Of a stretch of DNA of 64,000 bases, positions 1-64,000 are shown in pieces; the stretch's first letter is position 1; every line of letters starts with the position of its first letter. This DNA comes from Pegea sp. RAD2-039 (taxonomy: Eukaryota > Chordata > Thaliacea > Salpida > Salpidae). The notes beneath the pieces were generated by a model that saw only the letters and a list, made by a program, of their open reading frames with translations, did no database searches and had not been told where the DNA came from. A program made the translations under genes and the position numbers. The stretch covers positions 1,426,001-1,490,000 of the forward strand of contig JAQGEQ010000299.1 in the NCBI GenBank assembly GCA_034620365.1, given 5' to 3'.

Positions 1-96
1 TTCTGTAAAACCAATTACATTTGTTAGCATGCCATTTTGATTAAACAAAACATTTTATTTCTATGCAAAAATTCTAAAAACTTCACTTGTTGACAC

Positions 97-179
97 CGTC
101 CAGTTAATTTGTTTACATTTGTTGCTCCCACTGCCTTCGTTTAGGTGAATCATGTAACGTGATTTGTTTAGAGAGCTTC
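97..179 (-). CDS. Possible further exon of the lectin/Ig gene
   Basis: After the last clear exon of the gene at 263-2326 (phase 1 donor at 262), a CTTTAAG acceptor at about 180 opens a reading frame in the matching phase. It runs about 27 codons to a possible GTGTCA donor at 96, or further to a stop near 62. The peptide has a CKQINWT stretch but no membrane segment and no clear Ig pattern. The acceptor has a weak pyrimidine tract. It may be a linker exon, the start of a third Ig domain, or chance. The true 3' end of the gene is probably left of position 1. Confidence 0.22.
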
Positions 180-262
180 CTTAAAGATGAAGTATACAAA
201 AGCAAATTACTTTCTTATGTTTTAATTCCTCTTCAATCATATTTCATAAGTTCAAAACTAAC

Positions 263-2326
263 CTTTGTTGATTATTACTTCTGTTGTTTTTTCAGAAGAA
301 CTTTTAACTTTGCAAACTAGTTTTGTATTTGGTTGTATGAGTTTTGGATCAGTGATTGAAATGATACTTTTAAAATAATTCCTCTCTTCCATAAAAGATA
401 AAATGAACAAAATGTTGCTTTGAAGAATGACTTGTCCATTTACAAGCCAGGAAATCTTTGGTCTTTCACGTGATCTTGTTGAGCATGAAATGTTGTTGAT
501 ATCAAACATAGTGTAATTGTTCATCCTTATTTCAGGTTTATCAAGATAGGTTTCAACTAAAATTTTACATCTAATTATTTTAAGATTTGACGTTTAATTT
601 ACTAAACAACTATTTTAATTGAAAGATGCTTAAGAAATTCATAAAATCAAAATCTACTTCTTTTTTTAATAACTTTGACTTTATTATTTTGCATTTACAA
701 GAATTATCTGAATTTTTCAACCAAAACTTGTTGATTTTGTGTAAACAAACCTTCTACAGTTAATCTTAAAGACCTAAATTCTGAATCTTTTTGCATCAAA
801 ATACAATCATAGAATCCTGCATCTCTTATTGCTACATCATCAAAAGTGATTGTGGATATATGATAATTTGTTTTTAGACTATAACTTTGATAGATTACTT
901 CTTGGGTGTCTTTGGTGACAGATGTGTTATTTCTGTTCATAAAATCCATTTTTTGGAATTTATAAATTTTCAATAATGAAATTAATTTGCTAACCTTTGC
1001 CAATTTGCTTTATATTCAGAACCTCCAAAAACCACACAATTAACTTTCACTTGAGGCCGTTTAATCGTTACAAACGTATTTGTAATAAAACCGCTTCCAA
1101 ATCCTGATAAAAAGAAAAATTTGAATCTTAACTGAATTTCAAAATTATTTAATACAAGAATTTAGTTTAAAACAGTGTTGGAACAATTTTAATGAAAATT
1201 AAACACCAATCAAAATTAATTTTCGAATAAAGTTACTTACTAAATTTAAATAAACTGATAAATAATTACGTTGCAATTTATTAAATTTATTTTTTTGTAA
1301 CTCCTATTATCAATTATACCTATTTTGTTCTATTTACTATCATATAAATAAACTTTTAGAAAGAAATCAAATTTGTTGCTGACAGCTTACTATTTTCACA
1401 GATAAATCTGTTCAAAGAAGAACAGCTTTCATCATTCCATTTTAAATATTGTCTCCATCCATATGATCTTATCTCAGCACATTTTTCATACTTCCTACTT
1501 GGTTCACCATAGCCCCAGTTTGTGTAATTAACTTTTTCTTTATCAGACCATTCCCATTCATTTCTATTGTCACCAATTTGATAAAGACCGATCCAGTAAT
1601 TTCCCCAACCATTATCTTTAATTTTTCGATCTATAAAAGATTGAATACTCAAAGATTTGATATGAGTCAGAATTCCATCAAACTTGATACAAGTTTCACT
1701 AGCATAATAGTTGTTACAACAATTTGTTGTATAAAATGTATAAACATTATTTTCATAATTTTCAACCACCGATCGTTTCTCATTAATTCCATCTACTCCT
1801 TCAAATGAAAGTCCATCTAAAGAAGTTAAATAGTTTTGTTTGAAATATTATAAAGATTTGAAGGAAATATATTTTAAGTTTCTTTATGTTTACAACAGAT
1901 CAAATTAAACCAAGATATATAAAAGTATTTTTCAGTTTGTAACATGTTTAAAGAAAATAGTAAAAAAATAATTTCAAAAACAACAACAAAATATCGAAAC
2001 AAGTTTAAAACATGACAAAATGATGGATAGAAATTATATTCTACAATCGAAATCTTTAATTCAGTTTCGTTTTATGATTATTCATTTCTCAATAAAACAC
2101 GAATTGATAATTTGTTAGCGTTTGCATATCAAAGTAGTTTTAGAATATGAAAGAGCAATATCAAATCAATCAATCAATCAATAATAAGTTGTTGCAATTA
2201 AATAGCTAAATAAGACGTAACTAAACTATTGTTAAGAATAACTTGATAATTTTATCACTAACCACATTTATGAAGTATGATCATGATAACCATTATAGCC
2301 AGATTAACTGTCCAGGGCTTATTCAT
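263..2326 (-). CDS. C-type lectin + two Ig domains, secreted or surface protein (3' end missing)
   Basis: Probably a recognition or adhesion protein. I join five exons: 2326-2263 (signal peptide, starts MNKPWTVNLAIMVIMIILHK), 1816-1391 (C-type lectin domain), 1103-995 and 932-751 (V-like Ig split just after its Trp), and 556-263 (second Ig, one exon). The lengths add up to one frame of about 358 codons ending in phase 1. The lectin domain has the WIGL motif, the paired cysteines, WND (LKWNDESC) and the closing CEN, but EPS in place of the EPN sugar-specificity motif. The first Ig has a DAGFYDC-type second cysteine motif. The second Ig has C, then W in ISWLVNG, then C in KLVCKV. No membrane segment is seen, so the gene should continue past the left edge. 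Exon 3 is 109 nt, as in the relative at 7871-9533, and the domain borders are phase 1. The ligand is unknown. Confidence 0.75.
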
Positions 2327-3059
2327 CTTATTTATTTCGTTTAGTATTTGAGATTTCAATCTCAAAGAACCTAATAGCAAATTTTCTGTATAAACTGTTT
2401 TTCAAAACTTTTGAAATTTTGCTCATTCTATGATTGAAAGTCTTTAAAGTAAGTTTTCAGAAAAATGTTAAAAACAAAAAAAATATTTAAAAGAGTTTTT
2501 TTATTTCAGCATAAACTACAGTTTAAGATGCATTTTTTTAATTCTAAATTTTAGTATGTTTAGCTAATAAAATTACATTTCGATTTCAAACTAAATTATG
2601 ACTGTAGACTTAACCTCAATTTTTTTTGCTTCAACTAGTCACCTCATAGACTATATGACTAAACATGAGATAAAAAAATGTTTTAAACTGCTTTTACATT
2701 AAATTTAAACTAGTTTTTGAAAACTCAACAGAATTTATTCTTCTAGGCTCTAACGTTTCATTATTTTGTTGTTCTTTTTGACGTAGTAGATCACAAACGA
2801 TAGGAAATGACAAAGAAAAGCTACAAGGAAGTGAATGCAAAAATCATTATATTTGCTAAAGACAATGATTGTCAAAGAAAATTTTTTGATAAAATACATT
2901 TTATGATTATTTGTACAAATTACTTGCTAGTTTACAATAAATAACATCTTATTTATAAATATTTAAGTAAAAACTTTTAAAAATATTACTTCTCCTTTAA
3001 AACTTTGTAAGTTTTTACATATGGCTCAAATAACTTAGATGAATTTCGTTTTACACATA
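2327..3059. other. Gap between lectin/Ig gene and its decayed copy
   Basis: AT-rich DNA upstream of the gene that starts at 2326. A stretch near 2795-2840 (AGGAAATGACAAAG and following) resembles one near 5085-5125 upstream of the decayed copy, which suggests the promoter was duplicated with the gene. No gene is seen here. Confidence 0.4.
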
Positions 3060-4870
3060 AAAGTTTTTTTCAATCATAGTGTAATTGGTCATCGTTATTT
3101 CAGGTTTATCAAGACAGGTTTCAACTGAAATTTCAAATAGAAATACTTTGTAGTGAAGTTTACTTCATGAGACAACTTATAATGACTTATAAAATGATTT
3201 ATAGTTTTTATATAATGCAGTAATTTGAGAGTTCTTATCTTATTTACATTTTGCACTTTTTAAATAAAGCGAACCGTTTACTTTTACATCTATCATTTTT
3301 AATAATAATTTGTTTTGTTTTAAAGCACAAGTTTCTACATCTTCCGATATCTTTAAATGTTATCTTGGAAATGAAATAGTTTTTGTTTTTCATAAATGAA
3401 CTTGATTTATTGCTTCTTCTGTATCGACTGTAACTACAGTTTCATTTTTGTATTTACAAAAATAATATTTAGTTAACCTTATTTAATTTATAACTTATAT
3501 TTTATTTAGTAATTTACTAACTTTGGTCAAGATTTGTTATATTTAGAACCTCCAAAAAGCAAGCAATGGACTCTAGATCTTTTGATTGTTACCAACTTAT
3601 TTGTCTCAAACCCTTTCCTGCCTCTTAAGATAAAATAAAAACTTATTGTTGAACCAAATATGAGGCTGTTTTCATAAAATTTAATCTGCAAATTTCTAAA
3701 AGTAGTTTTTTACTGATAAAGTTATCATATTTTTTGACAATTAGTAAACCGATTAAAATTAAAATATTTGTAATTAATAATATTTTTATTGATATTAAAA
3801 GAAGTTAATACTTTGTATTACAAATGATTCATCTAATTTTGTATATAATTCATATTAGAAACAAAACCACCTAGTACAAAAATTAAATTTAATTGTTGTA
3901 AACTCACTATTATCGCTTTGTTATTTGTCAAACATTCCATTTTAGATATTTATAATATGCTAAGCTAAAGCTAATTTTCTGGTATATTTTTATTTCTGCA
4001 CATTTTTGATAGCAATAAATTAACGCATTACGGCGCCAGTTTGTGTAATTAACTTTTTCTTTATCAGACCATTCCCTTTTTTTTTATAATAATCTATTTG
4101 CTTTAGACCAATCCAATAACTTCCCTAGAATCTAATTCATCCCAAGTTCTTTCATTAGTATATGAATAAAATTCCAAGTTTTCTCAGTTTTGACATGAGC
4201 AAGGAACCCATCAAATTTGTTACAAGTTTCATTTGCTTGTTCAATATTACGACATGTTTTTGTATAATAAGTGTAGATACTATCTTTATAGGAAGAGATA
4301 TTAGAAGCTTTTTTGTTAATTCCATGTATTCCCACAAAGGAAATTTCATCTACAAATGTTAAATGGGTGCATTAAAGTAATTACAAACAGTACTCAAACA
4401 TTTTTAATTACAAAATTTATTTCTATTTTCTTAATTAACTTTATTTTTTTAAAAACAAGAAAACTTGAACAACAAGGATTATTGATTTTGAGTTATGAGT
4501 ATAATGTCGACCGTATTTCAATATTTTTTTTGAGTTTTGCAAATATCGAGTAAAAATTCAGTTGATAACTGAATTACGGATTTATTTTTTTAAAGATTAA
4601 ATTCCACTGCCTTTATGGCTTTGAATATCAACACTTAACAAGCTGCAATTTTTTACATTACTGCTCTATTTTGAAATTTGCAAAATTAATTTTAAACGAA
4701 ATAGCTATAAAGTATATAAAAAATAATCACCCAACAAGTACATATGTAATATAAGTTTATAAAAGAATATTAATGAATGAAATACAATACTGATAAAACA
4801 AACCACTTTTATCAAGGAGTAGCACCATTGCAATCAAATTAGCTGTCCAAGATAAGCTCATCCAGTTCAT
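3060..4870 (-). pseudogene. Decayed tandem copy of the lectin/Ig gene
   Basis: The order of parts copies the gene at 263-2326. A signal-peptide exon (4870-4804, MNWMSLSWTANLIAM, phase 1) is followed by a lectin exon that starts at 4349 with the related motif GIHGINKKAS and the conserved ANETCNKFDGFLAHVK. This exon stops early near 4132, although lectin-like sequence (WSDKEKVNYTNW, KCAEIK) continues to about 3940 in shifted frames. The first Ig exon (about 3630-3545) matches its relative closely (VTIKR, FGGSKY) but its Trp codon is a stop. Remnants of the second Ig half lie near 3420-3470 and 3060-3125. Several independent stops and frame breaks make a functional lectin/Ig product very unlikely, though a short secreted lectin fragment ending at 4132 cannot be excluded. 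Confidence 0.8.
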
Positions 4871-6129
4871 TTTTTTATATTCAGTAAATAGATATCAACT
4901 AAAATCAAAATCAACTTTAATACTTATTTAAATAGTTTTAACATTCAGTAATATCTAAATCATTCACTAAAGGTTTTTTCAATTGAAAAAAATTGTTTAA
5001 TTGTTTTTATCTGCTTAACTGACGACTCTCAACATAAGCTTCCAATTGTTTTGTTCTTATATACATAAGTTATCTTGAAGGAAAGGAAATGACACTCATG
5101 AGCACTGAGTAGAAGAAAAGTAGAAGAGGAAGTAATTTCATCAAGTTATTTAACAGCTTATGATATTATCTAAACAAACTTAACTGATGTTATTTCTTGA
5201 GGTATTGCTTAGAATTTATTAATTAAATTATTTACCAGATATCTTATGACCTTTATTAGTAATTTTTAATAATATTTCTTTAAGATTCAATTATTTTAAG
5301 TTTCAGTAGATTAATCTTTCACTTATTTAATTAGGATAATCTATCCATTAATCATTATTGAGCTGTTTTTTCATACTTTTTTTATGTTAATTTTACATTC
5401 TAGTCTAATCCTAAAAATAAACTTTCATAACTAACAGCAAATGTATTTCAATTTCTTCATAACAAAACATTATAAGCAACAAATACTTAATTCAGTAGTA
5501 TCCCAAAAATCGACATTTTAAACTTGATGAAACCATTATAAAAGTTCCAGTTTTTGCTGTAGATGAAGATCAAAGTTTTTCAAAATGAAAAACTAAAAGT
5601 ATTGAACTTTTCTCGGGGAGATAACTTGTATAGAACTCACGCTTAAGCTTTTATCAAACCTCTTGGATTCAATGTTTTTCAGATAGATTTAGAGTAGTAA
5701 ACGGTTTATTTTTTATCAAAAGATTTTCCTTGTCACATCTTTTTTCATTTTGCTAGAACATTTTATTATTGATTAAAGGCTGCCAGATGTGTTGAAAACG
5801 AAAAGTTTTCAGGTCTTGACTTTAACAACAGAGTCTTTGCTTTTTTGAAGACTAGACAAAACAATCTTGGCGTTTTAATCTCGATACTCAGAGACTAGGA
5901 GGAGAAGTGGAGCAGAAGATACCTTGAATAAAGATAAAAACAACTTTTTCCAAATTAATATTTTAGGTGTAGGACAAAACGTTTTAAACTTAATCTTCAT
6001 AACAATGAATAGAATGATATTATCATATTTTCATATTTAGTTTAGTGAAAATATATTATCAGCAATTTTAAAACTATTAAATAGTTTTATTGGAAGCTAC
6101 AAAATTACAATAATTACTCTTGTGATTAT
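4871..6129. other. AT-rich gap, no gene seen
   Basis: Upstream region of the decayed lectin/Ig copy. No open frame with coding character, RNA gene or clear repeat was found. Confidence 0.5.
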
Positions 6130-6478
6130 CTGTAGCTTGATTCGGCTGAGAATATATGTCAGGTCAGAAGTTATGGAGATCCAGTTGCTGCCCATGCAGT
6201 AAGATTCTACTCTTCACGCCAATAAGGTTATGCAGCGGAAAAAAAGGAGTGATGCAGATGCGACCAGCTGACGATTCAGGAGATATCAGAACGAACTACC
6301 AACTTTCAATTCGGAGTTTTGCGTTTCTTAGGAGTGTTTTCATTAAATAGACTCAATAAGCCCTTCTACATGGGCTTTTTATTAACTTTTCCTTTTTGCA
6401 AAGATATGTAAGCCAGGAATCGAACCCAGAATCTCCTGCCTGGTGGGCGGATATGATAACCGCTACGGGTCGTAAATA
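6130..6478 (-). mobile_element. tRNA-derived SINE (copy 1)
   Basis: Read on the minus strand, the element starts with a tRNA-like head (6478 to about 6404). It contains an A-box-like GTAGCGGTTATCATATC and a perfect B-box core GGTTCGATTCC flanked by a pairable T-stem. The body that follows is more GC-rich than its surroundings. Its 3' half contains CGCTGCATAACCTTATTGG and GCGTGAAGAGTAGAATC, which closely match the SINE at 41367-41775. Such elements are copied by LINE machinery from a Pol III transcript. The short open frame on the other strand (6156-6350) is a by-product. The ends are approximate; I could not define target-site duplications. Confidence 0.75.
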
Positions 6479-7870
6479 TCATTTTTCGAATGGATCAATA
6501 ACATCAAAATTATTCTCAGAACAATATTTGAATAATTCGTTTAGATAAAATACTTTGACTTTTTCAGTGATGAATTAGATTAGGATAGCTTATTCTAATA
6601 AGAGCTTAGTTTTATAATTACTGATGAATAGTTAAATATTAAAATTCTTTCTTAAAACTGAAGTTAAACTTCTTTAAATCTAAATCTTTTTCTGATGGTT
6701 GTAAAATCTCAGAAATTAAAAAAAAAATAAAGTTTGCTCTAAATTTGCAACAATTATCTAATTTTAATGATTTTTTACTACAAAAGAGATTATCTTAAAG
6801 CTCAAAATAGAATAGTTAAGAAGTTATCAGAGAATATGAAGAAAGTTCTTTTTAGCTTGAAGATATAGATCCTCTAAGAAGTTGAACAAAATTAATAATG
6901 ATTTTTCATCATAGAACTAAATAAAAGATTTCACGAAAGACAAGCAGAGGATATCTTATAGATGTCTAAATAAAATTAATCTAAGCAATAAAATGTTGAA
7001 TTCTCTGTTCATTTCTAATAAAAATGAAGTTATAAGAACAAATTGATTGGAAAACGGTTCCAGCAATAAAATTTTAATCATAATTCTTGCCTTTTATAAA
7101 TAAATCAAAATATTTTCATAAAATAGATTAAAATTTACCTACAAATTTTCACATCAACTCTTCAAGTAAGTTATGTGGAAGGAGCAAGGCTTATGTTACC
7201 AGAATTCGAATAGAAGATATTTTTTAAGTGTTCACAATTAAATAATTAAAACTACTCCAGTCTTTTGAGTTAAAAAACACAAGTTCGAAATGATAAATCT
7301 TATAACGAGTAACAAAATTTTAATCGTTTCAAACTGATTAAGTTTCATAAAAATAAAATAAGTTTTGATACTTATACAGGACAGTTTTACATAATCCTTT
7401 GAACCAGTACATATAAAAACTTCTAATTTGGTACCAACTAAAAACAATAACTTGAAACTGGGATAAATTGATAATTTTTTTATTAAAAAAGACTGCAGAA
7501 CAAAATTTAGATGTTAGAGAATAGATTTGAGTAATATATGTCTTATCAGATGACTAGAAGTCAATACTTTTGTCACTATTTACATAGAAAGTGTACAAGC
7601 ATCACTTTTATCATTATCAACATAAAAATAATGAGATTTTTTCGACTAATATTGCAATTATGCAAACGAAAAAAAATCATTGAAAGAAGAAAAAGAAAAA
7701 CAATTCTTCTAAAAATTTCCATGCAAGATCTAAATCATTTCATGACAAAACAAGAAAAGTATTTTCATAAAATATCTTCTAGTATGCCATTATTTGTTCA
7801 TCACAAATAGAATTGCTGACAGTAACATTAGAAAAATAACAGTTTTAAGTCATTTTTTTAGTTAAGGTAA
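6479..7870. other. AT-rich gap, no gene seen
   Basis: Lies beyond the 3' end of the lectin/Ig gene that ends at 7871. An open frame on the plus strand at 7538-7810 is Lys/Arg- and Ile-rich and looks like chance in AT-rich DNA. Nothing else was found. Confidence 0.5.
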
Positions 7871-9533
7871 CTAGGGTATATCTGCAATATTGTTTGATTG
7901 TGACAAAGTAACACTTGTGATTTCAATAGGGCTATTTTCAGGCTGGGTTTCTACTTTAATTTCTTCCGGAATGTCAAGTTTGCTATCATCGTCTTCATCA
8001 CTGGAATCGAGTCTGACGTCACTATCTTTAATTCTCTTTCCTTCTTTTTTAGAATCTTTATTTTTCTTATGTTTTGTTTGTTTAGATTTGTGCTGCTTTT
8101 TCTTTGATTTATCTTTTCTTTTCATCAATTTTTTTAAGCTCTTGTTTTTTTTTTTCTTTTTTTTATGTTTTTTCTTCTTCTTATTTTCCGGAGAATTGCA
8201 CGTAGTGATTAGACATCCGATTATTACAAACGCAACTACTCCCAAAATCAATAAAAGATCAAACGTCAAGGAATTCGATTCATCGTCGTTTGAATTTAAA
8301 ATTGCTATAAAAAAGTGAATCAGTTTTACGAATTTTATTCATCAAAGTTTTTATTTTTTGATGATAGAAAGTAATTATTAATTAATCTTATTTTTTTAAT
8401 TTGTATAATGGAAAAAAATACCAACTGTCAACTGTCAGATCCATCTCCTTGAGTTTTCTATCATAAAATTTATTGGAAAACTTCAACAAACAAGTAAAGT
8501 CTCCTACATCTTCAACACTTAAACTTGTAAATCTGATGATTGAGGATTTAATATATTCATTAGAATACAAATAGTTTTCCTGGTAGATTTTCTCTGATTT
8601 TTCCATCGAAACTGGAACACCTTTTCTGAAAAGAAAGCAAGAATGTAAATTTTATACATCTACGAAAAATTTCACAAATTTTAACCTGACCCATACAGCC
8701 GAATAAGCACTATCTCCTAAAACAGTACAAGTAACACTTGCTTGTTTGCTTTCAACTTTAATATTTGATTTTGATAAGAAGCCACTTCCAAAATCTTATA
8801 ATATTAATTCCTTGAAACAATTACTCAAAATGATATTTAACATAATATCTACCATTTTCACAAACAAATTTGTTGACATTTGCGCATTCACAGTCAGCCC
8901 AAAATGAGAATGCAACAGGCTTTTGAGGAAAGCTTTGCATAGTTGACAAAATTACAACACACTTCTCATCTCTACTATCTGGTTGATTTTCATACCAATT
9001 ATCATACGCATAATTTGTTCCATCTGACCATTTATACTTTCTTTTATCTTCACCGACTTGATGCAAACCAATCCAAAATCCATCTTTCAAAACTGCTCCA
9101 GTATGCGTAGTATAATCATAAAGTTTTTCTTTTAAGAAACTTTGAATACTTTCACTTTTAACTCGGGCAAGATAGCCATTAATTTTGTTACAAGTTTCAT
9201 TTGCTTCAGAAGCAGTACAGCAAGGATCGGTATAAAAAGAGAAAATTTTTTGATCATATCTTGCAATTGAACTGAAGTCGCTAAATCGTACCTCTGCCAA
9301 AAAGTAAAAATATCATTATACTAATTAACGTTGAATTATCACAGTTGTTAACTAATCATATAGTTTTACTAGAACAAAATAGTTATTATTAATTTTTTTT
9401 AATTATGATTAATTTTTGTATCGTTTATTTAAAGTTTATTTTCTAAGAATTATTCACTTAAAAAAAGTCACCTACCAGCCTCTAGAAGAGTTCCAATTAG
9501 CAAAACTGTAAAAACTTTAACAAGAAAGTACAT
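7871..9533 (-). CDS. C-type lectin + Ig type I membrane receptor with Lys-rich tail
   Basis: Complete five-exon gene, 413 residues: 9533-9476 (signal peptide MYFLVKVFTVLLIGTLLEA), 9293-8853 (C-type lectin), 8794-8686 and 8625-8426 (one V-like Ig split after VWVR), and 8304-7871 (stalk, membrane helix, tail). The exon lengths sum to 1242 nt with all phases matching. The lectin domain shows FWIGL, WSDG, the galactose-type motif QPD, WAD where WND is usual, and FVCEN. The Ig domain has VTCTV and the DVGDFTC motif. The membrane segment is at about residues 283-303 (LLILGVVAFVIIGCLI). It is followed by about 50 mostly Lys residues and then a Ser/Asp/Glu-rich end. No ITAM or ITIM is evident. The last donor (GACA/GTTGGT) is weak and was chosen because it keeps phase 1 as in the sister gene. 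Likely role is surface recognition or adhesion; the ligand is unknown. Confidence 0.82.
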
Positions 9534-11759
9534 ATTGAAGCTTTCATCGTATAAAAAAAAGAAAGATTGATTTTTTAATATTCACACAATAATAATTTTG
9601 AATATTTTTATACCAAAATATGAAAAAAACTAATTAATCGTCAATCATGTATCCTTTGTTTTGCAATATCAATTGTAGCTTATATTTATAAAACTTCAGG
9701 TGCAGTTTTACAAGAGATTATTTAAGCTAAAAGCTTTTAAAATTAATGTCAACTGTATGAGCGATTTTAAATAACTAATACCAAATCAAAAAAGAACATT
9801 TTTGGCTATTTTTTGTCAAGCAAACAGCTATTATTATGATAAATTAAAGAATTTGGTCAAATCGTATTTTAAGCTGTAAATACCAATTTATTAATTAAAT
9901 TGACAGAAAGAAAGACTGAAATATAAATAAAAAACACTTTAAAAAAAAGCAAATATAAGCTATGAAGCGTTAGATTTGAAATACTTACTAATTTGCAGCT
10001 AGATAATTCTTTTATTAAAAAGTTTGATAGAATTATTAGAAAATGCTTTCAATCTTATTAAATTTTGAAATATATTCGATATCTTTTAAAATCAATATTA
10101 CTAGACTCTAGGCGCGCGATTAAAATGTCAAACTTTTATCATAGTTTCAACTTTCCATTTTAGTTCAACAATGCTTTAGTTGCGTAAAACTGTTAAAAAG
10201 TATCATCAATACTTAAAATATTTTGATTTTTTTGAAATTAAATTTTATTTTTTATGGAAGTTAACTATGGTTAAAATGGAAATGAATTTGTTAGAAGCTT
10301 GTTAAATTAGTAGTTCTCTACATTTGATTAATTAAAAAAGATTTAACTTCAATAAAAAACTTCAAACGCCATAAATATTCAATGAGTCATTTTAATTACT
10401 TAACAAAATTATTAGAAGAAAAATACTTATATAAATAATCAAATATAATTTAATTAAATCTTTAAAATTAAACAGTAAACATCTTTAAATAATAAAACTA
10501 AGCTTTATCCTATTACTAAGTAACAATATAAGTGTTACCAAACTATTTATCAAACAACATAAACATATAGGAAATATACTTGCAAAAGAAAGTATTAACT
10601 AAAAAGCAATTTGTTTATTAATTCACAAACTTAATCAAATAAGAAATTTTTAAATAAACTTTAGTAAAATTGACTTCATGTTGAAATGCATGTTCAAGAC
10701 TTACTTTTGTAAAAAACTTGAAGTCACTAGAATTAATGCATTTATATCAACAAACAACTTTGACTTACAAATAGTTTTTAACTTTTAAAACTTGATATCT
10801 AAAAACTAAAATTTATTTTTTATTATTTCCTAATTTTTTCAGATTAAGTAAATCTCTATCATTTATTTTAATGATTTACATATGTTGCCGAGATGTGAGG
10901 AGTATTTATTTATATATTACAGACTGAAATATAAACATAGAAGGATCAAATCTTGTATTGAGCAAAATAATTATTAGTCGGCTAAATACAGTGTTTTTAA
11001 AATTAATTCATCAAAAGTTTGCCCCAACTTTTTCTGCAAATTTCTTAATATCTCAAAATAAAGTTTAAACATTTATTTTAGAATATTATCATTGTGCTTG
11101 TTGTCTTTAGGAAAAAACAGTTCACTTTAAAAGCTGAAATTTATTGGGATACTGCTTAAGACAGGTTAGTGCTATAAAATCACGATCACTATAAGATCTA
11201 TTACATACTAGATTAACTTGAGAAACTACAGTAAGAATAATTATTCAAAGCACTTGTCGTTTTCTCGTAGTAGGTTTCTTGCCCTGTTAAAGTTTTTAGA
11301 TTTATTCAGTTTTTAACTTATAAATTTCTCCATTTTTAAAAATTATTTAGTTCTAAGCTTGTCTTTATTATAATAAAAATATTTATTTGAAACACAAGCG
11401 AAGCTGCAACAGATTTTTGGTGAAGAAATTATTTGGTACCCAGACCAGTAAAAAGAAGCTTTGATCCTTTAAGTCCAGTCTGAAAATTTTAGTAAATATA
11501 TTACTTTACCTTTAAAGTTGACAAAGAACTATCAAATTAAACTTGATGATAGTTGAAAAAATTTAAACATTATTTATTATCATTTTATTACTAAAAATTC
11601 TGAAAATTGCTCACTTTTCTTGCATTTGAATTCGTCTTTATATAAAACAAGTCTCTTTTAACTGTATTTATCAGGTCTGTAGATAATTTGACCACTTTAG
11701 ATAACTGTACTTGGCCTCAATTGATATTTTTACTTATTAACTAGCCAGCATAATTACTG
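9534..11759. other. AT-rich gap, no gene seen
   Basis: Divergent intergenic DNA between the minus-strand lectin/Ig gene and plus-strand TRAPPC11. It should hold both promoters, but I see no clear TATA box. A short CG-rich island (GGCGCGCG) lies near 10110. Confidence 0.4.
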
Positions 11760-13447
11760 TTTAGATTTAGCTAACATTTAGAATGTTTTGTGTTTTTTTG
11801 TGTCTCAAACCTTAAGTACTTTTTTAAAACCAATAGTAAGTTTTATAATTAAATATTTTTTGTATTTGATTTTATGCTTAGTGATTGTCAACATTGGATT
11901 TTATAAAAGAGTTTTTGTTATTGTACAGTTGTGTTTTTAAAATCTTTATCTGTTGAAGTATCATGTTTTAAATTAAAGCTTAATAAAAGCTTTTAATTAA
12001 AGATCCATTTTTGAAAATAAGTTTTTTAATTTTTAGAAAATTTATCACTTGTTTTCAGTAGAGGCTGAACTTGAAATATAAATAAATCTAATTTTATGTT
12101 TTATAAAAAGCTCTTAATCAAAAATAATTTCATAAATCTGACTAATTATTCATTGACAAGATTTGTTTTGCAAAAAGCAATTTTAATGTTTTCTATTAAA
12201 GCATTAATTAATTAGATTTTATGATGAAATAACTTTCAACTACCTAAAAAGTGTTCTTAGCTTGAATAAGCATTAACTTCAAAATATAAATTAAAATATT
12301 GTTTCTAAAGTCCATGTTTTATTTAAGTTTTTTTTCTTTTTCATTACATTAGTATTTTTTCTGATTCAAATATAAATAACTTTTTATTCTAATCTGTTGA
12401 AATGTATTGTCATTTTGATTATTCTTACTTTTATATTTATACTAATGTCTTATAAAAGTGTTACTTTTGAAATTTTGAAATAATTAAATATGTTTAAGTA
12501 CTTTTTAAACTTAAAGTGGTTTATTGACAGTTTTTTATCTATTTCATATTTTTATTATAGTGCATACAACTTAATAGCTTAGTACCTATAATATAGTTTA
12601 TGATTTTGTATTTTTAACACAACTTTTCAAAGTCATATATACAATTTTAAGTTGTAATTTAACTTGTTTATTTATTAAATCAATGTAATATTTAATCTGT
12701 GTCTTTTTACTTATTTTATTAAATGATGTAACCTAATTGTATTTTGTAGATTAGAACTAAAACCATTTTCAATATTGAGTAATTGTCTTTTTTTATTATG
12801 TTTTTTATTTATTTCTGATTATTTCCTTAATTAGAATTAAACTTTTTATAAAGGGAGTGTTGACCAAGTATTAACTTTATTCATGATTTTGATATATATT
12901 TTATTTCTACTTTTATTCATATTATGCTTAAAAGTTCATGGTATATAATTTTGGTCAAAGTTAAGAATTAAAACTGAATATTACCTTTTCATTATTTTTT
13001 TCATATTTTGTATTTTTCAAAATAAGGAAAATGAGTATAATTTTGTAGATTTATTTATTATATTTTCTGATGTATAAGATGTTTACTTTATAAAATAAAA
13101 ATCAATTGTTAACTTATGAAATGTATTTTTAAATTATCAATTTTTTCATATTTCTTTAGTTTTCTCATCTGTAGTACATTTTATTTCCTAGAACTTTACA
13201 TTTTTAATGATTTTAGATACTTTTTTAGGTGTTATGTATTTTAATTTTTTAAAGTTTTTATTAAAATTTTTTGATTTATAACTATTTGTTCCTTCTATTT
13301 GGTTATTTAACTAAAAAATATAATTTGTTTAAAGCTTGCTCTATATATTGTAGTATACAACTATTTTTTTAATAATTTGTATCCTAAATTTTAAATTAAA
13401 AAACAAATCGTTCTTTTAAAATTTAAATAAAATATTTTTCTTCTTAG
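11760..13447 (+). other. T-skewed tract upstream of TRAPPC11, probable 5' intron or outron
   Basis: The plus strand is strongly richer in T than A here; in 12781-12840, for example, T is 37 and A is 15 of 60. The tract ends at a good splice acceptor (TTTTTCTTCTTAG, ending 13447), 26 bases before the TRAPPC11 start codon. T excess on the coding strand is typical of introns, so this may be a long first intron or the leader removed in trans-splicing. No upstream exon could be fixed. Confidence 0.4.
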
Positions 13448-13473
13448 GATTGATGTAAGAAATTATTTAAGAA

Positions 13474-16400
13474 ATGATAAAACTACCAGAAGAGCTTTCA
13501 CATGCTACAAAGCCTTTTGTTGTCCTAACTGGACTGAATATTACTCATAATGCTATTCATCAGTCTATATGGGATGCATTTGTCAATAATCGACGAGAGA
13601 GCAGATTACCTCTATCGTTATCTTGCTTACCTGGTGACCATGCTTATCCTAAATGCAAAAATAAACGAACTTCTTATGATTGGTATATACCAAAAGGGCT
13701 CTTAAAAACAAAATGGATAAGTAAACATTTAAAACAAGTACCTGCTGTTGTTGTGATATTTATCGAATTAGATTGGGATGACCCTGCATGGCAAGAGCGT
13801 CACCAAGCATGTGCATCTCGTATACAAGTTGTAAGAGCAAGTTTAAGTGGCAGAGGAACTAAGTTGGCTGTGGTACTTTTACAGAACAAAACACCTATAC
13901 CACCTGGAGATGATCTAGGAAGCAGTGCTATTACAAGAGCAAACGCTCTTTGTAGCACTTGTGAGTTATCAGCTAAATCTCTCTTTGTTTTACCAATTAC
14001 TGATCAAATTTTGGGTTATGTCACTCGTCTTGAAGCTGCATTTTTTGAACTTGCTCAAAGCTATTATGTTGCTGAATGTAAACAAATTGAAGCTCATAAA
14101 GAATTTTTAAACAAAACAACTCATCAGCTGCTTTTTCCTCGACATCAATTCAAAATTGCTTTTTTTCATGAAATGATGCAAACTCCAGGAGCTCAACGGA
14201 AAGCACTGAAGCATTACATCCAGTGTTACAAGCTCATTCAAGAATTAAGGTCTTATGATACAAATAATCTAGAAATTAAGCTCATTGCTGGATTCGTTAA
14301 TTACAAAATTTGTCAGATTTCTTTCCTCAAACTTGATTCGCCAACTCCACTTGATGCAATCAGCCAATTTCGTCAGCATATCAATCATTTTAAGCCACTA
14401 CGTGGCAGTATGGAGCTGCTGTTTGAACATAGCACTTGGCTCTCTTATCAATTTAGTTTATTTGGTGAATTGTTTGAATGTGCCCTTAATCAGGGCTTGA
14501 CTGCCATCCAAACTCAACATCCGGGCTTCTATTTTCATCAAGCTGCGCGATACATTCGACAAAGACGAGAATTTTCCAGAAATTTATGTCCTAGTTCAGA
14601 AGACATTTATCCAAATGACGATCCTTTAAAAGACCCATTAGAGTTTTATGGACAACGTCAATGGAGACAAGGACAGCAGCGAATCGATCCGCCTGATATG
14701 GGTCGTGAGCGCGAAGGCGTTCTCGCTCTACAATTGCAAGAAGCCAAATTTGATCATTCTGCTGCAATCATTCAGCTGCTCACTCAAGCGATAAGTCACG
14801 TGAGAAAATTTAAATCACACCGTTTGAAATTAAGTTTGACTGTTCAAATGGCTGAAGAATGTTTCATTTCTGGTGACTTTTCCAAAGCAATTACTCTTCT
14901 GAAGCGTTCAATGCACGATTATGCGATAGACAGGTGGACGTTGCCACTATCTAACACCCTTAATTTTGCTTTACATTCAACATATCTAATCGGAGATATT
15001 GAATCATTTATAACTCTGTGTGTTTGTGCCATCAGTGAATCGTCAGGATTTTCTGTTGATGTTCAGAAAGGTTTACAGCACAGTTTACTTCATGTATTAG
15101 CGGGTAATACACCCGCTTATTCAAACCTATCACCTATCGGTGTTGTATTTGATAGAACAAAGACACAAACTGCATTAGAACATTGGCAAACATCTTTCGC
15201 CACTTTTAACAACTTGCAGTTGAATATGAATAGTTTATTTAGTTTTATTTACTGCAAAGCTTGCTTTTCATCCAATGAAACTCCTGTTTCTTCTCAAGCT
15301 ACTCTTTCAGTTTTCATCAAAGTCACGTGTCCATTAGCGATACGCTTCACTAAGCTTGTGGTGAGTTTTCAAGATGATAGCTACAATATTGAGTATGTTA
15401 ATAACGACAAACAAAGTGATCTCTGTTTTCAATCTGGTTCTATTTCACACCAACAATTTCAAATCCCTATCCACCAATCACATATCAAAAGTCATCTACG
15501 AGTTACATCACTCACTTTACATCTACAAAATCAATCCAATCCTTGTAAAGACCTGAAATTCACATGGCAGTGGCAAGCAAGTAAAAAAAGTCAGCTACTA
15601 CCTTCCGACAAAACTTTACTCCACCAAATAAATACTGAAGGTGTTAACAGCATTCTTTGGTCCAAAATACCAACTTGTTTATCGACTGTAATTGTAGAAC
15701 GTCCGTCTAAACTTCAACTGATCGTCAATCACCCAACACCTGCTTTAGTAAACGAGTTTTACCCGATTAAAATCTGTCTCACTTCTGATGAAGATCCTCA
15801 TAAAGTTGCTTCTGATATTACAGCAATGATTGTATTGAAAGGTGATGACTTCAGTTTGCTGTATAAAGAAACAGATGACAGCGAAGGTCATTCATCTATT
15901 CTAAGGAAGCTTAAAGACATGCAAGCTGGTGATAAACAAGAATCGTGTGTTTACTTCGTCAGTAAAAGTTGTAGTTCTGTGGAGGTGGAAGCGATCATCA
16001 CTTACAAATGTAACAACAATATGTCTGAAGAAGAGTTAGTCTGCTCCAGCACGATCACTAAACAATTCAAGATTGATGTTTCGGACCCTTTTAAGTTTGA
16101 ATTTAAGACTTTATCAAGTAGTTTGCAAACTTTATCTTCAGTTAAACTTCATGAGAATTTCATTCATACCATTAAAATCTCAGCAGTCACATCCTGGAAG
16201 CTACACATAGTTTCTAGCGAATATCAATTGCAAGTTAGTGATGAAAACTTTCATGTAAAACATGGAACGACAAATACTCTCACTGATATTTACTTACAAA
16301 ATGGAGAAGCAGCAATTGATGGATTACAAGCCTCTATCACTTGTCCTAATTTCAATCAATTAAATGTACATCAACTACAATTAGGAACTTACAAAATCAA

Positions 16401-16824
16401 ATGGAAGCGACTATCTACTGACGATGTGCCCGCTGTTTGGACTTGTTTACCAATACCACCTCTAAAACTTGAGATGTCCCCGATATCTGTGACCATGTCT
16501 TCGCCTCCCTATGGTGTCCTACATCAAAAGCTTTCAGTCAAATATCGAATCTTTAACTCAACTGATAAGACTCGTGTGGTTGAAGTTCGCTACGATGCGG
16601 TTGATTCGTTCACTTTTTCAGGAAATAAGTTTCATCGTAGTCACGTGCTACCATTTTCTCATCACAACGTCCCTTTTCACCTCTTCCCACTAGCTGTAGG
16701 TTACATTACACTTCCCAAATTAACCATCAAAGCAATTCAATGTGACAAGGACATAGATACTGCAGACAAAGTTGACCATAGTCAATTAGCAACTCATATT
16801 TACGTCAAACCAACCAAATGTTAA
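13474..16824 (+). CDS. TRAPPC11: Trafficking protein particle complex subunit 11
   Basis: TRAPPC11 is a subunit of the metazoan TRAPP III tethering complex, which acts in ER-to-Golgi traffic and autophagy. The whole protein, 1116 residues, is in one uninterrupted exon; the human protein is about 1130. The N-terminal half matches the foie-gras/TRAPPC11 helical-repeat region (for example QRKALKHYIQCYKLIQEL near residue 250 and KFKSHRLKLSLTVQMAEECF near 450). The C-terminal 'Gryzun' beta-rich region ends with SSPPYGVLHQKLSVKYRIFN and the family-typical end IYVKPTKC. The start at 13474 is the first ATG after a splice acceptor at 13447. Lack of coding introns is unusual beside the 34-exon channel gene and might reflect an old retrocopy that replaced the parent, or simple intron loss. 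The reading frame shows no damage. Confidence 0.95.
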   Translation: MIKLPEELSHATKPFVVLTGLNITHNAIHQSIWDAFVNNRRESRLPLSLSCLPGDHAYPKCKNKRTSYDWYIPKGLLKTKWISKHLKQVPAVVVIFIELDWDDPAWQERHQACASRIQVVRASLSGRGTKLAVVLLQNKTPIPPGDDLGSSAITRANALCSTCELSAKSLFVLPITDQILGYVTRLEAAFFELAQSYYVAECKQIEAHKEFLNKTTHQLLFPRHQFKIAFFHEMMQTPGAQRKALKHYIQCYKLIQELRSYDTNNLEIKLIAGFVNYKICQISFLKLDSPTPLDAISQFRQHINHFKPLRGSMELLFEHSTWLSYQFSLFGELFECALNQGLTAIQTQHPGFYFHQAARYIRQRREFSRNLCPSSEDIYPNDDPLKDPLEFYGQRQWRQGQQRIDPPDMGREREGVLALQLQEAKFDHSAAIIQLLTQAISHVRKFKSHRLKLSLTVQMAEECFISGDFSKAITLLKRSMHDYAIDRWTLPLSNTLNFALHSTYLIGDIESFITLCVCAISESSGFSVDVQKGLQHSLLHVLAGNTPAYSNLSPIGVVFDRTKTQTALEHWQTSFATFNNLQLNMNSLFSFIYCKACFSSNETPVSSQATLSVFIKVTCPLAIRFTKLVVSFQDDSYNIEYVNNDKQSDLCFQSGSISHQQFQIPIHQSHIKSHLRVTSLTLHLQNQSNPCKDLKFTWQWQASKKSQLLPSDKTLLHQINTEGVNSILWSKIPTCLSTVIVERPSKLQLIVNHPTPALVNEFYPIKICLTSDEDPHKVASDITAMIVLKGDDFSLLYKETDDSEGHSSILRKLKDMQAGDKQESCVYFVSKSCSSVEVEAIITYKCNNNMSEEELVCSSTITKQFKIDVSDPFKFEFKTLSSSLQTLSSVKLHENFIHTIKISAVTSWKLHIVSSEYQLQVSDENFHVKHGTTNTLTDIYLQNGEAAIDGLQASITCPNFNQLNVHQLQLGTYKIKWKRLSTDDVPAVWTCLPIPPLKLEMSPISVTMSSPPYGVLHQKLSVKYRIFNSTDKTRVVEVRYDAVDSFTFSGNKFHRSHVLPFSHHNVPFHLFPLAVGYITLPKLTIKAIQCDKDIDTADKVDHSQLATHIYVKPTKC

Positions 16825-16857
16825 TCTAATCTTTCATTTATTAACGTGCAATGACCA

Positions 16858-16882
16858 TGACGTCATGGTAATTATGACGTCA
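16858..16882. promoter_or_regulatory. Two CRE palindromes between TRAPPC11 and MED4
   Basis: TGACGTCA occurs at 16858-16865, inside the longer palindrome CCATGACGTCATGG, and again at 16875-16882. Their starts are 17 bp apart. They lie just after the TRAPPC11 stop and about 490 bp before the MED4 start codon. The sequence is the consensus for CREB/ATF bZIP factors. Placement suggests the MED4 promoter, but this is inferred. Confidence 0.5.
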
Positions 16883-17370
16883 TCACCGCTATAATAGTGC
16901 AATAGATGAAGACATGTATATTAGTTAAAGCTTAAAAGATTGATGGGAGTTGGTAAAGCCATCTAAGTTTTTGTGTCTACTTCTATTTAAAGTATTTTTC
17001 ATTTAATTTTTCTGTCTTTATTTCGTTTCTAATTTTAGTTTAACTTTCGTGGCGCATTTTGGTTGCTTGATTCGATTTCTTCTCTATCATCTCTTATAGA
17101 ATTTTATTAGGAGAAATTGCAAGTCACCTCTTTATCCAATTCACTTTCATTTTTCTTTCCTACATCACCTTGTTTATCAAATGCATCTTTTATTTATTTG
17201 CTGAATCAGAAACTATGTCACCAATACGCTTTTTTAGTTACATTCACAGCTTAATTAATTTAGTTTCTACTCAAATAATTTATTTTCTTATTCACTGATT
17301 GCCAATTGGCTTTCTTATTTAATGTTGTCAATAATTTTTTTCAGTCAAAAACTGTGTAGGGTTAACTAGT

Positions 17371-18264
17371 ATGCCTTCGTCAACTCCAAGTAAGTGATTT
17401 CGTATTTACTAAGTTTTTATTAAAAGCAACTTTTTTGTTTAAACTTTATCTAAACTTATCCAGCTTTTAACTTGTGTATAATTTGCAGGATTCTTACCTG
17501 ATGGAGATGAGATTATTGGGACTAGAGCAAGGTTATTGTCAAATTTAAACGATATTGAAGTGATTGTCAGACAAACTTTTGAAACTATTTCTACTAATCA
17601 ACGAGAATCTACTGAAAATGATTCCACAAAAACCACTAATAGCAAATCAATGAACGTCAGCAAGCTCATCAAGTTACTTGTCAATAAAAACAAGAATGTG
17701 GACCAGCTGATGAAAACTGCTGATCAACAGAAGGATATCCAAGCCAAGATTGATGAAACTAAGAAGAAGTTATCAAATACTGATGAAAGAATCAAACATC
17801 TTCATCACAGTTTTAAAAAAGCGGAAATTATTCAAGCAAATGCGATGTTTGTTGCTAAAGAACTACTGAAAAAGATTGATGTTGCTCAATCTGCTCCTGT
17901 TGGTTCCGAAGACATCGTGAAGTACGCTCATAAGATCAGTTCTTCATGCTCTACTGTATCTCCATTAAACTGGTCTCCAGGCGATCCACGCCGTCCTTAT
18001 CCACAAGATGTTGAGATGAAACTTGGTTTAATTGGACAGTTAAGCAACTTGCCTTCCAGAATGGACTCTAGTGAAACAGCGGATGTATCTCAGTTGAAAC
18101 CTCTAGGAACTGACGGGATCACTTTTACTGCTGCTCCAAAACAGAACTTTAATGGAATGCAATGGGCTCAAACATTAGCGGCTGAAGTGAAACCTGATGA
18201 TGCAGAATTGATGTCTTCTGATTCTTCATCATCAGAATCTTCAGAATCAAGTTTTGGTGATTAG
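17371..18264 (+). CDS. MED4: Mediator complex subunit 4
   Basis: MED4 is a middle-module subunit of Mediator, which links transcription factors to RNA polymerase II. It has two exons, 17371-17389 (MPSSTP plus one base) and 17489-18264, joined across a 99-nt intron (AAGTAAGT donor, TTTGCAG acceptor) into 264 residues; human MED4 is 270. A long coiled coil covers roughly residues 60-135. The family signature WSPGDPRRPYP follows at about 168-178, preceded by IVKYAHKISSS, and the end is Ser/acidic (SSSSESSESSFGD), as in other MED4 proteins. A pyrimidine-rich acceptor (TTTTTTTTCAG at about 17343) lies 27 bases before the ATG, so a 5' UTR intron or trans-splice site is possible. An AATAAA poly(A) signal is at 18542. 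Confidence 0.95.
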
Positions 18265-19848
18265 ACTTTGTACTTTCTTAAAATCGTGTTCGAATTTTCA
18301 GCTGAATTATTTTGATACTTTATTAAAGATCTTTATTTAGTGATTCAATCTCATTTATTAAGATATTGATTTAAATCAGTAAATATGGATAAACATAGGA
18401 AAGGGTTTAAACAAATTAAATAAGTGATGAAATAGATTAGATTAAAACTGATTCAAGTACTTTTATAAATCAATTGTGTATATTACAAAAAAAGAGACAA
18501 ATTGGTTAATTTGATGGATATTTTTGTAAAATATGAATTATAATAAATAAATCTTTGGAAATCTTTTCATACAAATTTAAATTTTATGTTTGTTTATCCG
18601 TAATTCAACAACTACAGTTTACATTTATTCACCTTTTTATGTTAGTAAGATCAAAGCATAGTTGAAAAAGTTAGAAAAAGAACTAGTTGAAGGCAAATTT
18701 TATATTTTACTAACAGTATTACTATGATAGTAGTTCATTGTTAAGAAAGTAAATTAAAGGAAAAATACTCGCAAACAAGTAGTACATTCTACGCAAGTGT
18801 TTGATTAGTAATAATAAATTGTAAAAAATTCAAACGTAGTTGAATTAGATACCAACTTTTTTATAGTCTTAACTATGAAAAGATTCTTGCAACTACTTTA
18901 AAAAACAATCTAAAAAATTGATCATAAATTTTATACAACAAAACTTTTGAACACTTGTTAAGTACCTTTATTTCATTTTAATGATGAAAAGGTCAGTAAA
19001 AACTAATTAGAATTTTTCCATCACTGTTATCGATTATCAGAGTTTAAAAAAATTTACCATCTGATTTTTTTAATATCTACTTTATTATCAATAGGTCTGT
19101 CTTAAAAATAATTTTCATCCTTAAATATTTTCATAAGATATCGATAAATGTTATTTTGAATTCCGAATAACAAACAAACTCAAAGCTAAACAAACTTATT
19201 TAACGTTACTAGGTAAAAAAACACTGAATAAATCCAATTTAAATAAATTATATACAAAACGAAATTATAAAAATTGAATTTTTTAAATAAACATATTTAT
19301 AATTTTGTTAACTAGCTTTAATTTAAGTGCATTTAAATAACTCGTGGTTATGTGATGCAAGTTTAAGTTTTTGCTTTAAAGATATTTACTTTGCAATTAG
19401 AAAAGTTTCATAATTAAATTATTTAGAATTAAGTTATGCTATAATATATATGGTATAAATATAAATTTTCAGCATTAATTATTAATAAGAATTAGACCCT
19501 ACTTTCTTACCTTTCATAAACGTCTACCATTTTGTACATCATAATAAGTTTATTTTTTAATGAAACTAATTGTTTGTGTAATAAAACATATTCTTAAATA
19601 GTTCTATTTCAATAAATTTTAAAAAGAAAATTTTATAAATAATTCATAGTCAATTTGAAATATTTTTAATCAATTTAAAACACTTAATTGATAAGTGATC
19701 ACCAATAATTTGTCAAGTATCATTTTTATTAATAAATGAAAACAAACTTTGTTGGTTGCTCACTTAAGCTTTAATGTTTATGATAATACATTTAATTATA
19801 CTATTTAATAAATGTTTTTCAATAGAAATTTGCAGCACACAATTTTAA
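18265..19848. other. MED4 3' region and AT-rich gap before the channel gene
   Basis: Holds the MED4 3' UTR and poly(A) signals (AATAAA at 18542 and 18546). It ends with a splice acceptor (AATTTGCAG) 13 bases before the channel start codon. No gene or repeat is seen between. Confidence 0.5.
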
Positions 19849-22800
19849 ATGAGATTTTTTAAATCTCTTATTAATCCCAGCGAAAAATTCAAAAATCTTT
19901 TCAAAAGTTCCAAGAAGAAAAAAAGACATGTAAACCTAATTGTAAGTTATAAGAGGGCAAGGCTTTCAGAAAAAAAACATTACACTGATGACGAGCTACA
20001 AAATTTTGTTGATGGCTGTTATACATACAAGAAAAAAGAAATTACTAAACAGCAAATAGCTCAGTTAATCAAAACGGATAAGAAAGTAAAAGATGACCTT
20101 AAGCGGCGCCATCCTGTATTTATGAATCATACAATATCTTACTACAATAAATACAGTCGTTATGCTTTTCTATTTTTTTTACTAATTATGACATTCGGGA
20201 TTTATTTAAGCTTCTACAATGCTGCAATCAAACCATCTTTAGAAGGATTCATGATAGTACATCTCACAGATTTTATTTATATTGTTATAATGGTTTGCAT
20301 ATCAAAAAGAGGTTTTATAATTCAAGGAGTAGAAATAAAAAGTCTTTTAAAAGTTCGATGGAGATATATGGCAACAGTTGGTGTTTGGTTGGATTTGATA
20401 TCATTGCTACCTATTGCACAAACTCACTATTTATTTGCTAACAGTGACTATATCTATTTTAGCTATGGATCCTTGAGAGTACTATTACGTTTCTTTTGTA
20501 TTGATGGATTTTTAAGTATGTGTTTTTATTTAAATGATTTAAGAAACAAATTATTTAATAATCATTTATAACTCTAAAATATAATTTTTATTTTTTATCA
20601 ACTTTACCACTATAATCTAACTAAATCTATAAATTTCAACATTTTATTTCTATAACTTTCTACCAAAATTTTAGATATTATTTCTAATTAGTTAGATAAG
20701 TAAACTAATAAAAGTTGTATTCAGAAAAATAATTTTGTTTTAACAGGCTCTATTGAAAGTGAAGTTGTATCTAGCACTTTGCTTTATCGCTCATTAAAGT
20801 TTCTTTTGCTGTCAACTTTATTTATTCATATTGCTGCTTGCTATTGGTATGCTATAGCCTGTGATACTGTCTTAGAATTTGGTGTACGTCCCACAACATG
20901 TAAGAATGATACTTGGATTCGATTTCAATCTTTTGGTAAAACAATATTATATATTTCTGATATTTAATTTATAAACAAATGTTTATTCTCTGCAGAAGAC
21001 TTAAAAGGTCTCCCAAACGGTTCTACTAAGGAAAATATTATAAATGATCGTAGTTACATGCAAACACCATATATTTCTAGTCTTTATTGGTCTTCTATGA
21101 CAGTTTTTTCTGTAGGATTTGGGGATATATTACCTCAAAATTTGACAGAGCAACTTTATGCTACAGCTATTATGATTATTGGTGATTAGGTTGTTATTAA
21201 AAGTTAAATTATCTATTTTTATTGCTATTTACTAGGTGTTGTAATAGTTTTTGGATTTACTGAAGCTTATATCATCTCTATTTTAACATATGTAAATGAA
21301 AGAAGAGCAAAATATAAATATTTCTTCAATTGCTTTTTTCAAGAAGTTGTAAGTCAAATGCTTTGATATTAGATGGATCAATTATCTTAGTTGAAAAATT
21401 TGATTTTTTTTCTAGAAATGGTTAGGTGTAACATCTCATGTTAAAAATTTATGCCGTCAGTATTACGAGTTTGTATGGAATGAGGGCCAGGGGTTTGATA
21501 TGGTTAAAGACGAGGCATTTCTTGCTCTGCCAGAAAGTGTCCGGATGGATATCTTCGTGGCAAAATATAAACATTTTTTTAAACAGGTTTTTGTGGATAG
21601 TTTGTTTTGAGCTTGTAATGTTTTTAAACTAAACATTTAATCTTTTTCACAAACTACATCTACTATTTGATAAATATCACTTCAGATAATCTTGTAGTAA
21701 CAGATTAAATTACTTGAACTTCATTTGACAGACGGTTATATTTAATACTTTACAACCTTCATTTCTTCGAAGTTTATCTCTGATAGTAGAGCAACAATTT
21801 TTTTTGAAAGATCAGTATATTCAACGTACTGGAAACATATCTACATTTATGTATTACGTTAGGCAAGGGCAGCTTGAAGTAGTGAATATTTGTAGTTAAT
21901 AAAACTCAGATAACTTAGTAATTGTTGCAGATAATTGACAAAGACAAAAATATAAAACTGAAATCCAGAAAAACTTATGGACAGAGTAGTATGATATTTT
22001 ATCAACCTCAATTATATTCAGTCCGTTGTGTTACTAACTGCATAATATTTATTATAAAAAGAGAAGACTTTCTCTCACTAATTTCACTTTATCCTGAAGG
22101 TTTGAAATTTACGTTGTCAAAAGCTTGTATAAGTTAAAAACTAGACTGAAAATTGATATTTTCTTAAGAGGCAAACACCTTCTTTATGAATGCTCATCAA
22201 TTTTGTCTCAATCCTTGGAAAATTATACCTCCTGATAACCAAAGGCTCAAGATAACGCTAAAGTTGGTTTTTACATAATGAGGTTGTTTTCACATTGTGG
22301 ATCAAGATAAATATTTTGATAGAAATAGAAGAGAAAAACAAAATATCAATATCTTCACCAGTTCACGGAAAATAGCTAAACATATGAAAGCAAATGAGTC
22401 ATCGGTTATTGGTTTGCCTAATGAAGTGATTGATGATTTCAGGAAAACTTTAGATTTAGAATTTGCGACAAATGCTTTTTTCAAATTTCCTGGTATTTTT
22501 TTTAAGGTTTTACAATCTAATCAATTTAAAAATATTATTTGAATATACAGATTTAATGTTTATGAAATACAATGAGTTAGTTGAAAACTTTGAGCCTAGC
22601 AAACAACAATATAATACTCAGTCTGGTGTGGTTCTTCCTGATTTTGATCCTAATAAAAAGCAAAGTATCTCTACTAATAGTAATTCCGAAAAAGATCAAG
22701 AAAGTAAACAACGAGTAAGATTTGAAACTTGTAAATACTTAATTCTAATTTCAAATATTTTCGAAAAGAGCTTTAAGAAAATTTGGAGATCTCTCACAAC

Positions 22801-25800
22801 ATCTGACTTTTTAATATTTGAAAGTGATGGTACTTTTATCAAGTACTGGAGGATTTGGATGTGTGTCCTTTCTGTCATCACTTTTCTTGTTATTACCTAC
22901 CTTGCTGGTTTCAGAACAACTGGTGGAGAAGGTTTGTCCAAGTTAATATTGACATGAAATCGTTAAAAAGGTTTTTAATTCTCCACCAGCAACTCTAATT
23001 GCTGATTAGTACTAAACTGAAAGTTGTAAAATTTCTTTAAATGAAACATATTTTGAGTGACTCTGGAAATAATCATTTTTTGGGGGGGAATTCTTGGTCA
23101 CAATTGATTTAAAATTATCTAAATAAATAACAAAATGGTTTGAATTATGTAAATGTAATTATCAACTGAACTATTGCAGTGAAAACTTATAGGAATGGTG
23201 AAATCAGTCAGAGAGAAATGTTAGATATCTTATCAGATAATTGTTATGATGAAGGCTCTTCACTATACAAAAAATTTTGTTTAAAATTTGTTGAAAGCAC
23301 TTTTGATGAGCTGTTGTCATGTGTTTCGATGGTGTCTGGTGGAAGAGTAGCACTTACATTCACTGAAATTGATGCATCCAACTGGAGGTTTGGTGAAAAC
23401 TCTTTTTCTATTTAAATATTCATCAATTACTTTGTAGCGTTACTTTCCCTTCTTATTACGACCGATCTCAAGCCCCTTATCAGTACAGGAGCGATGATGG
23501 CCCTCTTCAGATCAGATTCAAATACTTTCACGATCTTTTCTTCTTAATTTCTATTTTTGTCAACCTTTGCACAGAAGTAACAACATCAGATGGTTAGTTA
23601 CTAATATATGATATTTAACTAAAATGACAAATTATAGGAGTCGTCACTCGAAAAAGATCTGTTATTTTAAAACAATACTTTAAATGGAATCAGTTTTGGA
23701 TGGATTTTTTTGGCTTACTTCCTTTTACTTTATTTGCAACTTCAAAAAGTTGTATAAGAGCTGACGAGCTACATATGTTCACATTTTTAATGTTTAATCG
23801 TCTCGTTTACTTTTACCGTAACGTTATTCAATATTTTAATCATTTATCAAACAAAGTCAGCACCAACATGACCTTAGTTCGTTCAGTACAAGTGGTTGTC
23901 TATCTTTACACTGCAACACACACGTGTGCTTGTATAGCTTTTTGGTTGGCTTGTTCTTTACAACTCCAAGAGTAAAACTTTTGTTTTGAAACCTACAATT
24001 TGTTTGCATTAATTGTTTTTCAATTTTAGTAAATTTGATGTTGACATTTTCGCACCCAAGTGTAAGGTTGGCTCCTGGGCCTCATTAGCTGGAATCACTC
24101 ATAAAACAAGATACTTGAGCGAGTATGCGACATCTATGTATTGGATGACTGCAACTATGACAACCACTGGGTATAGATATATTTATCGTGTTGGAACAAA
24201 TAAATAATTAATCTTTAAGTTTCCAAAGAACTTTTTGCTTACAAAATAATCTTTAGAATAAATTGATAACAAATTGGATGCAGATATGGTGACATAACAC
24301 CTTCAAGAAGTTGGGAGAGAATTTTTTTGATATTTGTCATGTTCAGTGGTGCAATTTTATATGGATATGTGGTTGTAGTGGTCGCTCTTACCCTATCAAG
24401 TAACTCTAATGCCAAAAGAGAATTCCACAATAATATTCTTACAACTTTACACTACTTAAAACAACTAAAGGTTGAAGATTTAAAAATTAAATTCCATTAA
24501 CAATTGGCTTGTTGCAGATAAGTGAAGCTGTTATTGATCGAATGATAAGTATCAGAAAAATTCAATGGAATCATTTTAAGGGTGCTATAACTCCAGAATC
24601 AAAAAAACTTAATCATAAACTCTCACATACTCTAGCACTTAATTTAAACTATGATATTGCACATAAACATATTCGAATGGTTCCTTTTTTTTATGGTTGT
24701 GATGTTTCTTTTATTAACCAACTTTGCCATAAAGTATTTACTCATTACTACAGTAAAGGAGATGTAATTATGTATGAGGTAAATATCAAAGCATCTTTGT
24801 AATGAGATTGAATTGATGCAGTTTATGTTAGGGTGACTTGATCAGGTTTTTTTATATCATAAAACGCGGTAGTTGTTATATTGTCACAAAAGATCTTTCT
24901 GAAATAGTGGGTCAAATAAAAGAAGGGGGATTTTTTGGAGAATTGCAAGTAACTCTTCCTGTGATAATCTTGTTTTTAGATCTTGCCTACATTTTATTTT
25001 AGACATTTTTCTCTCATCCAAGCTATCGGACTGTAGTGGCTGCTTCTGCATGCGAAGTCCTTGTCTTTAGATGGAAAGATATTGATGAAGTTTTGACTAA
25101 CTTTTCAAATATTCGAAGTGATATTCATAAACTGCAAACCAACAAGATGTACATTTCATATCTGGTGGCTGCAGTCAAAAAAATCTACGACAACAAAATA
25201 ACTGGGTAAAAATAGATACCACCAATTTCTCACTCATCTCATAAAGCTGTCCATTTGTAGGTTGAAATCACGATTAACTAGAAAAGATAATATTTATAAT
25301 ATCCATGGTGGAACGTACGTTTATGGAACTTCATATAAAGAAAAATTTGCAAACAAGCTACTTGTATCAGATAATGTGATTAGTCTAAGGACACCATATA
25401 AGAAAGTGTGTTACTTGTTGCAATTTAGTGGGGTGAAACCTTTCAACAGGATATTTATGTTTTTTTTACGTATTATGGTGTTACCAGTAACATTTGAACC
25501 AACATCTAATTACTATCTGTATTATGAAAGCGTTCGTGCTGTTCTTATTTTTTTGCAGTTAATGATTATACCAACGCAGGTTTGTATTTGTAATATCAAC
25601 CTCAGTTTTATCTTGACACACATATTTCAGATTGCTTTTTACCCCAAAAATGTATACCTGATCTTTTTGTTGTATTTGATTGACATCTCCCATTTTATCG
25701 ACCAAATTATCAAATCTCACACGACATATATCACCTCTGAGGGTATAAAGATCAGGCATCCATTAGCTACTGTACATTTCTACCTCAGTCACCACTTTTT

Positions 25801-28800
25801 AATGGACCTTCTGTCATGGCTTCCATTTGAGTTGTTCGTATTTTTAGTTTTTCCAGAATCAAATAATTTGTCAATCAACCAGCATCGTTATATCTCGATG
25901 TTTCGTTTGAATAGAATCCTATTAGCTTACAAAGTAAGTTACTTCTTTTGCTTCTTGTGTTTATTCAAATGTTGTAATTTAGTTGTACAAATTTTCGGAA
26001 TTTTGCACTGATAGTGTAACCGCTAAATACCGACATCTATCAACTTTGGTTCTCCCTTTTCAAATTCTTCTTCTACATCACTGGACCTCATGTTGTTTAA
26101 TGTTATTTGCATTTTCACCGCATATTTATCATGTAAGTCACATTTGATTTCAATCAGTGTCTGAAGTCTTTAAATGTTTACAGGTAGATCCTGCAGATGA
26201 CAAGTATTATTTCATGATTGCAAAATCAGGAAAAATTGACTACTGTTCAAAAGATTCCTGGCTAGCACACATCTATGAAAACCATCTTTACGTTTACGTC
26301 ACTGATATCTTACATTCCATCTACGAACAGTATTTCGTCGCTTTCTATTGGTCTATGACAAGTTTAGTTGGTGTTGGATATGGTGATGTAAAGACCAGTA
26401 ATTCAGCAGAGGAACTTTTTAAGACTATTGTTATGATTCTTGGGTGTGTTTACTATTCTTATCTATTGGGAGGTATTTGTGTGTTGATCGAAGCCGCTGA
26501 CGCAGAACGAGGCTTCTTCTACAGTCGATTGTCTCATGTACAAAGTTTTTTTCAACTTCATAATATTTCAAATAAAGTTTATTTAAAAGTGAGTTAATGA
26601 GAAGAGCTGTTAGTTGTACTGATCACTACTTATTCAGTTATTACAACATTATGAGTATGAATGGCATCGAACTAAAGACACTGAACTACAGTTTTTATTT
26701 CATGGTCTACCCCCCTCATTCATGGGTTGCCTACAACTTTGTATGTACATGAATATGACTAGATCAGTATTAAATTTAAAAGGCGAAGTCAATCATCCAA
26801 TGATATTGGGGCTAATGAGAATGACTTCCACAAGAATCAAAACAATTTTCTTATCACAAGATGTAAGAATTTGCAGGTGAGTGAATGGGTTTAGGGTACA
26901 CACAACAATTGAGTAATTGATGCAGAGCCAATGATGTAGCTGATAGTTTGTTTTACGTGAAACGAGGTTCTCTTATTCAACTTGCTGCATCTACTGGAAA
27001 AGCTGTGAAAATTTTTAGACGTGGTGACTTCTTTGGTGTGGTAACTATCAACTTCTAGTTCTTTGATGTTGTCTACATCCAATTTGAACTCTAGAAATCT
27101 GGAGATACTCATCGGACTTATCCTTATACTATTAAAACATTAACTAGTTGTGATTTGTATGAAATCAAATTGAGTGATGTGGAAGAGATGAATAAACATC
27201 CGTTTGTGACTAAACAAATGTTGGATTTTTTCAGCCTGGTGATTATCATTAACTTCATCATCGTTTACTCAAATCTTATCTTTGATTGTAGATAAAAGAC
27301 AAGAAGTTTTCTTTCCAAAAAAATGATGAAGATTTAGGGGAAGAACTGATCAAAATACAATCAGAAATGATCAAACAAAACATGAAGACTGTTGCAGAGG
27401 TAGCAATCACTTGTAAACCATCCATCAACAACCTCTTTGTAGACTTTAGATGCAGATTCAGCATTTATAGGAACTTGGAGATTTATATCTCTCTTCTTGG
27501 CTTGGTTTCAATCTTGCTTTGTGGTTTTCTTGTTCGGATTTACAACTTATGATCGCCGCTGCTACCTAGTCTGTTATCTAATCGACTGCTGGTATAAACT
27601 ACTAAGAAGTAATCAAATAATGAAATTAATTTTTTCAAGGTTTATTGTCGATCTATTTGTTTCATTTCATGTGACATTTATGGACAAATTTCAAGTGAAA
27701 GTGAAAAATATTTCAATAATTCGTTACCATTACTACAAAACACCTTCTAAATTCCTCTTATCAGCTTGTGCTTGCTGTCCATATGAAACTTTTATTTTGT
27801 TGTTTCCTTTGTCTGCTGCCAATAGAGTTTATTATTTCTATTTATTTCGATTAAATCGAACTCTTCACTTCATAACAGTTGTGATGTCTCTCAACAAGTG
27901 GGAGGCAACTGCATCAAAGAAGTTGGTATCTTTATTTCAACTTACATCGAACTAAACACATTTCATTTCAGCATTTTACTTTTACGAGTTTTCAAATTTT
28001 TACTAATCTACTTTTTCATTGCGAACTTCTGCTCTTGTATCTGGTATTTAATCGCGTGCCCTTTAAAAGATTGTAACGAAAATACCTGGGTTGACGCCCC
28101 AACAATAGGTTTACAACAAAAAAGTTTGATTATATTCTTATTTTGTAACTTGCAGATTATCTGGCTGGTAAGCAATATAAACCAAGTTTAATTCTTTGGT
28201 TTGATAGCTTATATTGGTTTGTTGCAACTACTACCTCAACTGGTTTTGGAGATGTCTCAGGAACCACAATAGATGAGATGATATATTCTTGCTTCGTGAT
28301 GTTACTCGGCAAGCTACTGATTGGTTATGTGTTGGGACTGGCTAGTGTTACTATCACTAACAATCAGCTACAATTTTTCCAGTTTGAAGAAAAAGCTAAA
28401 GTGAGTTGAAGAGACGTTTCCATGGTAACCAGTTTGGATGTTTTGTAGAGAATTCAGGGTCGCATGGAGAGGCTTAAACTTGATGCTGAATTGAAAGATA
28501 CTGTCACCAGATTGCTTGACTGTGTTTGGTTGAAGAGTAATGGAGTTAATGTAATGAAGTTGTTCACTGAAATCCCGGATACGTGAGTAACTATCATCAA
28601 AAGAGTCTTTAATCAGCATCTAGTAACTTTAGGATGCAATCAGAACTCTTTAGCTCGATTTACAGTGAATCTTTAAAGTCTGTGAAGATCTTTGCCAACT
28701 GCTCGTCGCATTTTATCAGAAAACTTTCAACGGAAGTCACTCCAATTTCGTTTCTTCCTAAAAATTATCTGGCTCGAAAAGTTAGTTGATCATTACATGA

Positions 28801-29173
28801 TCATTTTAGGTAACATGACGTTATAGGGAGATGTTCGCGACGTCTTATTCATCATGTTAAGTGGAAGAGCAAAAGTTTACAAAAATCAAAATGGGAAAGA
28901 TCAGTTGGTCCGTGATATGGTTGATGGAGACGTTTTCATGCCAGAAAGTGTTTTGAAAAAGGTGCGAGAAGTTATTTGAGATGTAATCCATCCGCTGATA
29001 CAGATTTACAGACTCGTCGATGGGTTAGTGTAAAAGCTGCTACTTATGTTGATGCTCTGTTCTTATCAATGAGTGGATTAAAGAAGACTTTAGATAGTTA
29101 TCCGAAAGATAAAAAAATTTTGAAGAAGAATATTAGACTTTTGTACCCTAAAATTATAAACCCTAAAAAGTGA
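19849..29173 (+). CDS. CNGK: CNGK: four-repeat cyclic-nucleotide-gated K+ channel
   Basis: One chain holds four channel repeats, each with S1-S6 and a C-linker plus cyclic-nucleotide-binding domain (CNBD). It should fold as a pseudotetramer. In sea urchin sperm this family opens with cGMP, lets K+ out and hyperpolarises the flagellum. I joined 34 exons (19849-20515, 20747-20935, 20996-21181 and so on to 29004-29173); their lengths sum to 7059 nt, 2352 residues with no stop. K+ selectivity filters are GFGD (about residue 325), GYGD (1041), GYGD (1620) and GFGD (2110). CNBD2 keeps the canonical GFFGEL and downstream YRTVV; CNBD1 has GQSS, CNBD3 GDFFGV and CNBD4 GDVFMPE. S4 helices carry few charges (FRLNRIL in repeat 3, FRLNRTL in repeat 4). 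Repeat 2 has a long S1-S2 loop. Most introns are 43-69 nt. Poly(A) signal at 29225. Exon edges are by eye; a few joins (exons 8/9, 21, 26/27, 33/34) rest on frame. Confidence 0.93.
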
Positions 29174-30136
29174 TTTATAACAAAAGTTATTTGATCTTTC
29201 ATTCATTTTCCTGGTTTCCATTTTAATAAAATATTTTTAGCAAATTGTTGAAGATTTTCTAATCTTTGTATAAATAATTTTGATAGAAAATAATTAAAAG
29301 AAGTCCTGATTAGAAGTCATCTGATATTTTATCAAAAATAAACTAACTGATGAAAATGCAACAAATCGAATAACATTTTTGATTTAAACAACAAGTTTTC
29401 AGGGTGCGAAAGAAGCCCCAATCATCTAAAAATATTAATTTAATGAGTTTTGATGGATGAAATAAAACTTACTATACATTATCTCAATAAACCCATTTTA
29501 CAGTTCTACTAATTTTATTTTTTTGCCCAAAATTGGTGATAGTTAGTGTTGTGACACGAAATATTCATTGAAAATTATTGGTCTATTATCCCACCAGTGA
29601 CTTCTTTAAATGATCTGAAAAATCATGAAATGCAGTACGCCTACAGCTTTCAAGATAAACAAACATTCAGAAAGCTTAGATCCGGCGATGAAGTAGGACA
29701 TAATTCTTTCCTACAAAACGAAGAAAAGTGATGCTCCCACCTCAAAAGTTTTGACTTCCACTGAAATCCAGATATTTTCTATTTACGACATTACGTTAAT
29801 TTTAGCGCCTTCTTTGACGAAAAGAAGAAAATATTTAGAAATCTTAGAGATAGAAGCTCAAATTCTATTTGAATAAGGTTATATATTATGTTGTATTGAA
29901 TAGTCTTATAAGTTGCAATAAAATTATTTCTCGTAAGTGATTTGTATATAACTTGTGATAAATTAATGTATTTGGATAAGAAATCGATTCAAACTTTTTG
30001 GTTTTGTTACACTAAAAATCTTTCATGGAAGTAAAAACTTTGGTGGATCCGAATAAAAATGACAATACCTTAAGTTCCAGTTTACAGAAGTTCAAGTCCA
30101 TTCCTAACAAACCGACTTCATCAAAACAAGCTTGCG
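29174..30136. other. Channel 3' UTR and gap
   Basis: The channel 3' UTR is short, with AATAAA at 29225-29230, 52 bases after the stop. The rest is AT-rich with a slightly more GC-balanced patch at 29580-29830. No gene was recognised there. Confidence 0.5.
29225..29230 (+). terminator. Poly(A) signal of the CNGK gene
   Basis: AATAAA 52 bases downstream of the channel stop codon. The base composition makes AATAAA common in this window, so position, not the motif alone, supports it. Confidence 0.5.
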
Positions 30137-31720
30137 ATGGCAATTACCAATCCTGTAATAAAATTTGCTCTGGTAACAGAGTGTAATAAATTTCTTTCCT
30201 GGTCTTATCTTGCCTGTAGTGATGTAAGCAAGAAAAGTTATAAAATATTTGAAACCAACCAGATGAAGCAAATGAGATTTAGATGGTTCTGCATTAAATA
30301 TATAACCATTGACGTAACGTCTACCTCCTCTAATTCTAATCCAAACCTATTGTCCGACATCAGCAAATCGATATCCGCTGAATTGGCCAAATTTAAATCT
30401 GAAATCGGTAAAGATGTCGCCGAAATCAACAAAAAAATTTATAGTTTGTCTAAATCAATGGATGAATTGGATGCTTATACAAAGAAACAAGTCACATGGG
30501 CCTCGGTGGTCGGTGATCCCGGTTCCGACTAAAATGCTAACATGGTGCAGCTTCTTGCCAAGAAGGTCACCGACACGCACAAAAAACAGAGGAAACAATG
30601 TCATCATTTATTAGTCTCAGAGACAATAAAGATGATTACAGTAAATTCTTAATCAAATGTGCTTTCAAAGCCTTGATTTTGTGGACATTCCAAAGGTATT
30701 AATGACTAGACTTGTAGCAAAAAGCTCAGATCATCAAAGACCGTTAAAAGTGTCCTTTCAGAAATTTTTGGACAAACGCAAGTTTCTTCCCAAGCCTTGT
30801 AAACTAAAACCTGACCAAAATATTCGAGTATGCTAGAGAAGCATATGATATGTGTGAAGATGATCGCTTAGAAAATAAGCATCTTATAAAAGAGGCGTAT
30901 AACCGAAATCAAAATGAACTACCAAATGATTTCAAATACAAAGTTCGAGGTCTACCATGGGCCTTGCGAATTGTCTAGGTTTTTCCAAAAAACGGAAGTG
31001 GCAAATAACCACTGGTCCCACATCTTCGTTTTTCACGTTTTCTCCGCACACAGTTGTAAATACTATCTTTCCAGCCCAAGATATCAGTTTTCAGAAGTCA
31101 ATTGAGAAATTTATACCTTTTTATAAGATCAACAAAAGCCACATTTGCCCAAATATTTGTGGAATTTCCAACAGTTGAAAGACCCCCTTTACAAACAAAT
31201 TAAAGCAGACCCTTCCATCAAATCTCTGTACAAAGATCCTTGTATATTTTACAAGAAATCTATTTGTAATTTATATTTAGGAACAAAAAGTGCAGTTTTT
31301 TCTTCACCTTGCAAGAAAACGATTTTTGGTTTCATAAATCGCAAGCTTAAGGCGAGATCTCAAATTCCTCCCTTACTTGATAACAGTGACCAGCTTGTGA
31401 TGGAACCAGACAATAAAGCTGAGTTGCTAAACAATCAATTTAATAGCGTTTTTATAACCTAAATAGCTATCTTTTTAATGCTCCTCTTTATCCATAATTA
31501 AATTAAATTTGATTAGGGATTTTCTCCGCATCCTGCAGAATAATTACTGGTTGCCTATTCAACATAAAACTTTAAAAATCTCAAACCCAAACTTTCTACC
31601 ACCATCAAGTTTAAATTTATCTGCGATACATATTTGTTTGGAGTATAAATTTTTGCCTAGATTGCTAAATCGACCTAACTACCTTCCAATTCAATCTTTG
31701 TGCTTTCATGGAGTTTAAAT
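30137..31720 (+). mobile_element. Decayed non-LTR retrotransposon (LINE)
   Basis: Three stretches in order on the plus strand match parts of a LINE. The first is an ORF1-type coiled coil (LLSDISKSISAELAKFKSEI and the next 40 residues, about 30340-30530). The second, about 30700-30980, reads SSDHQRPLKVSFQKFLDK, then AYDMCEDDRLENKHLIKEAY and FKYKVRGLPWAL in shifted frames, resembling the C-terminal part of ORF1/gag-like proteins of CR1- or Jockey-type LINEs. The third, about 31145-31460, ends FINRKLKARSQIPPLLDNSD and ELLNNQFNSVFI, the region just before the reverse transcriptase core. A tail near 31509-31720 resembles LINE C-termini (NYWLPIQHKTLKI). The endonuclease and the RT catalytic core are missing, and frames are broken by stops and deletions. 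It is an old, internally deleted copy. Confidence 0.7.
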
Positions 31721-31960
31721 TAACCAAGTATTATAACTCTGACTTAATATTACGCTGGCAGGAAAAAAATATAATCAGTAATTTAATAAGTAGTCTATCA
31801 TTTTGATTAGAACGAGAAGTCACTAGCAAAGTTGTTGAACAAAATCAAAATGTTTTTATCACTGAAATACATCAGTTGAAACAATTTCACATTTACTTAA
31901 GGTTAGTTTATATAAATTAAGACTTTAGAATAAGAAAACTTCTTATGTGATTAAATTTTA

Positions 31961-33303
31961 TTAGTTTTCATTATTTTCAGAAGCTGAAGTTTTGTCAGAA
32001 GACGTTGAAACTTCTCCAGAAGATACTCTAACAAGATCTGAAGATACAGGGATCATTTCAACAGAACTTGAAGTGATGTGGGAAGACACTGGGATCATCT
32101 CAGAAGAACTCGAATTAATTTCTGAAGATACTGGAATAATTTCGGAAGAACTCGAATTAATTTCTGAAGGTACTGGAATAATTTCCGAAGATGTTTGAAT
32201 CACATCAGAAAATTGTTGAGTCATCACAAAAGATGGGTGAATTATCTCAGAAGATTGGTTTTTTAAATGAGTGCCTCTGGAGTTTTTAAATTTCAGAATA
32301 AATTTTTGTGATGATGAATCCTAAATAAAATATATTTTAAAATATTTCAATTGTAAGCTTTATAAGTAACCTTGACAACAGTGAAGTCTTCCATTGAAAT
32401 AAGAGGAGAAGCCACATAAATGACTTTCTTTTGACGTTGATTACTTGTTTTCCATATATTTTCCTCATCAGTTGGTATGGAGGTACATAATGAAGATGAG
32501 GACTTTTGATTATGACAGCTGTAAACAAAATAGATCGGATGAATTGGTTGCTAAGTAACATGTACATCGATCTTTAGCAAGATGATTTAACTTAGAGCCG
32601 TAGAAAAGTTGGAATGATTCGTCAAAAGTTACTGCTGCTGGTTCACAAGTTTCATAATTTGTCGAAATATTCTTCAAGTTTTCACTAAAAAGATTAACAG
32701 CGTTACAAATTGCTGATGACGTCATAACCACTCGACGAACAAATCAGAATTACGAAATCCCTGAAGATAGGTTTCAGCAATCAACATTTCTTCATCATTT
32801 AAACCCAGAATTTCATTTTCATCGAGCAGTTTAGAAATCTTGAAAGTATTTCATCAAGATTTTGGGATTTTTTTTTATAAGCGTTACCTCTTTAGCTGAC
32901 CAAGGTTGTTTTAACATTTTATTAAAACTAAAAATTTTCTTTAAAATTTCTTCATTACAAATCCATTGTTTGTTATCTTTAATTTTTATCATAATTCTTT
33001 GAAGATCCTCTTCTTTAATGATGTCATCATCAGCAGCAGTGACGTCACGATCAGTAATTTGAAGTCGAATTTGATTGGTGGCTGTCTGAATGATTTTAGA
33101 TAAGAACTTGAAAGCTTGAGTAGTATCAGTTTTAACCTGTAACAGTCAATCAATCAACTCTATCGGAATACACTACACTTGATAACGTCACTAACTTTGT
33201 TGAAACTATTACGACAGGCTTCTGCCTGCTCTTTTGCTTTTTTTGTTTCTTCTGCAGCGCTATTTGCACAAAACGCCAAATTTGTCAAATCTAATTTTTT
33301 CAT
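31961..33303 (-). CDS. Unrecognised gene with Ser/Glu repeat tail
   Basis: I do not recognise this protein. Six exons join in frame: 33303-33196, 33136-32888, 32838-32805, 32730-32592, 32518-32371 and 32320-31961, giving 345 residues. There is no signal peptide or membrane helix, so it is probably intracellular. The first part is helical and charged (NSAAEETKKAKEQAEACRNS), the middle is mixed (IPTDEENIWKTSNQRQKKV), and the C-terminus carries four degenerate 14-residue repeats of the type SSEIIPVSSEINSS, then a Ser/Thr-rich end. The third intron is uncertain: removing 74 nt (32804-32731), or only 23 nt (32753-32731), both keep the frame; the second choice adds 17 residues (GLNDEEMLIAETYLQGF). 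A CRE palindrome lies 57 bases upstream of the start codon. Confidence 0.62.
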
Positions 33304-34244
33304 TTTTTTTGTATTTTCTAACTTCTAAGTCTAATCTAGGTCTACAATCATAGTATTTGTGACGTCACTGTTGCTGTTCCTCACTTGATCACGATTAAGC
33401 AAAAGGAAAAAGATTTATTTAGAAAAAAATTTTTGTAATTTCTGTTCATTATTTATTTATATGCTTAAAATTTACATATAGGTTTAATATACAATTATTA
33501 AAAACCTAACCATTTTAAGCAAAATAAAGTTATCAATCTAAGAAAGTTGTAAGCTAAAGCTTCTTATACCATTTATTAAAGCAACTTAATTAATAATTGC
33601 AGATAATATTTATTCATCTAGATGGTTTTAGTTTCAGTAATAAATTCTTACAAAATATCTTCTAATAAAACAAATTGAATCAACTGAAAATTGTTTCAGT
33701 TTCTTAATCACCTTTGCTTTGCATATAAAGGGATTTAATACAGAATTCGAAAAAAATTGAACACAATTTACATTAAATTGATATAAAATCTTAAAAACTT
33801 TCTAAGAAGTAAGCATTTAGTAAAATAAAACATTTTCATTTTAGTTTTTAAAATAGAAAACGAATTAGTAAATAACAAAACATCAAATTCAAAAGTCGAA
33901 TATTTGCGTTGCAATAATGTGATAATTTTATAGAGAATAGCTGATAGTTCAAAATATCGAAATAATTTGCAGTAAAAATGTGATGATGTAAAATTCAAGT
34001 CAAATATTTAAACTGATTAATCTATATACAAAATCACAATCAATAAGAAAATTATCTCCGATTATTTTTATTTACAATTACTTGTTTTGTAATTAAATTT
34101 TCAACATGAAATTTTATTAGTGGTGGCAAATGTTTACATAAAGCCAAAATATTCTCAAGAAAATTCATTGAAAGACTATTTCAGATATGATTTTGTTATT
34201 TATGCTTAGTTCATTTGTTCATGAGCATATTTACATATTGATGG
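33304..34244. other. Gap between two minus-strand genes
   Basis: Contains the likely promoter of the gene starting at 33303 and, at the right, the 3' end of the two-domain secreted gene, with a possible poly(A) signal (AATAAA on the minus strand near 34105). The minus-strand open frame at 33768-33998 has no recognisable features. Confidence 0.45.
33360..33367. promoter_or_regulatory. CRE palindrome upstream of the gene at 31961-33303
   Basis: TGACGTCA centred about 60 bases upstream of the start codon at 33303, a usual promoter position for a CREB/ATF site. Two further copies (33040-33047 and 32717-32724) fall inside exons of the same gene. Confidence 0.45.
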
Positions 34245-35279
34245 TCAAAATGGTCGTATGAATTTGATTCCACTAGCTTGTTGATAATGTTTTGTTAAAG
34301 TAACTAACCCGCTTTTAGTAAACTTTACAAATTTTCCAGTTTCAAAGTTCATCAAATAGTTAGTTTTAGTATAATGTGAAAAATAGGAGCAAAAAATGCG
34401 TGTGTCATTCTCTTGTAGATCAGTTTTTCCTTCTTTTATAACAACACGATTCCGTTTATCGTTCACATCTAGGTAATAAACAGAATATTTGCTCAAATAT
34501 TCTATTATATAGTAAGGAACACCGCACATAAACTTAATTTTTCGTATCAACCAAACAGTTTTATTTCTTTTATCAGTGACTTTTGCATATTTCCTTTCTA
34601 TATCGCTCGTCATACTGATATCATTGATTGAGGATTGAATAAAAATAGCAAAAGATGGATATAATTGTATATTTGTTTTCTTAATTACTTTCAAAAACAT
34701 ATTATGGTAAGAAACTACTAAATCGTTCAATTGACATGAGTCGAAAATATAAGGAGTTATTGAAGTGACTTTCAATTCACATCCCAGACTATTTGGGACA
34801 CCTTTAAGAAATTCGACTACATATCCGCTATTAAGATGAACCATAAGTGTGTTACCAGTCACCGGATCAAAGCTGATAACAAAAAAACGATCATCATTCT
34901 TGAGAATTGTTTTTGTGTCTTCTTTTATTACCATTTGAAGGTTTTTGTTGAAGCTCAGGTATTTGATAGATCTTTTTTGAGGAATTCCAAATACTGCTAG
35001 CTTTGTTCCTCTAAACTCAAAATCCCACATAAACCAATATGGGATTCTGTGATCATTTTGTTTTTTATTATTTTCTTTTCTGTCAAAACTCTTTCTAACT
35101 TGATGACCAAAGTAGATGGCCTTAGAATTCTTCCAAGATAAATTTTTGAGCTTAAGGTAATCTAAAGTTTGTTTCAAATCCTTGTATTGAGTTTTATAAA
35201 CAAATTTGCAGCACTTTTCGCTATGAAGTAAAGTTACTCCTCTTAGAAAGAGAAAGAACAAAGTTAAGATCAAATACAT
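34245..35279 (-). CDS. Secreted protein with two beta-trefoil-like domains
   Basis: 344 residues in one exon. A signal peptide (MYLILTLFFLFLRGVTLLHS) is followed by two related domains of about 135 residues (about 60-200 and 205-344). Shared marks are an aromatic pair after Pro (PYWF / PYYI), a YLSF/YYLD strand about 18 residues on, a basic strand (MVIKED / VVIKEG), D-D/N-D-x-R-F/I-F, then a SG/TG turn with Y/K-V-V/K-F. The alternation of short strands and turns looks like the beta-trefoil fold of FGF, IL-1 or related cytokines. That fold call is inferred from pattern only. The single-domain gene at 46293-46913 is a clear relative, closest to domain 2. A splice acceptor (TTTGCAG) sits one base before the ATG, implying a 5' UTR intron or trans-splicing. 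Function unknown; a secreted ligand or lectin is possible. Confidence 0.7.
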   Translation of the reverse strand: MYLILTLFFLFLRGVTLLHSEKCCKFVYKTQYKDLKQTLDYLKLKNLSWKNSKAIYFGHQVRKSFDRKENNKKQNDHRIPYWFMWDFEFRGTKLAVFGIPQKRSIKYLSFNKNLQMVIKEDTKTILKNDDRFFVISFDPVTGNTLMVHLNSGYVVEFLKGVPNSLGCELKVTSITPYIFDSCQLNDLVVSYHNMFLKVIKKTNIQLYPSFAIFIQSSINDISMTSDIERKYAKVTDKRNKTVWLIRKIKFMCGVPYYIIEYLSKYSVYYLDVNDKRNRVVIKEGKTDLQENDTRIFCSYFSHYTKTNYLMNFETGKFVKFTKSGLVTLTKHYQQASGIKFIRPF

Positions 35280-38200
35280 TCTGCAAATGAAAATATTTTA
35301 AAAAGATATTTAAAAATATTTATATCAAAAAACTGGAAGTAACTATATATTTTATGTATTTCGATTATTTACTCGCTTTTTAAACAAACAGTTTAAAAGT
35401 TAAATTTGTATAAGATTTATTTGCAAGTGTTTGATGAGTAAGATTATTTTTGTTACAAAAAATTTATGAAACTCTTTGTGATATAAACTTATCACATATT
35501 TTGTAAACCAAACTAGAAATATATTACAAAAAAGTACTATTTCTGGTGGATAACATATTTTTCTGCGCTATAAAACACCTTTTAAAGATAAAGTTAATGA
35601 TAAAAAACTATTTGAAATTTATTTCAATTTAAGAGTATTGGATTTAGGATATTTTAATAAAATCTTATTCTTATTTTCTATAAGGTTATACTCTTTCCTA
35701 TAAGGTTATACTCTTTCCTATTAAAGTAGACTAGATGATTCGTGTATTTACGCGTTTCTAAAGTATCGTAGCTACTAAGAGTAAGATTCATTAACACAAA
35801 GTGTCTTTATCTTAGTATCTTCGACATAACAGTTTTTGAAAATAAAATTCAAAGCTAAAATTGTTTTAATTTCTTGTTTTGTGCGTGAGTTACAAACAAA
35901 TGTCGATAATACGATAAATAAAAATCATTCTTATTGTGTTAGTTGGTCAAATACTAAAATCTGATTTAAAAATTCGGTTTTTGATGTAACCGTTATTACA
36001 CATTCTATGAAGTTGGTATATTTGTTAATTGTCATTAGTTATTAAACATAACCGTTCATTTGGTGAAACAGAAATAACAACTGTTTATTGAAATATAACA
36101 AAATTTGGTGTGATATAGCGTCGTAAAGTAAGATTTATTTACTTGACACAATCTTACCTTTAAACTTCATTGACTGCTAAAACGGAACATTAATCTGATG
36201 AGTAGCTCGTCTAAGAGGTGCATATTCTGCGGACATGTCTTGTATTTGGTACTCAGAAATTCTTATGCTTTGCTTGCTTTAACAAGCGTATATCAAAACA
36301 CCAACTTTGATAATAATTCTTACTCTTCTAATAAAATTACAATCAACTCGATTTATTTTCTGTTTTTCTTTAAACCTTTGTGAAAGTTGTTTTTCGTTTA
36401 CCACAGCTATAAGAAATAGTTAAAAGTAAACTAAACTAATGTAATTCACTGCTGAGATAGACTCGTATTACAGTTTCTTTTCTAAAATACTTCTTTAAAA
36501 GTATACAGTAGGAACTAAAATATACGAAAAACCTTGTCAAAACGTGTAGTCTAGTTTTATATACTTCCATCTAAATTATTCAGATATCAAGAACGATTTA
36601 TTTTTTTTGGTAATAAAAATATAAACAAATACAACGGTAAATAAACCAAAGTAAATATTGGTAAATGTCATATAACTGTGTTTGCGAAGAGTCTTTAATA
36701 ATTTAAACTTTCATTATACAGGTGAATAAATTACTATCAAATTTTGTTCAAACTATAACCCAGTGGAGTGGTTTTGTTTGTTACAACAAGACGTAACACT
36801 AAACCTTAGATCAAAATTATTATATAAACTTTTTTCTAATTGACTTGATTTGTAAAATATTGCAATTGTTTTAAAATGAAATAAGGAACTTCATATATAA
36901 TCAGATCTAATATTTGTTTGAATCAGGTATTTCTAACATAAAGAAATAAATTAAAGTAAAATAAAAAGAATTAAACTTGAATAAGTTAGTATTTTATTAA
37001 GACAAAATTTTACGCTGTTCAGTTAGATTCTGAAGAAAAATTCCTGAATCTAAGTAAGCTTTATAATCAACCTGATATTAAACAAAGAATATATTTGAAA
37101 TTTCAAAAGACATATAATCAAAATTGAAATTGCTAAAGTTTAATTCTTCATAAGTGAAAAGAATATCGACTAAACTCAAAAATAATTGCATCTTAATAAT
37201 TTTAGCTGTAAAGCTCTCATCAAAACAGTATTTGCATTTTCAACGTTAGTTTTTCTGTTGACCTTTTTAATGTAAATATTAAACATAAAATTGTGATTTG
37301 AAGATAAAATACATGATATATCTTTACTCCATGCATCATTTTATGAGCTTCTAGTAATCAGTGTTTTTATTATAGGTTTTATTAAAATATTTGAAATATA
37401 AGTCAATAAATAATAAAGTATATTATTTTTCAAGTGTTTGTTTCACTTTTAACATTATATTAAACTGGTGTTCATCAGTTAATTTTTGGAATTTTTATTT
37501 ATTTCATTTTTGAACTACACTTTATCTGCAAAGTTTCAATAGAAGTATGATTGAAATTAGTGTAAAAACTAAAAATTGATTCCATTTCCAACACTAATAA
37601 ATTAAATAATTAATTTACTTAAGATAATTAAAATTTAATTTTTCTAAACAATTTTCTGACGTAATATTAGGTTAAATAATAAACTAATTATTGGAAAGTC
37701 AAAGTTAACTTTAAAAGATGCTAAACTTTGTAATAAATACAACGTTAAAAAAGAGAAAAGATTATGGCGAACAAATGCTGTGCAAGTTCTGTAAACTTAT
37801 CTTTTAAGCTGCAGTAACAACACAGTCCTAGAAATTTCTATTAAAGCTGGTATCAGCCTGGTAAAATAAAGTGCTTCGTTTTGAAATTACAACATTTTTA
37901 ACAATCATATATATTTTCTCTTGTAAGATAAATTAAATGTTTTTAAACAATGAATCTAATAAAAAGAAAACTTGTTTAAAATTATTCATATCCTCTATCA
38001 TTTTCTAAGTTTCCGAATATTTCTTTGATAATTGGAAACTATCATCTGACACGAAGAGATTATTTGTCTCTTTGCGTTTATTTATCTAAGTTAAAGATTC
38101 AATAATGTTCAAATTTGTTTTAATAACTTGGAAATAAAGGAAAATTGTTGTCAAGATTTTCATTAATTTTGTTTATTTTTATAATCATTTATATTTATCA

Positions 38201-41200
38201 ATATTTCTGCTCTCAGTCAACCTAGAACGTGTAATCAAAATATTTGGAGTGACATTCAAACATTATTTATTATTATTATTGATAACTTGCACACCCTTTT
38301 CAGTCTAATCATAATATCAAAACTAACCTTTTTGAAATTTGTAGGCATGTTAGTTAACGAAATGGGTTTTTAAATAAGTTTATTTCTCCGTTTCTGAAAA
38401 TGTTTTGAATTATGATGTGACTATATAATACTTAACAAAAAATAGTAAAAGTATTTTTTATATTAGCGAATGAGTGTTATGATGACTATTTGTTTAAAGC
38501 AAATCTGTTTATTCATCACTTTTTATTAGATAAACGAGTTTTTCATACTTAAAAAATTAAAAACTTCACTGGCGTAGATAAGACTTGATTTTATTAGCCA
38601 ACAATTGTATAAAATTGCTTTCTCTAAGTATGACACTGCAAGATACAAAATGTATGAGTTAAAAAAGGTAAAAAAAATTTTTTTTGTTATTGTTGTCAAA
38701 ATGTTACCATGTAAAGCTCTGATAAGAAAGTTATCGCTTTATTCATTAATAAATCAATTGTTGTAAAAGCTTAAATGTTTAAAATAATAGCCCACAAACT
38801 TTCTTTTCTACAAAGTAAAATCAAATTCACTAAATAAGCAAACTAAGTTTGAATGAATTTTATTATACAGCTTCTTTTGTCATTGATTTTGTTTTTTTTA
38901 TCTCATTGTATGCTGCTGTATTTTGTGAACACAAACTTTTTTTGTGTTGTGACTATAAGTTTGCTTTTTAATTGAATGAAACAAGTTTGATATTTGTTTG
39001 TTGAATATACACTTAAACCTAAATCGAACAGATTAAAAGACTATCTACAGAATTATGTAAGCGAGAAAGTTGATATTAATTTCCCAGGTATATCTACTAA
39101 GCTAAATAAATACAAAACACTGAAAGCCAAAATCATTTCGTAGGTCAGATATCGTGGGTAAAAAATTAAAAAAAATGAAATCTCATATTGTGTAAGCAAA
39201 GATTTCAAATTTTTATTGAGATAATTTGTTGTTCTTACTGTTGTAGGATCAGCAGATTATTTTCTTGTGAACCCTTTGTTAAAATGTAGACTGAGAAGCA
39301 TCAGTAATCAACGGTTATAGTTTCAATCTAATTTTGCATGTAAAATTGTTGAGAAAAGACCAGAATACACATTAAGACTGATTTTATGGTTATTTATTTA
39401 ATGATACAATATGTAAATGTTGTAGATTTTTATAGAAGCATACTGATGCAATCAAAAGAAATAAAATATTTAACAATTTTGTAAGCCAGGAAGTTGTCTC
39501 TTGTAACAATTCTATCGTTCAATATAGACACAACTTTTTAGTGAACAATATCATTCTTTTATCACATTTTATAAATCTAAAAAAAGTTATAAGAAAGAAT
39601 TACTTAAAGTGAAAACGGTCTTGGATACATTTTAAATTGTTGTCTTCTTTTTGGATGTGTATTCTTAATGTTTCCACTGCTACAAAAAAAACAAGACATC
39701 ACTCTGCTACAATATAGTAGAACTGTTTCTGTAAAACAAGCTTTTTTGACTTTGCTTTCCTGTTGAAGCTTCTTGGAAATATTATGGAGTAAATTGCGGT
39801 TTTTAAGATTAATTCATTTAGTTTATAAAATACTCTTTACCAGCCAGCACAGATGGTAACACATATCTAAGTTATATTCGCCATGTGAAACAGAAATATT
39901 TTATGTTATCTACATGCATGTGTGGTTGATATCTGTTTTTCGTAAAATAGTCTGTTAGAATCAAAGATTAGGTTTTTACTTTATACAGAGGTCAGTCGCA
40001 ATAAATAATTTACACACATTTTTAATTGAAAATTTTATTACTCAAAATGTGTGTAAACCTGTTGTTTATCAATGTTGATGAAAAATGCTCTTAGTACAAA
40101 TGGAATAAGCAAACAACAGAAAAATAAATTGTTGATGAACTATAGTAGATTCAAGTAAGATGCTCATGATAAAATATTCATGTTATCAAGCTTTTGCATA
40201 AAAATGTTCTCAACAAAATTGTTATAATATAAAAACTGAATACATAAAGAAGTGTTCTGCACCGTATTTCAAAGAATATATAGAGATTTTTTAGATAATT
40301 TCAAACGTTTAACGTTTTATTCATAACATTAGATAAATCCACAAATATCCTTAGCTTTTTTAAAAGTCTGAAGATAAATTGTCAAGATATCAAATGCTTT
40401 TTCATTACAGAATATCCTTTGTTTAAATACTAAGCTAATGAAGGTACAATTATAATAAATGATCCTCCTGTAAGAAACAAGAACAAGTTTACTTGTTTGT
40501 TTTGATACTTTTTATAGCGTAACAGATTACAATAAGATTGATAAAAAAGCTTTTGGTACTGTTGCCTAAATGCAACTTCAATTATATCATGTTCATTTGT
40601 GTACACTATTTCATGTTTAGTTTGAACAAAAGACTAGCTTAAAATTTAAAAAATTAAAATCTTAAATTAACTTTTAAAAATAGATGTTATTGAATATTGT
40701 TAATTAAGTTATGATTGTATTGTTTATTTAGTATCTTATGGTTTTAAAGCTTTTTTAGTTCGACTCACTAGACTCTAGTATAATAATATTATCATATTTG
40801 CAATGGCAACACAATAAAGAAATGTTAAATTGAATAAAAATGTTTATAGGAACTTGGATGCTCATAAATTAAACATAAGTAGGCTGTATATACTCAGAGA
40901 AAAAATCAATGTATTCAAAATCTTTGTTTAAAGTAGAAATCTAAAACTTTTATTATATTCAAGCTATTTGTAAAAATTTGCTTTTTGTTTTTAAGCTAAA
41001 CTAAATATTTGTTATTTATTTATTATTATTATTTGTTCGTTGATTATTTTGTCAAAAAAAAAACTCTAGAGCATTTACTTTTGTTGGTGTTTGAGTATGA
41101 ATGGTTTATTTAAAGAGTTATACTGAACATAACTTAACAATCGTTTAAACAAGTATAAAACTATCGAGTAGGAAACATAATAAAATAGTCTTCGTTAACA

Positions 41201-41366
41201 ATAATTAAAATTCTATAATAAAAATAACTCAAATAAACAGAATAGTTGTGATAGTTGTGGGTAATAGTGAACGGAAATAATCACTTTAATTCCATGAAGT
41301 CCATATAACTCCTTACAAACTGTTACAGAGTCAACAAATGATTCAGTTTTTGTCAAATTGTTGTCC
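35280..41366. other. Long AT-rich gap
   Basis: About 6 kb without a convincing gene. It contains a short tandem repeat at 35678-35720 and scattered short open frames without coding character. A fragment near 39060-39150 reads SEKVDINFPGISTKLNK on the plus strand, which could be a remnant of an exon or repeat, but it is too short to call. Confidence 0.5.
35678..35720. repeat. 20-bp tandem repeat, two full copies
   Basis: CTATAAGGTTATACTCTTTC is present twice without gap (35678-35697 and 35698-35717), followed by CTA that starts a third copy. Identical units point to a recent small duplication. Confidence 0.9.
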
Positions 41367-41775
41367 GTTTTCGTAGTGTAGTGGTTATCATGGCCGCCTA
41401 ACACGCTGAAGCTACCGGTTTCCAGTCCGGATGGATACATACTTACGACAAAAAAAGACCATTAAGAAACCCTGGGTAGAAAGGCCTTGTGAGTCTGGCT
41501 AATGACAACATTTCTAGGAAATCCAAAATTCTGAATTTCAAGCCGGAGTTGGAGACTTCAAAGCAGTTTGTCACTGTACTCAGAGTCGTTTCGGAAGCTA
41601 TTGTAACGCCAGCTGGGTGTAGCTGCATTAGTCCATCTCTTTCGCTGTATAACCTTGTTGGCGTGGAGAGTGGAATCCTGCTGCATGGCCAATATCCATA
41701 ATTTCTGTCCTAGCCTACGGCATGACTGTTCTCGGTTAGAGCAGGTTGTACTACTATCGACCCAAAAGCAATTAA
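41367..41775 (+). mobile_element. tRNA-Val-derived SINE (copy 2)
   Basis: The head at 41367-41439 closely follows a tRNA-Val: GTAGTGTAGTGGTTATCA (A-box region), CGCCTAACACGC (anticodon arm with AAC), and CCGGTTTCCAGTCCGG (T-arm with B box). The body is clearly more GC-rich than the flanks and contains CGCTGTATAACCTTGTTGG and GCGTGGAGAGTGGAATC, shared with the SINE at 6130-6478. Mismatches in the head (for example TTCC for TTCG in the T loop) and the attached body show it is not a working tRNA gene. The 3' end is approximate. Confidence 0.82.
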
Positions 41776-44700
41776 GATCTTAGATTTTGGGTATCAAGGT
41801 TTTAAATTAATATAGAAAGGTTAAGAACACTGTAGAAGCAAAAATAAAATATCAAAATTTGATTTGACAAAAAAGAAAAAGAGAATAAGAACACTGGCAG
41901 TTTCATATACCACCTGTTGAGGAAGTTACTTAAATCATATCTTTTTAGCATAACTTTAAAAGATGTGATAGATTTTGATCTAGTGTTCAAATTGAGATTT
42001 CCAAACCTTGGTTACTCTGCTAAAGAGCTGTTGCTAGGTTGTTGGGCAGTCTAATTATGAATGATGAACCTTTGAGGATAATAATTAAATTTTTATGTTT
42101 TATTATTTGTTTAATTAATTGAATGTTATAAACTGTCATGGGAGCATTATAAATAGAAGAAATATAATAATTCCAAAATGTTAAAATAGCGCTGTTCATC
42201 GAGTGCAAATTATAATAACATTATTAATAACATAACAAGCTTTTTGGTACTACACGGTATTATAGAGAATGCTATTAGATTGGTGTTCTATTGGATTAAA
42301 CAACTTTGTAACAAAATGATAATTTTAGCTCCATAAAACGTAACATAACTTTTCATAGTATACATAATAATAGCAAGTTATTTTTGAATGATCATCGTAA
42401 CGTTCCCAGATTTAAAAGATTGTTAAAATTTTAGTATAGTATATATACATAAGTTTATTAAAACAACTCTTAGTGATCTAGTAGATGATAATGATCATTA
42501 CAATAAAATTAAACAATTAAAAGTGTTTGATTATTGAAATCAAGTATGAATATTCCAATACAAATAACTGAAATATAGTGATTTGTTATTACTTGAAGAA
42601 AATGTTTAGTAAAAAACTGAGAGATTATTAACATTGTAATAGAGGAGAAAGTAACTGTAAAGTTATCAATGATCTTACATTCTGAGTTCGTTCATTTCTG
42701 AAAAAGATACCGATAAAAATTCAAAGGTTATTTATTTTACATTTTTAGTATCGATGTAAGTTAAAAAGTCAAAAGCTGTATTGTTTCAAGAGTTAGAGCT
42801 ACATAAGCATATCACTAAAATATCATACAAAATGTAAAATATAATTTAAAGCTAAATATCTTTTAGAGTAAAAATAGAATTATTTTTTATTTAATGTACG
42901 CAACAAAATTATAACAAATTGAAACTCAAATAAACTAAGTTATATTAGTTAACTAATAGATATTATTAATAAGCAAGCATCATAATATTTCTTGCTGTAT
43001 CTATTGTGTATAAATGTTTATAAGTAGTTTCAACAGATAGTATCTTAGACTTGATTAATGTCCTTTTTACTATCACAGCAATATACTTATTGGGAATTCT
43101 GAAAAGTCTGAGAAGGTTGTTGAAGATCAATTTTAAGTGAAATTTTATGAATGTTTGTTGTTAAAAAACTAAAATTGATATTTTGAATATTTAGTAAATC
43201 GATTTAGTTATTTGGTGATAAAACTTTGTTTTTAATCTTAAGAATTAAATTTGCTGAAGACTATAACTTTGTATTCAAAAGTCTAACAAAATGGATTTTA
43301 TATAAACAGAAGTTGTTGATTTACAATACTTACATTTATAATAAATATAATTAAAACAATTTTACTCAGAAAAATCTGAAATCTAAAGCGTATAGCGTAA
43401 TGTAATTATATGTTTTTAATATTTAAATCCAAAGTATCAAAATTAAAACCTAAGTAAAACCAGCAAACTGTTTCCATACATGTTTTGATTTATTTTTTCA
43501 TGGATTAATTATAGTTAGAAATAGACATTACGTGATTTTTAGAAATAGATAAACCACTGGTCAATCGATGTCTTCGTGCTTTGACTCATTCACAACTGAT
43601 TATCACAAAACACTTTTCCTTGTAAGGAAAATGAAAACTTCAAATCAATTGAACACCTGCTACTAACTTTTGTTATCAAAATTTCAACAAAATCAGAGCC
43701 AAATAAAACCAACTAATTTTTGTTACTGCTTTTCAAACCTTCTTTACAAAGACAGTGAAAGTAATAGAACTAAGACATAAAGATTTTAAATCTTCTTATT
43801 TATTCAAAATCAATCAGCTGATTTGGCTACTGTCAATCTACATAAACCCGAGGAATAAACATTGTGGATAAGAAAATTTTAACGTACAAGTTTATATTTA
43901 AGAATTGTAATACTTTCATAACAACAGAAAAGTTTTGATACTATTAAATTTTCAATATCTTATTTATAAAAAATATTTTACAATATATTTCAAAGTTTAA
44001 TGTATTATGATACTACTTAATATAAGCCACGTGTAAGATAGATAAGACATGTCTATTCTTCTAATGTACTTACAATTTTCGGTGAATTATGTTTTTAAAT
44101 CAATACTTATATAGCTTACACAGGAATTTTTCCGCGAGAATAAACAAGTTTATTTTCTTAAGAAATTTAATATTTATTGAATTACTTTGCTTCTTATAAA
44201 ATTAATAATAGATTTGATTTACTGATATTTATGATAATACTTAAAAGATGATATTGGTTTTATTGAACTTACAACATTAGCAAAATAGCTACCTTAAGTT
44301 AAAATACAAATTTGGAAAAATGTCACTCAGATAAAAGGTTTTTTATTAGGCAAATCAAAAAGCAGCAACTGAAAGTAAATGTGAAATAATATATTAGTAG
44401 GTAATGTGTAACAACAACACAATGTTTAAAATAGCTGACTTATAACATGTGGTTAACCATGTTGAAAAATCTGTGGGAATAAAAAAATAGAACATATCAA
44501 ACTATTTTATCAGGATAATGTTTTTTAAATTATGTACAAAATAAAATAAAAGGGCTTTTTAAGATACTAGTTCTAATGAAAATTATGGAAAAAGTTTTTG
44601 TTTTTCTACAGAGTGTATAAATTTGCTTTCATAAGAAATGGAAATAAGTTCTTAATAAAGTTAAAAGTTTAGAGAGTTTTGGAAAAAAAACTAAATGATT

Positions 44701-46292
44701 ATAATGTCGTATTGATGATAAAAGATTTCTAAGATAACAGTTGAAGTCATTTTTATCTATACTAATAGTTTGTTTTGATTATAAATTCCTTGTATAGAAA
44801 CTAAAAATAAGTATTAAAATTCAATATTGTTTGAAAGGATTGATGTAAGTCGAGCAAAAAAGACAACTTTTTTAGTTTAAATTCTGTACACTTAAATTAA
44901 AACAAATTGTAGTTTTATAATCTGCAAATATAATAAAAACTAAAATTTTAGAAGTCTAAAATAAGATATTTACTATCATAGTAAATAAAAATAGAAAATA
45001 TTTTAACATTATATGACTTGGGATTTCTTGTGAACTTAAGAATAAATTATAAATAATTAAACTTTGAAGCTTACACAGAATAAAATTACAGAATTTAATA
45101 ACGTTATAATAAAACTTATGTTAAACTAGTGTGAGAACTAACCATAAGCTAACAAAAAAACTGTTAGAAGACGACTGCTCAAATCATATGACAATTCAGA
45201 AAAAGTTGTTACAAGAAAATGTTTCCAAATATCTTGTTTTAAGCATGACTTTCTCATAAATATTATTTCAAAAAGCTGGGAATATTTTTAAAGTTATTTT
45301 TTTATTATCACTTTAAATCTTTTTCCATTTACAAAGATATGAAACTAAATCTTAGATTTATCTTTCTCTTTTTAAGAAGTTGTTTATAAATTGTTTAAAT
45401 CTCCGAAAATCATGATTAACACAAATTATTAATTTTATCGTTGAAATTTGTTTACTTATTTATATATTTATGAAGAGCCCTTCTAAAAAGCTTAATTTGA
45501 TAAGCTTAAAATGAGAAACAAAATAAGGTACATAAAACGTTTATTGAATAAGTACCAAGTTTCATTAAATTATCTTTGCAGGAATTTGAAAAACAAATTA
45601 TTACCTAAAGCAATTAAAAGGATTATTATTTGCTCAGTGCTTTTGCTTAAGTTCCTAAATTCTTGACATGAATTTTTTTCATTAAAGACAAAAACTTAAA
45701 ACAAATATGTATAATTTAATGTTCTATCATTAAATATACAAATCATCGGCAAAAATGTAGACGTTTCAACTTTGCCCCTTTTTATGTAATATTTAATTTT
45801 TTGTTTATTTATTATTTATTATACTAATTGGCGAGGGTTTCCAACTATTATAATTTCAATTGAAGAATCCGATCTAAATAGAAAATATTTTAACACATTT
45901 CTTAATTCTTTTTCATTGAACGAAACTTTCACGAGTGATTCAAAGCACGTAGAAGTAAGAAATAAATAAGCTAAATTAAATGTTAGTATGCCCGAGGACT
46001 CAAGTCAATAGCGACGTCATTACATGAATGAATTTTAAAAGATGTCTCATTGCCATTTAAGTGAACACTTGGCTGAAATCTTAATTGTGTTATTTATCAG
46101 GACTTTAAAAAATGTCAACATAAAACACAAATTAGACCAATAAGAGAAACTTTGAACAAAACAATAAGAAAAAGTACTGAAATATGCTGAAGTTCACAGT
46201 AGCAACATGAAAAGAGAACTCTAAATCATAAAAACAAAATTGTGAGATAGTATTGACGCCTCAGAAGTAAAAAAAAAGAACCTTCATCAAAA
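41776..46292. other. Long AT-rich gap
   Basis: About 4.5 kb with no gene recognised. A small patch of higher GC around 45985-46025 (CCCGAGGACTCAAGTCAATA) lies beyond the 3' end of the gene at 46293-46913 and may belong to its 3' UTR. Confidence 0.5.
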
Positions 46293-46913
46293 TCAGCTTT
46301 GAAACTTAACAGAATTGAAACGAAAATTAAAAGCGTTCCGCTCTTCAACTAACGCTGCTAATGTAATCGCGTTTAATTGACGCATTCCAATAAACTTACC
46401 ACTTTTCACATGCATCAGTCCATTGATTCCCGAATGAGCGACTCTTGCTATTCGGAAGAGTCGAGAGTCTTTTAAATAATCATCACTTTGATTAGGAGGA
46501 ACTCCAGCTTTTAACTGAACCATATCATTTTGTACATCAAGGAAATACAACCTCAAGTCACGTCCAAACATACTAAACATGTAATAGTGTCGCCCGTTCA
46601 TCCAAGCAATCCATGGCAGCTGCTTAATAGTCCGTATTTGTCCCACAGTCGACTGTTCATGGGACCGATGGGGCCAGAATCGCTTTTCATTTGCAACTAG
46701 AATAATTTCAGTTCCTACTGGCCTCCAACCACCAATCATTCGCTGCAATTCTGATGGCACATCCTTCCTGACACGTTTCTTCACTTCCTCACTGGCTGCT
46801 AACAACGAAGGATTTTCAACATCAGCTGACGCGGTAGTTGATGAAATAATGTAAAGAATCAGTAAAATGACCAACAACTTCCACAAGCAACTCGCCAACC
46901 TTAGCATCGTCAT
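46293..46913 (-). CDS. Secreted single-domain beta-trefoil-like protein
   Basis: 206 residues in one exon, starting MTMLRLASCLWKLLVILL, a strong signal peptide with likely cleavage near residue 30 (TTASA). A basic patch (KKRVRKD) follows and could be a processing site. The domain shares its pattern with domain 2 of the gene at 34245-35279: HYYMF / PYYII, LRLYFLDV / SVYYLDV, VQLKAG / VVIKEG, DSRLFRI / DTRIFCS, LMHVKSGKFIGM / LMNFETGKFVKF. The mature part has no cysteine. The coding sequence is more GC-rich than its surroundings. The fold call (FGF/IL-1-like beta-trefoil) is inference. A CRE palindrome lies about 215 bp upstream of the start codon. Confidence 0.72.
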   Translation of the reverse strand: MTMLRLASCLWKLLVILLILYIISSTTASADVENPSLLAASEEVKKRVRKDVPSELQRMIGGWRPVGTEIILVANEKRFWPHRSHEQSTVGQIRTIKQLPWIAWMNGRHYYMFSMFGRDLRLYFLDVQNDMVQLKAGVPPNQSDDYLKDSRLFRIARVAHSGINGLMHVKSGKFIGMRQLNAITLAALVEERNAFNFRFNSVKFQS

Positions 46914-49900
46914 CTTCGCTTCAACTACTTATTGAAATCGTTTTACGATCAAGCACAACTGTCACTGGATGAAGTGGTTCGCTACATTATAATCTTTTCT
47001 TTGCGTCATTTCTTTCTTTCCTTCCTTACTTCTACGCTTATTCCATTCAACTTTCAATTCGTTCACAGCACGAGCTTGTTCGACTGCGACGCTATTACAC
47101 GCAAAGTAGTGAGTCAGTGACACGATGACGTCATCATGTAGGCGCTTTTATGTCACCAACGTGTTTTTATTCGATTTAATCGTCAATTTAAACAGCTGTT
47201 TTCGTTTCAAGAGAAAGTTTGTTAATTCGTTTCGCTAGTTACCAGTTCTACAAACGTAAACATTTGAAAAGGAAAATATTAACTTAAATGGAATGATAAA
47301 AAGTTAAAAGACATTGTGGTCTTGTTCTATAATTTTATGATCATATTTGAAAAGTTTTCAATAAACTGATACATAAATCATATTTATCTACTTTCAATCT
47401 TTTTGATTTACCAAATTTGTAAATTCTGGAATCTACTATTAGTAGATAAAGGTGAGGGAAAGGTTCTATTTTTTCATTTGTAGATTGAGAATATTTTCTA
47501 GCTTTTAAAATAACTCTTCCAAAATTATCAAAGTGTTTAATATTGAGAAAAGTAATCAAATTTAGATCTTAGCATGAAATAAATTTAATTTTTCTTTAAA
47601 TAACAGTTTTATGATTTTTGAATATATAATAAGAAATTAAACGATGAGTAATTAGAAACAATAACTTGATGTTAATTCAACTTTAATTAAAGTATTTATC
47701 ATACTTAAACAGAAAGGGTAATAGAAACACACAAAAAATTTAAATCAAAAAGTTGTATTTAAATCAAAACTAGTTTCAGAAAAAAATTACTTTAAACTAT
47801 TTGACAAGAAAAAAAAGTAAAATGAAAGTTGACAAGATTACATTGGTAGACAAATCAATGTACAACGAAATTACATCATCAATAACAAGTCATGCTCAAT
47901 ATAAAATTTGATGTCGTTTCTACATGTAAAATATCTTGCAAATATTACAGGAATATCAAGTTGAGTATAAATAGAATAATTAAATTAATTTGAAAAAGTA
48001 TGTCTTTTCTTCATAGATATCAAGATATAAAATCCTTGCCTTGTGAAAGATTATTAAGTTAATGAAAATTTCTTATAGAGCTTTGAATCATTAGTAATAT
48101 AAAAAATGTTTGAATATCCTCACCATAAAAACATTTCTCATAAAAATAAGAAACTAAAAAAAGTTTCCCTTAGAAACCTCAAATTGAAACTAGTTTACGT
48201 AAGTATTAAAAAGATCTAAAATATATATTATCGTAAAAGAACAAGTATTTATAAAATATAAAAGTCTAGTACAAATATATACTATTTTAATGGTCTATAT
48301 AGTTTATAACTTGACAAAGTTACAATAGATTGTAGCTGTTTAATCTATCTTGTAATTAGTTATTTGTAAAAATCATCCTAGTAAAATATTGTAAGATTTT
48401 AAAAAGTTGTGAACAAAGATTTAGAATAGAACTAAATATAAAAATATCTTAAAACAAATTTAACTTTCAAGTTAAAACTTGTTAAAATTTATTTTGTTAA
48501 TCTAAACGTTTTTGTTAATTTTAAGTGTTAATGTTTAACAATTTTAAACATCTATAACTTTATATTTTTTGTATTGCAATTATATAGTCAATTTAGAACC
48601 AAATCTATTTTTAATCTTTAATAAGAGATCAATTTCTTGATTTTGAAATATGTAAATATTTTTTATTACTTTGAAAATTAAGCAAATTGACAACAATTTG
48701 GGTTTTGATTAATTTATACCTTAACTCAATACTGGTAAAAAATGAGCATTAGCCTTCAAATTTGAAGCAAAGGCTTTTACTACAAATAAACTAGATTAAT
48801 ATATATGTTGCTAAATATATTCACCAATATGCTAATTTATTTTTCATATTTTGATTATGTTTACTGGAAATTTTATGTAAACTTGTTTATTTTAAACACC
48901 TTGGTAGAAACAAATATTTCATATTTATAAATTCTATTATCATGGATGCTTTAATGCTAAAAAATATAAAGTTTTTATCAATGAAAATATATTTGTTACA
49001 AAATAAACTGACATCTGGTAGTTATTTCTAAAATGTAAATATACAAAACCAGAGTTTTTATTGTTTGTTATAATTTTTGAAAGTACTTACAAATGTTTAT
49101 TCCACTTTTTTAAAATTCTTATTATAAAACCCAATTTTAAATTCTAGTCAGTTTCATTTTATTTCATTTTATTTCTTATTTATCAAGAGGTGATATTAAA
49201 AAACTTTTTAATAAATGTTAATGGCTTTTTATTTGAAATACAAATAAACAAACAGAACAGTGTCCTTTTAACCAGAAGTTTCCTTTTAAAACGTTTAAAC
49301 CTTTTCTTATTATCTGGGTTTTTTAATTCGTTTTTACTTAAAAAAGGCGTTTACAAAAAAACAATATAATCAAGAACTGTATCATCTTTGTATTTTGTTC
49401 TTAAAGTGATTATTTGAATATATATCTATCGTGCGAAATTTTAACTGCTCCTGATTGTTAATATAATTAATTTTTCTATCAGTTATTTTTCTGATTTGTA
49501 ATTTTGTAAAAATCTAGTCTTGTAACTTTTATTTAATATTGGTAAATTTTATTGATTACAGTAAAATGATTGTAATTTGATGAAACTGTGTATGTAGTGA
49601 TTAATTTGTTCTTGGTAGATTTACTTTTATTTCAATTTTTATTCTAATTGATATTTAACACACTTGAAAAAGATTTCAAGTTTTATTTTTTTACAAAAAC
49701 TGTATTTTAACTGGTATATGTGAAAAAGTTTAAGAATATCGTTTGGATGAGTCTTTAGCTTATTTAAATAATTTAAGCAATTATTAGTTCAATCCAATTC
49801 AAAGAAAGTTTATGTCTTTTATGATAAATTCTAGAAATGCTAAAAAACATCTTTAGTTTTTCTGTACAGTAGTGATTTTTATTAGTGCTTTATTTATTAT

Positions 49901-50939
49901 CATAAGTAAATAAGCTATTTAAGTTCTTGATTCTATCTCAGTTAAAATCAAAATAAAATTTCGTAATCAGAGTAAAAATAAAGTAAACTACATAAGGTAA
50001 CATTTTGAAATATTTAAATTAGAAATATTTAATAGTATCTTCAAAATAAATGGTTTTACTTACCGTGATTTATTTAAGAATATTCCAAGATAAATGAAAG
50101 AAACTATTAGCTTTTATTTTAATTTTATATATATGTTTTTAAATAATTATTTTTTTGATATAAAACATAATAATCTATTTCTTTATGAAATCTGAATTTG
50201 AAAAATTAATTATTAAATAAATAAAGATAAAATAAATAAGTCAAAGACAATGCACCATTTATCAAATATAACTGTAATACATACATCTGCTAATAGCATG
50301 TAATCTTCATATTTACCAATAACATAATTTTTGTTCTCCCAACTAAATCCTCACAGCTGCTCGTTCAAAAAACTATATGAGTATCAGCTAGATAAAAAGT
50401 TTTTTTGTGCTTTAGTTACTCAAAAACCGAATGAAGTAAGTTTTATTTATAGCTTAAAACAAATATCTAGGTGGTGAGAACAGCCACTTATTTCCAGAAC
50501 AATCGTTCAGCAATTTAGGTCATAGATCTATATAAAGTCTTTAAACGATTTAAGCAATGATAATTCATTTTTTGATTGATGTAGTTTCTTCTGAGGTTGA
50601 ATGATAAACAAACAAAAGTCAAATTCTTCCTGCTGTTATAGACTCACAATTGAAAATCCAAAACTTTGAGTTCACATAATGAAAACTGGTAATATAGTGA
50701 AGTATCAAAATCTTTAGATATTAAATTAGATAAATAAGTAATTTAGGAAGAACTTCTTAACTAAAATCTTAACCAAAATCAGAAAAAAAAATTCAATAAA
50801 GTAAATGTAGAAAGTGTTTCAACTTTAAAATTGATCAATCTATTCAAAACTTAAGAAACTCTCAACTGTGTATCTCTCTCTTCTAATATAATAGATACAA
50901 ACAGACTAAATATTCAACATTCCAAATAAATTTTATAAT
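46914..50939. other. Promoter region, then AT-rich gap
   Basis: The first 250 bases are relatively GC-rich and probably hold the promoter of the gene at 46293-46913. The rest has no recognisable gene. From about 48480 to 49900 the plus strand is richer in T than A, similar to the tract before TRAPPC11, which could mark an intron of an unseen transcript. Confidence 0.4.
47126..47133. promoter_or_regulatory. CRE palindrome upstream of the secreted protein gene
   Basis: TGACGTCA about 215 bp upstream of the start codon at 46913, in a locally GC-richer stretch. Consistent with a CREB/ATF site. Confidence 0.4.
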
Positions 50940-52795
50940 GAACACAAATGTAAAAGTTTAGTTTATCATACTCACGTTAATATGGTTCTAAGAAAAAATA
51001 TATAGAAAACATCTCTATAACAACCGCACTTGTACATAATACACTTTTTCAATCATAATTGTAGGAAATATTTTTGATGTCTTTTTCATGTGAGTATACT
51101 TGAGATTGTAAACTCAATGAATTGAACAGACGAATAAAAGAGTTCAATTTTTTGAAGTCATAGAAGTGTACTAACATACAAGAATGCTACAGATGTTGAT
51201 TATAGAAGTTGGTGATGAAGAGTAGTTTATTTAAAAGTTATATATAAGTTTTCTTTAAAGTTTTGTTGACGTAAAATCTTACAATCTCTCTTTGCTCATG
51301 GCTACTAGCAAAAAAATGATTAATTATATTTTTAAAATAATGTACACAAATCGAACTACAGTAGCTTATAACTTTAATTCGATATTTACATCATACTTTT
51401 ATCAAACTTGATTAAAACGTTTAAAGTAAAAATATAATAAAACTTACATTTAAATAATACTTAAAGTATTGTTCAAGTATCTAAAGTAGATTTTAAAATT
51501 CATTTGTAAATTTTACAATATACATTTTTTAGATTTAACAAACCATTGAGTCCAATAAAAATATTTTCATATTTTGACACATTAAAAAAATTAGACAATG
51601 TCAACTAAACATCAACAAATAACTTATGATAAAAATCATTTCAAACTTACTTTTGCAAATTATCTATGATTTAGAAGTTAACTTTTAATAGTTTTCTACA
51701 GTTTTTATAGAACTTTTTATAAAGGTTTAGACTGAATTTTTAAACGTGCTGTCAACAATTAATCTGTTTATAGAAGCTTATAACATACAAACGATTTTCA
51801 AGAAACAATGAAAAGGAATCAATTTTTCATTCTTTACACAAGCTTGATCGTAATGTCTTGTAATTATTTGACGTTGTAAGGATAATTGCAACGTTTGATT
51901 TCATAGAAGATCTTTTATTAATAATTTCACGTTTGAAACAATTAATTATATAAATAATCTCGTTGTTCTCCAAGCTCATACGAAAATCATTTGGGTTGGT
52001 AAATAAATAAACTTGTTGTTCAAACTTCTATTTTTACAATTTTTGTATTTAACTCTTAAACCATTTTAGCATGAGAAGAACAGAGTTGTTTTTTTATCAA
52101 TTACTGACAAACTTTTTTAAAATAAATAGAATTAATTTACTAAATATATTTGATCGTTTTTATTTTGTAAATTTTTTAAGAATAACATTTTCATACTAAA
52201 ATTTCAGGTTGTAGAGTATAGAAATAGGTTTACATGAAGTTAAAATTTCAAATATAATGACTACTTTTTAGAAGCTATAGAAGTTTGAAAATATTTCAAA
52301 CTAATTATGATTTATTTATTTGTCAGCTTACACAGCAGCTAGACAAATCTGATAAAATTATATTTTTTTATTGTAAATATTTAGAAGTTGGTTTACTGAT
52401 GTAAATTTTGTTTCCATTTTAAAAGAAGCAAAATAAATTTGTTGATGTTTTTTTACTTAATCAATCTGATAATATCTAAACTAATGATAAACTACCTATC
52501 TTCAAATCATATCAGTCCTTGGTGGTATTTTAGGTCATTCTAGTAAATGTTTCGATAAAATTCTTGGTGTTCTGTAATAACTTTTACTAGTTCAAATAAT
52601 TTCTAATAGATTAACAATCCACCAAGTGAGAAGCTAAAGAGCTTGTCAGCAATTAAAATTTGATCTTTAAATCCTTTTTTGGTTAAAATCTGTTGGAAAC
52701 TTTCACCAGGAATAGTTTCATGAGATCTTTCACAAAAACCACTTCAGCTGATTGCAGGAAGTAGAAGTTAGAATCCTGACTCTATTTTATTTATA
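50940..52795. repeat. Left arm of large inverted repeat
   Basis: This 1.85-kb segment is the reverse complement of 55930-57783. I matched the arms at both ends and at several points between. In about 240 bases compared base by base (51005-51240 against 57481-57715) I saw only two or three differences. The last 100 bases at each end are much more diverged. A minus-strand reading near 52600-52725 mirrors one in the right arm that reads SHETIPGESFQQILTKKG before a stop. Confidence 0.9.
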
Positions 52796-55700
52796 AAGAG
52801 TTTTTTGATTTTGTTATTGCAAAATAATTCGAAATTATTCGAATGTTAAATTATTTTCTTAAGAAATAATTAACAAAGAAAATCATAAAAAATTTTATAA
52901 CAATCAAGAATAATTTTTAGAAAATCCAACAGCATATGATATAGTTTTGTACTTTTGCTAAAACTGTTTATTTTGATTCTAAATTATTACCATTAAGCCC
53001 TTTATCACCAGCTAGTAGTATGGAAAAAGGTCGGTTTAAACATATATTTCCATAATAACTATCTCAAAAAATATAAAAGTAAATCCTTGTTAGGCTGACT
53101 TAATAAATTGTATATGACCTTAGTATACAAGCTGATAGAAGTTCTAAATAGTTGCTAGTTTCAACGATTCAAAAAATATGTAAGATTAATAAATAAGATA
53201 AATGAATTAGATAGTAAAAAGATAATTAAAATAAATAAATAAATACATAAATAAATAAAAAGATAAATAGAAAGATAAATAAATAAAGGTAATAATAAAT
53301 AAGATAATAAAATTAGATAAATCATTAATTTCATTTGATTGTTTAACAAATAGAAATTGCTTAATAGGCCATAAGGAAATTTATCTTTAATACATATTTG
53401 GCAGAATGTCAACAAAAGTTAAAGCTTTCAAAATATAACTGACTTATAAGAAACCGAATAATGAAAAATATTCATAAATAAGAAAACTCTAGCTTTACAC
53501 AAGAAATTTCAGCTAAATAAACTCTTTTTCATACAATTTTAATAGAAAATTTGCGCAATGTTTAAACTTTCTGTAAATATTTTCATTCATATGTAAACAG
53601 ACTTTTTACAATACACGTTAAATCAATTTAAAATTTTATTTCGTTTCAAAAGTCTTATCAGTTTTCTGATATGACTAAATTGATCAAGTCTTGCTTAAAT
53701 ATACTTCTGATTGACTAAGACTGCAATTCAAACATTCCAATTTTCGATATTTACTTACTAATATTTAAAACATACTAATCAAATAATCTTGCTTAACTCT
53801 CAGAATATGTAAATGAATAAAACTAACAAATTCTATATTTGGATAATTGATAGATAGAAACAATATAACTTCAGTATTCTGAAAAAGATGATATATATAC
53901 TTATATAAGTTATGTACAAAAAAAATTATATTTTATTAAACACAAGCTGTTGATTGAATAAATATAACTTTTAGAACATTTGCTGAATTTACATCCATAT
54001 CTTTCAATATTTTTGCAGCAATTTTAGTTTAAAAAGTAAAAAAGGAAATGAAATTTCTATGATAATAAAACTTCTCAATTTAGAAATATTTTCCATCAAA
54101 ATAAAAGCTAAAAAGTGACAACACTGAATTTTCACTGCTGATAAATTAATTTCAAATGAAATTTTGTTTCTAAGAAAAACTTTGAAGCTTATATTGTCTA
54201 GACGTATAAAAGTTGAAATAAATAAGTTTAAACAAAAATATTTTATTCTTACCTTATAAGTCCGTACTACATTATAATACAATTTTTCTAATTATTTAAG
54301 AAGTATTTAAAGTTTACTATTTTCTTACATTCCTAACTAAGATATCGAAATTAAATATTTAAAGAAATATAAAAAGTATTTTAAACAAAACTTAATGACC
54401 TATGACGAGTTTAGGTGATAAAAAAACTGTGAAAATTCTAATAAATCAAAAGCGACTAGAACCAGTGTAAGAAAAAATTACCCTGTGGCTTTTATGAAGT
54501 TGAGTCAGTAAATTTTTTTAAAGATTTATCTGCGTCTGAGAGCTTGATCCTTTTGGAATTTCAACGATCTTGATTTTTGCGGAGATAAATAATATCTTTT
54601 ATGTTAAGAGAGCGTCATTTGACATTTAAACTTTTCAAGCTATGTTAAAAGAGCTGCTTTATCTGCTTGAAATAATAGAACAATTTTCAAGTTTTAGGTA
54701 TATGATAAAAAAAGAAGAGAGAAAAAAAGAAAATAGAAATTTCAACTTGTGATTTAACATTTTTACAACCTCTAAAAGATGTTATGAGCTAAATTAACAA
54801 CTTTGAATAAAATTAAAAGCCAAAACATAAGAAGTGAAGCATATAAAAGTATTTTACAAGCTGAAAGTCAAAGAATTAAATCATAAAATCCTAACACTAG
54901 TCAATTACAGCATTTCTTCTTCCAACAGACATAAGAATTTCATTTTTTTATCAGTTTATTGTTTTTTTTTAGTACTTTTTTACTGATATATATATATCTG
55001 TTCTTGTTTACCTTAAATAGAAATGCATTTATATTTTTTATTTATATAATTATACTTTTATAAAATATTAATTTCTCATTTTTCCAGAACTTGTAAAACT
55101 TGATCAATAGAATTATTTGTTATACTGACTGCTGAATAAAAACAAAAATATTTATGATTTTTAAATTTGTATCAAAAGTAAAAATAAAAAAAGATATATT
55201 AATTTATCTGAATTGATTAAAATTAATCAATAAGAAGTTTTTGCTCCAAATTAAACAATTAACAAAATATTTATTTTAGATACTAGGTAGCAGTAGAACT
55301 TCAAAGAAAATTGAAGATTCCTTTTCAGGGTTGAATAAACTCAAATAGTCTTAAATGCAAATACAGAAAATCACTGTTAAGTCCGCTAAATATCTAAAAA
55401 TACATTCAAATTCAATTTAAATATTTTTCTTGCTGAATTCTTTCTTAGAATCTTCAAACTATGAGTTAAAATCATTTTTTAAAGTTTACTTAAACTTCAG
55501 GTTCGCTGAGGACAATGAGGTAAATACTTAATTCGTCTTAGTTTAATTTCCATAAACTTTAATTACAATTTCAGCTTGAGTTGTATTCATCGTAAATTTG
55601 ACAAGGTAGTTAGAAAAATCCAAATAAAACTTCCTCGAAATGACTTCAAAATTTAAAAAATTGCCGAAATTACTGCTCAACCTCACCAACTATTAGTAAA

Positions 55701-55929
55701 TAGTAAATTGAAATTAACAGCTGAAGATCTGCTGAATAAAAAGATTTATTGAAGGTTGAGAGGATGAACCAACTGTCAAGTGTTCTTGGTTACTACAATT
55801 GAAGCTTCTTCAGACTTTCATGAACACAAAGCGAAAATATTCGAAGTTTTTTAAGATATGAGAATAAATTTGCTGTTCTTGTCTTAGTAGATTGAATAAA
55901 CATTCCAAGCTCAACAAACACTTCCACAA
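52796..55929. other. Spacer of the inverted repeat
   Basis: About 3.1 kb, AT-rich, with a microsatellite at 53190-53290. No transposase, polymerase or other clear gene was recognised. A fragment at about 55720-55860 on the plus strand reads TTIEASSDFHEHKAKIFEVF between stops, which may be the remnant of an exon. If the whole 6.8-kb unit is a transposon it is non-autonomous. Confidence 0.5.
53190..53290. repeat. AAAT/GATA-type microsatellite
   Basis: Runs of AAAT and AGATAAAT units. The minus-strand frame 53161-53415, which is rich in Ile/Tyr/Leu, is produced by this repeat and is not a gene. Confidence 0.85.
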
Positions 55930-57783
55930 CATAAATGAAATAGATTCAGGAGTCTCATGTCTAGTTTAGACAATAAGCTGAAGTGGTTTTTGTGAAAGAT
56001 CTCATGAAACTATTCCTGGTGAAAGTTTCCAACAGATTTTAACCAAAAAAGGATTTAAAGATCAAATTTTAATTGCTGACAAGCTCTTTAGCTTTTCACT
56101 TGGTGGATTGTTAATCTATTAGAAATTATTTGAACTAGTAAAAGTTATTACAGAACACCAAGAATTTTATCGAAACATTTACTAGAATGACCTACAATAC
56201 CACCAAGGACTGATATGATTTGAAGATAGGTAGTTTATCATTAGTTTAGATATTATCAGATTGATTAAGTAAAAAAACATTAACAAATTTATTTTGCTTC
56301 CTTTAAAATGGAAACAAAATTTACATCAGTAAACCAACTTCTAAACATTTACAATAAAAAAATATAATTTGATCAGATTTGTCTAGCTGCTGTGTAAGCT
56401 GACAAATAAATAAATCATAATTAGTTTGAAATATTTTCAAACTTCTATAGCTTCTAAAAAGTAGTCATTATATTTGAAATTTTAACTTCATGTAAACCTA
56501 TTTCTATACTCTACAACCTGAAATTTTAGTATGAAAATGTTATTCTTAAAACATTTACAAAATAAAAACGATCAAATATATTTAGTAAATTAATTCTATT
56601 TATTTTAAAAAAGTTTGTCAGTAATTGATAAAAAAACAACTCTGTTCTTCTCATGCTAAAATGGTTTAAGAGTTAAATACAAAAATTGTAAAAATAGAAG
56701 TTTGAACAACAAGTTTATTTATTTACCAACCCAAATGATTTTCGTATGAGCTTGGAGAACAACGAGATTATTTATATAATTAATTGTTTTAAACGTGAAA
56801 TTATTAATAAAAGATCTTCTATGAAATCAAACGTTGCAATTATCCTTACAACGTCAAATAATTACAAGACATTACGATCAAGCTTGTGTAAAGAATGAAA
56901 AATTGATTCCTTTTCATTGTTTCTTGAAAATCGTTTGTATGTTATAAGCTTCTATAAACAGATTAATTGTTGACAGCACGTTTAAAAATTCAGTCTAAAC
57001 CTTTATAAAAAGTTCTATAAAAACTGTAGAAAACTATTAAAAGTTAACTTCTAAATCATAGATAATTTGCAAAAGTAAGTTTGAAATGATTTTTATCATA
57101 AGTTATTTGTTGATGTTTAGTTGACATTGTCTAATTTTTTCAATGTGTCAAAATATGAAAATATTTTTATTGGACTCAATGGTTTGTTAAATCTAAAAAA
57201 TGTATATTGTAAAATTTACAAATGAATTTTAAAATCTACTTTAGATACTTGAACAATACTTTAAGTATTATTTAAATGTAAGTTTTATTATATTTTTACT
57301 TTAAACGTTTTAATCAAGTTTGATAAAAGTATGATGTAAATATCGACTTAAAGTTATAAGCTACTGTAGTTCGATTTGTGTACATTATTTTAAAAATATA
57401 ATTAATCATTTTTTTGCTAGTAGCCATGAGCAAAGAGAGATTGTAAGATTTTACGTCAACAAAACTTTGAAGAAAACTTATATATAACTTTTAAATAAAC
57501 TACTCTTCATCACCAACTTCCATAATCAACATCTGTAGCATTCTTGTATGTTAGTACACTTCTATGACTTCAAAAAATTGAACTCTTTTATTCGTCTGTT
57601 CAATTCATTGAGTTTACAATCTCAAGTATACTCACATGAAAAAGACATCAAAAATATTTCTTACAATTATGATTGAAAAAGTGTATTATGTACAAGTGCG
57701 GTTGTTATAGAGATGTTTTTTAATTCTTTTCCTTAGAATCATGTTAACCTGAGCATGAAAAGCTAAATATAAAATTTGTGTTT
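55930..57783. repeat. Right arm of large inverted repeat
   Basis: Reverse complement of 50940-52795. The inner edge (AGTGGTTTTTGTGAAAGATC, about 55982) pairs with GATCTTTCACAAAAACCACT at 52724-52743. The outer edge (GTGCGGTTGTTATAGAGATG, about 57697) pairs with CATCTCTATAACAACCGCAC near 51010. The homology fades near 57783 and 55930. Confidence 0.9.
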
Positions 57784-58926
57784 TTAAAATAGCTGATGTT
57801 TAGAGTAGAAGTTGTTTGTAATTAACTGAGTTTTTAACTACATTCAAGTGCTGCCTGACCGTTGTTTATTTGATCTTGAGATTTAGTTTAAATCTTCTAT
57901 CTGAATCAAGGTTACATTTTTTATTTAATTTTAAGAAACACAGCAAACATAATTTAATTGTTTCATCGGAAAAGTTTGAAAATATTAGTAGAAATTCTAA
58001 TAGTACTTTTTAAACTTGTAAATTTTTCATTTAATTTTGATATGCAGATGTTGTGCTGACAGATATTTTTTTGCAACAGACTTATTTAATTGAAGTTCAA
58101 TTAATTTGTTCAAAATACATCATTTGAAATTTTGTTGTTTTCTACAGTTTTTTGATGGTCTTTTACAGTAATTAAGATATTTCTAGAAAATCAGTTCATG
58201 AATAATTAAATTTCAGTTTGCAGGCAACAATTTTTCTTTAACATTTTATCACAATGTTTACACAGCTAAATAGTTATGAAAAAAATGTACATTCCATTCG
58301 AAGAATGTTCTTAAACTAAATATTTACTTTTACTAAGCTTTTAACTTTATGATACAAAGTTTTTAATTCTTTTTGAGTTTGGCTGATTACAAAAATTCTT
58401 ACTTTGCATTTGTCGTTTTTCACATTAACGTGAGGCATGTGCGAACGTTCATCAGTCTGAAGCAGGTTACTTATACCTGGAATTATGTGGTAAAAGCAAC
58501 TTTTTATGAAGGCTACAATAACATGTATTAACCGAAAGATCAGTAGTAATTCCACATTCTCAAAAAATGATAAAGAACACTTAAAAAAGCTTTATAAATA
58601 AGCTCTTTATAAATAATAAATGTAAATTGAATGCAAACAGCTAACACTCGAGTTTACACACCATTAAAACTTTTTAAAAATCACACCACTAAAAGAGTGA
58701 AAAAACTTGAAATCAAATTTAATTTGATCTTTGTGTAAATTTAGTGATTATCAGATGAATTGATGTTTGTATGTACTTCTACAGCAAAACATATAACAAC
58801 GGATTAATGTGTAAAGGTGGTAACGCTAAACTTACATTTAGTATTTTACTTGTAAATATTTATCTAATGAGCTATTATTAGTAACAAACACAAGAAATTG
58901 TAAATTAGACTCAAAAACAGCTTTAT
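57784..58926. other. AT-rich gap
   Basis: A 54-nt minus-strand segment near 58402-58455 is bounded by splice-like sites (CTTCAG acceptor, GTAAGAAT donor) and reads TDERSHMPHVNVKNDKCK, but nothing supports it as an exon beyond that. No other gene is seen. Confidence 0.35.
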
Positions 58927-59174
58927 TCAGGTAAAAGTAATTGATGATGAAGCGTTGAGACACAAATGACTTCTATCAAACACCCGTCGATCAACTTTAA
59001 TTTCACTAACACCTGTATAGAAATAAATTAATCAAAATCCTTCAACAAAATTTTTTGGCTGACATTTAAAAGAACTTCGTGTAAACTAATATCAAACAAA
59101 GTAAACATTAAATGATACTTACGTAAAAATGATGTATGTGGATGTTTGAGATGACTGACAAAGTAAAAATTTGA
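58927..59174 (-). CDS. Two candidate last exons of an unidentified gene
   Basis: Minus-strand segments 59174-59123 and 59012-58927 are bounded by good splice sites (ATTTTCAG acceptor, GTAAGTAT donor, TATACAG acceptor) and join in frame to read SNFYFVSHLKHPHTSFL then RVSEIKVDRRVFDRSHLC and on to a stop. The stop overlaps an AATAAA (TGAATAAAG), so the transcript could end here. No upstream exon or family was identified, and the CCN-like gene to the right already has its own stop at 60469. It may be chance. Confidence 0.27.
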
Positions 59175-60468
59175 CTGAAAATATGATTTCAAACTTTATA
59201 CTTCTGATATAGAAAGACTGTGTTGACATGAAGACTTGTTTGTTTACTTATAAAACAGAAGTAACAATTTTTACTCTACTGATTGAAATATTTGTAAAAT
59301 TTTGTTTTTTATTTAGTATATAGTAAAATTAATGTTATACTTTAGTTTGTTGGCCTCGGTTATAAATTTGTATGACTTACTATTAAATGTTAAAAATCAA
59401 CAACAACCAAGAAACATTTTAATCCAAATTAATCAAGCTTACCTTCTGAAAGCTCTTCGTTTAGTAACTCCAAACTTATCGTTATCTCACAAAAACTTAT
59501 TTCATTTTAACTTTTAGTATTAATTTTGTTATTTTATTATATAGTTCGAATTTAATTTTTAGCTTCATTAAATTTCATTTCGAAAATAAGCCAATAAAGC
59601 TATATAATAAAATTCAAAATCTCATTTTTATAAAACTTTCAGCAATATTAGAAAACCAAGTGTTTTGAAAACAGAAAAATTGTACCTAACGTTATGACAG
59701 CGTATATCACGTGAACTGACAACCTACGATTTAAATCATTTAGCACATAAGGTTAGCTATAATGTATGATACTGAATTAGTTTTCTTGGTTTAGTAAACT
59801 ATATCATGTTCAACAAAACTAACACAGAGTTTATCTTATTTATGATGCAATTTGGTCTCATAATTAATCAAAATAATATTCTAATTGATTATATCACCAT
59901 AAAATCATATTTGAATGAAATGCTTTAAAAATAACTGTTTGTATGAAAATTTATTGTCTTTAAAAAAACGATACAAAATATATAAAAAAAGGTAGTCAAT
60001 AAATAGTCCACAAAACAGCAGGACAACAATTTCAGCAAGATTACAAAATGTGCGACTTTTGGCTAATTATAAAGCAAAATAAAAAGTAACAAAAGTATAA
60101 TTCAAAACATCATTCTGATAGCTGTAAGCGTTAAAGAAATTCAGTTTATTTATCAAAGAAAAGTTTACTAAACTTTATGTGAAATGTTGGTATTTAGATG
60201 TTTAATACTTTCTACGCAAACTGCTTCGCATAAATAGAAAGAATAATTGTCAGCATATATAAAACATTTGAAATTAAAAACTGAATAATTCAGTTGGGTC
60301 ATTTGAAGATACAATAACAAACTATACTAAGTTCTATAAAACAAGTTTGTTGTTTAAAAGCAAAGAAGAAAAAGTTAAATAGAAATTTTTCATTTGCTTA
60401 TTTTTGTAAGTTTAACATTTGTACAATTAGGGTTAGATGTTAGATTGCTGTTACTAAAAAAGCTTGAA
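59175..60468. other. AT-rich gap
   Basis: Lies beyond the 3' end of the CCN-like gene. Short open frames only; none has family features. Confidence 0.45.
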
Positions 60469-63400
60469 TTAGATCATTGGTAGATTATTGTTGATCATAT
60501 GTGCTTTGCAGTCATGGTGGCAATGACAACTCCGTATTATCAGCATACTTTTTTCGATCACTTTGTTAGCGTGACAACGAAATCGAACTTTTGTTGTTCT
60601 ACTTTTCTTTGGTGTGCAACATCTGAAAAATAAATATTGATTATAGTTTTTCAAAAACTATAATGTGTTTAGTAATTATAGCTAAAATATTGAAATTAAT
60701 CATCATCTATCTTTCAATAAACAGTTTCATTCAGAAATTTAACTCTTGAATATAAAACTCATCGTGAAAAGGTTTAGAAAATATTTTGGTAATTAAACAG
60801 TTTCAATCGTCTTTGTTTGTTTACCTCACAGGTGAAGCAAGTATTTACAGCTGATAACAGAAACTAAGAGGTAGTTTACGAAAAGTCGTTCAAATAAAAC
60901 AATTGTATTCAATTAGAGATTACATTCTTATATTATCATTACTGTTCAATTTTTTCTCTAGCTTTCTGATAACGTATTATATGATTGTGACAACCTGGTT
61001 CAAATATTGACGTGGTTTATGGCGCGTGCAACATTTTGCAGCAAGTTTTTGCCAAGGTAAGTAGCAAATTGCAATTAGTTTAATCTTACATACTCATAGT
61101 TTAAACTTTAGTCTTGTTTCATTGTTTATTCACCTGTTCATTTGCATTTCATCTTTTCATTTTTAATAATCTCTACTTGTTCATTAAAAGTTAGATGATT
61201 ATACTTATTTAAAACAAACAAAAGTTATGTGGCTAAACAAAAGACTGTTTTTTGTTGTCAAATAGAGAACAGTATTAACCACGTTACCTAATTGAAATGT
61301 TTACGTTGAAAACGTAACAACCTACGTTAATTTAGGAGTGTTTACAAATAGTCTATTAGTCATCAATTTGAATACTAATTCTTAGAATACCGCATACTTA
61401 AATCTAGATTTTATGAAAGTTCCAAAATCAGTTTTCTACACAAAAATGATCAGATAACAAAAGTTATAACAAATTACTGGTCTAGAATTTCTTCTTTTTC
61501 TATTTTGATTTAAACTTCGTCGAATTCAATATAGCATAAAAGATTGCAGAAAAAAACTTATAAAGTTTAAAATGCAGCAAGGACTAGCTACAAAGTAAGT
61601 TGTATTCTTTGTAAACCCGTTTTTTATTCAAATATATACAATTTAAATGTTTACACGAAAAGTTTAAAGCTTTTTATGCATTGGATCTATGACATTTAAA
61701 GCAGACAAGCTTAATTTTATCAATGCTTAGGAATGTCGAATCTGAAACTTTTCTATGTAACACCTGAGAATTTCAAATTGACAAGAACATATATTCGAAT
61801 GTAGTTGAAGGGCGTCAGATATATCTAATACGTTTGATAAAAGAATGTTTAATTTTTGACGAAATAATTACTTAAGGTCGAGTTAACATTGTTTTTTATT
61901 GTGTTACAAAAGCGCCTGAAATAAGTTTAAGAAGTTTATAAAGAAAAAATCACGTACGAATTATTTACTAATACTTAGTTTTGACGTTTGAACTTACTGA
62001 CCTCAACTTGTACTTAAAGTCGCGTTCGAAATTTCGAGAAAGCGATTTTATATTAGATTTCGTTTCGATAATTTACTTAATGTGTACTACTAATAGGTAC
62101 CATCAACTTTGATTTAACAGCTTTAGTAATTTGTTTTGTTGTGAGTAATGATAATTAATCAGCAATAGTCTTATTTAAACACTTCTTATTTTAAAACAAC
62201 GTGGTTAAGAATTAACCGATTATAAAATAATTTTTTAAACTTTAGGTTATCCTAAAAGTACGGTTACAAAATTATTATAATAATATTTCTACTTCAATAG
62301 TAGCGGTAAAATCAAAGTTTTATAATGTTACAAAATATTCATAATGCTTATGTAGTAATCAGATATAATGCTCTATATTATTAGAGCTATTTACAAAAGG
62401 TTTACAAAAGTAAATTTCATGGGTTAAAGTAAACGAAAAGCTAATAGATCTTCCACTAGCCTTTATATACTATTATACAAGATGATGGAATATTCGAAGG
62501 AATTTGTAGACGATGATATAAAGATTGGCTTCATTTACATGGTTTTAACATAAAAACCATGTTGAGTGAAGGCTGTAGGCTCACAATTTCGAATTTTACT
62601 ACCAAACTCAACGTCATTTTACAACCATCATTGCATTAACAGAATTACTTGTCAGAAATTAGCTACAATTTTAACTTTTTCATTCAATTTTTGTCTACCG
62701 TTTAACAACCTTTACATTTTTGGAAAAAAATTTTCTAGTGTTACTCTTAATCTGTCACAACAGATTATCTACTTCACAATTCAAATATTTGCAAATCCAA
62801 AAGAAAATTGAGTCTTGCAACGGCACTAGCTACAAGTATTTGGTTACAATTTCAAATCTACAACTTTCTCAATATTAAAAAGTGTACTTACATATACAAA
62901 TTGTTTATACAAATAACAATCTATTTAACTTACCGATTACTACTTTCACAAAGTCCACAAAATCGAAATCTCATTGATCGAGTACTTCTACACCCTGCAT
63001 AAGTGATGTGTTCTCTTCTGGCACCTTTCTTTTGACGGGCACACTTTCTTCCACGCTACAAAATTAATTATCGAATTTAGAACTTATTTCTTAATTATTA
63101 CAATTCAAAGTTTTAATATACAATTAAAACTAATAACATAATTAATTAATAACATAGTTAATAACATAACGTAAAATTAATTACATAATACTTACGTTTG
63201 GTTGATAACGAGTGCTACCCTGGCATGGACGAATATAACACAATCGCATCTCTCTATGAAGCTTACAACTTGAATCTTCTGTATTAGAAACGCGCGTTGA
63301 GACCCCTATTCCACAGGACTTTGAGCAAGGAGTCCAGGTTGAAGAAAGAGGACGACATAGAGATTGTGACATTTGAATACTACCATCAGAATGGTTCACT

Positions 63401-63528
63401 GCAAGGCAAGGCGGATTCAGTTGAGTGAAAATTGCCACCAGAAGAAGACAGATTCGCTTTAAAGAGTCACAAAGCGAAAATAACTGGTTGAGGTTGAGTT
63501 TTAGTGACATGGCAGTTGAGTTTGGCAT
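60469..63528 (-). CDS. Short CCN-like secreted protein (TSP1 + cystine knot only)
   Basis: CCN proteins (CTGF, CYR61, NOV) are matricellular growth-factor regulators, usually IGFBP-VWC-TSP1-CTCK. Here three exons, 63528-63196, 63055-62934 and 60622-60469, join in frame to 202 residues: a hydrophobic leader (ICLLLVAIFTQLNPPCL), one TSP1 domain (about 58-104, STWTPCSKSCGIGVSTRV, CYIRPC) and a CTCK cystine knot (about 112-202, RGRKCARQKKG, FRFCGLC, RCCTPKKS, SCHCHHDC). The exon break in the knot falls before RCCTP. IGFBP and VWC domains are absent, and the TATA box just upstream leaves no room for them. The second ATG (63510) gives a cleaner signal peptide than the first (63528). Intron 2 is 2.3 kb. 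Likely an extracellular ligand-binding or matrix protein. The alternative is a divergent TSP1-knot protein outside CCN, but the cysteine spacing favours CCN. Confidence 0.85.
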
Positions 63529-63572
63529 GTAGGACACGATTGAAAGAGCAGCACATGCGACAAACCGCCAGC

Positions 63573-63582
63573 TTATATATAG
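63573..63582 (-). promoter_or_regulatory. TATA box of the CCN-like gene
   Basis: On the minus strand GCTATATATAAGC lies about 45 bases upstream of the first ATG at 63528. Transcription would start near 63540-63550, leaving a very short 5' UTR. This supports the model that the gene starts here and has no upstream coding exons. Confidence 0.6.
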
Positions 63583-64000
63583 CTTTGGTGATTACGTTTC
63601 TTGCGGCTCTGTCGATAAAACTTCTCTCAAAACTTCTCTCGCCTTTCTGCTTCTCTCTCTTTTCCTATAGCACCGATAAAAACTCAGCAAAGCCGTTATC
63701 TTACTATCAAAAGTATAAATTTTACACAAAATAACAAATAAGGATCATGCGAGGCCAAACAGGTGATTCATTTCCTTATATAGGTCGAAGATTAGATAAA
63801 GCTTCAAGTTCATTTAGATGTTTCAAATCTGAATACAATCGTCTTTATTGGTGACAAAGAGCTCTTATTTTAGACAAGCTTTGTTTACTTGTCGCAATTA
63901 CCCAGCCACTGATAGTATAGCAGCTACCGCACCAACCATTATTTCTGCTTTTATTTACCACAATTAGCTGAATAAAGTCGCGAATTTTGCGTCTGAATCG
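63583..64000. other. Upstream region of the CCN-like gene
   Basis: A pyrimidine-rich stretch at about 63618-63667 with repeated AACTTCTCTC. Otherwise mixed-composition DNA with no gene seen. It probably holds promoter elements. Confidence 0.4.

Follow-up and report, generated by a model that had tools for sequence, protein, structure and literature searches.

The window, that is, the whole stretch of 64,000 nucleotides that was analysed, carries on its plus strand a gene, here called CNGK-A, in which four repeats, each made of a 6TM segment and a cyclic-nucleotide-binding domain (CNBD), are read in a single frame. Its coding part is divided as follows.

19849..29173, plus strand: coding region of CNGK-A, with 34 exons that encode about 2350 aa, from a curated spliced model and paralogue alignment
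19849-20515, 20747-20935, 20996-21181, 21236-21348, 21416-21586, 21732-21881, 21931-22099, 22169-22204, 22283-22492, plus strand: exons 1-9
22551-22931, 23180-23387, 23438-23592, 23638-23971, 24030-24170, 24284-24470, 24518-24778, 24832-24948, 25003-25205, plus strand: exons 10-18
25261-25579, 25631-25933, 25983-26132, 26184-26588, 26638-26876, 26926-27040, 27095-27238, 27292-27399, 27443-27591, plus strand: exons 19-27
27640-27921, 27972-28108, 28156-28400, 28449-28582, 28633-28780, 28827-28961, 29012-29173, plus strand: exons 28-34
19849..22204, plus strand: N-terminal region and repeat 1 (S1-S6, C-linker, CNBD1), from Pfam and PDB alignment
21115..21126, plus strand: repeat 1 filter GFGD, Val before it
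22283..25205, plus strand: R1-R2 linker and repeat 2, from Pfam and PDB alignment
22922..23498, plus strand: S1-S2 loop specific to repeat 2 (extracellular by topology), 93 aa, interrupted by introns 22932-23179 and 23388-23437
24169..24293, plus strand: repeat 2 filter GYGD, split by intron 24171-24283, Thr before it
25261..27238, plus strand: R2-R3 linker (part) and repeat 3, from Pfam and PDB alignment
26376..26387, plus strand: repeat 3 filter GYGD, Val before it
27292..29173, plus strand: R3-R4 linker and repeat 4, from Pfam and PDB alignment
28242..28253, plus strand: repeat 4 filter GFGD, Thr before it

The model opens with an ATG at 19849 and its stop codon ends at 29173. Between them lie 33 introns, all GT-AG, of 43-248 nt (median 51); the first exon measures 667 nt and the remaining 33 measure 36-405 nt. 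The spliced frame encodes 2350 aa with no internal stop; shuffled versions of the coding sequence (n=200) averaged 173 in-frame stops, with a minimum of 144. GC content is 33% in the coding parts and 27% in the introns. A preliminary description had placed a complete gene of 34 exons at 19849..29173, in one frame of 2352 residues: start, stop, exon number and the single frame all agree with the final model, and only the length changes, by two residues.

The model was curated by eye and by homology, three places being revised after paralogue alignment. Self-trained automatic models were tried and rejected: when the intron penalty was weak the gene fell into 97 exons, and strong penalties skipped real ones. 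A first curated model (33 exons, 2352 aa) was also given up; its CNBD1 ran on into the linker at a point where the two paralogues described below, CNGK-B and CNGK-C, have an intron. The matching intron of CNGK-A, 22100-22168, was adopted after those introns had been seen and is recovered by both paralogue alignments; the small exon at 22169-22204 is indicated by a conserved Cys. Splice-aware alignment onto the window recovered 29/33 introns at both ends with the CNGK-B protein and 30/33 with the CNGK-C protein, as counted before one acceptor was moved to 28632, the site chosen by both alignments; this check is partly independent, as the B and C proteins have their own splice sites and were predicted with the CNGK-A protein as guide. 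The same alignments proposed introns absent from the model, seven from B and six from C, mostly in linkers or displaced by a few bases. The weakest parts of the model are the R1-R2 linker and both ends of the gene: in that linker, intron 22205-22282 was recovered by neither alignment, and a candidate extra intron at 22715-22777 was put forward by both. Past the stop, ORFs at 29555-29873 were considered as a CNBD-like tail and dropped: they have no Pfam match, and beyond the gene tblastn found nothing credible for A, B or C (its best E, 0.08, lay at another place).

All four CNBD regions named in the preliminary description pass the curated Pfam cut-off for cNMP_binding (27.5 bits), with 36.0, 55.9, 36.8 and 45.0 bits for repeats 1 to 4, searched as spliced repeats of the earlier 33-exon model; Ion_trans_2 exceeds its cut-off in 4/4 repeats and Ion_trans in two. 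The K+ filters GFGD, GYGD, GYGD and GFGD, also read then, are present, one per repeat. SthK, KCNH1, KCNH2, CNGA1, CNGA2, SKOR, GORK and HCN channels are among the PDB matches listed for the protein and its repeats, and no chain called CNGK is among the matches listed (best 60 of 178 for the CNGK-A protein). HCN, CNG, KCNH and plant SKOR-type channels share the 6TM-CNBD fold but carry one repeat per gene. Sea-urchin CNGK or tetraKCNG (ApCNGK, Sp-tetraKCNG), in the descriptions available, is built like CNGK-A: one polypeptide, four 6TM-CNBD repeats and G(Y/F)GD filters. The first assignment of the gene to the CNGK type is thus borne out by architecture (one frame, four repeats, a K+ filter in each); on that footing the prediction that CNGK-A encodes a CNGK-type channel is sound. 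The published set, as given in the accessible part of PMC4749565, spans choanoflagellate, sponge, cnidarian, tunicate, acorn worm, amphioxus, sea urchin and fish.

CNGK-A is one member of a family. The assembly searched comprises 105.7 Mb in 387 contigs. A search of the whole genome with the CNBD family profile gave 26 matches and missed the window gene itself; the 20 stretches holding those matches, and the window, were then searched with the four CNGK-A repeats and pieces of SthK, CNGA1, hERG and SKOR. Two loci besides the window have the full series R1 to R4 on a single strand, CNGK-B (C76) and CNGK-C (C8). In splice-aware alignment CNGK-B is identical to CNGK-A at 702/2201 aligned residues (31.9%), spread along the length, and CNGK-C at 634/2240 (28%). 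The genome thus holds at least three four-repeat genes, and further copies are possible, since the family search overlooked CNGK-A. The models of B and C are unreliable at the N-terminus, and that of C also in its repeat-2 loop, into which several doubtful introns were placed by the aligner. The available text of PMC4749565 works with a single CNGK from each of 11 species, as against at least three in this genome.

The CNGK genes of this genome accompany an ordinary animal complement of CNBD channels. An ERG-like KCNH gene was found in five pieces, with 59-91% identity to hERG, together with a second KCNH-like gene and a CNGA-like gene. PF08412, which we take to be the HCN N-terminal family, has two matches in the genome. 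PF00999, searched with sperm partners in mind, has seven matches on four contigs; one contig alone (C29) also bears a CNBD match, about 470 kb away. SLC9C1 may or may not be present, as the CNBD family search can miss a locus, CNGK-A being an example. Gene content points to an animal host, and a piece of 5.8S looks bilaterian. COX1 was not recovered, by a search that detected its control in 8 of 14 genomes; innexin and CATSPERB_C gave no matches either, nor did their controls, so that these two negatives carry no weight.

One way to understand a family of this kind is to separate the joining of the repeats from the copying of the gene. Across A, B and C, repeats of equal number are 25-34% identical (12 comparisons, mean 30.1%); within one gene, different repeats have 16-24% identity to each other (18 comparisons, mean 19.7%). 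In a tree of the 12 repeats and four outgroups (379 columns), same-numbered repeats cluster with ultrafast bootstrap values of 100, 100, 99 and 100 for R1 to R4, and a tree in which each gene's own repeats are forced together is rejected (delta lnL 382.8, AU 1.6e-120). Grouping by number across the three genes implies that the finished four-repeat gene predates the copying and was copied whole.

The finer branching is less settled at both levels. The closest pair among the three genes differs by repeat: A with B for R1 (88), B with C for R2 (76), A with C for R3 (47) and A with B for R4 (73). In the best tree hERG adjoins R3 (UFboot 78) and SKOR adjoins R2 (45); monophyly of all 12 repeats is missing from that tree, yet is not rejected (AU 0.43). 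For CNGK, the part of PMC7576140 that was available pairs repeat 1 with repeat 3, and repeat 2 with repeat 4, as closest to each other. Here that pairing is neither favoured nor rejected, having an AU value of 0.19, with 0.17 for 1+2/3+4, 0.13 for 1+4/2+3 and 0.81 for the unconstrained best tree.

Introns tell the same two-stage story. Repeat introns were compared by alignment column and phase, using the 33-exon model of CNGK-A. Between genes, identical positions number 23/27 for A-B, 21/27 for A-C and 22/30 for B-C, against permutation means of 0.13-0.18 and maxima of 2-3; the sharing of A with B and with C agrees with copying of the whole gene. Between the repeats of CNGK-A a single exact position is shared, by R2 and R4 (permutation mean 0.16, p = 0.14). 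This intron, of phase 0 and just before the GD of the CNBD, is present in all three genes (p = 0.19 in B; seen in C, without permutation) and may be due to chance. With a tolerance of three columns, A has two shared positions (mean 1.08, p 0.29) and B three (mean 1.34, p 0.15). The preliminary description had proposed that intron phases might reveal an origin of the chain by tandem exon-block duplication; with sharing from repeat to repeat near chance in A and B, that origin found no support. The scarcity of introns common to repeats suggests instead that intron gain, loss or movement followed the joining of the repeats. A genome with three genes thereby separates two events: the joining of repeats is the older, as intron positions are not common to repeats, and the copying of the whole gene the younger, as introns are common to genes.

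The copies also share an uneven build. A review describes CNGK repeats as nearly identical, with equally short linkers and no obvious specialisation, at least in the text available (PMC6259924). Such pseudo-symmetry is absent from A, B and C. Repeat 2 alone has a long S1-S2 loop, which measures 93 aa in A, 91 in B and 80 in C; between A and B the loops have three Cys in common and 18 identities in 90 aligned residues. The loop of CNGK-B lies inside one 317-column tblastn match, independent of the aligner, and that of CNGK-C depends on the aligner. Linkers shorten along the protein (R1-R2/R2-R3/R3-R4: A 180/118/57, B 142/99/33, C 173/103/54), the lengths in B and C leaning on alignment to A. 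The symmetry of PMC6259924 is here treated as an incidental description, not as a defining feature of CNGK.

At the pore, the filters predict a K+-selective channel; the R2 filter of CNGK-C reads GLGD. Immediately before the filter, R1 to R4 of A have V, T, V, T; those of B have T, T, V, T; and those of C have T, A, I, T. In sea-urchin CNGK a Thr in this place, in three of the four repeats, has been tied to sodium block and is absent in freshwater organisms, according to the available text of PMC4749565. ApCNGK, as far as that description goes, and CNGK-B have it in 3/4 repeats, CNGK-A in 2/4 (R2 and R4). Basic residues in the S4 window (21-22 residues) number 2, 2, 5 and 2 in R1 to R4 of CNGK-A, beside 6 in hERG, 5 in SKOR and 4 in CNGA1. 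The charge-poor S4 of R1, R2 and R4 suggests that opening would come mainly through the ring of C-linkers and CNBDs rather than voltage, so CNGK-A is probably weakly voltage-dependent. R3 speaks less for this than the other repeats: with five basic residues, equal to SKOR and above CNGA1, it may retain some voltage dependence.

The ligand sites are where the three genes part. In the phosphate-binding cassette a conserved Glu, as well as a conserved Arg, contacts the cyclic nucleotide. The Arg is crucial for the cyclic nucleotide, to judge from the accessible part of PMC4749565. Read from columns aligned to SthK, the Glu/Arg positions of R1 to R4 are Q/Q, E/S, V/Y and P/R in CNGK-A; Q/R, E/C, E/R and T/I in CNGK-B; and Q/R, E/S, V/R and V/R in CNGK-C. 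Both canonical contacts are kept in 1/12 repeats, R3 of CNGK-B, and in none of CNGK-A. There, CNBD1 has Gln at both places. CNBD2 keeps the Glu (FGE) and has Ser at the Arg position, in a gapless stretch against chain 5v4s_A and SthK; an Arg follows two residues later, and does so in CNGK-B too. In CNBD3, Val replaces Glu and Tyr replaces Arg; CNBD4 keeps the Arg and has its Glu one position past the canonical place (FMPE), a shift common to A, B and C. The third site matters most for comparison. Sea-urchin CNGK opens on one cGMP at the third CNBD (PMC4749565); intact contacts at CNBD3, the mark of a cGMP-gated CNGK of that type, are present in CNGK-B (E/R) and absent in CNGK-A (V/Y).

The reading that best accounts for the whole, to which a probability of about 80% may be given, is that CNGK-A encodes a CNGK-type K+ channel, one of at least three paralogues from copying of a complete four-repeat gene, and is not opened by cGMP at CNBD3. 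The four 6TM repeats of one polypeptide would fold as a pseudo-tetramer round one K+-selective pore. A single cGMP at CNBD3 opens ApCNGK, according to its available description, but CNGK-A, missing Glu and Arg there, would not be opened by cGMP at that site. Intracellular pH might then gate it, as in zebrafish CNGK, or some non-canonical ligand might; alternatively, repeats 2 and 4, with their partial contacts, might have taken over. K+ efflux would hyperpolarise the cell, a sperm cell if the gene is expressed where it is in other animals. CNGK-B, which keeps both CNBD3 contacts, is the likelier cGMP-gated member.

A second perspective supposes that CNGK-A is still gated by cyclic nucleotide, through CNBD2 and/or CNBD4 rather than CNBD3. 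The partial contacts of R2 and R4 make partial function or cyclic-nucleotide binding possible: CNBD2 keeps FGE, has its Arg two residues late as CNGK-B does and has the top Pfam score of the four, 55.9 bits; CNBD4 keeps its Arg and a Glu one place late, which matches R4 of B and C. In the sea urchin, however, as reported in the part of PMC4749565 available, site 3 alone works, and the Arg position of CNBD2 is a gapless Ser; this perspective is conceivable but rather unlikely. Less probable still is that CNGK-A is a decaying or non-conducting paralogue whose frame remains open. CNBD1 and CNBD3 lack both contacts, CNBD2 and CNBD4 lack one each, R1 and R3 are more degenerate than their counterparts in B, and all three genes have long tips in the tree, the paralogues being too distant for dN/dS; against decay stand an intact frame of 2350 codons, GT-AG borders at 33/33 introns, four intact K+ filters and 31.9% identity to B along the length. 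That the region is really four adjoining single-repeat genes, or two two-repeat genes, that merely resemble one frame is very improbable: each repeat alone matches single-repeat CNBD channels in PDB, and splicing is least certain in the long R1-R2 (180 residues) and R2-R3 (118) linkers, but two other loci carry these four repeats, likewise ordered and on a single strand, with introns mostly at matching positions, and the final model reads through all four without a stop.

A CNGK that ignores cyclic nucleotides has precedent. Zebrafish DrCNGK lacks a cyclic-nucleotide response and is gated by pH (PMC4749565, available text), and offers a model for how CNGK-A might work. The likeness does not extend to detail: DrCNGK, as described there, has a 42-residue insert in the C-linker of R3 and Ala for Arg in repeat 2, and its CNBDs 1 and 4 show no obvious abnormality in the account available; the pattern of loss in CNGK-A differs. 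The same source terms the zebrafish CNBDs canonical (one with Ala for Arg) and names no sequence feature that explains their insensitivity; residues, then, predict gating poorly.

CNGK has been treated, in the literature as far as available, as a single sperm channel in each species, converting a signal into hyperpolarisation, and among the CNGK and tetraKCNG titles found none concerned CNGK paralogues or rotifer CNGK. A wider proposal stands at even odds: that this is an old CNGK family of at least three members with divided ligand sites, in which B kept the cGMP site of R3 and A lost it and came to be gated differently, and that an asymmetric build with a cysteine-bearing R2 loop in all three speaks against the published view of no specialisation. 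Loss of the third site in CNGK-A and the asymmetry kept by all copies would set this unexpectedly multi-copy CNGK family apart, though less so should published CNGKs prove to share the loop and linkers. Three diverged copies, one of them with both contacts of the known cGMP site, would be a natural experiment on which of the linked CNBDs gates the pore.

One part of the R1-R2 linker, the stretch joining repeats 1 and 2 of the window's channel gene CNGK-A, is possibly an alternative intron. This is an in-frame 63-nt stretch at 22715-22777, with ends GTAAGA..AAG; it is left out as an intron when the protein of either four-repeat paralogue, CNGK-B or CNGK-C (both predicted with the CNGK-A protein as guide), is spliced-aligned to the window. 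Other features of the window are as follows.

1356-1847, minus strand: C-type lectin frame
8821-9312, minus strand: C-type lectin frame
13471-16824: intronless open frame of 1117 residues, matching Foie-gras_1 and Gryzun
17482-18264, upstream of the channel gene and on its strand: Med4-like frame (Mediator subunit 4)
32037-32192: 21/42-base tandem repeat, within open frame 31961-32320 (minus strand)
34245-35297, minus strand: long open frame, hydrophobic start
46293-46928, minus strand: long open frame, hydrophobic start
63181-63591, minus strand: TSP1 domain, CCN type (TSP1_CCN, 4.9e-17)

The 1117-residue frame, TRAPPC11-like in its two matches, may have arisen as a retrocopy or may belong to a gene with few introns; GC content is 34-37% across 14001-18000, versus 21-34% in the remaining 2-kb bins. 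The tandem repeat encodes Ser-rich SSEIIPVSS-like repeats. The two frames with hydrophobic starts have no Pfam matches at E up to 1; by eye, their products look secreted.

Elsewhere in the genome assembly (G000), a whole-genome profile search gave two pairs of matches to the cyclic-nucleotide-binding domain (CNBD), lying within C31:12502-13198 and 18517-19213. Spacing is 6015 bases in both pairs; scores are equal in one (34.1 bits) and nearly equal in the other (43.1, 44.6). Either a CNBD protein was duplicated recently in tandem, or the duplicate comes from assembly. A truncated, diverged rRNA copy lies close to the end of contig C1 (L009), next to a long satellite array whose units resemble ATCATCAACAAAATT; on visual inspection, a stretch of C27 (L010) resembles an ordinary 18S-ITS-5.8S unit.

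At the CNGK-C locus (C8:82000-101000; L023/L024/L035/L036), the aligned repeats give repeat 2 an unusual filter, SAGLGD, in which the aromatic residue is absent; with such a filter, the ion selectivity of CNGK-C may differ.
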